NCBI GenBank assembly: GCA_022539475.1
Contig: VCMS01000018.1
Location: 62,001-126,000, forward strand
From: Gracilaria domingensis
Taxonomy: Eukaryota > Rhodophyta > Florideophyceae > Gracilariales > Gracilariaceae
DNA length: 64,000 nt
Reading direction: 5' to 3'
Shown here: piece by piece, positions 1 through 64,000 of the stretch
Layout: every line of letters starts with the position of its first letter
Position numbering within the stretch: position 1 is the stretch's first letter
Notes under the pieces: generated by a model
What the model saw: only the letters and a program-made list of their open reading frames with translations
The model's database searches: none
What the model was told of the DNA's origin: nothing
Program-made: the position numbers and the translations under genes

Positions 1-160
1 CCAAAGTATTGTACTTTCCAATCTATGTATCTTGGTGACCTCGATATTTCGTTCAACACATGATTCAGGTTGCCCCTACCTAGTAAACAACGGAGGTTTG
101 ATGCTGTCAATCATGATTGAGATCCTAATGGCAGACATAATATAAGCCCGGCTGGCTACC

Positions 161-1550
161 ATGGACTCGGATTGGAACACTGCCACTTTTGCTCTTCCAT
201 TTATGGACCACATTGAGCGTAAAGAATGGACTACTCACCATCACAGACCTGAAATAGTCCGATTGAGACACTTAGAGCAAAGCATAGTACCACATCCGAG
301 GTCCAGCAGAGGAGCAGGGCAGAGCAAATACAGTCGCTATTATCGTGAGAAAACTAATATGCTCGTAGTTCTGCCAATCCTGGGATAGGTACGGCGAGGC
401 ATGTCGATGTTACCTGCGGAACACAACCGAAGAAACTTCATGTGGTATATTGGACATTACAAAGTTGAGAGGAGTGTGATCAACGACGAGGATGAAGGCG
501 TTTTAGGCAGTGTATTTGTGACGCCTGGCCTTGAAAACCGTTCTAACCTGATTAGGGCAAGTCATACAGATCGCCACGCTCAAAAGGTGCGTGTTCTGTC
601 TTGGTAGGTTCAGGTAGCCACGTTAGCTAATTGGAGAACATAACGTCTACGAGCAACGTTCCATCACACGTTAAAACCTGTAGTGTCAATCATTTTCGTT
701 CACGCCACGCTTTCTTGTGGCACGAACGAAAGTTGCAACCGGCAGAGTTCCTCTCTCTCCTATCCTCCATTTCACGAGTTCAAGAAATGTCTGCAGGGTT
801 AGTTGAAGAGCAGAGCGAGTATCAAAGAATCGAAATTCCTTCAGATATTGGGTTTCTTTGAAACATGTTTTGCTTCCCCCGTCAGCATCCGTTTTTATCG
901 TGAAAAGTTCTCGTTCTAAGGAAGATTTGAAGAAAGAAAAACTTGAGATTCGACATGTATTATCCAAAGAAACCAATAATATTGCACGCTTGATACGTAA
1001 AACTGCATGCAGATCCGATTGGAAAGCATACTGGAGAAAAAATTAGAGCAATCGCTTGAAAGAAAATGAGAAAAATCGAAAACGATACAGACAGAGGACG
1101 ATAAAGGAATCAGTACAGGAAAAAGAGCAAAAGCTTGCCAAACGTTGTGAGCAGTACAGGCAAAAAGCGATGGCAGGTGAAAATTTAGGTGGAAACTTTA
1201 AAGAGCTTGATTCGCAGTCTGACGAATCTAGGTCTTCTGTTTCCGATATGAACGCCTCCTTCACACTCTCAGAATTTGAAAACTGATCATCTTCTTATGA
1301 AACGGAAAGTAGTTCATCGACACAGCGTTCGTCTATTCCAGCTGAGGAAGTAGAAGCTTTGAATTCAGATTTGGCACGACAAGGTTGTTCTCATTACAAG
1401 TATGAGGTTCATTTGGAAACAAAGTTGTTGGGAACCTATACAAACCTCCTGTTTCCTTCGCTAATCATCGATGGTTGCTCCCCCACGTTACTAGTCCGAG
1501 ATTGGAGTGACAAAGCTATCATTTCGAGAGAAGTAATCTCCAGACCTTGA
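161..1550 (+). pseudogene. Decayed basic/Ser-rich ORF module (copy 1)
   Basis: I do not recognise a family. Short open segments in several frames (161-388, 401-607, 631-861, 1056-1550) look like one decayed coding region. Around 781-860 it reads a segment with the core EIPSDIGF. From 1056 there is a strongly basic stretch (ENEKNRKRYRQR) followed by an acidic, serine-rich part. One frame runs from 1056 to 1550 across a TGA at 1284-1286. A related module lies on the minus strand at 8767-9770 (IPEDVGF, then NQNRRKRYEEKRK), so this was a real protein segment. It sits upstream of, and on the same strand as, the Sel1-like gene at 1793, so it could be that gene's N-terminal part. It could also be a transposon ORF, because its relative lies next to a transposase. 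Confidence 0.4.
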
Positions 1551-1792
1551 AATTGTTCCTTGGTACACATTATTCCGATGCAAATTGTCCGGGTCGTCTA
1601 TGTCATAGCCTTAGGCCCAAAGAAGCAAGTCATGGAAAGAAGTGAGGTAGTTATGTGATTAGTTTTGCTTTTGTTAGAACTTGATAGTATCATCAAAGAA
1701 AGTTCTATTGCAATATTACTGAGGTCTTCAGAGCTCCGGAAATTCTGCGCGCAGCAGCCGGAAACCGTACGCTGCAAACCCTCTCTGATATT

Positions 1793-4700
1793 ATGGAAGA
1801 CCGGCTGTTCGCATTCGAAATAGATCGCTTGGATGCCCGCTACAACGGTGGCTTAAGTTTTTTCCCTATAAGCATGGGTTGTGACCCAAATTTTGTCATG
1901 TGTGTGCCAAAATATGTTCAAAAAATTATATATGAGGGAGACAAACAGGCGCCATATCGCCACGTGGTCAGAACCAATTTTCTCGAAATAAATTAATGGT
2001 ACGGTATATGTTCGTGATGAGGCACGAATCGTGGGCAGGCAGTTGAGATCGCCTCATTTCCGCTCTTCGGAAATATCTGATATGACGACCACAGGATGTG
2101 GCCCACAGCGGCTTACTTGGCACAGTTTGGGAAGCAGTGCCTTCAAGAATCGGAGGCTTTTCTTTATGACGACGACTCTTGGAAGTCGAGACGACAGCAC
2201 TTTGGCGGCAAAATATGGGGTACAGCCGTACTTCGCATGGAGTTGGAATGCATCAATGAACCTCGGGATTACCGTATTCAAACCAACCGTGGACAGAGTT
2301 CGTTTCTTGGCCCTGATAAATGGAATGGGTTCGTACCGTCGAGCAGAGATCAGGTGTTTGACAAACATGAAGTTCTTAGGAAATGCTTTCTGAATGAAGC
2401 GGGACTTCCATATAATTGGCCAGTCTTGAAGCAGAGCGATGATGCATTGCCGTCACACGGTCTTTACAGACCGCTCATAAAAGAGGCAGTAGCACAAGTC
2501 CCTTAATACCTGTATGATTTCGTCGAAAAGCTTACCCCTTCTCAAGTTGAACGGTTTGCCATATTTATCGGCATTAGTGATTGGTGCGGGTGTAACGCAC
2601 AACCTCAATCTCAAGCTCTCACAGGCTCGAAGTATTTTGATATCCTTCGGCCAAGGAAGAAATTGCAACCAACAGATGCCCCCGTGCGTATATTGCAAGA
2701 TCAACTGGGTTTCATCGAACCTCCGGTAGCTACAAGATGCGGCTTCCCCTTCATGAGAACGGGGTACGGAAAGTACTTGTGGGACAATCGAGGAATTTTA
2801 CAAGTTAGCGCTCGTATCGACAACTGGTTGGCAATCAATGCTGGTCACCAGGTCGAGTTTTCGCTTCGAAGCCAGCGGGGCCTTGGTATAGATGGCCAAG
2901 AATACAATATCGCACACAGCTCCGAAACTCAACGAGATGTGATTGAATATGGCCAACATGTGGGTATCATATCAGACGAAGGCTTAGGTGGTGAAGGGAA
3001 CACAAATAGGGATTCAGCAGAAGACACGGACAAGCCCGAAGTGAACGTATCTTTGATTTTCATCGCGATTTGGAGCGAATACAGCTGAGATACCAACTGA
3101 CGAATATCGATGCACAACATGCGCATCTGGAACATAGTCTGAGCTTCATAGGATGCGTGAGGGAAAGTGTGCGTTCGGAAATTGCAGACTTTTGTTATGT
3201 TGAGGGAGATGGAAAGGATGACATGTGGTTTGCTACTCTTCCAAGGAAATCAATACCGATATGCATCTCTCAACAACTCTGGGGTTCTTTACTGGAACTA
3301 ATCGATGATCAATTCATGGAACACCCTGAGATGTTTAATTCAACCATTCAGGAACGCCTGTTATGGGAATGTCAAAATGGAGTGCACGCTGTGCTCCAAA
3401 GGTTGGAAAAGAAAGCCACAAAGGCGTCCAGTACAGAGTAGAGGCAATGCTTTTGTTACTACTGGGGTTTCCGAGCCTTCGAGTTGAACACTCGAAAGAG
3501 GTCCTAGTTCTGAAAGACAATAGCGTCGCACGCGTGTTCTTCAGAATCTCGCCTGTAGCGGGTCCTCAACCGTTTAAGGTTTTGATCACTGCTTTTCTAA
3601 CGTCACCCCTCATATATCTAGAAGTGGTAGTCGATGGAGACGAAAAATTCCCTCTCGACGAGCCAAATTTGTTGTTCAAATTGCAAGACTGGAGGGACGC
3701 CTTTGAGGGACGTCGTCACGGTAGAAAAGAATGGCAAAGAAACCACTACATGAACCACGTGAGGGTTCACAGAGGTAACACGAGTATATCTCGCGGGGTG
3801 GCCTCGAAGAATATAAGTAGCGCTGATGCTGAAAGAACTGCATTGGTATGGGAAGGATGGTGGCCACTCCGAGCTGGAATGGCTCTCTTCGAGTTGAAGC
3901 ATTCCTTGCTTATCATCGTTGGAGACCAAATGTCTTCGGAAAGCCACAGATGGGATGAAATACCGAGCACAGTGCATCGAGTTCGGTCTACAAAATATGG
4001 CGCTGCGGTGGCATACGAGAAGGCTAGCATATCGGACTTGAGCGATGCATCTGTTCATCTGGATGCCATACTCAAACTGAGTTCCATCCTTGTTTCTACG
4101 AGGAACCAGTCAAGTTTTCCAGACCCACCGCCACTGTGAAACATGATGGTCGCAGGTAAAAGGCAAAAATATTCACGAAGTTCACCGAGCGGTTCGAAGA
4201 CTAGCACAAATCCATCGCAGCTGAGTATAGGAGACTTATCGGACTACGAAGACATTGTGTCCAATAATGTAGAACTATCCCCAGTTGTATCACCCTCATC
4301 CTCACCCAAATGATCACAGGACAATGTGTTCAAAGCCCTGGGTAGACATGAGGCTCAACTCTTTAATTTCGTGCCGAACCCAACTCCTATTGCAAATTCA
4401 AACCTCGGCGACGCGGACGCTCTTATGGGACAGGTTCAAGAACAGGATCCATCGGCCATGCATGATCTTGCGAGGGGAGTACTGACTGGGACGGGTGCAT
4501 ACCGGAAGAACAGGCCAAAGGCACTTCTCCTGATGGAACGTGCGATTGTACTTGGTCGCCGAATTTAAACGGTCGAAATGTTTGTGAATTCTATTCTCGA
4601 GCACGAAAAGAATCAGATCGAAACGGATCCACAAAAGTTAGAAGACGACGTCGATCGAGCGCTCCGGGCAGTGGAAATGATGTGGAGGGATATAGATGCT

Positions 4701-5234
4701 CGTCACCTGCTTGCATTTGAGAACGGAAAGGCGAAACTGATTTGGAAGAGTGAGAACAGGCAAGATGAAACAACGCGAATGAAGAAGCTCACAAAACTGC
4801 ATTTAAAGCTGATCAAGGTGCGGAGAACAGGAGACCTCATGAGGTACCTCGCAAACAGATTGGCTACATGGGGCAAATCATACACGGAGCGTGAGGCTGC
4901 CACCATACTTTACGAGAGTGCTATCCTGGCCAACCGCAATTTGAATGAAATGCACGAGTTGGCTTTAATCTCCGCAAAGCAGGATATTAAGTTTGCGGTA
5001 CAGTTGTATGAAAGGGTTGAGACATTATCTGCGAGACGGGCGACAACGGAGCAGCAGCAGCAGCAGGAAACAGGAGGTACCATGGTGGTGAGGCAGGCCG
5101 TTAAGAACCGCACGGACGAGGGTCACGAGAATGCGCAACTTTTTCTGGAAGGCATCAGCAGATTGTCACAGATGGGTGGGGTGTCAGCGTCGGTGAACTT
5201 GGGGACGGAAAAGACTGGAGACGGGATCGTTTGA
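1793..5234 (+). pseudogene. Sel1-like repeat protein, multicopy family, copy A
   Basis: A long plus-strand coding region broken into pieces: 1793-1996, 2096-2506, about 2507-3088, 3070-3441, about 3430-4139, then 4140-5234. Breaks include stops after codons ending at 2506, 4139 and near 4312 and 4566, and a frame change near 3055. The C-terminal third (about 4390-5234) reads as Sel1-type helical repeats: PSAMHDLARGVLTGTGAYR followed by KALLLMERAI, and later ILYESAILANRNLNEMHELA. It ends with a short Gln tract (5051-5065). Such repeats act as protein-protein scaffolds. The N-terminal two thirds match no domain I can name. A second copy on the minus strand (29539-31930 plus 34198-34440) follows the same order, so this is a dispersed gene family. 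Reading without a break may continue to about 5320. The function of the full protein is unknown. Confidence 0.6.
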
Positions 5235-6103
5235 GGGGCGGCACGCGCGATGCGGCATTCGAAATTGTCTCAGATGCGGGTGTGGCATTGACGGGTGGTG
5301 AGCGCATTGCTGGGAAGTGAAGGCGTTGGGGAGAAGTAGGAACGTCTCCGAAGGTTGCAAGCAAAAAGCACGACTCGTAAGCACACGGGAGGGCGGCGAT
5401 GCATCATTTGTATAGGTGACTGAGCGTGGTGGAACGCGCCGACGGTAGCGCAAGCAAAGATGTTGAACTCATCATCGAAAAGCGTTCGAGCCAGGCAGCG
5501 TTTGACGTCGGATCGAGAGCAGAGCAAGCAATGACGGCGAATGCACCACGGAGCGATGTTTGAGCTATCTAACGTTTGACGCCGAATTGCGAGCACGTGC
5601 TTCGTGGACGGGCGATGTAAGATCGGCGGCCATTTGATGGTGACGTGGTACCGTTGTAGCCCGAAGCGTTGGCGGTAACGGGCGACCCGGTAGTAAGTTG
5701 CAGAGGGCAGCGGGGCGGTGGCGCCCTTAGCCGCAGCGTGCTGAAGTTGGCGCGTACCGGTCTGGTTTCTAGACCGCGGTGGTCACCTCGGGTGATGCCG
5801 CTCTGCTGCGTTTCGATAAGCGCGACACAACGGGGCTTGGCCGCCACGCATTTGCCAGCGACGCATCGGCGAGAGCTAATCCTGCGCGCTTTCCACTTTG
5901 GATTTGCACCTTTTTGCAGCGCACGCGCATGCCGTCACCTCCACTGTGCCGCCACGCGCCGCGCCTCGCCGCGTCCACAACCGGTTGCTCGAAGCGTCCG
6001 CAAGTACGTGTGCCCTTCGCACTCGCCGTCGCCTCAGCCCGCGCGCGTCGTTCCGCCGCTACATAAGCTGCCGCTGCCGAGACGACAGCGCGCCGAGCCC
6101 ATT
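5235..6103. other. GC-rich stretch without a recognised gene
   Basis: Base composition rises sharply here compared with the first 5 kb. Long open frames exist on both strands, but they are rich in Arg, Ala and Pro, overlap each other and look like products of high GC. The part next to 6104 would be the promoter and leader of the gene that follows. I see no convincing TATA element or RNA gene. Confidence 0.4.
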
Positions 6104-7111
6104 ATGCAGGTGCATCCCACAAACGTCGCGCCGCCGAAAATGGCCGTGCCGCCGGAGCGAGCGTTTGTGAAAGGCGAGCACGGCGACGAGTGCCCGCTGT
6201 AGGAGACAGAGAAGCAGCTGAGGTGTCAGAACGTGTACAGCGTGCGCAATTCGTTTTGGCAGGCCGAGGATGTGGCGGTGGCGTCTTGGCTGCTGGCCAA
6301 CCCGCAGCAGAAGTTCCGTCATGGGGCGCACATTGCGTCCAGCGCGTTTGATTCGTCGCTGGAGGTGCATGCGGAGCAGCGGCTCAAGGATACGAGCGGC
6401 GTGTGGGGCGAGGGCATGTCCATGCCAAAGGAGGCGTCTGCGGAAGGCGCGGAGTCGGGCAAGGACCTGCTTCTGGTGGCGGTGCGGCTGTTTGGAACCA
6501 AGTTGGTCGGGTACAGTTTCGGGTGCTCGTCGGCAGTTCGTCGAGATGACTTTTGCCCGTACGGAGCGCCCACTAACGCGTTTCTACCGCACTACGTCGG
6601 GCGTTTCAGCTTCGACGTTGCAAAGAATGATTTGCTGATCATTGCGCACCACGCAAAGCACAACTGCACAGGAATCATCTCGGCGCGGGGCGGTGCGCGA
6701 CGCGAGCGCAGCATCTACTTGGTGCCACCCGGCACGTACAGATACAACAACCTGCCGTCAAAGGTGATATCCATGACGCTTGGCGTGGAGACCAGGGAGG
6801 ACTGGGCGCCAAAGTATCAGTTTGCCGTGGGCGCTGACGGACAGGGCGAGTGGAGGTGGATGATCGAGGCGCTGGCGAGACTGGAGCGCATGCTCAAGGG
6901 GCGCTTCGTGTGCGCGAGCATGCGGCGCGACGACATGCACTGCGAGAGCGGCGAGGTGCGCAACCGGCGCACGGCCGCCACGGAGAGCATGTTCGACGTG
7001 AAGGACGCCGTGAGCATGCCCGTGTTCCACGACATGGCCACGCGCTGCTACTACTCGTACATGTCGAGGGTGAGCGCCGGCGGCGGCAGCGGGCAGCGCC
7101 CCCGGCGCTGA
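6104..7111 (+). pseudogene. Unrecognised host-type gene with one in-frame TAG
   Basis: Starting at the ATG at 6104, one frame runs to the stop at 7109-7111, broken only by a TAG at 6200-6202. The downstream part (6233-7111, 292 codons) looks like real globular protein: mixed composition, regular hydrophobic spacing, several aromatic and Cys residues (for example WLLANPQQKFRHGA, FCPYGAPTNAFLPHYVG, VETREDWAPKYQFAVG, FHDMATRCYYSYMS). No signal peptide or membrane span is evident. I do not recognise the family. The single stop could be a disabling mutation, in which case this is a young pseudogene, or translation could begin downstream of it. The high-GC third positions match the other host genes in the window, not the transposons. 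Confidence 0.5.
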
Positions 7112-7938
7112 CGTGCTGCGCCGCAGCCTGCATCAGCCGTCACCACATTATCTGCAGAAGGTAAAGGCGCGCGCACGGCCGCCATTGAGCGTACGTAAGG
7201 CGCGTGCGCGCCGTGTCGAATCACACACCGCCATATTGGCGCGCGGGCCGTGCCAAAGCGCCCCATTGTGTGTGTACAAGCACTCTTTGCACGGCCGCAT
7301 GTGAAGCGGAGTTTTCTGCACGCGTGCGCATTGCTCTTCAGCTGTTGTGCCGCGCCGGTCCTGCTCGCCCTCCGCACTCCCCTGCGGCGTCAGGCGTCAT
7401 GCCCACTCTTCGCAAGCGTAAAAGTTTTGTCACCGTGCCGCATCCGCCTGCCATTGCGCACGTGCTGCTCCACGTCGATGCACGGCGCTCGAGCTGCTGT
7501 TTTTCTCCCTCCTCGTCATGAGTACTGCACCGCGTGTGTTCTCCGTATAGCATTCTGCGCTGCCGCCTACCTTCTTCGAGGATGCCAGAAGCGCAAAAGT
7601 CGACGCGGATGATGTCGCTCATTTGCATCTCTGCGTGCTGGCGCGGGGGCTTTTGCTAATGTCGCAGCATTGCCGAATGGCTCTCCTCGAATCTGTATTC
7701 TAGGTTTTGTGCCAATCTTCCCAATCTTCCCGTGCTGCTTTCGGCCTTCGATTTTGCCCACCTCTTTTCCATCACGCACCTGTTTTACGGCGACTGCCGC
7801 GCCGATCGACTGGCGTCCAACATGCTAATCAATCCCATTGCTCCCTTGTATTCTTTGTGCGTTGGTTACACCGTTTCGCAGGGCCCAAACTGGCTGCATA
7901 ACGTCTATTGATGCGCGTTTCACGCGCAGTCGCACAAG
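7112..7938. other. Intergenic, nothing recognised
   Basis: GC-rich near 7112-7450, then falling. The open frames on both strands are short, overlap and lack protein-like composition. No RNA gene, repeat or element boundary was seen. Confidence 0.4.
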
Positions 7939-8319
7939 ATGCAGCTGATTGTCAATTACTGCTCGCCTGTAATCGCTGCCATTATAAGTATCCTCCTACC
8001 ACCGCACACCGTCCCTCAGTTTCTCTATACTTGCCCTCATGGCGACTACGGCTTCATTCAGCATCCCAACCAGGTGATCTTCCTGCACGCGAGCGAGCAC
8101 GAGACATCTGCCCCCGTTGTACTACTACAGGTGTCACAAGGCAGTCGTGAAATTGAAAATGCAGTGCAAGGCAAGTCTATTGCTATTTCAGGAAATCACT
8201 ACCCGTTAGTGATGACATTCGAGTCTCCTGTGGAACAAACCACGGTCAGAAGTGGGAACAAAGCTGCTGCGACGGTATGCGATGAAAGTGTACTTAGTAA
8301 CAACGCCTGTGATATGTGA
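7939..8319 (+). CDS. Hypothetical ORF, 126 codons
   Basis: An uninterrupted frame starting at an ATG, with a hydrophobic first 25 residues (SPVIAAIISILLPP) that could be a signal peptide or anchor. A mixed, plausible globular sequence follows (CPHGDYGFIQHPNQVIFLHA, then ISGNHYPLVMTFESPV). After the stop, the +3 frame at about 8330-8450 also reads protein-like (CVATAIKNVDEQFQRG), so this may be a fragment of a longer broken gene. No family is recognised. It lies between the GC-rich island and the left side of transposon element 1. Confidence 0.3.
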   Translation: MQLIVNYCSPVIAAIISILLPPHTVPQFLYTCPHGDYGFIQHPNQVIFLHASEHETSAPVVLLQVSQGSREIENAVQGKSIAISGNHYPLVMTFESPVEQTTVRSGNKAAATVCDESVLSNNACDM

Positions 8320-8766
8320 TGAAATGTTTCTGATTTGCCGATCACAGCGTCACGTGTGTTGCGACAGCAATCAAAAACGTAGATGAACAGTTTCAACGCG
8401 GGTGCTGGAAGAAATACACCCATTTCGGCAAGCCGTTTCCAGCAACAAAGCGTTTGTGACCAAGACGGTAGTAGATTTGGGACTGGGCGCCAACAAAACT
8501 ATCGGTTTGCAACGGAGACTTTACGATATGAGTAATGCGCTCCGTGTCTGTGTGTCGTAAAGCAGTACATCATTATTTACATTTGTGCTTCGACTGCTTC
8601 GTCGCAAAGCGGCGCCATTTTTCACTTGACTGGAGGTGGAAATCGAAACCTACTTCTTCTCAGATAGACACGTCGCCCGCATTCAGTGGATTTTACTCAA
8701 ATGGACTCCAATTTGCTTAGGGTAGAGTACTACAAGCTCCCCACCACTTCTCTCATACCCTCTAGA

Positions 8767-9770
8767 TTACCAAGAGGCTTCTTTGTTTCGGTCGACTTCA
8801 TCCACTCCCCTATTTTGAATATCCGATTCCTGTCCTGATGCTTGTGATTCACCTTCGTTATTTTCACCGGCTTTCATTTGTATGGCTGTAGCAACGTCAT
8901 TATCAGCAGATATACGTAGCACAGTGTCATCGTCTACTACTGGTAGTTTATACACTTTCAGATAATGATGGAAGCAGCGCACTTAATTTATATCTTCTTT
9001 CAACTCGTATAGGTATCTTCCAAAGCTCGCTGGCGCAACTGAAGATAACGATTCAGGTTCAGTACTATCGGGTGCTGTCTGTTCAGAATTAGAATCACTG
9101 AAGGCTTTCGTCTTGCGTGCTGCGTACCATTTTCGTCTTTTTGCCAGCGTGCTTTCACGTTCTTCACTAGTTTCCGACTTCCGTTTCTCCTCATAACGCT
9201 TACGGCGATTTTGGTTTTCCTTCTCACGAATGGCACCATTTAATCTCCATAACGTTTTACGCAAGGACGGAGTGATTGAGTGCATTGGAGTATGAACAAT
9301 ATTATGCTGCATTTTGGACTTCACGTGAAAGTGTTCTTCCACATCCGCATTTGAAGAGATTTTATGCCTAATCACGAGAAGAGTTGTATCTACAGGCACT
9401 TTAATCCTATCCAGAGGAAATCCAACATCCTCCGGTATAACAATTTTTCGGTATTCGATGGACATATTCAGATGCTATCGCATTGGTGATGGAGAAGAAC
9501 TACTTCACAGGCAAGAGCCATATTTTCGTGTAACGTGCCATATGGCACGTTACAAAGCTCTCTGTCGTGCCAGAAGAGATAAACACGTTTCTCTCGATAC
9601 ATACGTGTACCGGATCTGCCGTTTTCAGGATATTTCAGCCGTGTCCAAACTACTCGGCCGCGTTTGACAAGGGACTTGGGCCGATGTATGATGGTTCTTA
9701 GTGCAAGAGACATGTGCCCACGAGCCATGGTGCTTTCGTCAAGTTCCCGATTTTTCACATCCCATCTCAA
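8767..9770 (-). pseudogene. Basic/Ser-rich ORF module (copy 2) beside transposase
   Basis: Three adjacent minus-strand pieces (9468-9770, 8983-9465, 8767-8982), with a frame change near 9466. The central 160-codon piece begins near the motif IPEDVGFPLDRIKVPVD, followed by a basic helical region (ENQNRRKRYEEKRKSE, TLAKRRKWYAARK) and an acidic Ser/Glu tail, a pattern typical of nucleic-acid-binding or nuclear proteins. It is clearly related to the module at 631-1550, including the upstream segment with FWHDREL matching LWHERKL there. It lies downstream of, and on the same strand as, the element 1 transposase, so it may be a third transposon ORF. The copy at 161-1550, however, is followed by the Sel1-like gene. 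Which gene owns the module is undecided. Confidence 0.4.
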
Positions 9771-10183
9771 GCGCTATTACGTTGTAATGTTTACGTGATG
9801 AACGTTTTTGTGGATATAATTCTGTCTCCGACGATGACACACACTCTTGCAGACACTCCAATGGACGTTTCTATTTCTACAAGTTCCTGAAGGGTAGCGC
9901 CGCGCCTAATCTCTGTCTGTCTCGGTAAGCCGGTGCGAGGGCCTTACATACTATCTTAGGTACTCTAATTGAGGCAAAGCACACTTGTTGGTAATACTGA
10001 TTATTCACGAAGATGTGGTAACGGCAGAAGTAAGAAGCACACCAATAATTTCTTGCATCTGGCTCCATCAAGGCTTGTATCTAGTGCCCCTAAGGAACAC
10101 TTTGAAGATCACGTTTTGGCACAGGAACAATAGGAGAAGCAGGTATCCACCTTGGACTAAGATTGATTGTCGTTGTTGGTCAC

Positions 10184-13100
10184 TCACTTTACTGAAATTA
10201 CTCCTTGGAGTGTTTCCCGAACGTCTTCAAGTCCCTTCTGGTTCATATCTTTGTCGAAAAAGTACGTACGACGAGATATGCGTAGTATTACAATATTGCG
10301 CTGAATTACTTGGGCCATTTCTGTCGACTTTAATGTCATTCTTCTGCCTTCAGTGAAACAGACATTCACATCTAGGTCCTGAATTAATCCCTGCTCCCAG
10401 GTAACATCCACGAGACCAACGTGAACTCGATTTTCCTCATTTACCCGTTTGGTGGAAAGGAGTACTTCAAAAATCTTTGTTACGCTTCCGAAGTATAAGT
10501 CCCGTGACCGTCTTGGAATATGATCATTTCCGGAAGGACTCGAATCCGTCAAACTGAATTCATGGACATCTTCTGTGCGTATGAAATGAGCAGCGATATA
10601 GTGCTTCTGCCGACATCCTGCTCTTTTTGAAGCTCTCTTCTGATAGGCCTCGTAAGTTTCAATGGAAATCGATCTTTCAGGCTTGCGCACCACAGCGCTT
10701 TCATATTCTCTAACTCGATCAATGTGGAAAACTGTTTCAGATCCGAACGTGTCCGTCACGAATGCGCATATTGCACGATGGCGTTCATGAGTACGCCAAT
10801 TTGGTTCTGGATCACGATAATTTCCAACACAACTCACGTTGACGCCAAACTCTTCTGCAAGGTTTGAATTTCCTTGCCGATTCTCTACTTGAGTCAAATT
10901 AGTATCGTACTCACGTTGATCACTGATTTTTATGCTATTGCATGTTAGCTTCATAGCAAGAAGTCGGAAGTTTTTGTGGAATATGTGAGCGCAAAGATTC
11001 GGACTATTTTGGATGCGTTTGCCAATTTCTCTTAGTAGTCTTTCCACGACAAACTGTGATGACAAAAGTAACGGACCGCAGTGTCGTAAGAGATCAGGAA
11101 TGTGAAGAACTGCGTGTGAAGAAGGAGTGAAGCAGTGGGCATCTGAATCAGATCCGTAGAAGAGAACCACATATCTGGTGTACATTTCCTCCACAATTTT
11201 TCGCAGGTACTCTACACGGTCGTGTGAGCAGTCGTATTCGAAGCAAATTGTGACCATCTGTGACGTCAAAACCTAAAGTCACAAAAGTCCCTTCGAAACC
11301 TTGTAGCAATGTAAGAAAGGGGTGATATATAACTGGGCATGCCTCTTGAGATCCTCGGCTTTGTATTTTGATAAGTGTTCCAGGGAAAATGGAGGCCGAC
11401 CCCAAGAACTTGGTATTCCTTGTGACGAGTTGGACATGGATTCGTTGATTCTACTCAGAGTTTGCGCGGGGATGCAGTATGCCCGTAACTCTTCTGTATT
11501 TGCATGTCTCGGATTTGCAGCGGTTATAAGTTGAAGAACTTTCTTCACCCACCCGAGAAGAGCAAGATGCATCACATCATAAGGGAAGGAATACACATAG
11601 TCCAGCTTCAACTTTGAAAGGATTGGTCTTTTTTGATTCCTGTTCTCTTGATAATTTTCTTTCTGGAAACTGGACCCAAATCTTTGTGGCTAAGCTTGAC
11701 CCACACTTCTCTTACATTGGCATGGCTTCGTTTCTCTGGCATTTCAAGACGAAAAAGTTTAGTCACGGTCGTTGCTGACCTTCTCGCGAGCGCATCGTTG
11801 AATGCTTTTCGAGATTTCTCCGGACATGCGCATGATTTTCTCAACTCTTTGATGTACGTTTTGCTTTTTCTGCAAAACCTGCAGAATATCTGGGCATTAT
11901 GACCGACATACCCAAATACCTTGGACGCAGCTGGCCAGTCGGCTGTAAAATACAGCATGAAGGCCCTTAGAGTTCTAATCTTCCCATCATGGCATGATAC
12001 TGTTATACCATTCTCCAACGCTTTCAAATCATTCACTAGAGGGTCGACAAAGGTTTCAAAGTACGCAGGATCATGTGTTCCAGGTAAAATTGCATGAATG
12101 ATGGCATTGGAAGCTTTGCTTCTTTCTGAAATTGAGAAATTCAGTATCGTTGACAAAACTGGCCATGTTGAGACGGCATTACCGATCCTGTCTCTGCCAC
12201 ATTCAAATCCATCCGTGGAAAGGGAGATAAAGACTAACACTTCTTCATTACGGTCCCACTCTTTCATTCGAGTTGCATTCTGTCGGAAGAAGAGCTCGCT
12301 GTGATAGTAGTCATGCGGAGGTTGTTGCTCCTTTTGGCCTAATAGGAACCCTTTTGCCCTTTCACAGCCCTTCATAATCTCGTTGAAGTATGCCTTTGCG
12401 TTGCAAAGTCCTCGCAAAGCCGAAGATACGCTCAAGTACCAAAACAGCATACCAGTTTTGCGGAAAGGTGTAGTACAAGTGGGACACACTGTCGCATCTT
12501 TTAGCTCACCAGAACGAACAGCATGTCCGTCTCCACAGATAACGATACTGGATTTCTGGATTTGAGAGCGCTTGATGGAATAAGATATCAATGATCTATA
12601 GGAAAATCGTGCTGATATCGGACGAGTTCGAATCAAACTATCGATTGCGAGCCTGGATATGTTGGAAACTTCCGCACGGAAGATAAAATCCGCAATACGT
12701 TCGAATTCAGACTGTATGTGACTTTTCTCATATAGCTCTTGTCCGAAAGCACTGAAATGAGTTGGGCTACTGTACAATACACCACTGTTCGGAGAACCCC
12801 GAAATAGTGTGTCCCGAGAGCAAGAAAGACTGTTTGCATCGTCCGAACGAGTTACGGGCACGCGATCTTCTTCATTTTCTTCAATAACTGGGGACCCGTT
12901 TTGATCAGCTCTGTGACTGAAAATGTTGCTAGAGTCGGATCTCCCGATATCATTTTCCGGATTCTTGTTTCCATCCTCCACGATTGGAGAGTGATGGCAC
13001 TGAATGGAACGCGTAGAACGTAATTCGAACTGCTCAGTATTATCTTTTGAGGCGGTTAGCCCGAAGAGGTTGGTTGTAAGTTCCCATCTCAAAGCTCTCC

Positions 13101-13248
13101 TGTATGATATCTGTATATTACTTTGTGGCTGTTCTACTTCTTCAGTGTTCTCGCTACTGTCGTCACTTCGAAGAAACGAAATGGATGGTGTATCTTGGTC
13201 ATTTTCCCACCGGAACCGCTTTCGACGAGTATGTCGGTACATTTTCAA
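10184..13248 (-). pseudogene. CACTA/EnSpm-like transposase (Transposase_21/Tnp2 type), element 1
   Basis: Would cut and paste the element. The first piece (13248 to 11608, 546 codons) has a Ser-rich acidic N-terminus, a zinc motif near residue 255 (CPTC), the catalytic segment with DGFECGRDR near residue 346, and TADWPA near residue 437 followed by GYVGHNAQ and CRFC. These are the landmarks of the Tnp2 family. The second piece carries YDVMHLALLGW, the counterpart of the family's DPMH motif. The third (to 10184) carries the helical end with SSHAVLHIPDLLRHCGP. Comparison with element 3 shows a one-base deletion in an A-run near 11626. Alignment to element 2 shows that the TGA and TAG near 11274-11281 are nonsense changes, not an intron, since the spacing between flanking motifs is equal in both copies. 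So it is a pseudogene, unless these are sequencing errors. Confidence 0.85.
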
Positions 13249-13799
13249 TTCCTCGCGAACATCTAGAAGCCCCTAGTTCCTTTATCTTACGGTCCTCTGG
13301 TGATTTGATACTGACCTGAGCGAGCTCGATGTTAATTCAAGGTTCACGATCTCAAATAACTTTGCATCGACTTTCAATGCAACAAACAGTTTTCCAATTT
13401 TCAAACTTTGAAAAATATTTCTTTCAGAAGTAGGGGACGGTTCGACTCAGGAAGACCTGTCAAGGCTTTCGATTCGAGCTAGCGTCTTCCAACTCCCGCG
13501 CTTCGGACAGCAGCCGCATCAATTAAGAACCGATGTCACTCTCTTCCCGTTCGTCTATCCCACAATGGCCCGGAACAACAACTCCAGTCAGGCTGCCGTA
13601 TCTCCTCCATCAACAGCCGCGCTCTTCGGCCACCGATACCATTGCCTTGTCGTGAAGTGTGTTCTGCCGTTATTTATCCGCACAGAGTTCGAACGTAAGT
13701 CTTAAGATATCTAACCTCGTTGTGCTCCTGCACTAGTTTGTGTTCTGACGCAATCCATATCCATACAGCCAGCGAATTGTTTCCACTACCGTTAGCATC
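13249..13799. promoter_or_regulatory. Divergent intergenic region of transposon element 1
   Basis: About 550 bp separate the start of the minus-strand transposase from the start of the plus-strand accessory gene. Element 2 has a gap of similar size between its corresponding genes (about 46188-46765), so this is probably the shared bidirectional promoter. I found no clear TATA box or operator in it. The assignment rests on position alone. Confidence 0.35.
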
Positions 13800-14972
13800 A
13801 TGCCGAACGTTACCGCCGATAGTGCTGTCAACCGCCACTCCAATTCTTTCACCAATGGAAGCTTCATGGGAACTGCCACTGGGGCAAGCCATCGCAGCGT
13901 ACCCCGTGATCTCCAAGTCGAGACCGTAGAGCGAGTTCGTGACCACGCACCGCCCCGTGCATCGATTTCGAACAACGTTCATGATGTTCGTATCGGACCG
14001 GAACGAAACGGTAACAGAGATTCGCATGAACTTTTGCCCCTAAACTATGTGCCGATTCCCACAGCTTCAAGTAAACGGAAGATGAAGCCTAAAGATCGTC
14101 CGGGCTATCCCACTGGCACATTGATCTCCTCCAGTGTTGTTTTCAACCGTTTATATCAGGAGCGCATGGGAAGGCCACAGCCTTATGATGACAACTTTCC
14201 ACTGTACACGGAACTTTCAAACGCAGTGAAAGATACAGCTCGTCGATATCTTTTCAAGCGTCTCAAACTCAAGCGAGGGGAGCAAACTTTTCGCGCCATT
14301 CGATCTCAATTCTCTTCCCAGCTCATGCAGATTCAGAGAAGCTTGACGGAAACATTTCCCGTCCTTGGAACTGCCCAGAACCAGTGGATTGTTACCGAAC
14401 TCATCAAGGAGGCAGTGCAGCGGGACAAAAAAGCCGTTGTTGAGGCAGCCAAGCGAAACAAGAAACAGACTGAAGATTCTTCTGCGCCACAGGCAGCAGA
14501 ACGAAACCAAGACACATTTCTTGAACGTCGCGGTGAAAATCATGACGAGGAAGTTCTTAGGTCGTCTCAGGCTCCAGTAGGACAGAATCAGAACTCCCAT
14601 AGTTTCGCGGCTACGGAAGTAACGCCTCAGACTACATCTGCTCAGGGCCTAGCGCTTCATACTTCCAACTTTGAGACTGCGCAGCCGCGGACTGCAGACG
14701 AACAAGAACTGGGGGATAATGAAGGGTACGCTGATCATGTAGGGTCTGCGAGTCAAGTCGATACGGAAGCCAGGCGTTTGCAATCTCATCAGTATGATGA
14801 TGATGAAATCGTGCCAGTAGCAAATGCTGACAATTCTAATGGCAGCAACAATTTACTCAACGACGAGGAAGACATCATGGACAGCGGTGTCTCTAATGAG
14901 ATCGAGGAAAATGAAGAGATGTATGATTCAGGCTTATCGGAAGAAGAGGAGGTGGTAGATCGCCGACCATGA
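13800..14972 (+). CDS. Transposon accessory protein, divergent from transposase (element 1)
   Basis: An intact 390-codon frame starting at ATG. It has a low-complexity N-terminal 90 residues, then a helical, basic middle (about 110-215) containing FPLYTELSNAVKDTARRYLF and TAQNQWIVTELIKEAVQRDK, a Gln/Ser-rich linker and a strongly acidic tail ending in a run of Glu. The middle segment is matched in element 2 by AEGQWAVNMLIQKAMRRDR, in a gene in the same position and orientation, so it belongs to the transposon. Plant CACTA elements carry a DNA-binding helper (TnpA), but that gene is usually on the same strand as TnpD and I see no sequence match. A DNA-binding or transcriptional role is inferred only from the basic middle and acidic tail. 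Confidence 0.6.
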   Translation: MPNVTADSAVNRHSNSFTNGSFMGTATGASHRSVPRDLQVETVERVRDHAPPRASISNNVHDVRIGPERNGNRDSHELLPLNYVPIPTASSKRKMKPKDRPGYPTGTLISSSVVFNRLYQERMGRPQPYDDNFPLYTELSNAVKDTARRYLFKRLKLKRGEQTFRAIRSQFSSQLMQIQRSLTETFPVLGTAQNQWIVTELIKEAVQRDKKAVVEAAKRNKKQTEDSSAPQAAERNQDTFLERRGENHDEEVLRSSQAPVGQNQNSHSFAATEVTPQTTSAQGLALHTSNFETAQPRTADEQELGDNEGYADHVGSASQVDTEARRLQSHQYDDDEIVPVANADNSNGSNNLLNDEEDIMDSGVSNEIEENEEMYDSGLSEEEEVVDRRP

Positions 14973-15682
14973 AAGAATCTGGCACGTAAGCGGGGTAAGG
15001 GCAGTATGGCAAATACTCGTACGTAGGGGACTACGGGACTACGCCAGCACCCTGCACGCGTACAAGCGTCAGTCCGAAGCAAGAAGAGGGCTGGATTGAC
15101 CGCCAAAGTCAGCAAAACTAGACAGGATCAGAGAGCCAGTCGTCCTCCGAAGTCTCATCGAGCAAGGCGCAAGGCTCCACAGAAGTGTCTTAGGGCACAC
15201 CATGACTTGGCTTCTGATTCTGAAGAAGAAGTATAAGTTCTTATCATTATTATCAGACATGGCTTTTCAAGATCTGATGTTCTGCAACCGGTACCCCAGC
15301 TTCGTTTTCTCATATATTTGTTCTTCCAGCGCAATCACTCATGTTATTCTGACATCACTATTAGTATGCAATCAGCCTCTTGTTTTGTCACAGTGTCATC
15401 CCGTCGGACGACTACGATGCCACTATTAGTCTAATAAAGTGATGTGTTGTTGCAATGATGTCGACCTTCTTTGGGTCTCAAAGCGTACTTTCGTTGTTGA
15501 AAATGTAACCCTGCAATGGCCATACTGAGACGTGCAATGGATGCCTTCTGGTTCTAATATCGCCTACGCTACGATATCAAACGGTACTACATTTCTGGCC
15601 TTCTAAAGCACACCTTTAGTTCCTTTTTCGTCTGCTTCTATTGGCCTTCGATTGAACACATGCTATACTACTTGAGTACTAA

Positions 15683-15960
15683 TTATGGCATCGTTCCGGT
15701 CTGAAATGAACCACATTGTACACCGTAGTCGATCTCTTTCTGAAACCATTCTGGCTCACAATGGATCACATTTTGAGCATATTTCCCGGACAGTTTTTGT
15801 CCACATTTTGGCAGCACCTTATATGGCAACATATTGGTCACATTTTGGGGACCTCCTTTCGGCCATGTTTGGCCCATATCTGGATCCGTAATTTGAGGCA
15901 CGATTTTGTGCCTTTCTCGGCCATATTTGGGACGCATATTGGACTATCAATTTGCCTGTA
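15683..15960. repeat. Right subterminal and terminal region of transposon element 1
   Basis: Degenerate copies of a short unit (forms of GGCCATATTTGG, CACATTTTGG, GCCCATATCTGG) repeat every 20-30 bp up to the end ACTATCAATTTGCCTGTA at 15960. The same block occurs inverted at 28932-29050, starting TACAGGCAAATTGATAGTC, and similarity stops at the same base in both, which defines the terminus. Arrays of short subterminal repeats are the usual transposase-binding sites in CACTA-type elements. DGAT1 coding sequence begins directly at 15961. The end reads (TA)CAGGCAAA from outside in, not the classic CACTA. Confidence 0.65.
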
Positions 15961-17059
15961 GGGTTTGTTACTCTTCACTGTGGCCACCACGCTGCTGTTT
16001 CTGGCGCAGGTGAATCCGTTTTTCGGACTGATTCATGGCATGTTGGTCGCGGCGGTGGCGCTCCAGCAGCACAGCTATGGGCTCACCCACCTGCTGCTAA
16101 ATGAGGAGATTTAGCTTCGCCGCATGTATCGTCAACGACAAGGATTATGTGCAAGTTCGTCCGTCGAAAATGACCGAATCACTACCACGACGACGATGCG
16201 GCGGCAGTGACGGCGGCGGTGATGACGAAGAAACAACAACAACAGCCACAACCACAACGACGGCAACCAACAGTGCGGCTTCGGAATCTTCGTTGGACTC
16301 GCGCAGACACTTCAATGCAGCCAGCAGCAAGCGAGTGAAATACCCGCGCAACCTGACGGCTGGCAATATGTTGTAATATGCGGTGGCAACACTGTTGTTG
16401 TACTAAACGAGCTACCCGCGCACTCACACGATGCGAATTTGATACGTAGAGTGGTACGGAATCCAGATGGTGGTGTGCATGGTGATTTAGTATGCGCTGA
16501 TCATGCAGTTATGCATGCCGATGTGGCAGCTCGGGCGCCTTACGGACAAGGAGCATCGAATGCTGTGGTACATGGTGGAACTGGCGCTGTGGTGCTTCTT
16601 CATCTGGCTGCTGCCATTCTTCGAGTACCTCCACTGCGCGCTGAACGTGGTGGTGGAGATGATGCGCTTCGCAGACCGGCAGTTCTACGACGAGTGGAGG
16701 AATGCAACGAACCAGCGGCCTTCTGGTTCGCTTGGAACGTGCTGGTGCACGGGTGGTGCCTGCGCCACCTGTATGTGGCGGTCGTGCGGCGGCACAAGGT
16801 GGGGCGCAGCACGGCGGGGCTGGGGACGTTCGGGATGCTACAGGAGTATGTGGCGTTCTGCGGCTTGCGCATACTGCGGCCGTACGTGTTTCTGGGCTTG
16901 CATTCGCAGCTGCCACTGATGCGCGTGTCGGAGCGTCTGGAGCGCCGGCACGCTTGCAACGTGCTCGTGTGGGGCGTGCTCTTCGCCGGCGAGTGCAGAA
17001 CGGGCATGCTCTACGTGCGCAATTATCTGCGCCGCATAGACGCGCTCGTGTATTGCTGA
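15961..17059 (+). pseudogene. DGAT1: Diacylglycerol O-acyltransferase 1 (MBOAT family), truncated
   Basis: DGAT1 makes triacylglycerol from diacylglycerol and acyl-CoA in the ER membrane. The family order is visible: FLAQVNPFFGLIHGMLVA (about 16000), YPRNLTAGNML (16345), YPRTHTMRI, then LALWCFFIWLLPFFEYLHC and VVVEMMRFADRQFYDEWRNATN (to 16710). After a frame change near 16710 come FAWNVLVHGWCLRHLY, the segment at 16830-16850 and YVFLGLHSQLPLM, ending at 17057-17059. In-frame stops lie at 16374, near 16403, 16438 and 16488. The catalytic histidine of the MBOAT motif is replaced by Gln (codon 16841-16843, LQEY in place of the usual HE). The 5' part is missing because transposon element 1 abuts at 15960. 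A Thr/Ala tract at about 16228-16290 expands a loop that is normally short. Clearly non-functional. Confidence 0.8.
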
Positions 17060-17166
17060 CACGTGTACAGTGCTGTAATATATATAGAGCGCGCTGTAAG
17101 CCACGCGCACCGCGCGCGGTATCGCTAAAACACACGGCTGTACCCTCGCAGCTCTTCCGTTTGGAT

Positions 17167-17566
17167 ATGCTCCTCGGCGTGGCCCCGTGCGATTCGCTGC
17201 GCCTCTGCGCCATGCGGCCGCATTGCTCGGCTCCACCAGCCATTCTGCAACGCCTTCCGTACGAAGTGTTGCTGCGTGTCGTGAACATGCGCTCGGCACA
17301 CCGATTCGATCGCGCCCGCGCTCGCGCTCGCGTGCACGTCGCTTTACCTGCGCCGCGTCGTGGCGCACGCGCTTTCGCACTCGCTCACGCTGCGCTTCGA
17401 GAGCCACGCCGCGCGCTGGGCCGCAGTGCTATGTGACTCGCCCCACGTGCTCGAGCTGTTCACCTTCGGCTCGCCACGACACGTCGCCGTCTTCCGCCTC
17501 CGGCTGGCAGCGCCACGTCTCACCCACGTGCTGCAGAGTGAAGCGGCGGGGTTTTGGTGCCTCTGA
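17167..17566 (+). pseudogene. F-box/LRR-type fragment, copy 1
   Basis: The first part reads an F-box-like core, LQRLPYEVLLRVV (about 17249-17287). After a frame change near 17300, the third frame reads CTSLYLRRVVAHALSHSLTL (from about 17332) and a leucine-patterned stretch with LELFTFGSPRHVAVF, ending at 17566. The pattern is that of a short F-box followed by leucine-rich repeats, which in functional proteins recruits substrates to SCF ubiquitin ligases. The copy is broken by the frame change and is close in sequence to 18063-18360. The F-box assignment rests on a short motif. Confidence 0.45.
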
Positions 17567-17843
17567 AACTGTAAGAAAGGAAGGGCTGAATGGTGGGAAA
17601 AGGATATGCGGTAGTTCGTTGGGCTGCGGAGAGCAGAGGAACAGTAAAACTGTCCGAAGGAGGGACTTAAGCTCTCTACAGAGAGCAAACGACCATCCAA
17701 ATCGTAGCAAGCTGGAAGGGGACGGTGAGCAAGTCGACACCAGAACTGAAGAGAATGTATAAGAAAGTACTTTGCGTCGTATAAAGCAACGTTCATTCTA
17801 AGCATCAGAATGCTAGTAATTCTGTTCGAATCTTAGTAGGATT

Positions 17844-18660
17844 GTGCAAGGCAGGCTAAAGCTGCTGCCGAGGAATCAGGCACCCAGCGCAAGACAAGGC
17901 TGTGTAGAAACGTTGAGGAGGCGTTTTGCAATGTGGGAGGCAGGCGATGGGGATGTTGAGGACGGAGCAGAAGCCTCGAGCAAGATGGCTAAGATCAAAG
18001 CAGTGGTGAGTCACCATTGCTCCGATCTTGGCCATCTTGGGATACGGAGCATACTGCTCTGTATCTGCGCGGATATGCTCCTCGCGCCTCTGCGCCGCGC
18101 GCCCGCGCTCGCGCTCACGTGCACGTCGCCCTACCTGCGCCGCGTCGTGGCGCACGCGCTTTCGCACTCGCTCACGCTGCGCTTCGAGAGCGACGCCGCG
18201 CGCTGGGCCGCCTTGCTGCGTGACTCGCTCCGCGCGCTCGAGCTGCTTACCTTTGGCTCGCTGCGCCACGTCGCTGTCTTCGGCCGCCTGCTGGCCACGC
18301 CGCGTCTCACCCACGTGCGCCTGCCGCTCTCGCCGTCGCTGCTCACCGCCGTCGCCGACGCTCCGTGTGCGTGCACTCGCTGTTCGTCAGCATTGCTTCC
18401 TTCTGGCAAACACTGTGCGCTAACGCCTCGGTTTTCTGGTGATAACAGTACTTTTGTTGTAAATTCGCGGATCTGCGTCAACATATTCATGTGCAGATAT
18501 CGAAGCCTGCTGTATCGATTCGGGTTGATCAACCTCGGAATCGGTAAGGCCCAATCTACTAGGCAAGCGGAAGTATCCATCGGCATAAGAGAGTCACCCC
18601 CTCTTGAAGAACCTTGCGAGCATGACGAGGCTTGTTCACCTAAGGCCTATATGGAAGGCA
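17844..18660 (+). pseudogene. F-box/LRR-type fragment, copy 2
   Basis: An open frame runs through 17844-18668, but only about 18063-18370 looks like genuine protein: CTSPYLRRVVAHALSHSLTL, LRALELLTFGSLRHVAVFG and TPRLTHVRLPLSPSLLTAVA. It is a near duplicate of 17310-17545. The F-box start present in copy 1 is not evident here, and the flanking codons read as low-similarity sequence. It lies tail to tail with the photolyase gene. A tandem duplication of a small F-box/LRR gene, followed by decay, is the simplest explanation. Confidence 0.4.
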
Positions 18661-20560
18661 ACAAGTAACCTTTCCCAGAAGGGTTGCTTAGTTCGTCATA
18701 CTCCACAGTTTCTGTTTCAGCCTCGGGCCACTCTACAACAAGCTTCTCTTCTTCATCTCGAAATCTTCTCTTCCACGCTCTATTAGCAGCATATATCTGC
18801 TTCATGACTATCATTGCCTTAGATGGCCTACGCATCACATGGTGCCCATCAACGACACGCTCGGGATAGGTATCTTCGATAACGATACCACACTTCTCTA
18901 GTAACTCTTGCGGGGCTTTCCACGGTCGGTGTATATATTTTGTTGGCAATTTGGCCAATTCCGGAAGGCCCCGTCCGACATAATTACCATTCTGGTCTAG
19001 TCTGTAGGCTTGTCTAACAGGATTCACTAGAGTTGTCACAGGAAATGCATCAGTGTTACTGCCAGCCGTCCAGTGCCAACCAAAAGCATTCGCCGAGCGA
19101 TCACCATCGACAAGAAGCATGTAAAATTGCCGTTGTCCTTTAGACCAGGGTAGCAACAAATACTTTGTCAAGAAACAGGCCAGGAGGAATCTCATTCGGT
19201 TGTGAATCCAACCAGATTTACGCAGTTCTCGCATTGCGGCATCTATAATAGGATATCTTGTAGTCCCATGTCGCCAGCTGTCGAATAAACCGTTATCGTC
19301 TTCCAATGGAAACATGGAAAACTCTGGGATCCATGGCTTCGAGTTCATTTCAGGGAAGTGATAAAGAATATGGAAGGAGAAATTTCGAAGGCGAAGGTTT
19401 TTGAGGAATGCACGCGCCGATTGGGATATGTGAGGACGGCGAACTCGCAATCTTCCTGAGACAAGAATATCTTCCTGGTCTATTTGGTCTTTCGATGTGC
19501 CTAGTCTTGGATCTGATCCTGAACGCCGACTGTTTTGCGTCAGATTATCTGAGGGCGATGGTCCACAATTTAAAAAGGATTCGTTTCCAGGTTTACGGAA
19601 CTTATTCCTATCGTTGTTTTCAGGATTATCGCTAACTGTAGGGTGATGCTTTCGAGGTGCAACATTGAGCGCCTGACCTGTCTTCAAGCCTTTTGACAAC
19701 GTGGTTTTATCCCATTGCGAAACTCGTAGCTTTGTGGCATGGTACATTCTGCGAGGACTGATTTCTCCAAAACGAATATATGGACTCAGACGACTTGTTC
19801 CTTCAAAATGTTGCCTACAACGACTTCCACCAAAGGTCGGGAAAACTTCGTTGAGAAAGCGACCAAGCTGTATTTTCGCCTGTGACCTTCCTGGTTTCCA
19901 AATCTTAGCTAGATTACTGGCCATATCGTCTGAAATTTCGCATCCTAAGAGATCTAGACCAAGAGATTGCACAATTGTGGATAGTGGCTGTAACCTTGAT
20001 GGGGAAAGGAGCAGGTGAGAAGGAGGGGCGACGGTCATCCATGCGCTCATGTATGCGTAGAAAAAGTCATAGCGGGGGCAAGTTTCGGAGTTGGATAGCT
20101 CCCAAGGTTCGACAAGCAATTCGGCCTTGAAGGTTTCTGCTGTGAAGCCCTCTTGGACCAGTTCTTCGCGCAGCTCTTCATCTCGTAGTAGTTCAGGCTC
20201 GTCGCATCGATTCCAAAATACGGCATCAGCACCTGTATCGATGAGGAAGCGTCGCAGCTCTTCAGTGCTGCTGCCCTCGCGGGTATAAAGCTGCACTTCG
20301 AGTCAGCGCAAATCGTTGTGCATTTGGCGAAGGGAGTGAAGAAGCCACCACGGACCGGTACCAAGCCAGCTCTAAAGCCATCCGACGGGTTCCAGATAAA
20401 CAAAAAAACGACCGGAAGGCCTCGTCGAGCGGCGGCAAACAGCGCTGGATGGTTCTCGACGCGCATGTCGTTGCCGCGGTACCACACGACGCTGGGCTTA
20501 CGAAACCACTTGGAAGAGGGGGAACGTGGAGAGGGCGAGCGGGGCGTGGAGCGTGGGTGA
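18647..20560 (-). pseudogene. Cryptochrome/DNA photolyase family protein
   Basis: A flavoprotein of the photolyase/cryptochrome family, which repairs UV-damaged DNA or acts as a blue-light receptor. The N-terminal Rossmann part starts about 20500 with VVWYRGNDMRVENHPALFAA. The main 549-codon frame (20296 to 18647) holds GADAVFWNRCDEPE (residue 22), SPYIRFGEISPRRMYHATKL (171), WRHGTTRYPIIDAAMRELRK (341), IHNRMRFLLACFLTKYLLLP (364) and DGDRSANAFGWHWTAGSNTD (398), which form the FAD-binding helical domain. A low-complexity segment of about 90 residues (200-290) splits this domain and could be an unspliced in-frame intron. Two lesions separate the N-terminal part: a frame change near 20370 and a TGA at 20303-20305. 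Whether it was a CPD photolyase or a cryptochrome cannot be decided by eye. Confidence 0.8.
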
Positions 20561-20619
20561 TGCGGCGACGCTTGGGGGGCGGAGATTGTGTGCGCGGGCG
20601 CCGATTGGAGGGATGTCAC

Positions 20620-21902
20620 TGCACGGAAGTAGACCGGGTGGTGGCGCTCGGCACACCGGAGTCGTTTGGTAAGAAGCGCCGCTTTCGTCGGGGGAATGGG
20701 AATTCAGGGACGTCGGTTCATTGCGGACGCCGCTGTGCTGCAGCACCGCGGCGTGGCGAGGTCACGTGATCTGCAGGTTCGAAGCGGCGGCGCGGGGCAG
20801 TTGCGGCGGGCCGACATAGGCGATGAGGCGGCGGTGGCGAGGCAGCGGTGACGGAACGGAAGGAGGGGGGGGGGGGCGTGGCGTTAGTAGTGAACGGCGC
20901 GGGGCGGGCGCGGGGTCGCGTATCAAGGCGAGGGGGGGCTGCGCGCGGAGCGGATGCGCGAGTCAGGTGGACGCCGCGCTGCTGGGGCGCGCGCTGCTGC
21001 GCCGATTGCACAACAGGCTGTTGTCAATAGCTGTGCAGCCAACGAGCTCGCGCGACGCGCCCCGGCTGCCACTCGCTTTTCTTTGGGGTATCTACGCAGT
21101 CATGTGTGTCATGCGCGAAACCCCGCAGCGCTGTGGCGCATGGCCGAATCGCGCCATGATCTGCCTCGCGACCCCTCCCCCTCCCCGTGTTCCGCCGGAG
21201 CCGCAGCCTTGTGCGGCACACAGCTGCCCGGGGAGTGGCCCCGGGCCATCGACGCGCACGACTGCGATCTGGCTGCAGTCGTGCGCTGCTGCACGTGGCG
21301 GACACTTCGATCGAGCTACGCGCTGCCATGTACGCCATCATCTTCATAGCGTTGCTGTAGGTAAGAACAGGGATCTCGTTATGCGCGGTTCCCGCTTTCT
21401 ACCATAGTCATCCCCGCCAGCAAAAGGCGCGATAATGCATAGCCATTCTGTCCGCGTCAACCTGGACCTACGCAAGCCGTGCGTAGACCCGTCAGCTCTG
21501 TCGAGACTCGAGAGCATACGCACGAGCGTACGCACGGCAGTATATCAGTCGTTAATCAGCCGCCTGCCTGCTACACTGCTGCATCAGCCCGCTGGACGCG
21601 CTCCACCGCCAAGTCGTCACCGAAAGACGTCGCAGCTCATTCTCCCATGCTTCCCCCCTTCCCTCGCCCTTCCCCCTACCCCCACCTCTTTCTTGTCTCT
21701 CTTGCTTCTCCCAACCCCTTCTTCACTTCAACCCCCCTTATCATTCCCACACTCGCTCCACCCCTCTCTCATCCTGGTTCCATCTCCTTTTCTTCAACCA
21801 CTCCCTCTTCTCTTTATATCTTCTAACTTCTATATCTCAGCTGTATCTCCCGACGTTTACCTCTCATCTCTTTGCCCTGCCCTGCTCCCCATTTGCCCCT
21901 CA
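20620..21902. other. GC-rich intergenic with G-run and pyrimidine-rich tract
   Basis: Between the divergent starts of the photolyase and CHD1-like genes. It contains a run of about 11 G near 20867 and a strongly pyrimidine-rich plus strand from about 21636 to 21855 (repeated CCCTTCC, CTCTT and CTTC words), probably promoter sequence of the CHD1-like gene. Overlapping GC-driven open frames (20823-21407, 20954-21349) are not credible genes, although the end of one frame (HVADTSIELRAAMYAIIFIA, near 21290-21355) looks protein-like and may be a relic. Confidence 0.4.
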
Positions 21903-24900
21903 TGCAATCCTCTCGGCCCTCCAGGGCGGACGGCTCGCCTGGCGACGAAGAACCAATCCTTTCTTCCGACGAGTGGCAATGAAGAAGATCATCTCCATCT
22001 TCTTCTATACATAATTTCTCCAATAATGCGCATTCTAATCCAAACTCTTCACCACAACAATCTTCCCCATTTCGCGAGAAATCCTCAAGTTCTCCCGACC
22101 GTAATGAGTCTTCTTCTTCCTATCACCATGACGAAGATGCCAACGAGGGTGACGATGAGGACGATGCTGACGTTCAAGTTGAGCTTGAGGGCGAGCTGGA
22201 CCAGGTGGACCAAGATGCCCAATACGCTTCCGGAAACAGTCCCAACCACCCACAATTGGCAAATAGCGACCATCCTGATAGTGATAGTGATGATCAGTCA
22301 AACATGATTCGCAGGAGAAGTCGCTCGCAACAGAAATTTGTCATCCCAGAAGATATGCCTGACGAAACCTGCTATTTCCGGCATTCCTCTCGCTCATGGC
22401 ATGCCCCAGAGCGCCTCTCAATTTCCCCACCAGACTCTCCCAGCGCTTCTAGCGTTGGCAGTGACTCTGACTACAAGGCTGACGATGGTACGTTAATCTA
22501 TCTTTTAACTAATACTGCCTTTGGCCTTAACTCCTTTCTTCTCTAACACACGTCATCTCTGCGCTCTCCACATTTGTTCTGACACAGCTGAAGAAGAGGA
22601 GGACTAAGATGAGGAGTATGAAGACCTTGATGATGACGATTTCAATTTGGAATCGGGGAGGAAGACAAGATCTCTCGCAAAGCGATCATCGTCTGGGCAG
22701 GCCAATCGTATCAGACGATTCGAAGCCAATGACGCTGATGACCACGTCGAAGATGGTAACGCATCTCCGTCTGACTCTGACGGTGATAGGCTCATGGATG
22801 GAACGCCTGCAAAACTTGCTGGGAAGCGCAGGCGCCGATCTTTGCAGCATCCGAAGAAACGACGGAGAACGAATTCCGTCCCCGTCGATGATGAAGCATT
22901 CCGAAGTGCGCACATTAATAGTCGGACAGGTGGTACGGTGAATTCCTTTGAGGGGGACGATCTGTTGGAGGAGGAAGCTGCTATTCTTGCAGCAATGCAG
23001 GCTGAGGAGGCTGCAGATGCCAACATACCAGGCGTTGACCAAGTTTTGGAGTATCGCGTTATCGATGGGAAACCAAACGCGGGTGAAGGCGATGGACCTT
23101 ACAGGGATTTTGCGGTCTTCAATGTAGAATTCAAGATCAAGTAGACTATCACCTCGTTCCGGAAGTGCACCCGGAAAACATGGGATACTCTTCAGGCAGT
23201 GAAAGGTGCGAAGAAGGTCAGCAACTTTGTCAAGTCGGTTGAAGAAGTACGAAAACTTGTCTTGAACAACGCAACTCCAGAAGATATTGAAGACCTGCGG
23301 GTAAATAAGGAAGAAGATAGAGAGCTCTTCCGAAGCTATGAGGTTGTTGACCGCATCATTGCCCATAGAGAAACTGAAGATTTGGGGACGGAGTATTTGG
23401 TGCAATGGTGTATCCTCTCTTATGAGTATTGCACTTCGGAGAAAAGATCTGATCTTAGTACTGAGGCTGACATGAAAGCCATAGATGCGTTCAGTGACAG
23501 AGAACAAGCAGTCTTGTCTATGACAAGTAAGAAGCGTTTCAACCCCTTCAATGTCAAAGACGATAGGCCTAAAATGAAGCGCATGACTGAGTAGCCAAAG
23601 TTTCTTCATGGAGAAGGGCGAACTCTCCGACCGTATCAGCTTCACGCTCTTAACTTTCTTGATTTTGCGTGGACGAATCGCAACAACGTTATTCTCGCAG
23701 ACGAGATGGGTCTTGGAAAGGCTCTGCAAACCATATCGTTTCTTGGCTGGTTGATGTATGCCCGTAATATCCATGGTTTGTTTCTTGTTGTCGTACCACT
23801 GAGCACCATAGCAGGATGGGTTCGGGAATTTAGGCAGTGGCTACCGGACATGAACGTCATATGCTACGTTGGGAACTCCAAATCGAGAGACATGATTCGA
23901 GAGCACGAGTTCTTCTCATCAGCCAAAGGAGGCACTGAAAAGTTCCACACGCTTCTTACAACACCAGAGCTTCTTATGCAGGATGTTGACTATCTTGGTG
24001 AGTTCAGGTGGTGCATGATTGCCGTGGACGAAGCTCACCGTTTGAAGAATGAAACAAGTGCTCTGCACACAACAATAGCTGGTCTGCGCTCTGGAAACTG
24101 TCTGCTAGTCACCGAAACCCCACTGCAGAATTCAGTGCGCCAGTTATGGGCCCTGCTACGCTTCCTGAACACAACGAAGTTCCCTAGCGCGGAAGCATTT
24201 GAGGAACGCTTTTCTTTTGCTGCGTTGAGAGATCCAGAGCGTGTGAGCGAGCTTCACAATACCTTGAGTCCCTACATTATGCGTCGTCAAAAGGGTGATG
24301 TCGAGAAATCCTTGCCGAAGAAAACGTATGCTGTTCTTCGAGTGGAAATGACTTCCGCCCAGCAGCAATACTACCGTTGGTTACTAACTAAGAATCTAAC
24401 AAAGTTGAACGAAGCTGGAAAAGCCAGAGGCATTGGTAACACTTCTAGTATCCGAAACATCTTCATAGAGTTGAAGAAGTGTTGCAACCATCCGAATCTT
24501 TTTCCCAACTATGCAGATACCTCCACTCCAACCACTGTGGAAGAATTAATTCGTGCCTCTGGAAAGATGAATCTTTTGGACAAACTTATGCTTCGTCTCA
24601 AGGAAAGAGGACGTCGAATGCTTATTTTTTCTCAAATGGTGAAGATGTTGAACATACTTTAAGACTACTGTCGAATGCGGCTGTTCCCATTTGAACGACT
24701 TGGTGGAAGTGTTGCGAACCAAGTTCGCCAGCGCTCTGTCGATCACTTTAGTGCCCCAGAGTCGACTTACTTTATTTTCTTCTTCTCAGCCAGAGCTGGG
24801 GACTTTGGCATTAACTTGGCCGCAACGGACACCGTCATAATCTTTGACTCTGACTTGAATCCTCAAAATGATCTGCAAGCGGAGAGTGGCACCCATCGCA

Positions 24901-25791
24901 TTGTACAAACTAAGGAGGTGAAAGTGTTTCGGTTACTGAGCAGGGAAACTGTGGAGGAAGACATTCAGGAGCCAGCCAAACAAAAGCAGGTCCTTGAGCA
25001 CGTCGTGTTTCATGGTGTAGAAGGTGGTAGCAAAGCTGATGGAAAGGAGCGGGATATTGCGTCTAAGAAAGAGGAAATATCGGCGATTCTTCGTTATGGT
25101 GCTGAGGACCTTGCGAAAAACGTAGAAGGTGGATCGAAGATGAAGGATGCTGCATCCAATGGTTCTGAATCGACAGCGAACGATACCAAGAAAGAAGATA
25201 AGGACGAGAACGCAGAGGACAGTCGTGTAGTTGACGCTGACGATATCGACGAACTGTAGGCTAGAGCTCCAACAGATGTGGCCTCTCAGGTTGGTGCGGC
25301 TCAGCTCAGCGTCGGGGACTAGCTTCTTATTGCCTCCAAGTGGAAGGACTCCATCACGGTGGAAGACGATGAAGATCTTAGAAAGAGTGATAAGGAAGGA
25401 AGAGGACCCCGAAGTGAAGAAAATGGCTGAGGAAGCTTCTAATCTAGTGATTGCTATGGACAAAGAGGTGTCCAGGCCCAAAGCGCGCAAAGTGCAAGAA
25501 AACGGCAAACATGCTAAGAAAGGAGATCCTGAGTTTGGGACAGAGTTATTCCGCAGGATCTCGAGAAGCATGCTGTTGCAAACGAAACTGTAATTGGAAC
25601 TCGAAGGGGGAGGCATCCTAAGACCCTCGGAAATGACTCTGCTCAGGAAGGTAACCGGAGGGGTACTAGGAGATTCGGTCGATATGAGAACAGGGAGGTG
25701 TCTCACGTTAGAAAGCTATCTGAGAAGGAACAAAGAAGTCTACTGCGTTCTTTACGGGAAGATGAAGGAAAGGCTGTACGGAGGTGGTTAG
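21903..25791 (+). pseudogene. CHD1: CHD1-like chromatin remodeler (SNF2 ATPase)
   Basis: CHD1 slides and spaces nucleosomes behind RNA polymerase II. The start ATG at 21903 opens an acidic Ser-rich N-terminus. The second chromodomain region (about 23045-23540) has VKGAKKVSNF and the linker YEVVDRIIA. The ATPase begins RTLRPYQLHALNFL (23620), with NNVILADEMGLGKALQTISF (23686), VDEAHRLKN (24029), IFIELKKCCNHPNLFPNY, MLIFSQMVKMLNIL, ARAGDFGINLAATDTVIIFD and a C-terminal EISAILRYGAEDLAKN. Apart from the intron, one frame holds from 21903 to 25259, with stops at 21980 (TGA), 22605 (TAA), 23142 (TAG, at a conserved Trp), 23592 (TAG) and 24660 (TAA). Walker A reads GKA instead of GKT, and motif III reads TETPLQN instead of TGTPLQN. 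A basic C-terminal tail continues in other frames to about 25790. Inactive as an ATPase. Confidence 0.85.
22488..22587 (+). other. Spliceosomal intron in the CHD1-like gene
   Basis: A 100-bp segment starting GTACGT and ending GACACAG, rich in T and C before the acceptor. Removing it joins ...KADD to AEEEED in the same frame, within the acidic N-terminal region. Without removal the frame runs into a stop at 22544-22546. This is the only intron I can support in the window, and it shows the DNA is from a eukaryotic nucleus. Confidence 0.7.
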
Positions 25792-26140
25792 GGTGACGGA
25801 GAAGTGTGCCGTGTGCGACAAAGTTCCTAGAACGTACCCAACACACATCAGTTTTATATTAGAACTATTCTATATACAGAACATATCAATAAAGTATCAT
25901 CTTTATATCAAACTTAACTTTATCCGGACTATATCTGAGAATGGAGTTTATCGAAATTGTACTGAAGTTATATCTAAACATGGGACGGGCTCAAAGCTTT
26001 ATCGATTCGATATCGATTTAATATCACCCATTTTGACCCAAATACGCAGTATATATGAAACCTATATCAAAACTATATAAATTTTATATCCAAAAAGCTT
26101 TCGTTATACCAAACCTATATCAGTAAATATCTCCCGTTTC
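25792..26140. repeat. AT-rich low-complexity tract with TATATC words
   Basis: Irregular repetition of TATATC/TATATCAA-like words on an AT-rich background (for example 25850-25925 and 26010-26125). No gene. It may be a degenerate satellite or the remains of an element end. Confidence 0.4.
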
Positions 26141-28931
26141 TACTGGGGGTTGCTATGATTTGCTCGAAGGAGTCTCTCTTTGGCCCACGTGCGAATTATG
26201 TCTCTAAGAACGATTTTCTCCACGTCAAGATCCGGCATTTCTCCGAACCTCAGTGCTGATTTCTTTAGACTTCTGGTACGACTTGAACTCATTCTCATGG
26301 GCATCGTGGTCTTGCAACTCGTCAATCTTGAGATACATATTTAATCTGTGAATGATTGGATTGCGCATCACGGTTTGAATGAGTGACCTCTTCACCACGG
26401 TTTTCAGCAGACCCTTGGCCGCAAAAGCTTAGAACTGTGCCATCACCGCTAGTAGGAACTCCTTCATCAAAATGGCTTGGAATCATTCATTTCAGTAAAG
26501 CTTACACCAGACACTATAGCACGCTTCTGGCGGTGTCCGACTCCTACTCTTCACTGTATAGACCTCTGAATGGGAACGATAGTTTTCTTCGTCGTGTCCT
26601 TCACTGCCTTCCTGCCTCTTTTCATTGCATCCTTCAGAAAAAGCAAACATCCAGTAATTACGAACCGCTACAAGAATTTAAAAAGCCCTCACTATGTCTT
26701 TCTCTGTCTGCAAACGCTTGGAGACGTACTTGACTTTCACAGAACGGAAAGTACGAGAACCGCGAATCAGACCCATATTATGGGAGGAGAAGTGAGATTT
26801 CATATCTTTTGCTGCATTTATAAACTCAAAAGACCCTGGGAAGTGATCAGGTGCTAAGCTCTAGACCGAGTCTTCAACACACCGTGTCCTTTCGTCGTCC
26901 AAAAATTCCGGAAAGCGGCCACGGAAGATATGCTCAAAACCCAGACTCGCCAGGAGTACAATACCCGTAGTTCTGCCGTTTCTATTCGAATAGCGTCAGA
27001 GTATGAAGGAGCCGAGTATTCGGCTCCTTCATACTCTGACGATACATAGCCTTGGAAATGCGGATAGATTGAGGAAGAACCTGGTTGAGCGCAGAGAACT
27101 CTTAAGGAAGAACAATTGGTGGAGAGCAGCAGACAAAGAACAGTGAACAAAGCGTCTGGCCGCCAAGAAGTCATTTTATTTTTCTGGTGGCCTGCCAAAA
27201 ATGAGTTGGATATCTAGTAGAAAGGTATTTTGGAAAAGTAGAGTGATTCACCCTCATCAAACCAATAAAAATCGTATGGACTGCAAGGGGCAGGTATAGA
27301 TTGCAAATTTGTGGAACTCTACTTCGCTTGGTCGGGTTTATCTAATGATATAGCTCGATTGGATGCGGAAACCAGAAGACGTGGATGGCAAGAGAAATAA
27401 TGGTACACGGCAGAACCATTGTCGTCATACAAATCGGAATAACGCACTCATGTACCTAGCTCTATGAGAGACGTTGGGGAAGAAGCGTTGGATCATTCTT
27501 CCGGCGCCAACTTTTCTCCCATGAAGCCGAAGCGAAAAACTTCAAGCGACAAAATGCAAACGTCTTCCTTTTGATCTGGTTGAAACTGCTCCAGAATGGA
27601 TCTACAGAGAATAATTATTGATTTCCAATATACGAAAACCCTTTTAGACCTAGTTTCGATGAAGAGTTATGTCGCAATATATTTATCTCATAATAACAAA
27701 AAGAGCTTCTACTTTGATCACAAGCATGAAGAGCGAGAAATACTCGTCGTTTTGAATGGAATGAGTAAAAGATTATCGAGGGATAAAAATGAGAAGATGG
27801 GAGATGACTCAGTTCACAAATAGAACAGATAATGGGGATATTAATGAAAACAGTGAAATAGGAAACAATTCTCATTTTCCAGATTTCTCCAACGAAAAGA
27901 GAAGGGTCAGATGGTAGAAACAATTTCTTCCGTTACAGAACCTATCAGACCCTTCTCGAGGCATGCATTGGAAGGAGGGAATTATGAGTCAAAAAGATAC
28001 TCTTTGGACTCTAGCTAAGCCCAAATCACTGGCATGTCGCTTCGCGAGCTGTCCAATTGTACTCCAAAAGCACTCCGAGTAATGAAGTAGGCTTTTGAAT
28101 GAATTTATTTGCCGTTGCAAGGTTATCCAAAAAGAATGCGAATGGCGTACAAGGGCAGTGCATTTGGAGGTTTGAAATGGGGGAAACTTGCACACTAAAT
28201 CGCTAGCAAAATCCATTGTCATTGAATCATCATGCGGTGGTAATCAAAATTGATGCCTCTCAATAAAATGTAAGGGCACTTTCGAGAAATTTATTTTTTT
28301 CAAAATATCACACTCATGGAAGCATCAGTAGTCAGAATCTTGCTAACAACTCAATGATGTTGGTCATGTTTCCCTTAGTACAGGATTAATCCTCTTTTCA
28401 CATCTAAGGAAAAGTCTTTTTCTTTCGTTCAAATAGTTTTGCTTGGGAATCCGGTCACATCTATGAGACCATTTCTGCCAGGGCAGATTCTTTGACTTCC
28501 TTTGCAAGCACTCTATTTGAATTCTATCCATATCGCCTTCAGCTCATGTCACTCTACATGTTCATAACTATTTTGAGAAATTCGGTCCTTGGCATGCTCA
28601 ATTTCAGTTTGTCGTGGAGCGCCTTCTCGTAAAAGTACACAGTTGTACAAGATGGGATTCAAACTTTGAACGGCATCCATTCCGTAACAATCATAACTTT
28701 TTAGCGATAGAACGTATGTGAGGAAGGCTTGGATCAGGCATATGCAGTCAACTAGAGTAGGACGAATCGGATCTGAATGGTGGCAGCAAACTAAGGAGTC
28801 CCAGCTTCATGGAAAACGAACGTCAGCAGTGGATAGATTAGAATGTGCGTGTTGCGTTGCACGGCATTGTTCGTTAGGTCGATATATCCAGAGGGCGAGC
28901 AACATTCGCGACATGTCGCTTTGCGTCACCA
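26141..28931. other. Gene-free stretch apart from one hairpin
   Basis: Only short, non-protein-like open frames on either strand. No RNA gene recognised. The one structured feature is the hairpin at 26994-27041. Confidence 0.45.
26994..27041. repeat. Perfect 22-bp inverted repeat, 4-nt loop
   Basis: The left arm (26994-27015, starting CGTCAGAGTATG) is the exact reverse complement of the right arm (27020-27041), with the loop GTAT between. There is no T-run after it and no neighbouring gene it could terminate. It could be a foldback insertion, a small-RNA precursor or a replication-slippage product. Confidence 0.8.
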
Positions 28932-29050
28932 TACAGGCAAATTGATAGTCTCATATGCGTCCCAAATGTGGCCAAGAAAGGAACAAAATTGTGCCTCAAA
29001 TTACCGTTTCAGATATGCGCCAAATGCGGCCAAAACTGTGCACCTAAAAT
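28932..29050. repeat. Terminal region of transposon element 3
   Basis: An inverted copy of the right terminal block of element 1 (15840-15960), beginning TACAGGCAAATTGATAGTC. It includes the same subterminal words (CCAAATGTGGCC, GCCAAATGCGGCC) and the phrase ATTGTGCCTCAAATTAC. Sequence left of 28932 is unrelated to that flanking element 1, so this is the element end. Confidence 0.65.
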
Positions 29051-29537
29051 GTGAACCTTTTTGGGTACGTCGGCCATAATGCAAAGATATACTACGGGTT
29101 TTCTAGCAAAAGCAAAACGTATATCAAAGAGTTGAGAACATCATGCGTATGTCCGGAGAAATCTCGAAAACCATTCACCGGTGCGATAGCAAGAAGATTA
29201 GTAACCACCGTGAATGAACCTGTTCGTCTCGAAATGCCAGAGAAACGAGGTCCTGCCGCTGTACGGGAAGTGTGGCTCAAGCTTGGCCACAAATATTTGG
29301 TTCCAGTTTCCAGAAAAAAATTATCAGGACAACAGGGATCAGAAAACGACCATGCCTTTCGATGTTGAAGCTAGATTATGCTTATTCCTTCCTACATGAT
29401 GTGATTCATCTTGTTTCTATCGGGTGGGTGAAGAAAAGTCTTCAACTGATAACCGTTGCACATCTGAGAACTGCAAATATAGAAGAGCTACCAGCATACG
29501 GCATCCCGGCGCAAACTCGGAGTAGAATCAACGAATC
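29051..29537 (+). pseudogene. CACTA-like transposase fragment (element 3)
   Basis: Reads the middle of the element 1 transposase: FGYVGHNAKIYYGFSSKSKT, EKSRKPFTGAIARR, MPEKRGPAAVREVWLKLG and LDYAYSFLHDVIHLVSIGWV, with one frame change near 29330. The DGF catalytic segment, the whole N-terminal half and the accessory gene are missing; the terminal block joins directly to the middle of the transposase, so this is an internally deleted derivative. Its reading frame near 29350 shows which base is missing in element 1. It ends abruptly at 29537, where the Sel1-like copy B begins. Confidence 0.75.
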
Positions 29538-29538
29538 A

Positions 29539-31930
29539 CGGTATGCGCCAGTCCTAGTCAGTACTTCCCTCGCAAGATCATGCATGGCCGATGGATCCTG
29601 TTCTTGAACCCGTACCATATGAGCGTCCGTGTCGCCGAGGTTTGAATTTGCAAGGGGAGTAAAGTTCGGCACGAAATTAATAACTTGAGCTTGATGTGTA
29701 CCCAGTGCACTGAACTCAATGCCCTGTAACCATTTGGGTCAGGATGAGAGTGATAAAATGGGGATAGTTCTAAATCGTTGGACACAATTCCTTCGTCGTC
29801 CGATAAGTCTCCTATACTTAGCTGTGATGGATTTGTAGTAGTCTTCGAACCGCTTGGTGAACTTCGTGAATATTTGCGCCTTTTACCAGCGGCTATTATG
29901 TTCCGCAGTGGCAGTGGGTCTGGGGAATTTAACTGGTTCTTTGTAGGAACAAGGCCGGAACTGAGTTTGAGTATGGCATCCAGATGAACATATGCATCGC
30001 GCAAGTCCGATATACTAGCCTTCTCGTATGCCAACACAGCGCCATGTTTTGTAGACCGAACTCGATGCGCTGTGCTCGATATCCCATCCCATTTGTAGGC
30101 ACTCGGATGGAATTTGGTCTCCTGTGATGATAAATAAGGGAAGCGTCAACTTGAAGAGGGCCACTCCAGCTCGGAATGGCCACCATTCTTCCCATACGTA
30201 TGCAGTTCCTTCAGCGTCAGCGCTACTTTCATTCTTCGAGACCACCCCACGAGATATCTTCGTGTTACCTCTAGAATCCTTATCGTGGTTCATCTAGCGG
30301 TTTCTTTGCCAATCTCTTCTACGGTGAAGACGACCCTCAAAGCCTCCCTACAGTTACGCCATTTGAACAACACATTTGGCTGGTCGAGAGGGACATTTTC
30401 GTCTCCCTCGACTACCACTTCTAGATATATGAGGAGTGACGTTCGACAAGCAGTGATCAGAACCTTATACGGTTGGGAACCCGCTCGAGCCGAGATTTTG
30501 AAGAACACCCGTGCGACGCTATTGTCATTCAGAACTAGGACCTCTTTCGAGTGTTCAACTCGAAGGATAGTAAACCTCAGTAGTAACAAAAGCATTGCCT
30601 ACTCTGTACTGGACGACTTTGTAGCTTTCTTCTTCAAACTTTTGGAGCACAGCGTGCACTTCATTTAGACATTCCCATAACAGGCGTTCCTGAACGGTTG
30701 AATTAAGCATCTCAGGGTGTTCCATGGATTGATTAGTTCCAGTAATTAATCCCGGAGTTGTTGAGGGATGCATATCGGTATTGATTTCCTTGGGAGAGGA
30801 GCAAACCACAATTTATCCTTTCTATCTTCCTCAAAATAACAAAAGTCTGCAATTTCCGAACGCACACTTCCCGTCTCGCATCCCATAAAGCTCAGAATAT
30901 GTTCCAGATGCGCATGCTACGCATCGATATTCGTCAGTTGGTTTCTAAGCTGTATTCGCTCCAAATCGAGATAAAATTCAAAGATACGTTAAATTCGCTC
31001 TAAAGAGAGCTTGGCCGAGTATTCTAGTGAATCCCTATTTGTGTTCCCTACACCACCTAGGCCTTCGTCTGATATGACATCCACATGTTGGTCATATTCA
31101 AAGGCATCTCGCTGAGTTTTTGTGCTGTGTGCGATATTGTATTCTTTGCCATCTAAACTAACACCCCGCTGGCGTCAACCTGGTGTCCTGTATTGATTGC
31201 CAACCAGTTGTCGATACGAGCGCTATCTTGGTAAAATTTCTATATTTGTCCCACAAGAGCTTTCCATACCCCGTTCTCATGAAGAGGAACCTAATCTTGT
31301 AGCTACTGGAGGTTCGTTGATACCCAGCTGATCTTGCAATATAGGCCCGGGAGCATCTGTTGGTTGCAATTTCTTCCTTGACCGAAGGATATCGAACTAC
31401 TTCGAGCCTGTGGGAGCTTGTGATTGAGGTCTTGCGTGACACACGACCACTCACTAATGCCGATAATTATGGCAAACCATTCAACTTGAGAAGGGGTAAG
31501 CTTTTCTACCAAATCATAAAACTAGGGAGAGACTTCTGCTCCTGCTTCTTTTATGAGCGATCTATGAAGACCGTCCGATGACGATGCATCATTGCTCTGC
31601 TTCGAGACTGGTCAATTATATGGAAGTCCAGCTCCATTTAGAAAGAATTTCCTAGGTACTTCATGTTTGTCAAACACCTGATCTCTGCTCGATGGTACAA
31701 ACAAATTCCATTTATCAGAGGGGAGAAACGAACTCTGTCCAAGGTTGGATTTAAAACGGTAATCCCAACGTTCGTTGCTGCATTCCAAGCACACTGTAGT
31801 TACGGCTGTACCCCATATTTTCGCGCCAAATGGTTGTCGTCTCGACTCCCAAGAGTCGTCGCCATAAAGAAAAGCCTCCAAGTTTTGAAGCCAGTACTTC
31901 CCTAATTTTGCCAATAAGCCACTGTCCATC
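29539..31930 (-). pseudogene. Sel1-like repeat protein, multicopy family, copy B
   Basis: An inverted relative of 2096-4503. Matching pieces in order include AFLYGDDSWESRRQPFGAKI (about 31870), SSRDQVFDKHEVPRKFFLN, HSKEVLVLNDNSVARVFF (30560), SSADAEGTAYVWEEWWPF (30200), VHLDAILKLSSGLV (29990) and SAMHDLAREVLTRTGAYR (29560). It is more degraded than copy A, with many stops and frame changes, and is cut off inside the first Sel1 repeat at 29539, where it abuts a transposase fragment. Its 5' part continues at 34198-34440, beyond an insertion. No function can remain. Confidence 0.75.
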
Positions 31931-34197
31931 TCACGAACATTGTTTCAGGCTTTCGTGGTTGTAACTTTCCCGAACGATAGACTGAGACGTGCAGTGCACA
32001 GCTCCAAAATATTTCGTTGTCGACAATTGAACTATTGACTTTCATCCTGTCAACAATTCGCGCGAGTCCTCGATACAAAACATTATGTTTGTTCGGTTGT
32101 TACTGAATTTCGCACGAGCTGCGGGTTGCTTTCCACTATGTCTGCAACTTTTATACCTTGCATCAATGTTTCTCGTATTTGAATCTGCTGGTCTCACCTC
32201 AGATAAGGACTCAAATGAAGTACTTGACGAATATTTAAACGGATTCAAAGAGGGTTTCCCACCAATCTTCTCGAAGAATGCCGGATTTGATTGTTTGGTT
32301 TCATCGAGCTCGTCGGCGAAGTCATAGAATTATCGTTCATTATCATCTGCTGTTATATTTAACTGTCAACTTATAGCCCATCGACGAGATTGATAAAGAC
32401 GGACCGAACCGCAAACGGTACGAAGTAGATGATAGACCCTTAGGTCTAGAGCTGCGATGCCTGCAAACATTTCCTTGTAATCCGGCTCCTCAAGTCGCTG
32501 TCGCAGAATGATATAGAAAATGATGAGCGGCATTGGTACAGTAACGACAAATATGTGGATCATTTCATTTCGAAAAGCTTTTCTTACAGAGGACTCTAAA
32601 GAAATTGCCGTCCTTATAATGCATCCCCGAAATCGATGAATCTGGACCAAATCCCAAGCGATACCAAGTAGGTGATAGATGCTTAGCACTAGAGCTGCAA
32701 AGCCACATAACATTTCCTTGTAATCCTGCTCCTCCAGTCGCTGTTGCAGAATGATGTACAAAATGATGAACCGAATTGTTAGAGTAACGATTACGATGTG
32801 GATAATTCTATTTCGAAAAGTTTTTCTTACTGAGGTCCATCGATTCGGAAATAAAGTCATGGTAGTAGAGCAAAGCCCATGGGATAAAGATTGCTAAACA
32901 GACCCCAAACACGATTCCGAGCGTATCTCCAAGATCCGTGGTCATCTTGTAGTTCGAGTAACGTTAATTCATATGAAACTCTATGAATAGATTGCGCTGC
33001 CGAGGTGTAGAATCGCGACAGACATATTGGTCACCATAGACGACAGTGGCGGGAGGGAGAAGGGGGTGTTTAGAACGAAGAATTGCAAAAGGTTGGTGAG
33101 CGGAACAAAAGGTCGAGTAGCTGAATCTCTACAGAGTTCGGGAGAACCCGGCAAAGAAAAACCACATGAGTCGAGTCGTTCATCTGCAGCCATGCTGCTA
33201 AGCCGCGAAACATGCGCATTATGGCTCAAACATGGCTACGGTTCCCAGTTTGCGCACACCCATCAAAAGCGGTGTATTTGCTTCAATTTTCAGAACTACT
33301 GTGTGCAGATGGGACAAATTGTACATATCATGGTTGGTATAAATGGAACTTTTCCACGGAGCTAGGCGAATACCTTGTAGCATAGTAGCATAGCCATTTC
33401 CTCGTTAGGGCACAACAGAATGGGTGCCAGCGCAATTGATGTATTTAGCGCCGACGGGAACCAATTCATATGCGCTTCTAACGTCTCAAAGACAGGTGTG
33501 TGCTCTGTTTTGAAATCTTTCGCTCCGCAGGAACTCACAGTTCTAATACAACCAGCGCAGAGAGCCTTTAGATCAGCACAAAATATGCGTGCGCATAGCC
33601 ACGGCGTCGTCCAGCGATTACGAAACCCTCTGTCCTTGGCTTCGAGGCCCTCATCATGAGTAAAAGAAAAGGAGACGAATCTATGAATTTTTCTCGGTCC
33701 CTCTTATTGTAAACTTCTTCCAGTCCTACATACCAGGAAGTTTTTGCTCCGTAACGACAAGAGAAGTGCGTATTTGGCAGATAAAGCACAGTACGCTTGG
33801 AAAACCTCCAGTACGCAGTGGAAGCATTCCACAGTTATCATCATTCAGCACCAACGATGTGAGAGCCACAATGTCTCGCTTCATTGTCGCTGGCAGCGTC
33901 CGTCGAAACCATCGATAGCTCGGTATTGCTGCCGAAAAGGCCGTAAATACAGAACGGGCGCTGCGCACTGGGCAACCGGCCGAAACATTTGGCCCGTAGC
34001 GATCTGAAGAGAAGTCGACATTAAGCAGCGATGGTTATAGCAAACGCAACAGAACTTTTGCAGATGAGTTATATCACAACATTACGATCCCTTATTGACG
34101 ACTGTTTGCGCTCGAGTGACGATATATGGACGCGCATAGAATGCTGAAAAAGCCAGATTGCGATTAGTCTATCGCAGACATTAAACATCAACTGGAG
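31926..34197. mobile_element. Insertion of unknown type splitting Sel1-like copy B
   Basis: Sequence similar to copy A stops at about 31925 and resumes at 34198. The two flanks carry TAAGCCACTGT (31915-31925) and TAGGCCGCTGT (34198-34208), 9 of 11 bases alike, which look like a diverged target-site duplication. No terminal repeats are evident. The only protein-like content is the membrane ORF at 32366-32860. The rest (32990-34190) holds no recognised gene. Confidence 0.5.
32366..32860 (-). CDS. Small membrane-protein ORF with an internal duplication
   Basis: 164 codons, no stop. Two similar halves of 81 residues each: FRNRIIHIVIVTLTIRFIIL followed by RLEEQDYKEMLCGFAALVLS, and FRNEMIHIFVVTVPMPLIIF followed by RLEEPDYKEMFAGIAALDLR. 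Each half has two hydrophobic segments, giving about four membrane spans. The duplication is also clear in the DNA with a 243-bp period, a multiple of three. No family is recognised. It could be part of a longer gene, as the start is not compelling, and it lies inside the insertion that splits copy B. Confidence 0.45.
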   Translation of the reverse strand: MTLFPNRWTSVRKTFRNRIIHIVIVTLTIRFIILYIILQQRLEEQDYKEMLCGFAALVLSIYHLLGIAWDLVQIHRFRGCIIRTAISLESSVRKAFRNEMIHIFVVTVPMPLIIFYIILRQRLEEPDYKEMFAGIAALDLRVYHLLRTVCGSVRLYQSRRWAIS

Positions 34198-34440
34198 TAG
34201 GCCGCTGTTCGTCCGGCCTTCATATCTCCGAAGAGCGGATATTAAGCGATCTCAACCGTCTGCCCACCACTCGTGCCTCATCACGAGCATATACCGTAAC
34301 ATTATTTGATTTCGAGAAAACTGGCTCCCATAATGTGGCGATATGGCGCTTGCTTGTCGCCTACATATATAATTTTTTGAACTTATATTGGCACACAGGT
34401 GACCAACTCTAGGTCATAACCCAGGGTTCTAGGGGTCAGT
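34198..34440 (-). pseudogene. 5' piece of Sel1-like copy B
   Basis: The reverse complement matches 1858-2075 of copy A, including the stretch around TATATATAATTTTTTGAAC, GGCGCCATAT-like sequence and the CCGCTCTTCGG core. It is the part of copy B displaced by the insertion at 31926-34197. Too degraded to code. Confidence 0.6.
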
Positions 34441-36996
34441 CGAGTTTGTGAACGGTACGTTTGAAATTAAGATTGACAAAGAGAACTCCAGCGTCGTTCT
34501 TCAATTCAGATATGGAACCCCATCATCAGTAGAGATAGTTGACTAATACAAACCAAGATTGAAATCAAAGTATGACGCTAGAAAAAATTATTGCGATGCC
34601 TGGGAGTTGAAAGATGGAAATATGGTTGAGTCCAGGAGATCATTAACCACAAGCGCTCAAGATATGAATCAACGGAGCGAACTGTACCACAGAGAAGCGA
34701 GGAGGATAATCATGTTGATGATAAAATCTTCATGTAGTATGTTAGAAGCTTTAAAACGGGCAGAGAAAATTGGCGTTATATTATGACATACAACAGAGAA
34801 AACGATCGGGTCTACTCCAATATAAGGAGAACAGATGAGAAAAAAATAGAGTCCATGATTTGCATTCACAGGTTGTTTGGAGAGATGGAAATTTCCAATC
34901 AGCGTTACTACTTTGACCCCTTACGAGATTGGTCCATTTACAGAGAGCACCGCATCCTGCGGGATGTGAAAAAGTTAGTTTAGAAGATTGTGTGGTATAC
35001 CATCCGTCAATTAAAATCCAGTTACGCAGCGACGATTTTCTTTAATCAATGGAGGGCTTTTGTTTGCAGCTCATAACAATTCTTGAATAGATTAGCGACT
35101 CAGGTGCCCAGGGGGTACAACGTTTTCGAAAAGAAAGGTATCCAGATAGAATCGGACTCGATTCATCAAGCAAGTAGATCATGATCCATTCGAACAGAAA
35201 ACTGTTTGACAGAATGGCGCTTTCTTGCTGGGTGCCTTTGCAAACGCGCATTTGTGTAATCCATAACATTCTCAGGTCAATAGAGATGATGGGATCAGCA
35301 GTACAAGGGAATAATAGACGTATGTGCCTACTAACATAACTCCAATCAGTTACTTGAGCTTCGTCCTGTGCCGTACACCCTGCAAGTCTCCTTTGAGATG
35401 GAAAGCCATTCGTGCAATTCCTGTTGGCGCCAAAAGCAAAATAAATAGTATTCAAGGCAGGTCGAACAAGAGATGAAAGGTTACCAGCAAGAAAAGGATA
35501 GTTTTGTATTGGAGCAAGGCTGGGTAGGTCGTGATAAGAGGAAAGAAAAATGAGCCACCGACGCACTGGGACCTTATCTTCACTCTCGGACACACGTGGT
35601 GATAACACTTAAGCAGCATCCAAGTTAGAGGGGTACAGTTCTGTGGCAAGGCTGCCTGACTGCAAGAACTTATTGGTCAGTTCTGGTTACGCGATCGGCG
35701 ATAAGCAAGAAGCTCAACAAATTTTCCCGGTGCTGTCATTGTGTTCTATATATGATGCAATACCTTTTTACCTTCTTGAGCTTATTCGAGAGCGATTGCA
35801 CATCTGGGGGTTGAGGAAAACAACTTGCAACCGATATTGACGTTTTTCGAGAATGATCTTAAGAAGCGCCGCGTTGTAGGAAATACTATCGGCTCTGATC
35901 TGAACCACTTTTGCCCTAGTTATGATGAAAATATTCATATTATTTGCGGCACTCCACCGACTCTCTCTGTGAGAGAGATTTACGCCGCTGATGATTTATT
36001 CATGTGTGGTCGGCTCTTAATGCACGAATACAGGAGAAGGAACCGGTGACGATCAACTTCCGAATTCTTGAGAGGCACGAAGAAATATTCTCTGCTAAAA
36101 GTTAGTAAAGGAAAGATAACAGAACGTTCATTAGATTTGCTTTGAAAAGAGATTGCAGGAACTAGAACATGATCAACGTTCTTGAAAAATGGCAAGGGTG
36201 TCCTTCACCGTTGTCTCCATCAGTACGAATTTTTCACAAATTTAACTTCCTCGAAACTTCCATTCTCATTATCCTCTTGACATTATAATGAGAATCTTCG
36301 ATATCATTTATTGCCTCATGATTACACAATGACGATGAGTTCTCCTAGGGAGGCCGATATAATGCGGCCTCATGGTTTTCCAATGACACTGGGTGTTGCT
36401 CTGTGACTGGGTAACCGACAACCTCGATTAGTATCCATCGCGAGTAATAAACGATTTGGTTTCATCGGATATAAGGATGGTTGCATACGTAAGCTATTTC
36501 GAATATGCGAGAAAGGCATGGCTTTCTCTCCGCTGAATGAGAGCTCCTGTTTGACGGACCAATTCTTAAACCATCGTTCTTATGATCTTCGGAGACAAAA
36601 ATAAGATTCAGATGATGCGTAGAGATGGCCTCAGAGCCTAGATTCTGTCTAAAATTCCGTTGAGCACTCATTAGTATGATGCAGTATACGTAGAATATGG
36701 CGCTCCTCGTATCGAACAATTTCACTGCAAGCCAAGAGAAAGAGACTCAAAACAAAACCGTTGCCATTACAATGAAACGAAACTGTAGAATACCAAAACT
36801 GAACAACACCCGACGCACATTTCCCATCTTCCGTGCAGCAGGCTAGTCTTTTCAAATTTCCTAAGCTCAGATGAAAGATCTCAAATCTTGCATCCTCGCC
36901 AAACCACAAAAAAGGCAATGGTTCAGGAGAGAACGTCCAGGAACTTGTTCACCCACAACTACCCTACCACCAAGGGCGAAGGCTAGTGTCGATAAG
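34441..36996. other. No recognised gene
   Basis: The longest open frame is 188 codons on the minus strand (35042-35608). It has protein-like patches (LFPCTADPIISIDLRMLWIT, SFLFEWIMIYLLDESSPIL) but no recognisable motif, so I list it only here as a possible relic. Other frames are short. No RNA gene or repeat relationship was found. Confidence 0.4.
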
Positions 36997-37431
36997 TGTG
37001 GATATTCCGAGTAGAAATCGGGAAAAGGATCTGCATGGTAATCACTGCAGGTCTGTGAACGGCTATTATGCATGTGTATGGTGAAATAGATATCAATACT
37101 ACACTAATGGTGATCAATTGCTTCGATGAATGCTTTCAAGGAATATTGGAAGTGGGGGAGAACATTGTGCCAAATGTAATCTGTGCAAATGAATACTTGT
37201 ATGAATGTGTAGGACGAACATAATGCATATTTATGTAGCTTAAGCCTTATAAATTATTTAGAAAGCTCTTGGGTGTGTGATAGAACACGAAAACGTTTTC
37301 ATCAACGAAACACCCTACCACTACAATTGAGCTTCTTAACTACTGTACGTCCGCGCAATAAAGCGCGTGCCGTACTTTTACGTCCTTGCTTGTTCTCGCG
37401 AGCTCAGAAAGACCTCCAGGACTACTGCGCA
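36997..37431 (+). repeat. 5' LTR of a Ty1/copia retrotransposon
   Basis: Begins TGTGGATATTCCGAGTA. The first ~256 bp are repeated in the same orientation at 42120-42373, the two copies enclosing the gag and pol remains. It contains a TATA-like TTATAAATTA near 37246-37256 and AATAAA near 37358. The end is placed at the CA at 37430-37431 because a primer-binding-site-like TGG follows at 37433. The 3' LTR cannot confirm this end, because its second half does not match. Confidence 0.55.
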
Positions 37432-37432
37432 C

Positions 37433-37452
37433 TGGCGCCTGTGGTTCGAACC
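37433..37452 (+). promoter_or_regulatory. Candidate primer-binding site
   Basis: TGGCGCCTGTGGTTCGAACC begins one base after the inferred LTR end. Starting with TGG, the complement of a tRNA CCA end, and lying next to a CA end, it fits a minus-strand primer site. The priming tRNA cannot be named from here. Confidence 0.4.
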
Positions 37453-37615
37453 AGTCGGAAGTTTTACAGTTATGACTGTCGTCGGCCCGGTTGACCGTTT
37501 GTCTACAAATATAGCTATGCGAAATATCCGGACAGGAAACGTTTGTGAGTGCTCCTACATCGCCTGCGATGGGAAACGCGGAGTGACCCACGATTGCACC
37601 TACACATGAGACATT

Positions 37616-38817
37616 TGAATATGAAGCTCATGATCCTGGACCATTACCCACAAATGCGTCAGCTGTCGAAAAGGGTGCATTCAGAGTATATCGAGGCGTA
37701 TTGCAACAATACGTTGGACGCTCTAAAGTCTACTGGATTTTCTGGTGAATCATTTTGGATAGAGTACACTGCGATGTTTCGTAAACACACCATTGAGACA
37801 ATGCCGAAGCACATCACTCAGAAAGGGGTCGCGTTTCTATTGTCTCGTGTGGTACATGTAACACATGTGCGATTCTTCCCACTAGCAACAGCGCTTATTG
37901 AATGCTTACGTCAAGAAAAATTTGTCCCTTCGCCAGTAAATCTGAGCTCTGAAAAGCTAATTATTAGGGTCCAAAATTGAGAGTTGCGATCAGGATATTA
38001 CCGAAGCTGAAAATGGAACTGAAAATCGCACTATACCAACGACTGACGTTGAACCAACTCACCATCTGCCTATCGGACATGAGCGCGGAGACGATAACCA
38101 TCTCCATCTACTGACCGTAACCCTTCCGATCGGCAGTATGCCGTAAAAGATCAACGCCGCGCAAATGGTAGAATAAGCAGTTGGTGGTGCGACAACTTAA
38201 CATGAAGGTAAGGCCGCCAAAAGAAATCCGTCTACACGATTTATGGCGTCCTATGCTCAGGATACCAGCTTTGGCCATCATTCTCTTTGCATCAATGGCT
38301 TTATGCGATCATATCAGAGTCGTAATAAATTCAGTCTTAATTGTGTCACGAAGATCTTTCGTCCGCATTCTTGGTATACGAGATTTTATCATGCGTTTGC
38401 TATCTCACTGAGAAAGAGAAAGCAGAGGCACTCCCTGCAATGCTGAAGGAAGATGCTTTGTCCTGTATTTTTTCTCGCGTTTATTGTATTGAAGACACCT
38501 TCGGTAGTGTATGCAAGAAGTGTTTTGACTTCCACGCCAGTGAAGAACAGCGAAGTCGTGCTTATGGGCACGACCATAAAGCGTACACAAGTTATTCTCC
38601 AGAAGAGATCCGGGCTGCCATCAAGCGTCTGAAATCCTATCACCCTTCTGCAATGTTCAGTATGAAATATGTTGGTTACATCTCAGAGCAGCTGAATGAG
38701 ACCTGTGAAACCATTGATGCTTTAGAGGATGTTCAATTATCCGACTCTGGTGCAGACGAGACGGCATTTCTAGACTGTGACGCTAACAATGGACAAAAAA
38801 AGCAAGAATATACTTAG
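37616..38817 (+). pseudogene. Copia gag remains
   Basis: Two protein-like stretches. At 37616-37980 one reads KRVHSEYIEAYCNNTLDALK. At 38341-38817 another reads EILSCVCYLTEKEKAEALPA, MLKEDALSCIFSRVYC and HASEEQRSRAYG, the helical pattern of copia-type capsid (a loop with ALxYY-like sequence, then FETEERxxxY-like sequence). Stops and frame changes lie between and within them (37978, about 37981-38340). Gag would form the particle that packages the element RNA. Confidence 0.5.
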
Positions 38818-38831
38818 CAAACTCCTCATTT

Positions 38832-41800
38832 GTGCATGGAGGAACCTTTTCTACTGATCTTAAATCTGGTACGGCCACTTTGTTTTCTGCGCTCTTGATC
38901 GCCGTAGCTTCTCGTTTCAAAGAAATTCTCACAGATTCTTGTGACACTCGATCTTCTGTCATGTCATATTCTCAGTACAGCGCATCCTGTGAGGAATGTA
39001 AGGTTTGCATGAATATTGATACCAATTTACGACGTTCGATGTCAGTAGTGCGCGATACGGTCAACTCATTGGGTACGGCTATAGCTCTTGTTCCTTTCGG
39101 AGATCTCAACCTGGTGGTTTATGTTCAGTTTCAGATCATGAAAGACAATGTTCCATCGCCGTCGAGCATGAACGACATGAAGGAGGACGGCATCGATTTT
39201 AATATCCAAAATGAAGTGGTACGATTGTAGAATGCTGAGCAGAATTTGGCTATGGGAAATTACATCCTTGTGCCCCGCTGGAAACGGGAAGACATGAAAT
39301 TTGCCATGTATACTGATTCAGAGCTACGAAAGCTGCATCGTGTCTTCAGCCATCTCTCTGCTTAGGCACTGTAAAATCTTCTGAAGCGAACTAATCCCGA
39401 GGACATAGATAAAAAAGTACAAAACCATTTGGTTTAAATTCTTCTTGACTGCTAAGTCTGCGTCCGAATGCCGCAAATCCTCGGCGTTATAAGATTACTA
39501 TTCGTACTGTTGATCTCCGATTCAACCACGCTGTGGCTGTAGATGCAATGTATATTAACCGTCGCTCCGTGCCGCATCTTCTCGATGAAACGATACCCTT
39601 TAGTGCCGCTCAATTCTTAAAGAACATGACCTCTCAAAATGTGTGGAAAACGATCTTGAAATTTTGGAGTCGCGTTTATCTTGGACTCCCAGACTTTCTG
39701 CAGGCCTATCAAGGATCAAACTTTGTGTCTGCAGAGTTAGCAGCTAATGAAGCTGCTGATGATGTTATTGTGCTCGAGGCTCCCATTGAATCTCCTTCAA
39801 CTATGGCACTGGTTGAACGCTACCATTCTCCTTTACGAGTAGCGTACAGTAAGATTCGGAACTCAATGCCTCGTTCTGAGACCAATGACGACTGTTTGCA
39901 GATGGCTGTCAAGAGCGTCATTGACACCATAGGCCCAGAATATCTGTGTCCTACTTCGTTGGTCTTCGGTGCTTTGATATGTCCTGCCAGAAAAGGCTGC
40001 ATCCAAAGGCAATGGAAAAAGCAACAAGAGCTGTGCAGAAGGAAGAGGCTGCAAGAAGAATTGCATTTCGTCTGAAAAACGACCACGGTCGGAAGCACCT
40101 AGAATCTACTGCAGAACTGCGCAAGCTTCCTGCTGCCTAGCCGGTATATGTCAATCGCGACAAAACGGAGAAATGGGAGGGACCGTTTCCCTTTATTCAC
40201 ATTGAGATAGAGACGGTTTTAGTTCGACTTACTAGCGAATGTAAGATCTTTCAGTCGATTGCATCCCTCGACGACGAGTATTCGTTTGCCGAAACTCGAA
40301 GGAAAGAACTCGAAGGCCTTTTAAGAAGGAATCGAAATCTCCTCCGTCCCAGAAGGAAGCAGAATTTACGGCACACTGTTTGTCGTGTTTGCAAGACAAT
40401 TGACGGAAAGGAAGTGAAGAATTCTCGAATTGTCGCTTAAAATTATTCCGATCTTCAGGAGTCATCTATCTTGACCAAAGTTTCTACGATCAGCAGGCTT
40501 GGTCAAAGTCTTACTGTGTCTCCAGTTGTATGTCTAAAAAACTACACGTCTTACTTTCGTCACATATCTCAGACGTATGTACAGTCTGAATCACCTCTTG
40601 ATCTTAACACCTTTTTACACCCACCTCTGGATATGGATATCACTGATTGCAAAGTACTGCTGACTCAAAAGCCTTTGTACGGAACACCTGAGAACGGTGT
40701 GCACTGATTCCTTACTTACCAGACGCACAATAAGCACCCACGGAACGTGAACCCAGGGAAGCTTGGGTGGTGTACGTATGCTTCATGTCTGATATAAGGA
40801 TTCAGGCACCTAATCTGTGCCATGTTTGGCACAATGTCGTATATAAGTCGTACCTGCGTCGCATATGTGCCGTATGAGTGCCCGCTGCATGACGGATGAT
40901 TGCAGAGGTAACGGAATAGAAAAACGCAATTTTTCGAGATTGGCATTGTGCCTGTTGTGTGCGAATACAATCCATAAACCAACCATGCGTACGCCATAGA
41001 TGCGACACAAATACCGCATACATCAGTTTTTGCCCATAACAGTCACATAGTAGACACTTTAACCCTTTTTTGAGGCGCATATAGCCCATATACTACCCAA
41101 ATGATTACCAGCGGAAAGCAACAAGATTAGAACCCTGTCTTCCGTACAGAAGAACCAATGATTTAAGAGATGCTATTAATGCACTTTAGATAGATGATTC
41201 GTTGGTCATGTTTCACAGAATTTTCCAGACGCTGAAGAGGGCACATGCCACTTCAAGTATAAGCCTCGCTTTCTTTTGAAAAGAGCAGCGAACGTATGTC
41301 AAATGATGTTCTGATCTGAGAGTCCAAAGATGACTCGTACACTATGAATCAACATGAGAAACTCAAATCGTTTACTTTTGGTACGAGTCTGGAACAGTTC
41401 AAGAGTGTTCGTGCATCACCACAGTATATCAGGAACTGTGTTCGTCCGGGCATCTGTGCCTCTGTGCATTTAATTGTTACATGAGCCGAGGGTCCATCTG
41501 AAGATCACTACAAGGCTCTGAACGATGTAGTGAGACACTGTCATGCAACCAGCAATATCGGTTTACGCTGTCTTCCGCTTGAATTAGAGTCAGTTTGTCT
41601 CGTACTTCTCACAGACGCATCGTTTGCAAACGCTTCGAATTTGAAGTCACAGCTGGGTTTCTTACTATTCATGCTCTATGAGAATGGACAAGCTAACATT
41701 TTACATTGCGGCAGTGCTCGCTGTAAGAGAGAAACACAATGTGCCATGGCAGCCGAAATATACGCTTTAGTGTATGGCTTTGACAACGCCTATACTGCTT

Positions 41801-42050
41801 GAGACATGTTATCTGAAATTCTCGGTCGTTCAATTGTTATCGATGGATACATCGAATCTCGCACGCTGTTCAATTTTGTTTCTAGAAGTGCAGGAAGGCT
41901 CGAAAAACGCTTCCAGATTGATGTTTTGGCTCTTCGAGAATGCCATGAAAAGGAGAGTTGAACAGCAAGACTTGGATATCGAGTTTTTCAAAATGTATCA
42001 GATGCAATGAAAAAAATCGTGAAAGTGGGTGAACCATTGCATGTGGAAAC
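38832..42050 (+). pseudogene. Copia pol remains: protease, integrase, RT, RNase H
   Basis: Parts appear in the Ty1/copia order. Protease and gag-pre-integrase: VPFGDLNLVVYVQFQIMKDN, MKFAMYTDSELRKLHRVFSH (39080-39365). Integrase: AVDAMYINRRSVPHLLDETI, SRVYLGLPDFLQAYQGSNFV, VERYHSPLRVAYSKIR (39530-40075). Its C-terminal domain: EKWEGPFPFIHIEIE (40165). Reverse transcriptase start: QTYVQSESPLDLNTFLHPPL and QKPLYGTPENGVH (40560-40707). RNase H: LLTDASFANASNLKSQLGF and AAEIYALVYGFDNA (41600-41800). RT is cut after LYGTPENG by the repeat at 40716-41000, and the core YVDD region is missing or unreadable. Many stops and frame changes. The sequence resembles the copia group common in fungi, from memory of that family. 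Confidence 0.8.
40716..40980 (-). repeat. Short dispersed repeat R3, copy 1, inside the copia RT
   Basis: The reverse complement, beginning near ACAGGCACAATGCCAATCTC (about 40960), matches 57882-58100 over about 215 bp. It interrupts the copia reverse transcriptase just after LYGTPENG, so it was probably inserted after the retrotransposon. Confidence 0.55.
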
Positions 42051-42104
42051 TCATAGTTGACAACACATTCAAAGTGGACGTGAAAGGTTGGGTCCGCCAG
42101 TCTC

Positions 42105-42119
42105 AAGAAAAAGAGTGAG
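42105..42119 (+). promoter_or_regulatory. Polypurine tract of the copia element
   Basis: A run of A and G with one T (AAGAAAAAGAGTGAG) directly before the TG that starts the 3' LTR at 42120. Position and composition are those of the plus-strand primer of LTR retrotransposons. Confidence 0.55.
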
Positions 42120-42373
42120 TGTGGATATTCCGAGTAGGAATCCTGAAAATGATGTGCCTGGTAATCACTGCAGTTCTCTGAACGGCTTTTATGCATGAGT
42201 ATGGTGAAATAGATATGAATGCTACACTAATGGTAATCAATTGCTTCGATCTATGCTTTCAAGGAATATTGGAAGTGGACAAAAACGTTGCGACAAGTAT
42301 GATGTGTGCAAATGCATACGTGTATGAATGTGTAGGACCAACAATGTGGATGTGTATGTAGCTTATGCCTTAC
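42120..42373 (+). repeat. 3' LTR (recognisable part)
   Basis: A direct repeat of 36997-37252, differing by scattered substitutions of all types. Similarity ends after CCTTA near 42370, before the TATA-like and polyadenylation signals of the 5' LTR, so the second half is deleted or replaced. The two LTR starts are 5123 bp apart, a normal size for a copia element. Confidence 0.65.
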
Positions 42374-42793
42374 CCAGAGAGGCATGTGGATATGCGACGG
42401 ATATTCGAGTTATGTACTGGTGATTATGCCATTAAGACTGTTCCAAGGACCTGTTTGGATATTCAGTAGATACCCGTGTGATACGCGCTAGATGGGCGTG
42501 TGATATGCTTAAAGATGTGCAAGATGATGTACGGGTTCTGCCCCATGGATGTAGCAGATGATGTAGCAGTTGATACACGGTGGATAATTTTCCTAAAACT
42601 TTGAACAATAGGGGCACATTAAAAAACACTGGATTTTTTTCAGAATCTAGTGCGCACTTGAAATATTTTGTTTAAAATAATTTTTATTAATTACTATAAT
42701 AAGTGATTAAGGTAATGTCACCATTTTTGACACGCTACGGGTGATGAGTCTTCGTCACATGTGTTTCATCGTCACGCCAAAACGTGGTCTAAT
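42374..42793. other. No recognised gene
   Basis: Between the partial 3' LTR and the end of the element 2 transposase. GTGTGATACG- and GATGTAGCAGATGATGTAGCAG-like short repeats near 42470-42570, then AT-rich sequence. No element boundary could be fixed. Confidence 0.35.
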
Positions 42794-45700
42794 TCAAGTC
42801 ACGGTGTACCCAATGACACCACCGAGCCGTACCGAACTACCAAATTCTGGCATCCGCGGATCCAAGAAATGCCTCCTACCACCATGATCCAGGAACGCAA
42901 TTGAGTGAGAAATCGAGTTGATTTCTTCAACAGTGCGCTTCGTATCACGAAGACTGCCACGTCTAGGTCCCGATGATAGATCCACGAAGGGCACTCTAGT
43001 TATTAGATCTGTTTTCATCCCATAAACCCAATCCACTCGCACCATGTTCATCATTCTGGTGCAGATAAGTTGCTCCCCCGGTCGTCGAAAAGACACTTTG
43101 GCCCTCCAAATTTCATCAATGCAGCCATAGAATACTTCTTTTTCAACCTCAGAGCTGTTCGAAAATTCTGCTGCACCCTCCTCGGCTTGAAACACTCCAG
43201 CTATCCAGCATCGCTGACGCGCGCGCTGCGTATCCTGTGCGAGTCGCCGTCGATACTCTGACCGTCCTTCCAAATGGACCTCAACATCACCGTCTGATAT
43301 CAGCGCTTTAGGAAACAGTCGAAGGCTTGCGATGCGAATGTCATAGCTCGTTACGGAGAGGGCACCACGCGCGTAGTCCAGAGCTTGACGCAGTCGCTCA
43401 GAACCCTGAACCAAATAACTCCCGCCTTTCATACTCCGCACTGCTGCCTCAGCAACGCCTCCAGAATCCGAAGAGAGCTCGTTACTCTCCGCAGAGAACT
43501 CTTTCTGATTGCGATCCTGCAGCTCGAGTGCTTTGTCATTACAGCGTTCAGTATTCCAGTGTCTGCCAACATCAATACGCTCAATATTCGAATGTTGTTT
43601 AGGCTTGTTAATTTTCTTATCGAAGCCGCCATTGAACAAACGAAGAGCAAAGAGTGTGTGCGTCTTGTGAAACAGATTGGCCTCAGGCCTATTAGTAGAT
43701 GTCATCATGTCCGCAAGTCGCCCTGCCACCCGCTCGACTATGAATTGAGAAACATTTCGAAGAGGGCCACATTCTTGTAATATTTCAGGGAAGTGGAGAA
43801 CAGCGTGGGTCGTTGGCGCTGAGCAAAACGCATATTCCTCATTCACGTAGAAAATGTCAACGAAGAGGGAGTGAGCGATCTGCAGGAGACTTCGTAATTC
43901 CTTGATATGCGACACCGAAGGGCTAGTATCGAAAAGAATATGCGTTATCCTGCAAGTTGCGTACCACAGTTTGCTAATGCGAACATCAATTCTCAGTCCT
44001 CGGAACAAGACTGGTCCATAGTACAAGGCAATATTCTTGTAGTCCTCTGCCTTAAAACCTTAAATGTAATCGAAAGACTCCGGTGGTCTTCCCCACTCTG
44101 CAGGAAACCGCTGGTATCCCCTTGTTAACGATTGGTTGATGTGATGAATTGTAGAGCGGCGCAACACAAATGGTGAGTTCCTTCCGATACATTGTTTGTG
44201 GGATCCAATACAAAGCGATGTCACGTGCTTCACCCATCCGAGGAGCCATTAGTGCATCGGGTCATATGGCGTTCCTTTGACCACATCGATAGAGAGTTTT
44301 GATACCTCTGGACATCTCTTCACACCAGTGCTTTTCTTCAACCTCTCTAGTTCGACACCACTAAGCAGTGATATCCCTGACTTAAGCCTCCTCCAAACAT
44401 CCGCCACCTCTTGATTTGTTCTTTGGCGCGGGCATTCGGATGTAGTCCATGCGCTTCGCTCCCCTAAAAGCTCTCCCGTCATGGCTTGCTTTCTATCCTT
44501 TGTTCCCAGCTGCGGTAGTAAGCGCAAAGAGTTTCCAACCTTTTTCGCCTCTTTCTTGCACTTTCGACAAGGATGCTGCGCGTTCTGACCTTTCATGCCA
44601 ATGAGTTTACCGGCTGCAGGCCAGTCTGCTGTGATAAACAGTACAAATGCATACAAAATCCTCCGCTTTCCATCAGCGCAGATACCGTTTTCGAGTTCTC
44701 TAAGAGCCGCAACAACTGGTTGCAAGAAGCTGTCGAACAATGTTTGGTCATGTGACCCTGGCGCAAATGCTGTTATCAATGTGTTCGATGCCTGAAAGCG
44801 AAGGCTTGAGAACAACAAATATCATTGGCCATGAAGATTTGGTGGTCTTCCGTCCTTTGAAGACCTCAAATCCATCGGAATAGAAAGTCAAAAAGATATA
44901 CAACTCTTCCTCGGGCTTCCAATGGAGTACCCTCTTCCCGAATCTCTCCCGGAAATATGTGCCACTGTAGTAGTCCTTGATATATCCACCCTCTTCTACA
45001 CCACCTGACTGCATGCTGGCCTTCGCTTCCGCACAATCGTCCATTAGAGCCGAAAAGGAGTCTTTTTGAGCACATAGGGATTTCAACATCTCGGACGGTT
45101 TACGGTACCAGAACTTACGATTCATGGAGACGTTTCGATCACATATTTCAGAAGGACAAAATCCCTGCTCTGTTTCGTGTGTTGTGTACACTGCTACGGG
45201 TTCCTCAGCACACATCGCACCAAAATGTTTGCTAACAGCAGACTTCGAGAGAGCATGTCAAATCAAAGCATCATAGCTATACCGAGATTACAAAATGTTT
45301 GTTTGGAGTAGGGCTCGAGACTGGTTCTTTGACATTACACTGTATTCGACAATGTTTAGTACATCCATCAATCTGCAAAGTTCTCTTTCCTTGCCATCAT
45401 TGTAGAAGTCATGCTCAAGAACATGCTCCGGTGCTGACGAATATTCGTCTGTGTTACGCAGCGCTGATGATGAGTAGTTACTTCTCGTTTTCGAAGTGTG
45501 TACACTTTCGGCCTCGTTACTTGGAGGCGATGTTGCTGCAGCATGGCATTCATCACGTGATACGAATTGTGTGAATTCGTCATTGGGATTCGGATAAGGG
45601 TTGAAATCGGTATGAGGCGCTTCATGGCAGCTGCTCTCAGGGTCAATTGCGACTTGCAACGGAAGAGATGAACCTTTTCGGGCCAATAGATTGTCGGGCG

Positions 45701-46187
45701 AAATATGCTCCGAGTTGTGAACTATATTGTTCCGCCTGTTTGAACCAATTTCATCATTCGGATCCTGCGTCTGCTGTTGGTCATTCAGTCGAGCTCTTGT
45801 GAGCTGTACACGGGAATTGTGAGTCATTCTGAGCTGTTGAAATTGAGCGGGGGCGCGTGGCAGTCTAAAAGAACTACTACTTTCCTGAGGTAGTGGAGCA
45901 TGTTGTGCGAAGCAACGGAGCGGTGCCTATGAAATTAAGTCACTATCAGCATGTTCTGACTGGCTGTGTTCTGAAGAGATGGAATGATCATCGAAGGTTT
46001 CTCTGTGCCTTGCGCGGGTTGTTTGATTTCGAGCGTGGTCTGTTCTCATGTCATTTTCCCAAGAGTTCTCATACATCAATTTAGAGGATAGATTGTTCTG
46101 GGACGAAGATGAAGGCCGGTGTGCGGAGCGATGTTTTTTTGACAACCCGGGTTGTTGCATCTCATCCGTGTTCAGACTCCTTTTCAT
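42794..46187 (-). pseudogene. CACTA/EnSpm-like transposase, diverged copy (element 2)
   Basis: Same family and order as 13248-10184, but strongly diverged. N-terminal Ser-rich pieces lie at 46187-45927 and 45827-45288. The next (45215-44748) holds LYIFLTFYSDGFEVFKGRKT, the catalytic DGF segment. The next (44818-44249) holds APGSHDQTLFDSFLQPVVAA, FITADWPAAGKLIGMKGQNA, a CRKC zinc motif and VVKGTPYDPMH, the canonical family motif. The last (44026-42794) holds APTTHAVLHFPEILQECGP and a long C-terminal region. Lesions are a frame change near 44815, a TAA directly after PYDPMH (44249-44251) and a TAA near 44061. The last two pieces share one frame across these stops. Non-functional unless sequencing errors explain the breaks. 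Confidence 0.85.
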
Positions 46188-46765
46188 CTGCCCCTGATTT
46201 TATGTACCTTCTAATGAGGTCATAAGCACTCCAACATGCGCGTGTTAGTATATACGAAGAAAGTTAGTATCTTCTTCACGCCTTGACCTGACTTTTTGTT
46301 TCGGTTGAATCATAAATGGCGCCAATTCGAAACGAAACTGTACACATACCATTCGCCTATTTAAGAGCCCACCATGTCCTTCATCCTCGCCCCCCCGACC
46401 CCGATCGGTTTGGTGTCCTACTACACAATGGCTCCACATCGTACCCTCTTCGTAGTTCCCCATCAACTTTTCAGATAACCCATTTCTTTCCTCCCCTCAC
46501 GTTTACCCAATATCGTACAACCCACTGCATTTGAAGCACTCTGTTCACTTCGTCATGACAGAGGCAGCTTCTGGACCTGCAAATCGCTGTCTTCTCAGGA
46601 TACTCTGCCACTCTTCCGCAGTTGGGGCTTCTTGTGCCAACGGTGAACCCAGCTTCTTCAGAGTTGGTGCGCAGCACCGCTGGTGACAGTGCGCCTATCC
46701 AGAACATGGAGCGCAGTATCTCGATACCTACTCATATTGAGTCACGCCACAAAGATTAATATGGG
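46188..46765. promoter_or_regulatory. Divergent intergenic region of transposon element 2
   Basis: Lies between the oppositely oriented transposase and accessory genes, with about the same length as its counterpart in element 1 (13249-13799). A shared promoter is inferred from position only. Short open frames here overlap and are not credible. Confidence 0.3.
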
Positions 46766-47736
46766 GTGGCTGGGAAAGGATCACAGCGCAACATGAGGGA
46801 AATATTCAACCACAAATTCGCGGATTTGGAGAACAGAGAGTATGACGCTATAAAAACACTCTCAGAAGAATTCGTCAGGTCAGTCATGAGCAGTATTCGT
46901 GAACACATCTATAATGTTCGTCAGCTTGCCGCTATTGCAACGTTAACGTACCGCATACTTCAGGGGAACATCCCACGATCTTGGTTGAGCTCCGATCAAA
47001 GATTGAGAAGCACTATCGCATTCTGAAATACGCAGAAGGCCAATGGGCAGTGAACATGTTAATTCAGAAGGCCATGCGCAGAGATAGAAATTACACTGGG
47101 TCTCGCAGCACAAAAGCGACAAGCAGGTCAAGCCCCGTTGTTCACAATAATACTGTTCCAGCGGAGAGTTCACAGCAGATAGCCGAGGTGCCAAGCACTT
47201 CAAATGTCGCTGCTTCTTCGGAAGCAAGAGCTCGCCTAGCAACAAATACATTGAAAAGAGCGCAAGAAATTCAAGGATCGGAAGAAAATGTCAGTAATGA
47301 GCATGTGGTCCAGTCAGCAGAGGTTGAAAATGAGAATGGGGCACCAGCCAATTGGCAGCTTCACGACAATGAAGACCAGATACTACCAGGTCGTGCACCA
47401 GATGACATTCGCAGAAATGCGTCTGCTGCCACTAGCACCTACAGTGCTATGGTTCTCCAAACATCACATCAACGTACATCTAGAATGCAACAGTTGAACA
47501 GAGGTGAAGTTTTTTCTATACTTCAGAGAGCACGTGGGGCTCGCAGAGCGCGGCCTGGATTCAATTTGACTGGTGCTTCGATTCACCCTCGTGGTTCAAT
47601 TTCAAAGAGAGTCCCAGGCCAGCGCCGATTACGAGCGACATCAAAATGCACACCGTGGGTGATCAGCCGTAACATTCTGGTTCCGACCGCTACCCATAGC
47701 ACTTTTGTATGTAATATGCATTCAGTAAATAGATGA
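46766..47736 (+). pseudogene. Transposon accessory gene, divergent from transposase (element 2)
   Basis: Two overlapping frames (46766-47026, 46981-47736) that make sense as one protein with a frame change near 46980. The join region reads VELRSKIEKHYRILKYAEGQ and then WAVNMLIQKAMRRDRN, the counterpart of QNQWIVTELIKEAVQRDK in the element 1 accessory protein. It is followed by a Ser/Thr/Gln-rich linker, but it has a basic tail (LQRARGARRARPG) instead of the acidic tail of element 1. Placement and orientation relative to the transposase are the same in both elements. It acts in transposition by inference only. Confidence 0.55.
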
Positions 47737-48590
47737 CGTACAGTTATATGTGATTTGTATCACATCTTCACAAAATTTGATAGTAAGGTGACTTGAGACG
47801 ATGGTAATGCTTGTACATACCTTTGTCGCCAACAGCCATTGACTTTTACTTTTTCCACATCCGCAGCGCTGCTAGTGCAAGTACACGCTCGCTTCACACA
47901 AAGTCCGACTTTCTACCATGCACAAAATTTCGGCTTGTTCCATGCACTTCGCAAAACACATATCTTATCGGCAATTGCATAGCCTCAATATTAAATATAC
48001 ATTGGTTTGTCACAAACGTTTGTAGCCAGTGTTATGGCTGCATAATCGTAATGAAGTTAGCTCGCAGGTTAGAAAGGTACATAAGGTAAGCAAAATGAAG
48101 AGGCACTTTTCGACCCTACGTAATGACAGTCTCGAGATTGAAGACGTTCCAACACAAACATGAGAGAAGTCGTATACCCTATACGATTACGCATTTGCGT
48201 GCTGAACCCGAGTGTAGAGAATCAGTTTGAATGTCAGATTGATCAGCAGGGGAGCCATGGTGTCAGAAGAGTGCGGAGATCTCTAGATGCTAGACAAAAT
48301 CTGAGAAATGCTGTGGTCAGAACGGAAGCATCAAGACAGCAAGCGAAGCTGAAACTCGTACAATACCTAACAACAGCCCACGAGAAGTGTTGCAGCCAGT
48401 TTCGTTATAGTTTGTATGCGCTGAACACGAACGCCGGCATGGGTGGGGCGCTGGGCGCGCGTCGTACTGCGAGGACGGTGGAGCATGCAGCCAGGGGGGC
48501 TGCGACCTGGCGTGCGGGTCTTGCTGCGCGAACTACGCGGCGTAAGGGTTGTAGTTGCCGAGAACGGTCGACAAGAGGGGTGGTTGTATC
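47737..48590. other. No recognised gene; right flank of element 2
   Basis: The right terminus of element 2 should lie here, but no block like 15683-15960 is visible. An open frame at 48160-48420 (LRICVLNPSVENQFECQIDQ) is protein-like but unrecognised. GC content rises sharply after 48420. Confidence 0.35.
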
Positions 48591-49570
48591 CGTTCGACTT
48601 GATCTCTTGGGCGTCGGTGAGGCGTTGGGGACAGGACGGGCGGCAATTGGCCAAGGGGCGCGTTTCTTGCATCGGGGGAGTCGGCGAAACGGTCGGGGAA
48701 GGGCGCCCGCTGCGGTCCAAAAATCGGCGCCACTGTTTACTCCGCTCTGCAAAAGGCAGTGGAACGTGGTGCGGCGCTCTGCGCGTAGACAAGCGGCGCG
48801 TATAGCGTGGCCTTGTTGCTGCCAGTAATCGCCTACAGCGCGGCCGCTCTGCGCACCCTGTGTCACGAGTCGTTGAGCAGCCCGCGTGCGTTTAAAACGT
48901 AGCGCTTCCCGCGCGGCTGCGAGTTGTTCGCTGGGCCGCGCGCCGCGCGGCAAATCAGCCGCACCTCCCCGCCGCTGTCGCCGCCCAGTGCCACATCCGC
49001 GCGCAACAGCTTCCAGTCGAAGACGTCGCGCCGCCAACGCGTCGTGCCACGCCGCGCCGCGCTCGCGCGCGCGAAGTTCCGCCGGCATCCACTGATGGGC
49101 ATCAGTGGCGGGGGGGAGGAGGGGGGGCAGCGTTGGCAGCGATTGGCCGCGCAGTGCGTTTTTAGCAGGGGGAGAACGCAGGGGCGCGGACGGGCGCCGG
49201 CAGCCGTCCAACAATCGGCGCCACTGTTTACTGCGCTGTGCAAAAGGCGGTGGAGCGCACTGCGGCGCGCCGCGCGCTCTGAAACGGCGCGGCCCCGTTG
49301 CCGACAGGAATCGCCTACTGCGTGGCCGCCACGTGCACCGAGTGCCACCAGTTGTTGAGCAGCCAGCGCGCGTTCTACAGGTCGCGCTTCCCGCGCAGCT
49401 GCGAGTTGTTCTCGTCGTCCACCGCGCGGCAAATGAGAAGCACCTCATTCCCCCACCGCCGCCGCCGCCGCCACAACCGCCCAGCGCCACCGCCGCGTGT
49501 CACAGCGTCCGGTCGAACACTTCGCGCCGCGCGGCGCCGCCAGCGCGCCCGCGCAGCTCTGCGCGCGTTC
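48590..49570. repeat. Tandem duplication covering the 3' end of the sulfite oxidase gene
   Basis: Two direct units with a period of 491 bp. AATCGGCGCCACTGTTTACT occurs at 48722 and at 49213, and surrounding sequence matches for several hundred bases in each direction, including CTGCGAGTTGTTC near 48920 and 49399. Both units encode, on the minus strand, the end of the sulfite oxidase dimerisation domain: LICRAVDDENNSQL in the proximal unit and LICRAARGPANNSQP in the distal one. The distal unit is therefore a spare, detached C-terminus. Confidence 0.7.
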
Positions 49571-50880
49571 ACGACCGCCCGTCGCCCGCGCGCACCTCCA
49601 TGCGCACGATCGCGTTGCCGTCGTCCGAGAATGGGTAGCAGCCCAGCGCCACGCGCTGCGCGCGCGCGTCCATCTCGTGGTAGCAGATCGCCGACAGCAC
49701 CGGCATCTTCTGGATGCTCGGCGCCACGCCGTAGTTCCCCTCGCCCGCCTCTCCCACAGCGTCCACGCCGCCTACGCAGTGGCAGTCCTTGCGCTGCCAG
49801 TGCGACGCGCTCTTCTCCGCCGCCAGCACCACCTTGCCGATCCACTTCACGTTGCGCGCGCCCACCACGCCCGGCACCACCGCCCGGAGCGGGTACCTGC
49901 GGTCGCGCGGCAGCTCCGCGCCGTTCAACTCGTACGCCAGCACCACGTCGCTCACTCTGCGCAGCACGTCCACCGGGATGCTAGCCTCGTAGCGCGTCTG
50001 CGACGCAACATCCTCGTCTAGGCCCTCTAACCACACGTGCTGCACACCGTCCATCAACGCGCCCTTCCCGTTCTGCTGCTGCACGTAGTTGAGCACGTCC
50101 GTCAGCCGTGCGCCGCCCCACTCGGCGTTGCCGATGGCGCCCACGTTCCAAGTGCCGCCTTTCACCGTCCGCACCTCGTTCAGCTCCGTCCGTCGGTTCC
50201 CCGTGCACTGCAGGGCCGCCGCCACCGTATGCTTCGGTAACTTGGTATTCAGATCTTCGAGCGCCAATTCGCCGAACACTTCGCCCTCCAGCCTCACGAT
50301 CGTCAACTCGTAGTCCTCGCCGTCGATCACAGGAGCCTGCATGTGGTTGCGTACGTACAACAGATGGTTGGGAGTCAGCTACGATGCCACCAGAACATCT
50401 GCTGGTGGCTGCGCCGTGAAGGGGCGCTGAGAGCGCACGATCAACTGCTTACTTCGTTTCGGTTCGTTTGCGTACGCTGCTAGCGCTGCCTGTTTGCTCC
50501 TTTCCAGTCGCAGCTTGTGCCATTGTTCATCCACTACCAAGTTGTCCACGCGCATTTCTTCCAACATTTCGTACACAAAGAACTTCTGAATCAGAAGTTC
50601 TGATGCAGCCCGAATGTTTCGAAAAACGGCTCAAGTGGACCCCTGGCCGCCAGAAGAATTTGATCTCCTCCTCGATGGCTCTCGACAAACTCGGTGATAT
50701 CAAACACGCCATCTCCGTATGTCACCAAGATCATCTCCGCCCCTCGACCGCATGCTCGCACCTGCGACGCCGGAATTTCTGGCAGTTCAGAAAGACGATT
50801 CGTAATTCTGTCACGGATGGTCCTCGGCCTCTTTAGCGGTACTGCGGTCTCAGCAAGCGCGCGTGGAAGCAGACGTTGAT
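49315..50880 (-). pseudogene. SUOX: Sulfite oxidase with N-terminal cytochrome b5 domain
   Basis: Sulfite oxidase turns sulfite into sulfate using a molybdopterin cofactor; animal-type enzymes pass electrons through an attached cytochrome b5. The b5 domain is at 50600-50860: ILVTYGDGVFDITEFVESHR, then GGDQILLAARGPLEPFFETF, with both haem-ligand His positions kept, although the usual HPGG reads HRGG. The hinge includes SQRPFTAQPPADVL. The Mo domain (50360-49700) has the cofactor-ligand Cys in ALQCTGNRR, plus WGGARLTDVL and RAVVPGVVGARNVKWIGKV, and APSIQKMPVLSAI begins the dimerisation domain. The end reads NEVLLICRAVDDENNSQL and WLLNNWWHSVHVAATQ, stop at 49315. Lesions: frame changes near 50590 and about 49600, TAG at 50379-50381, and TAG at 49375-49377. 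Very GC-rich codons. A recently dead or badly sequenced gene. Confidence 0.8.
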
Positions 50881-53263
50881 ACCAAGTGCCGGCCTACTGC
50901 CCGTTGTACTGCTGACACCATGTCGGCCTGACGTCGCCATGCTTGTCGTAGTTGGACGCTGCGTCTGTCGTTGGAACAAGCAGCGTGGTGGCCGCTGCTG
51001 TTCTTCGAAAAACGTATCTCGAGGCGCCGTACATCTCTTTCCGCAACCTTCCCGCCTCGCGTTGGGGCCGCTACCCTCGCAGATCGGTGCCGACGTGTGT
51101 CGCCATCGATCTGAGCCGACGTGGCATTTCACTGACTCCCAAGTTTTTATCTGGAGCTGATTCGCTGTAAAAAGCCTGTACATTAACCAAAGGTCTTACC
51201 TACCTGTATCGAGGCGATACTATCGACTCTTTTCTAGTTCCCCGTGAAAGAGCCCATAATGTACAGCCGTAGACGGATCCACTTTCCCTTCTGGTGCTCT
51301 GCTCCTATACTTATCCCATGTCCATACTTCAAGACGGGTCCATCCGCTTTCCGGAGAACGAGCTCTAGACCCCAGAATTGCACGGCTTTCAATGTGTACG
51401 GGGATGTGCGCTCGTCGATCGCGCAGCAATGTACTTGAAGAGTAGTACTTCTGCGTCTCAACCCGTATATACAGCTGAAAGCGTCGCAAACTTCTCGAAA
51501 GACTGTCACCAGTTAGTACTTTTATCAAAATGGCTTTCGCCAAAGGTAAAGACTCCAACTGATGAGTAGCCTAGTGCAAAACTTCGAAAATGTGACCTTG
51601 ACTTTTTTTGCCAGCGTACAGTCTGTTGCAAAAGTTTCCATTGCGTCGTATTCATATCACTATACAAGTTCGTTCGTTTTGAAAGCAATGAAGACTGGGA
51701 ATAGAACGCAGTGAAAGATGTGCGAATATCTTCCACATCTTGAATACCAATTGAACAGGTTTTTGTAGCCGAGTAGGAACCCGATTGAGAACCATAAAGC
51801 CGTGTACGTGAAGGACTTTACATTAAAAAGAAGCTCGTTTGAGCTTTTTCGGTACCAGTCAGTGTATGAAGCAGCCACTACAAAGTCTCCTGCACCATTT
51901 CACAGAAAACGCATGACAGAAACGTGAAATGGAAGGTTGTGAGCAGGCGTCTTCCCATGCAGAGAATTCCTTCCCGCATAGTGCTAAGCTTACTTAACTT
52001 ATTCGCGAACGTTGAAATCAGCTTCTGATGCCAATTATGGTGGAAACTACAAGTATTGTAAAAACATTGAACTCCGAGCTTGTTCGCTGCGTAGGACTTC
52101 TCGAAAGCTTCTCATCCCAAGGAGTACAAAGAGACAAGACAGAAGTTGAAATAGAGTACCCTTGTTATTGGTCGGTCTTGTCATGGAGGAAAGAACACAT
52201 GTGTCTGGAACACCCGTACGGTAGGGGAACAGTGCTTCTCACAATCAAAGTTTGCCCCTACACCACACATTTGGAAGACATCGCCCGATGCTGGACCACA
52301 TGACAGATGGGCTCCGTCTTCCTACAGCCGGAACCAAAAAGACGCACACGTGCAGTACAAACGAAACGATTGAATTAAGAAAAAGCTAACAAGATACTCT
52401 CTATATACGCAAGGTATGATGTCGTGCATTAACCGAGATTGCACTCTCGCGTTGCCCTTTTTCTCTTTTTCAAACTTTAAGCTACCTCTAATGCCCATGC
52501 AGGAAGTCCTCACAGAGCGGAACGACAGCTGCGAATCACACACTGTAGCCCTTCGAGATCATCACTTAAATGGATACTGACTTGGTCACTTCCTCTTTTG
52601 CAAATCACGTTTGTTCACACCAACAAGGCTATTACCAAAACAAGAACTACGCAACCAAGAGCTATGTATCAGCATCCATATCATTGCTCCTCGCGACGAT
52701 AACAACAACACACTGACGAACATTCTGTGCTACTACAATAGTTTTTGCTTGTCTGACATGAGACCAGCTCGCCATGAAGAGGATAAGGCGAAAAGCATGT
52801 GACGTGCAAATATTTGGCACAAAAACGGAAGAAGTCTCTTCACATGCGTGATCCTGACAACGAACGCTTCTAGCAAAATTTGTAACACACCACTTCTAAC
52901 CAGTCTACCCAAAGATGTCACTCCGAAAACAAAGATATTTCACACGTTGAGTGAATGTCGAGGAAACAGATCTTCACTTTTGATAAGAAAGACGTAAGCC
53001 AGCTGCAAGATCGCCAGAGAAAGCGGCGCTAAACGGCATTTTATACAGCAATATATTCATCAAAGCATCCCAGGCTGAACGGTCAAATTTGGGAGACATA
53101 TCTCTCTCTAAACATCGCCAATCTATCACAAGCCATTGTAGATACGCCATATACTGCAGGAAGACCACTTCAGTGCCAACGAGGAACAAGACAAGTTTTC
53201 CCACTTTTCTGATTGAATATACAGTTGCGAATCACAGCACGGCTCCGAACGACAATTGTTCTC
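50881..53263. other. No confident gene
   Basis: Upstream of the sulfite oxidase b5 domain one would expect a mitochondrial targeting peptide, but frames there are broken. Short hydrophobic minus-strand frames (51660-51878 with FTYTALWFSIGFLLGYKNLF; 52974-53204 with KLVLFLVGTEVVFLQYMAYL) look like membrane-protein relics and may belong with the decayed gene at 53264-55100. Nothing else recognised. Confidence 0.35.
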
Positions 53264-55100
53264 CTAAACAGTGAACTCTGGCTTTCTTTCACTTGAGGGG
53301 TCGAGCAGATCAAGCTCGGGTATTGTAACCTGCTGTGCACCACTTTCGCTCTCTTCTCTTGCTGAATCATCAGCTGCCGCAAAAGAACCAGTGCCAGCAG
53401 CAATCGTCACTTTGAAGATTGTCGAAGGCACATCTTGCAAACACAAAGATTCAATCTTCGCACAAACCCGTTGAATACGCTCGGAGAACAGTCGAACTTG
53501 TTTTCGGCATTTCGGAACTACCATCCGCTCTCGATGCCAGAGTTGTACGCGATTCTGAGTGGGGCGGCAAACAAACTCATCCCAAGCCTCTACCAGTCAT
53601 CTAGAACGGACGAAGACTTGATATATTGGATGAAAAGGTCAGCAATTCGTTTCTAAGCCACTGTACAGCTTGCTAAAACGTTCTGCCAGGAACGCGGAAC
53701 TGGCCTGTGGCCCAAATTCAAATCTTCAAATTACAATAACTAGTTTGCTGGGTCTCAAGTTCGGGACTTCCGGGCAGTCTCGTTCGTTCGAGTCTTCACC
53801 GCGACAGGAAAAGGCTTCTACAACCCTCTGTGCAAAGGGTCCCAAGAACGCGAAGGTGTGCACTGCGAGTCTCGGGTTCTGATGTCTGCATAATTCATTT
53901 GAACGAGGTTCGCGCGTAACCATATGGAGGTTTCGGAATCCGACATACGGCTATATCTGCAGTTCTGTGACAGAATGTAAACTATCATTGCAGCTCCAGA
54001 GATCATCAAACCAGCAATGACGTGTCTTTCGGGAACAAACTCTTTTCGAGCAACACTGTTGCACCATATAGAAAGCATTCAAATGATTCAGAACCCCCAA
54101 TCTACAATCAACGAGACAGTTATGACAACTGAATGATAAACACGCAAGCAAGTTTTGATCCGTCATAAGACTATGCGCGATGGAAGAGTGCACGGCAAAC
54201 CTCGGCTGATTTTTTTCGGTCTCGTTACAAGTTGTTTTACTCAAAAAGTCACGGCAGTACTGGTAAAGAGGTCTCAGTCAACCTTGATCCCGAAATCGCA
54301 AGAATTGCTTTCAGCATCACGGGAAGTTGCTGACAAGCCGCGAATTGTACAGAGCCTTTCCTCATCAGACACGCGAGCTCTTTCCATTTTCGCGGTGCCG
54401 TTCAGACCCCAGAGCAAGTTCTTAATAGTGATGGAGAACTCTACGAAGGCAAGAATAATGGCGCCCTCGACAAGCGGCGCCAACGCCTCATAGTGAACTT
54501 GATCCAAATTATCATAATTCCACGCTAAGATGACCACAATCTCGAAAAGCAAAGGAAGTACAACAAGGTGTTCGGCAATCAACACAACTTTTTGAAGACG
54601 AGAGGCTATCTTATCTTCTTCTTTGCAAAAGTCTCTGTCCGTACTAACGATGGCGTTCCCGACATGTAGAGGTGCCCGTTCGAGAAGCGTATGTACTTGG
54701 CGAGGGTCATTCGGTACTGGTAACGTACTGTCCAGTAACGCAGAAGCAATGTATTCATCCAGGGCTCGATCTGAATTCTCGTAGGGACGGTAACAGAGCT
54801 TAGTACCAATATGTTGCTCGCCAATCCATTGCTCGGGATGCCACAGATAGCAAAGACCAGCAAACTAACTGGGTCCGTCTTCACCACAATCGGAAAGCAA
54901 CATAATTACCACAAGCATGCCACTAATAGCCACGGTCCATCCAGCTGCAAACGCTATGACACCATGTCGGAGAGATGGTTCAGACTCAATAGCGGCGAGC
55001 GCTTCCTGTGCCGTGACGGCATTCGCGCGAAACCACCAGCGGAAGCGCCAGCCTATGACAATCAGGGAGAGAATCAACGAAATCGTGAAAGGCACAATCT
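53264..55100 (-). pseudogene. Decayed multipass membrane protein
   Basis: Minus-strand pieces in changing frames show several membrane spans in a row: VPFTISLILSLIVIGWRFRW (55090), HGVIAFAAGWTVAISGMLVV (54950), LLVFAICGIPSNGLASNILV (54860), HLVVLPLLFEIVVILAW (54560), EGAIILAFVEFSITIKNLLW (54470) and ERHVIAGLMISGAAMIVYIL (54030). A soluble acidic tail (ESESGAQQVTIPELDLLDPS) ends at 53264. Weaker traces extend upstream to about 55270 (FLRLQFVAPCLFAAGVL). The pattern suggests a five- to seven-span protein. No family is recognised and the order of pieces is inferred. Confidence 0.4.
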
Positions 55101-55809
55101 AGAACAATGCATTGCTTGAGCCCATATTTGAAACCGGGATCCACGAGATGCGACTTTTTGTTACAACGGCCAGCGTGAAATACACATCCGAAAGTGTCTA
55201 CAACACGCCGGCGGCAAACAAACAGGGCGCAACAAACTGCAAACGTAGAAATGCACGCTCAAACGCATCACGCAATTCTAAGAACGATGGTAGTTCTGAG
55301 CACAACAAGACAGAGATATCTACAACCTTTAAACGCAAGCAAGATATTCATCTTTCTTCTGAACAAGCGACAAGAATCAACTGATTCAAGACATAGAACG
55401 CCTTGCAAGGTAGCCAGGACAACCGCCAGTGTCGCCAACAAAGTGGGAATCGAATCCAGTTCGGCCACAACATTTCTGAAGCCACCGAGAGGCTCACCAG
55501 GCTGCAATCGCTCCATTGCGCGTGTTTCGTCCCAATCGCTTTAAGCCCACAGCCGTGGCGAAGGAAGAAAGCAGCCGCCGTGCCATGGTGGTGCTGTGGG
55601 GGGTATGGGTTCGCTGGCAGGCAGAACACGGATTCACCGCGCGGAGCCCTTGGATTGAGCGAGAGCTGAAGCGGCAACGATGACGAGTGTGTCCCTCCGT
55701 GCTTGGAACGGGCCAAAAAGCTGCACGTCCACTGTCACGCAAATTTTGCTGTGATTTTTGTTTTGATACAGTTTGAAAACGACAATAGCGAAAGAATCTA
55801 CGGATTGCT

Positions 55810-55870
55810 ACAAAATACTGCATGCGGTATTATTTCTCAGAGAGAAATAATACCGCATGCAGTATTTTGT
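55810..55870. repeat. Perfect 29-bp inverted repeat, 3-nt loop
   Basis: The left arm 55810-55838 (starting ACAAAATACTGCATGCGG) is exactly complementary to the right arm 55842-55870, with the loop AGA. The arms end sharply at both sides. No gene or T-run adjoins it. It could be a snap-back insertion or a small-RNA hairpin. Confidence 0.85.
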
Positions 55871-57635
55871 TACACATATAGGCCAAATACGTGTTTCTTA
55901 ATTCCTTCTTGAGGCAGTTCTAGGGACGTCCACTGCAGTAGCATTTCTCTCGCACATCAAGAATGTGGCAGGGGTATCTAACGCACATCCTAAGGAGTCA
56001 AATAAATTTGAGGAAGATTATTTGGGATATCTTACGTGCATTTCACGGATATCCACTAAATCTACAGTATGTCAACCGCATATCTCCACGCCATCCAACG
56101 GGGATCTAGGTACTTCTCTGGGTTAAATATTATTTAGAAAGCTCTTGAGAGTAACATAGAACACGAGAACGCTATCAATAAAGAAACACACTACGACTAT
56201 GAAAACATAAAAACCGTAACTTTCGGAATCAGCGCGTAGCCTTGCTATTATCCTTTCCTTCCTCCGCTCGAGTCGTCTTCCTCGGTGGCTCTTCATGAGA
56301 AAAATCGAGCGAAAAAGACGGGAATCATTCGAAGACAGAGTATACATGCGTTGTTTTGCAGCATTTCCGGATTTCTCAGACGGACCTCGATACATGCCCT
56401 ATAAGAAATTTTTGCGGCTTGCGGATCACGCGCGGATGTATATTGGATGGCTTTTCAAAAATAGGAGCGCACTATGTCGTGGAATGGAGGATTAAAATCT
56501 TTTCCTATGACCTCATTTAGGGTGCCAAAAGGGAGTGTTCTGTGAGTGTAGGAGGAGCGGGAAAAGATAGCGCAAGTGTCATAACGCACTCAAAACAGCC
56601 TATCATGCAATGAGAACAACCTCAGCACACCCTAATATGACATTCGCGAAATTGAAAAAATTGATAGTTTAATATGCACCGTGCCAAAATGGAGGTCGCG
56701 CAGAAGGCTTAATGAATGTAATCTGAGGGTCTACAACATCCGATTGCCTTCATGTTACGTTCAAAATTTTGAAAAAATTTCTTACAGGGATGGCCGATGT
56801 AGCACTACTATATTCAATCTCAGAGATGAACATTTTGTTCGCTTCTTCGTTCTCTCGGCTACCGTGCGGCGAAGGGCCGTTTTTGGAATCGTTTCCACGA
56901 GAATTGTATCTGTCGCTCATTCCAATGGACAAAACTTCTTCCCGTTCTCCTAGATAAGTATTTGCATGAATGCACCTATCTACAGCGTTTCGCCCCGCCT
57001 ATCTTTCCTTCTTCGGTGTTGGATGTTAGTCTCCAGCAGAAGCGTCCATAGAGACAGCTGTATTCTCACAAAGTAAATAATTGGAATCAACAATGACCTG
57101 AGCTTATTCTGAAGATTTTTTGCAAGCCGATTTTTCGCCCCCTCTGTTTTGGCTCTCCGTTCGGGCTTCATAAATGCCTTGATGAGCTCGGTCGTCATTC
57201 AGCTATTCTGTGCCGCTTGGCATACGAGGAGTTTGTCCCCAATCGTGGCCGTGAGCTCGAAGAAAGATCAGCGAACTCAAACTTCACAGAGAAAAAGGAA
57301 CGCTCTCCTATCTTCAATTTCACGCGTTGGTAGACAACAAGTCTTAGACAAGCTGTCAAACTATTTGCAATTGCCGTATAGGAAAGGAAGTTTTCGTTGG
57401 AATCAACATCACCGCACATATTTTCGCGTTAGAGTCGCTGAAAGACAAGACGCGACGAGATCAAGGTTTCTGTGTCGACCTCTGGTGATCTTTACGGTGG
57501 CATGTGTATGTGTCCGTTAGAGGGGTTCAAGTGCTCACTCTATGGCTGCTTTGGATCAAAATCTGATGTATTGCCGTATCTTTGTCGCATCAAAGCCGTG
57601 GGCATGGCTGGTTTATAGGGGGAATTCGCAAACAC
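55871..57635. other. No recognised gene
   Basis: 56128-56205 resembles the second half of the 5' LTR (from ATTATTTAGAAAGCTCTTG, 37255 onward) for about 75 bp, so it may be an LTR scrap. Other open frames (56295-56495, 57149-57520) are short and unrecognised. Confidence 0.4.
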
Positions 57636-57882
57636 CCCAGCGAAAACTCGTGCAATTGAATCGCATCAGATATTCGACTGATTTTCAATCCTTGGCGGTC
57701 TTTTCTTCAGTAAACGAAGACCAAAGTCTTTATGTTCAAATTGGCTCAAAATGTAATGAAGATATAACGAATTAATTGTTTTTGAAAAAATTAAGCCAAT
57801 GAAGATGCCTTGAACATTAAAATATTTTTCTTCACATGCTGAGAAACCAACGAAACATCAATGACGGAAAGTTTCGCCTGGG
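57636..57882 (+). mobile_element. R2 short inverted-repeat element, copy a
   Basis: A 247-bp unit with ends CCCAGCGAAAACT and AGTTTCGCCTGGG, which are inverted repeats apart from one shifted base. The inner landmarks are shared by all copies: an ATTCGAxAATCATA hairpin near one end, ATGCCTTGA, then TCAATGACGGAAA near the other. It has no coding capacity and resembles a MITE. This copy defines the orientation called forward. Confidence 0.65.
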
Positions 57883-58100
57883 AACAGGCATAGTGCCAAT
57901 CTCAAAGAAGTACGTTTTTCTTATTCCGCTACATTTGCCATCAACAAACATGCATTACGCACTCAGACGACACATATTAGACATAGAAATGACTCATATA
58001 GAGCTTTGTGCCAAACCAGATATAGCGCGGTCATATGAACCTCTACATCACACAAAAAGCATTCATATACCACCCAAACGTTCACCTGGGGATGCTAGGC
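57883..58100 (+). repeat. Short dispersed repeat R3, copy 2
   Basis: Starts GAACAGGCATAGTGCCAATC and matches the reverse complement of 40716-40980 for about 215 bp, through ACCACCCAA. It sits immediately beside R2 copy a. Non-coding. Confidence 0.55.
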
Positions 58101-58163
58101 TATTCTGATGCCTCTTTGCGCCTTTTACAGGCCAGTGTGGGCATTCCAATGCTGTCAAAGGTA

Positions 58164-58408
58164 CCCAGGCAAAACTTTCTGTCATGGAACAACCATTTAC
58201 TTTTCTTTACCTAAGCAATTTTTTTAGATGCTCAGGGCATTTTTAATGAATTAAATATTTTAGAAGAATTACTTTCAAAAGAATTTCTTTGGATTTTGAG
58301 GCAATGAAGAAATAATGACGCATGACTTGGCCAATGAAAATTGACAGAGCAAGAATTGAAAATCCTACGATTTTCAGTTAAATTTGATTGCACGAGGTTT
58401 CGCATGGG
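58164..58408 (-). mobile_element. R2 element, copy b (inverted)
   Basis: A 245-bp copy in reverse orientation, from CCCAGGCAAAAC to GGTTTCGCATGGG. It is flanked by TA on both sides (GTA before, TAG after), a possible 2-bp target duplication. It contains AAAATCCTACGATTTT, the conserved small hairpin. Confidence 0.6.
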
Positions 58409-59949
58409 TAGTGTGGGAACGCTCGAAGAGTGAGAGCTCCCTTAGGCGGCGCTCTGGACGTGGATTTGATATCGACAGTGACCTCTGGAATGACTCTGAG
58501 CCCCATGTAGAAGAAGAAGAGATAGTTGCTCTCTGCTCAACAGATTCATTCGAAGATACGTTCAGTATGATTACAGTCGGTTGTTGGCTCTTACGATGCT
58601 TCTTCGTGTAGAAGACGGAAAGCACCAAGATTACATTACAAAAGCGTGTTGACTTGTTACATATCTATGACTTACGCTTGGATAAGAGGTAACTGAGGAG
58701 AGTATCAAAAGAAGAGCTAGAGTTAGGGTCAGGGCCGGGAGCCCAGCTACTTTTTGCTGATGCCAGCATGTGAGGATGAAAGAAGGAAGGTATAATCACA
58801 TGTCGCTCTTGAAATAGCATGGGCATCACCCTCCGAGCAGCAAATTCATCGCTTGTTGCGCTGGAGAACCTTTCCGGAGAAGTGAAAGTGAGATCCAGTT
58901 GGCCCGGTGAGAATCATGACCTCACTCTTTTGTATCATCCTCACTCAGAACGGCATCCTTGAGAAAAACAAATCCAATTCAAAAGTCACCCAGCTCTATC
59001 TCCCGTTTTCCAATTGCTAGAAGTTTTCTGAGAGAAATGCAACTGCGCGTTAGATTCGAACAATTTGATGCATCTTCTTCTAGCTCTCTTCGGGTTATTT
59101 CATACTACTAGCACTGCAAAATTCATCGAAATATCTAGTCAGAAAGAAAAGCAGGTGGGAAGAGGCATTACGGCATCCTGAAACTGATTCCCACTTCGTT
59201 TGCTCTGGTTGTGATGATCCGCGAAGTCCAAAATCCTCAGGGATTATTTTAAGCAGAAGAAAATATTACTAGGAAAGTTTTGTATAAGTAGGAATGCGAA
59301 ACAGCGGAAAAGGCCGAGGAAAAAACTCTCATATCCAGGAAAGTCCGCACTTCATGCGCATCAATTCCAGAAGAAACAAACATGGCAGATCTCGAATATG
59401 AAACTGTGCAGCCTCATATCACCAACAAACTCAGTAGCCTAAATATCGGCATTCATTATGACACCAGAATCAAAAGAAGAGGAGTACAGCTCATGTCATG
59501 ACAATAACCAAAATCATTTTGATGACCCATCTATATCCGAGAGTAGATTTTTCTTTTCGCTCGGAGAAACTTCAAATTGCAGCTCTGCGTCTGATTACGA
59601 GTCTGAACATCATGCTGATATTGACAAAGTTCTTACCGGCACGGGTAAATGGACCTCTATATTTGCATCCGAATTAAAAATATTTAATTTCAGATTTATC
59701 TTTCTCGCATGGATAGTGAAAATAACGCGGCGCCCGGAGAAGATGTAATTGACATAGAATGCGAATGCGAACGAAGTCACCAAGATATGTAGTATACATG
59801 GAGATGGCTTCGATTCCATCATAGCACTCAACACAAATAGAGTGCATCGAGAGGCCAGCGAGAGAGCTATAGAAGAAAAATTAACAAGAGAACTGGAATC
59901 AAGAAGATTGCTTTTTAGCAAGCTCTGAATGCACCAAAATTATTGTCAC

Positions 59950-60203
59950 CCCCCTGTCCACGAAAAACTTTCCGTCATTGAGTATTCACCTATATACCTA
60001 TATCTATGAAGTTTTTCTTAGATGCTTAAGGCCTTTTTAATGGATTAAGTGTTTAAGAAAAATTACTTTCAATAGATTTTCGTCGGATTTAGAATCAATG
60101 AAGATATAACCTCGCACGACTTGGTCAAACGAAAATTGGCAGAGCATGAATTGAAAATCGTATGATTTTCGAATTAAACTTGATTGCACGAGGTTTCGTA
60201 GGG
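59950..60203 (-). mobile_element. R2 element, copy c (inverted)
   Basis: Very similar to copy b through TTAATGGATTAAGTGTTTAAG and the small hairpin AAAATCGTATGATTTT. Its left end is degraded (CCACGAAAAACTTTCCGTCA) and its right end reads AGGTTTCGTAGGG. Confidence 0.6.
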
Positions 60204-61250
60204 AAGATATTAAACATCTCGCGCTCACTGAATGGACCGAGCATTTGGTAAAACTCTTGTGTGTTACTAATCCTCCTCACGGACTCTTAAAAAATCTGGC
60301 CACAGTATTGCACACCTATTAACATTTTGAAGGAAATTAGCAACGAAATATCTCAATGTACAAATAGTATTCCTGTTTCATAGAGTTCAAAAATTTCCCC
60401 ATGGACGAACTTGAGACCTACAAGACCGATGATCTTAATCGTAATGACGAGCAGTGTTTCTAGCCCTTTCTGCAATGTTCCAGTATCGAGAAAAACGAAT
60501 TTGACCTTTGGACAGTGTGATCGAAGCTCGTACCCATTTCCTTCCAGTACAGACGCGATGCAGATCGCACAGTCGAGCTGGAGCAAGTTTTGCACCACCT
60601 GTACGTAAGATCAGTGCCCTAGTTCTATTTGGAATCTTCGGAAGTGTTCTGCCTTACTCCTTTAACTCACACCATTTTGAATTTCCCAGAGCTATTGCGA
60701 AATTTTGGTCCTTTACCCGTCACATCTCAGCAATCGCGAGAATGTTGCCCGTTTTCCGTCCCCACGTGGAAAAATGGAGTGCGCGACTGTCATTAAGATT
60801 TCATTCACCCTTAGACGAGAATTCTGTTACTTGATGAAAACGGCAATTTACTACATTTCCATTGAGAGATGGCAAGCCAAAAAAATTGACAGGAAATTGG
60901 CATTGGAAAGATATTGGTATGCAACGAAAATATAGCTACATGTAGAAACCTAGTGACAAAAAGTTCCGCCTGAGGTTATATCTCAGTTCCAAATTGAAAT
61001 GTTTCTTGGTGAAATGGGGAAAACAATGACGATCTTAATCAATGTAAATTATCACTTCTTTCATAAGAGTCATCGAATGTTTGGTATACAAATTATGAGC
61101 CATGGCCTTGCCTCCAAGGTATGAGGAGAATCAAGCCCTCTTCTCCCGGCGGAAAACAGTGCACTCATACTTAATTCAAATGTGGAAGGACCTTCGATTC
61201 TTATTCGGTGTACTTTCGTAGCTAGTCCACCTCGTGCATCGCTATGATTT

Positions 61251-61498
61251 CCGCAGCGGAAGCTCGTTCATTTCAATTTAATTCGAATATCATAGGCTTT
61301 TCATTTCTTGTTCGGTCAAGTCTCTTTTGACCATGTCCTGCGTCACTATGTCTTCATTGCATCAAAATGTACTGAGATTCTATTGAAAGCAATTTTTTTA
61401 AAACATTTGATCCATTGAAAATGCCTTGAGCATCTACAGGAAATTGCTTCGATACAGAAAGTTAAATTAATATTCAATGACGGAAAGATTGGCCTTGG
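61251..61498 (+). mobile_element. R2 element, copy d
   Basis: Forward copy with ATTTAATTCGAATATCATAG, GAAAATGCCTTGAGCATC and ATATTCAATGACGGAAAG, ending TTGGCCTTGG. The left terminus is degraded (CCGCAGCGGAAGCTC). Confidence 0.6.
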
Positions 61499-61529
61499 TT
61501 CGAATTTTGATAGAATGAATGAATTCATT

Positions 61530-61770
61530 CCCAGCGAGAACTAGTGTAATAAAATTTAATTCGAAAATCATAATATTTTCCATTCTTGTCAATTTTCATT
61601 CGTGAAAGTCTTGCGCCATTATGTTCTCATTGTCTCAGATTCCACCGAAATTATATGGAAATTAATTTTTCCAAAAAATGTAATACATTGAAAATGTCTT
61701 GAGTACTAAGGGAAAGTGCCTAGAGAGAGAAAAGTAAATGAATATTCAATGACGGAAATTTTTGCCTAGG
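61530..61770 (+). mobile_element. R2 element, copy e
   Basis: Forward copy, 241 bp, from CCCAGCGAGAACT to TTTTTGCCTAGG. Includes the ATTCGAAAATCATAATATTT hairpin and ATTCAATGACGGAAA. Confidence 0.6.
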
Positions 61771-62782
61771 ATTGTATCAAAATCGAAACAACTTCTGTTG
61801 AAAGCAACGTTTCTAGAACAATTTGTAGAGCAATCGGGATTTCGCGATTGTGACGTGTTCCGTCTCATAACACCCCGGCTCTCCGAGTCGCCTCTGCAGC
61901 ACGGTTATGAATTTAGGTGGCATTCTGACGCCATATGGCATGGTGGCACCCGATGGGGTTGATGGATTGGTAACTGGTTGTGGCAGTGGATCGCGTGTAC
62001 GCGTGTATGGATCGGCTCTGTTCCAGAGAAAATTGAATTGGTTATTAGAACTAGTGGTCGCCAAGGCGGGTCTGCACAAGTGCAACACGTGTGTGGCTCT
62101 GCCGTATTTGGCACTACTTAGTTTAATTATTTAGTTTAATTTGTGGAAACCTAATTGGGTGATGGCGACCTCGCCGTCACCACCACAAAGTAAACTCAAC
62201 CTTGTCCGCGGCTCTGACTTGAGCGCCTGCGCGTAGTGCACAACTCCACGAGAAGGGTAACCGCGTACGGTTTCGCTTATTTCATCCCCAAGGGATCACT
62301 CAGGTACCCTGATCTAACACTACGTTTGTCTTCGGACTGTGTTCGCACATTTACTTGCAGGTATCTGCTACTCTGGTGTTCAGATATTGTATCGACTCTG
62401 TATAGAGGTCTGCCGAGTGCGCTTAATACACATCGTCACCCTCAGCCCGGGTCTGTTGCCGCTTGTCGCACGACCCCACCCTCGGGTTTGCCCCTTTTTC
62501 TTTTCTTTCTTTTCCCCTTTTTCCCATCCTTTTCCCTATCTTTTCCCTCTTTTCCGATGCACCCCGTCGACCTGGGTTCCTCCCCTTCCGCCTCCGATCA
62601 GAGATCTCCAACTCTCGGACGTTTGCTTACATATCCCCTCTTGGCGATTCTCGCCGTCACCTCCGTGGTATTTCCGAAGTACGGGCGGATTTACACCCGC
62701 GCTATCCGTATACGGAGGGCTTTTCTGCTGAGTCTACCTGCCACGGAAGCAAGGATTAGAGCACCTTGAGTTTCATTTCTCC
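61771..62782. other. GC-richer block with a pyrimidine tract, origin unknown
   Basis: Between R2 copies e and f, composition shifts to higher GC. A C/T-only or nearly C/T-only tract covers about 62482-62556. Overlapping open frames (62236-62769 and others) are not recognised. The abrupt change suggests an insertion, such as a solo LTR or an unknown element, but I could not find terminal or target repeats. Confidence 0.35.
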
Positions 62783-62897
62783 CAAGTGGGATTTGCACTA
62801 CAGAATTGATCTATTGCAAATGCCTTGGCCATCTAAGAACAAGTACTTAGGTAATGAAAAATAAATGAATAATTCAGTGATGGAAGGGTTTGCCTGT
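62783..62897 (+). mobile_element. R2 element, copy f (partial)
   Basis: Only the right half is present, from the part before AATGCCTTGGCCATCTAAG to GATGGAAGGGTTTGCCTG. The left half was lost, perhaps through the GC-rich block that precedes it. Confidence 0.5.
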
Positions 62898-63097
62898 GTC
62901 TCGACCACGATGCCGAAAATGATTCTCAAATGCCTTCTGAACATGAAGATGAACACGAATATTCCACGAAAGAGTTGAGTCTTGTGGGGCTCAGCGGGAT
63001 GTAATGAAGGTCAATCGCTTCCATGTACAAGTGCAAAAGTCCAGGATCGAGAATGTCTAAAGCCATGCACGACATGCAATGCGCTTCAAGATGCTCC

Positions 63098-63338
63098 CAT
63101 GGAAAATTAATTCAATCAAATTTAATTCCAATCTCATAGGATTTCCAATTCTCGTTCTATCTATTTCATTAAATCCGGTCCTCATTATGTCTTCATCGCA
63201 TTGGAATCTACCGAAATTCTATTGAAAACAAGTTCTGTAAAAATCTTGATACATTCAAAATGCCTTGAGCATCCACAAAAGAATGCGTCGATACAGAAAA
63301 GAAAATGAATATTGAATGAAGGAGAGTGTTATTTGGGG
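63098..63338 (+). mobile_element. R2 element, copy g
   Basis: Forward copy with CCCATGGAAAATTAATTCAA, AAATTTAATTCCAATCTCAT, AAAATGCCTTGAGCATCC and ATATTGAATGAAGGAGAG. Both termini are degraded. Confidence 0.55.
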
Positions 63339-63946
63339 CTTTTTTTGAATCAAATTGTTACTGCCTGTATGAACCAGAAGTCATAGATATCCATTTTGGA
63401 GACAGAGAAAATATTTAACGAGAGTCGAGAAGGAGAGGTAATGTGAGTAAAAAGTGTTGTATTGCCGCAGAGTTTGCAGTAATTAACAAAGATATCCTTG
63501 TAAAGTCTTCACACTCTGCTTCGTAGTCCACGACAGTACGTAGACGTTCAGAGAATTTTACTGCGGCAATGTCGAAAACCTGATTCCGCACCTAAAGTGA
63601 AGAAGAAGCGGATACTTCACTTGTCGTTTGCTAATACATTCTCTTGTATTAGAAAGTTTTGTACAACGAGCATGCCAGCTTGTTTTACCTGAGAGAAAGA
63701 AGTACCACAGGAACAATGTTTTAACTCTCAACACGTATGAAAATGCCAATTGCAGCCTGTGACATATCGAAGTCGTCGTTACTTCCTAGACAAAATGCTT
63801 CGAACGTACATGGTTGAGTCGGCTCTAGTTATTATGCCAACTGTAACGTATACCTCAGTGTCAAACAAATTCCGATTTGAAACAGCAGGTGGCTTTAGGA
63901 CTGCGTACATCATGGTGAGAGACAAAGTGCATAGACAAGAGCCATG
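63339..63946. other. No recognised gene
   Basis: Two short open frames (63558-63749 minus, 63750-63962 plus) meet head to head, but neither has a recognisable motif. Confidence 0.35.
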
Positions 63947-64000
63947 CTCAGCAAAAACTTAAGTTAATTCGAATGTCATTGGATTCTCATTTCTTATTCG
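63947..64000 (+). mobile_element. R2 element, copy h (cut by the window end)
   Basis: Starts CTCAGCAAAAACTTAAGTTA and continues with AATTCGAATGTCATTGGATT, matching the left end of the other forward copies. The rest lies outside the window. Confidence 0.5.

Follow-up and report, generated by a model that had tools for sequence, protein, structure and literature searches.

The 64,000-nt stretch of DNA analysed here (the window) carries on its minus strand a gene matching Transposase_21 in a Pfam search (PF02992, E 2.8e-14) and, divergent from it, a 390-aa ORF on the plus strand, in agreement with the Tnp2-type transposase and second, accessory gene that an earlier note had proposed from the sequence alone. 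The element holding both, element 1, was however given too short an extent in that note (10184-14972), since comparison with two further full-length 14.1-kb copies, C15 and C85 (n = 3 with the window copy), showed similarity dropping abruptly at 1864 and at 15963 (Table 1). The window copy of element 1 is decayed.

Table 1. Features of the window and their coordinates (position 1 is the first letter of the window; a point marks features given without strand).
Feature	Position	Strand	Remark
Entire element 1, a decayed transposon copy of 14.1 kb	1864..15963	.	End-to-end match to C15 (97.2%) and C85 (97.2%)
Left terminus CCCTATAAGCATGGG	1864..1878	+	C137 and C136 have an identical tip, C177 differs by one change
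~6-kb stretch common to locus C104 (91% DNA in C15 copy)	2105..8123 (window limits approximate)	.	Element positions 242-6265 = C104:143086-149145
orfA, disrupted here; matches part of a 1322-aa C104 frame	2189..5231	+	1018 aa open in C15
orfB, GC-rich 302-aa frame	6203..7108	+	C15 version 92% identical to C104 relative
orfC, small basic protein with STPR-like stretch, 1 stop in this copy	8770..9474	-	C18:70770-71474; recurs beside transposases
Transposase (Transposase_21), in three separate frames here	10184..13275	-	1029 aa in one frame in C15 and C85
Spacer of divergent genes, ~520 bp; presumed bidirectional control region	13276..13799	.	
Accessory gene 1, 390 aa here	13800..14972	+	C15: 478 aa from first Met, 495-aa frame
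Conserved accessory core, limits approximate	14049..14453	+	dN/dS 0.05-0.10 in four pairs
Right subterminal DNA	15714..15963	-	Period of 11 bp measured at the right ends of C15 and other copies, window copy not included
Right terminus, read inward CCCTACAGGCAAATT	15949..15963	-	Imperfect inverted repeat of ~11 bp with left tip
Decayed relative of element 1 in inverted orientation; keeps both tip regions, a remnant of orfA and a piece of transposase	28929..34434	-	No accessory match
Transposase of element 2, fragmented over several frames	42794..46187	-	
Element 2 accessory (clade B), start approximate	46650..47736	+	Two frames owing to a break, 46766-47026 and 46981-47736

The intact C15 transposase matches PF02992 with E 1.5e-14 and 54.1 bits, against a cut-off of 28.6 bits, and is thus of Transposase_21 type. 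In the one transposase that was searched for patterns, STDGF (position 352), TADWPA (443), CRFC (464), HAVLH (720) and FVVER (741) occur in an order that fits D..D..C(2)C..H(3-4)H..E, the catalytic assignment being our own and further C..C and H..H matches being present in the same protein. Similarity of the transposases to PF18759 (Plavaka) was weak (E 0.0055 and 0.0032, below cut-off) and PDB search with the transposase retrieved no credible match. The second, distant pair described in the earlier note (element 2) is indeed present at 42.8-47.7 kb, but both its genes are broken and the PF02992 match of its transposase reaches just E 2.9e-5 and 23.8 bits, under the same cut-off. Element 2 also extends to the right of the limit first given to it, with similarity to two sister copies continuing up to window position 48627; its ends were not found.

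Termini of the element 1 group are of the form CCCTA..TAGGG (CCCTATAAGC.. and CCCTACAGGC..), and the right end of the C237 group reads CCCTGTGGGCC. The six copies examined measure 14.1 (three copies), 15.4, 18.7 and 23.3 kb, and matches in the group of C237, C53 and C261 cover at least 16.0 kb without reaching a left end or TSD. A perfect 4-bp target-site duplication (TSD) was found in four of the six copies (C15, C85, C137, C136: GATG, TAGT, CTGC, ATTC), none of which a 3-bp duplication fits, while 3 bp (TTT, ACA) fits the other two, namely the window copy and C177.

Five frames of the C15 copy, among 15 stop-to-stop frames of at least 130 aa, were taken as genes, and two of these sit in the stretch shared with locus C104. 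The orfA coding sequence of C15 is 99% identical to C104 at the DNA level; no transposase was detected at the C104 locus and a PDB search with orfA gave no credible match. A reading of the 6-kb shared stretch as a recent uptake was withdrawn after re-check.

The short core common to both accessories, noticed at the outset, survived a proper profile comparison: clade A and clade B cores are homologous over 132 aligned columns (hhalign 97.4%, E 1.2e-11), and a single-sequence search with a clade-C accessory recovers members of both clades. The reported contrast between an acidic and a basic tail fared worse and was rejected as a clear mark of the families. In the window the accessory ends at 14972, whereas the gene of C15 and C85 continues, so that truncation accounts for part of the contrast; in the 495-aa frame of these two copies the acidic stretch is indeed followed by a basic one and then by an acidic end.

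In most comparisons, strong purifying selection acts on the accessory core. dN/dS was computed for four pairs in a clade-B run and, outside it, for six full pairs plus the core alone of a seventh; nine pairs gave a ratio, six of them between 0.05 and 0.10, i.e., 0.05, 0.06, 0.07 and 0.10 in clade A (four pairs among C15, C136, C137 and C177) and 0.08 and 0.07 in clade B, the other two clade-B pairs being saturated and giving no ratio. The tails of the six low-ratio pairs gave 0.39-0.67. In the closely related C237 group (dS 0.06-0.13) values were 0.27 and 0.33 for the core and 1.10 and 0.99 for the tail, and one further pair gave 0.63 for a core whose limits were faulty in the computation. Neither single sequences nor profiles of the accessory found a relative in Pfam or PDB, and scanning viral contigs and genome contigs with the clade-A alignment produced 23 and 169 pattern matches, 0 of which were confirmed. 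As to the DNA-binding fold suspected in the core, models built from the window sequences alone show four and five helices with mean pLDDT of 60.8 and 62.6 and pTM of 0.47 and 0.40, too poor for any fold to be assigned.

The earlier note had described a layout kept in two diverged copies and had expected accessory homologues to be divergently paired with Transposase_21 genes; the first figure was far too low and the expectation was borne out. Of 113 accessory loci in this genome, 90 lie divergently within 6 kb of a Transposase_21 gene, whereas 200 random placements gave 7.5 divergent pairs on average and 14 at most. A search with the clade-C accessory gave 77 matches, 23 of which were added to the list, the rest re-hitting known loci or overlapping these; with clade C included, and broken copies counted, divergent pairs amount to 98 at 129 accessory loci. 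Three other loci have a same-strand neighbour, three another orientation, and 25 have no transposase match within 6 kb. Seen from the transposase side, a divergent accessory is present at 97 of 179 Transposase_21 loci and none was detected at 82, which include intact frames of 1061-1097 aa and one 1137-aa frame (C115) close to element 2. Similarities of accessory and transposase co-vary modestly (Mantel r 0.50, 20 of 2000 permutations) among 10 clade-A loci, those left after removal of near-duplicates from the 20 of 60 loci that were usable. A cruder and weaker comparison, of identities to the window copy on 63 hand-picked pairs, gave a rho of 0.40, which falls to 0.23 (p 0.09) once the five closest copies are removed.

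Subterminal DNA at the right ends shows an 11-bp period. In five of the six right ends tested, from two groups, shift 11 is the best or within 0.002 of the best, with 0 of 500 dinucleotide shuffles matching the value at any shift; the values there are 0.414-0.427, versus at most 0.331 in 53 interior windows of the C15 element. The sixth, belonging to the decayed relative in the window, is a borderline case, its value being reached by 27 of 500 shuffles when all shifts are considered; at the only left end analysed the period is weak (80 of 500). A 16-base subterminal motif was drawn by eye.

As a whole, these data are best explained by large EnSpm-like (CMCT-clade) cut-and-paste transposons with a module of divergent transposase and TNPA-like helper, an explanation to which we give about equal chances of being right or wrong. 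The core module comprises the transposase and helper genes, which read outward from a presumed common control region of ~0.5 kb that may coordinate the supply of both proteins; a small basic (STPR-like) gene is often the third member. The helper, acting like TNPA, would bind helically phased subterminal units beside a tip, thus letting the transposase bring the ends together and cut, whereas the stretch from the left tip to orfC may form a variable bay able to hold DNA also present at the host-like locus C104. The conservation of a back-to-back second protein suggests that it helps the element move. By analogy, its likeliest role is end binding of the TNPA type, evenly balanced in our judgement between true and false: TNPA of Spm/En is described as binding subterminal repeats and as required along with TNPD, and plant CACTA elements as needing a second protein, non-homologous versions of which are thought to bind variable subterminal repeats (PMC2613891). 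The earlier assignment of the second protein to the transposition machinery is supported by the purifying selection on the core and by the modest Mantel correlation; the transposase loci with no divergent accessory detected speak against the helper reading.

A serious rival for the end-binding role is orfC, in which case the accessory would serve otherwise, e.g., in transpososome cohesion or target choice; we consider this possible but on balance unlikely. Both of two orfC proteins have the E4/R9 spacing of STPR DNA-binding repeats (PMC4821344), and a transposase lies no more than 8 kb from 43 of the 57 orfC loci, 36 times downstream on the same strand and 7 times on the accessory side. However, 14 loci have none within that distance, although at least one of them (C137) belongs to an element with its transposase at a distance of 8.5 kb; the 23-residue period is only the second-best shift in both proteins, and 12 and 425 of 1000 shuffles attain the best score; about 1.5 repeats are seen by eye versus four in FMBP-1; and the C15 orfC has no Pfam match and no credible PDB match (best E 0.91).

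The accessory might also act on expression of the element as a regulator or anti-silencing factor, and not in cut-and-paste, for which VANC of VANDAL elements and the second gene of Mutator offer comparisons. Divergent placement over a common control region, the long, charged and poorly conserved tail and the presence of the accessory at only part of the Transposase_21 loci would all fit; the 11-bp phased array, on the contrary, occupies the tips, the site of action expected of an end-binding protein, and a regulatory role appears decidedly improbable to us. Passenger DNA simply hitch-hiking next to the transposase would agree with the ~6 kb that element 1 shares with C104, a locus lacking any detected transposase, and with the accessory loci lacking a transposase match nearby, but adjacency and orientation are kept across deeply diverged clades and most core ratios are low; on the divergent pairing counts and the core dN/dS a mere passenger was rejected, and we judge it most improbable.

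A bolder reading, which we hold to be somewhat less likely than not, would see here a distinct red-algal CMCT branch marked by divergent transposase and helper genes, by helpers that form a superfamily lacking Pfam or PDB relatives, by CCC termini with mostly 4-bp TSDs, by an 11-bp phased docking array at the right tip and by a left bay that repeatedly takes up host genes, making the branch a gene-shuffling vehicle in red algae. The withdrawal of recent uptake for the stretch shared with C104 slightly lowered the weight given to this reading. The family is large, with 98 divergent pairs in one genome, and its second-protein core of ~132 residues is recognisable across deeply diverged transposases, so that helper and DNA sites can be compared group by group and their co-evolution becomes testable. 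The elements also show that a large transposon exchanges long stretches, genes included, with another locus of the same genome.

The elements are EnSpm/CMCT-clade transposons of a probable red alga and not classical CACTA elements, because termini and TSDs fail. With the latter (Spm/En, Tgmt*) they share Transposase_21, a second element-encoded protein, subterminal repeats (here the 11-bp period at right ends) and possibly large size (20.5 kb for Tgmt*, PMC2613891). They differ in the termini, CACTA..TAGTG in classical elements and CCCTA..TAGGG here, and in the TSD, 3 bp in the former and 4 bp in four of our six copies. Furthermore, Spm/En and Tgmt* are described as an alternatively spliced single unit (PMC2613891, PMC4158355), unlike the divergent genes found here. 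For CMCT elements, PMC12730594 reports TSDs of 2-5 bp, a range that fits all six copies, and termini that are CA..TG in "most cases", so that the CC..GG termini observed here do not exclude membership. Plavaka, whose likeness lies in the weak PF18759 similarity, has termini TGT..ACA or CATCA..TGATG and TSDs of 2-3 bp according to the same source, in contrast to CCCTA..TAGGG and mostly 4 bp. In animals, TRC elements (SmTRC1 and its relatives in insects, PMC1636069) likewise combine Transposase_21 with CCC termini, the Tribolium CCCTAGTAGC.. being close to CCCTATAAGC.. here; however, they have 2-bp TSDs, unlike our copies, and a size of ~5-9 kb, and no divergent helper is described as far as that account goes. 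A literature search on Gracilaria transposons yielded nothing. Giant En/Spm families of 16-20 kb with 4-5 ORFs have already been reported from the red alga Chondrus crispus (Kojima, Bao, Jurka 2013, Repbase Reports, as cited in PMC6431247), and our elements, with six copies whose sizes of 14.1-23.3 kb bracket that range and with five presumed genes, are set beside them by size and ORF count. The distinct lineage put forward in the earlier note has that report against it, and is plausible given the CCC termini, the 4-bp TSD and the divergent genes.

Searches of the 77.9-Mb genome (680 contigs), in which the window lies at C18:62001–126000, with the accessory proteins of element 1 and element 2, the two pairs of Transposase_21 gene and divergent accessory gene in the window, returned at least 106 and at least 39 matches, respectively, while three transposase queries returned at least 79, 146 and 150. 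Merging led to at least 113 accessory and at least 179 transposase loci, all counts being lower bounds. Among the matches listed, the nearest transposase lay within 6 kb and in divergent orientation at 90 of the 113 accessory loci, versus a mean of 7.5 and a maximum of 14 divergent pairs in 200 random placements on the same contigs; the others were same-strand (3), in another order (3) or had no transposase within 6 kb (17). Alongside a transposase locus on contig C263, at first without accessory match, a divergent 355-aa ORF was found, which retrieved at least 77 matches and adds a third accessory clade (C) to clades A (element 1 type) and B (element 2 type). With this clade included, at least 98 of 129 accessory loci are divergently paired among the matches listed (same-strand 3, other order 3, none 25), the kind of outcome that the earlier note had set as support for its reading. 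On the transposase side, 97 of the 179 loci have a divergent accessory, third clade counted in, and the other 82, with none among the matches listed, include both fragments and intact frames. Intact frames without a listed accessory match include those of 1061–1097 aa on C387, C409, C510, C73, C180, C97, C157 and C166, and one of 1137 aa on C115, which shares 94% identity with element 2 over the piece compared. In Pfam, the element 1 transposase matched PF02992 (E 2.8e-14) and also DUF1258, with a match to Plavaka below the cut-off; no family scored above the cut-off for the accessory ORFs.

A comparison of clade A (12 aligned proteins) with clade B (9 aligned proteins) confirmed the core that had been proposed to be shared by the two accessories, with a profile match (hhalign 97.4%, E 1.2e-11) covering 132 columns, well beyond the motif first noticed. 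The core is mostly under selection: in clade A, four pairs gave dN/dS values (Nei-Gojobori, core and tail calculated separately) of 0.05, 0.06, 0.07 and 0.10, and in clade B two pairs gave 0.08 and 0.07, versus 0.39–0.67 in the tails of the same six pairs. The picture was less clear in the C237 group, which is young, with core values of 0.27 and 0.33 and tail values of 1.10 and 0.99; one further pair, for which the delimitation of the core failed, gave 0.63, and two clade-B pairs were saturated and yielded no value. Similarity of the accessory core co-varied with that of the transposase N-terminus (Mantel r 0.50, 20/2000 permutations, 10 clade-A loci). Structure models of the core, built from the window sequences alone, were helical, with low confidence.

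Full copies on C15 and C85, both 97.2% identical to the window copy and 99.4% to each other, delimit element 1 as a continuous 14.1-kb unit, wider than the interval 10184–14972 originally assigned to it (Table). Its ends are defined as CCCTATAAGCATGGG on one side and CCCTACAGGCAAATT on the other, read inward. Perfect 4-bp target-site duplications (TSDs) were found at C15 (GATG/GATG), C85 (TAGT/TAGT), C137 (CTGC/CTGC) and C136 (ATTC/ATTC), and 3 bp fits the flanks of the window copy (TTT) and of C177 (ACA). Tip positions put the lengths of the elements on C177, C136 and C137 at ≈15.4, ≈18.7 and ≈23.3 kb, respectively. In a second group (C237, C53 and C261, 99% alike), the right end is CCCTGTGGGCC and the shared sequence, measured short of the left end, is at least 16.0 kb. 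Five of the 15 long frames of the C15 copy were taken as genes, including the further frames orfA, orfB and orfC.

Table. Location of element 1, its genes and other features
Feature	Location	Orientation	Remarks
Element 1	window 1864–15963		limits from copies C15, C85
Transposase	C15 copy		1029 aa
Accessory	C15 copy		495 aa
orfA	C15 copy		1018 aa
orfB	C15 copy		302 aa
orfC	C15 copy		235 aa
Stretch shared with C104 (element positions 242–6265)	window ~2105–8123; C104:143086–149145		
orfB pieces, 0.3–0.4 kb	C510:23747, C248:51884, C105:156659, C73:219891, C180:106864; also C384, C439, C481		71–85% DNA identity
Decayed relative of element 1	window 28929–34434	inverted	tip regions, orfA remnant (87% DNA), transposase piece near right tip
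Clade-A accessory relic	window 57266–57508	-	stops; no transposase match within 6 kb among matches listed
Integrase-like open frame (Ty3-type), by eye	C237:69001–70107 (L064:1–1107)		next to right tip of C237 element
GC-rich islands, 61–64%	window 6000–8000, 20000–22000, 48000–50000		many other 2-kb windows 42–48%
Two diverged direct repeats	window 48691–48929, 49182–49411		in third GC island, right flank of element 2
Dispersed direct repeats	window 36995–37249 / 42118–42372 (86%); 37247–37323 / 56123–56199 (81%)		may be a further transposon family

When the terminal 250 bp of each end were autocorrelated, with dinucleotide shuffles (n = 500) as control, five of the six right ends peaked at shift 11 (0.414–0.427). 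These five come from two groups, and ends within a group are not independent of each other; no shuffle reached the peak at any shift, and in one of the five shift 12 exceeded shift 11 by 0.002. Across 53 windows of the C15 element interior the mean was 0.260 and the maximum 0.331. The sixth right end, that of the decayed window relative, was weak (0.356; 27/500 shuffles over all shifts), as was the single left end examined (0.335; 80/500). The units, with a consensus by eye of about ATRTGNCCAAA, are mostly directed inward from the tips.

The long stretch shared with C104 is 91% identical, a weaker match (72%) follows at element positions 6274–6610, and the tip (1–212) matches not C104 but eight other places resembling left tips of other elements. 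Contig C104 carries further orfB relatives in a row and a phycobilisome linker gene, and no transposase or accessory there was among the matches listed in three transposase and two accessory genome searches. Matches to the linker family (PF00427) in the genome number 14 over nine contigs and suggest a red alga. The element may have acquired host DNA, which is the simplest reading. The orfA CDS is 99% identical in DNA to its counterpart on C104, an open frame of 1322 aa; given 91% for the whole stretch, the remainder would by calculation be only ~83% alike. Since the decayed window relative, at 87% identity, has its border likewise at position 242, this border is older than the 99% figure suggests, a discrepancy for which either gene conversion or another exchange would account. 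The orfB pieces on C510, C248, C105, C73 and C180 lie 5.2–5.5 kb from a transposase match, with no accessory in the group among the matches listed, and may be a regular component of a further transposon family. Decayed orfB relatives also occur near orfC on C137, C136, C129 and C177; with such neighbours, orfB could be a transposon gene in its own right.

Divergent pairs recur in this genome, most of the right ends examined bear a phased array, and a long stretch is common to another locus. By analogy with TNPA, for which an end-binding and transposase-positioning role in Spm/En is described (PMC2613891), the accessory would bind the phased subterminal units and position the transposase. The main rival explanation assigns end binding to orfC, whose proteins contain ETSEERESR or ESTEERANR, motifs spaced E4/R9 as in STPR repeats (PMC4821344); a 23-residue period is unconvincing taken alone. 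Among the matches listed, 36 of 57 orfC loci are same-strand downstream of a transposase and seven are on the accessory side (five adjoining clade-C accessories). At the other 14, no listed transposase is closer than 8 kb; in C137 the distance is 8.5 kb. At C309, C470, C263, C290 and C18:62870, orfC is downstream of a clade-C accessory and not of the transposase, indicating that this third gene has switched side.

In the literature searched, from which Repbase and most subscription journals were absent, no CACTA-like element with a divergently arranged transposase and helper came up. For Chondrus crispus, Kojima et al. 2013 (as cited in PMC6431247) reported EnSpm families of 16–20 kb with 4–5 ORFs. 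As for the ends, animal TRC elements, relatives of CACTA, have CCC termini with 2-bp TSDs (PMC1636069), and elements of the broad CMCT clade, which includes EnSpm, are described with TSDs of 2–5 bp and ends that are mostly CA..TG (PMC12730594).
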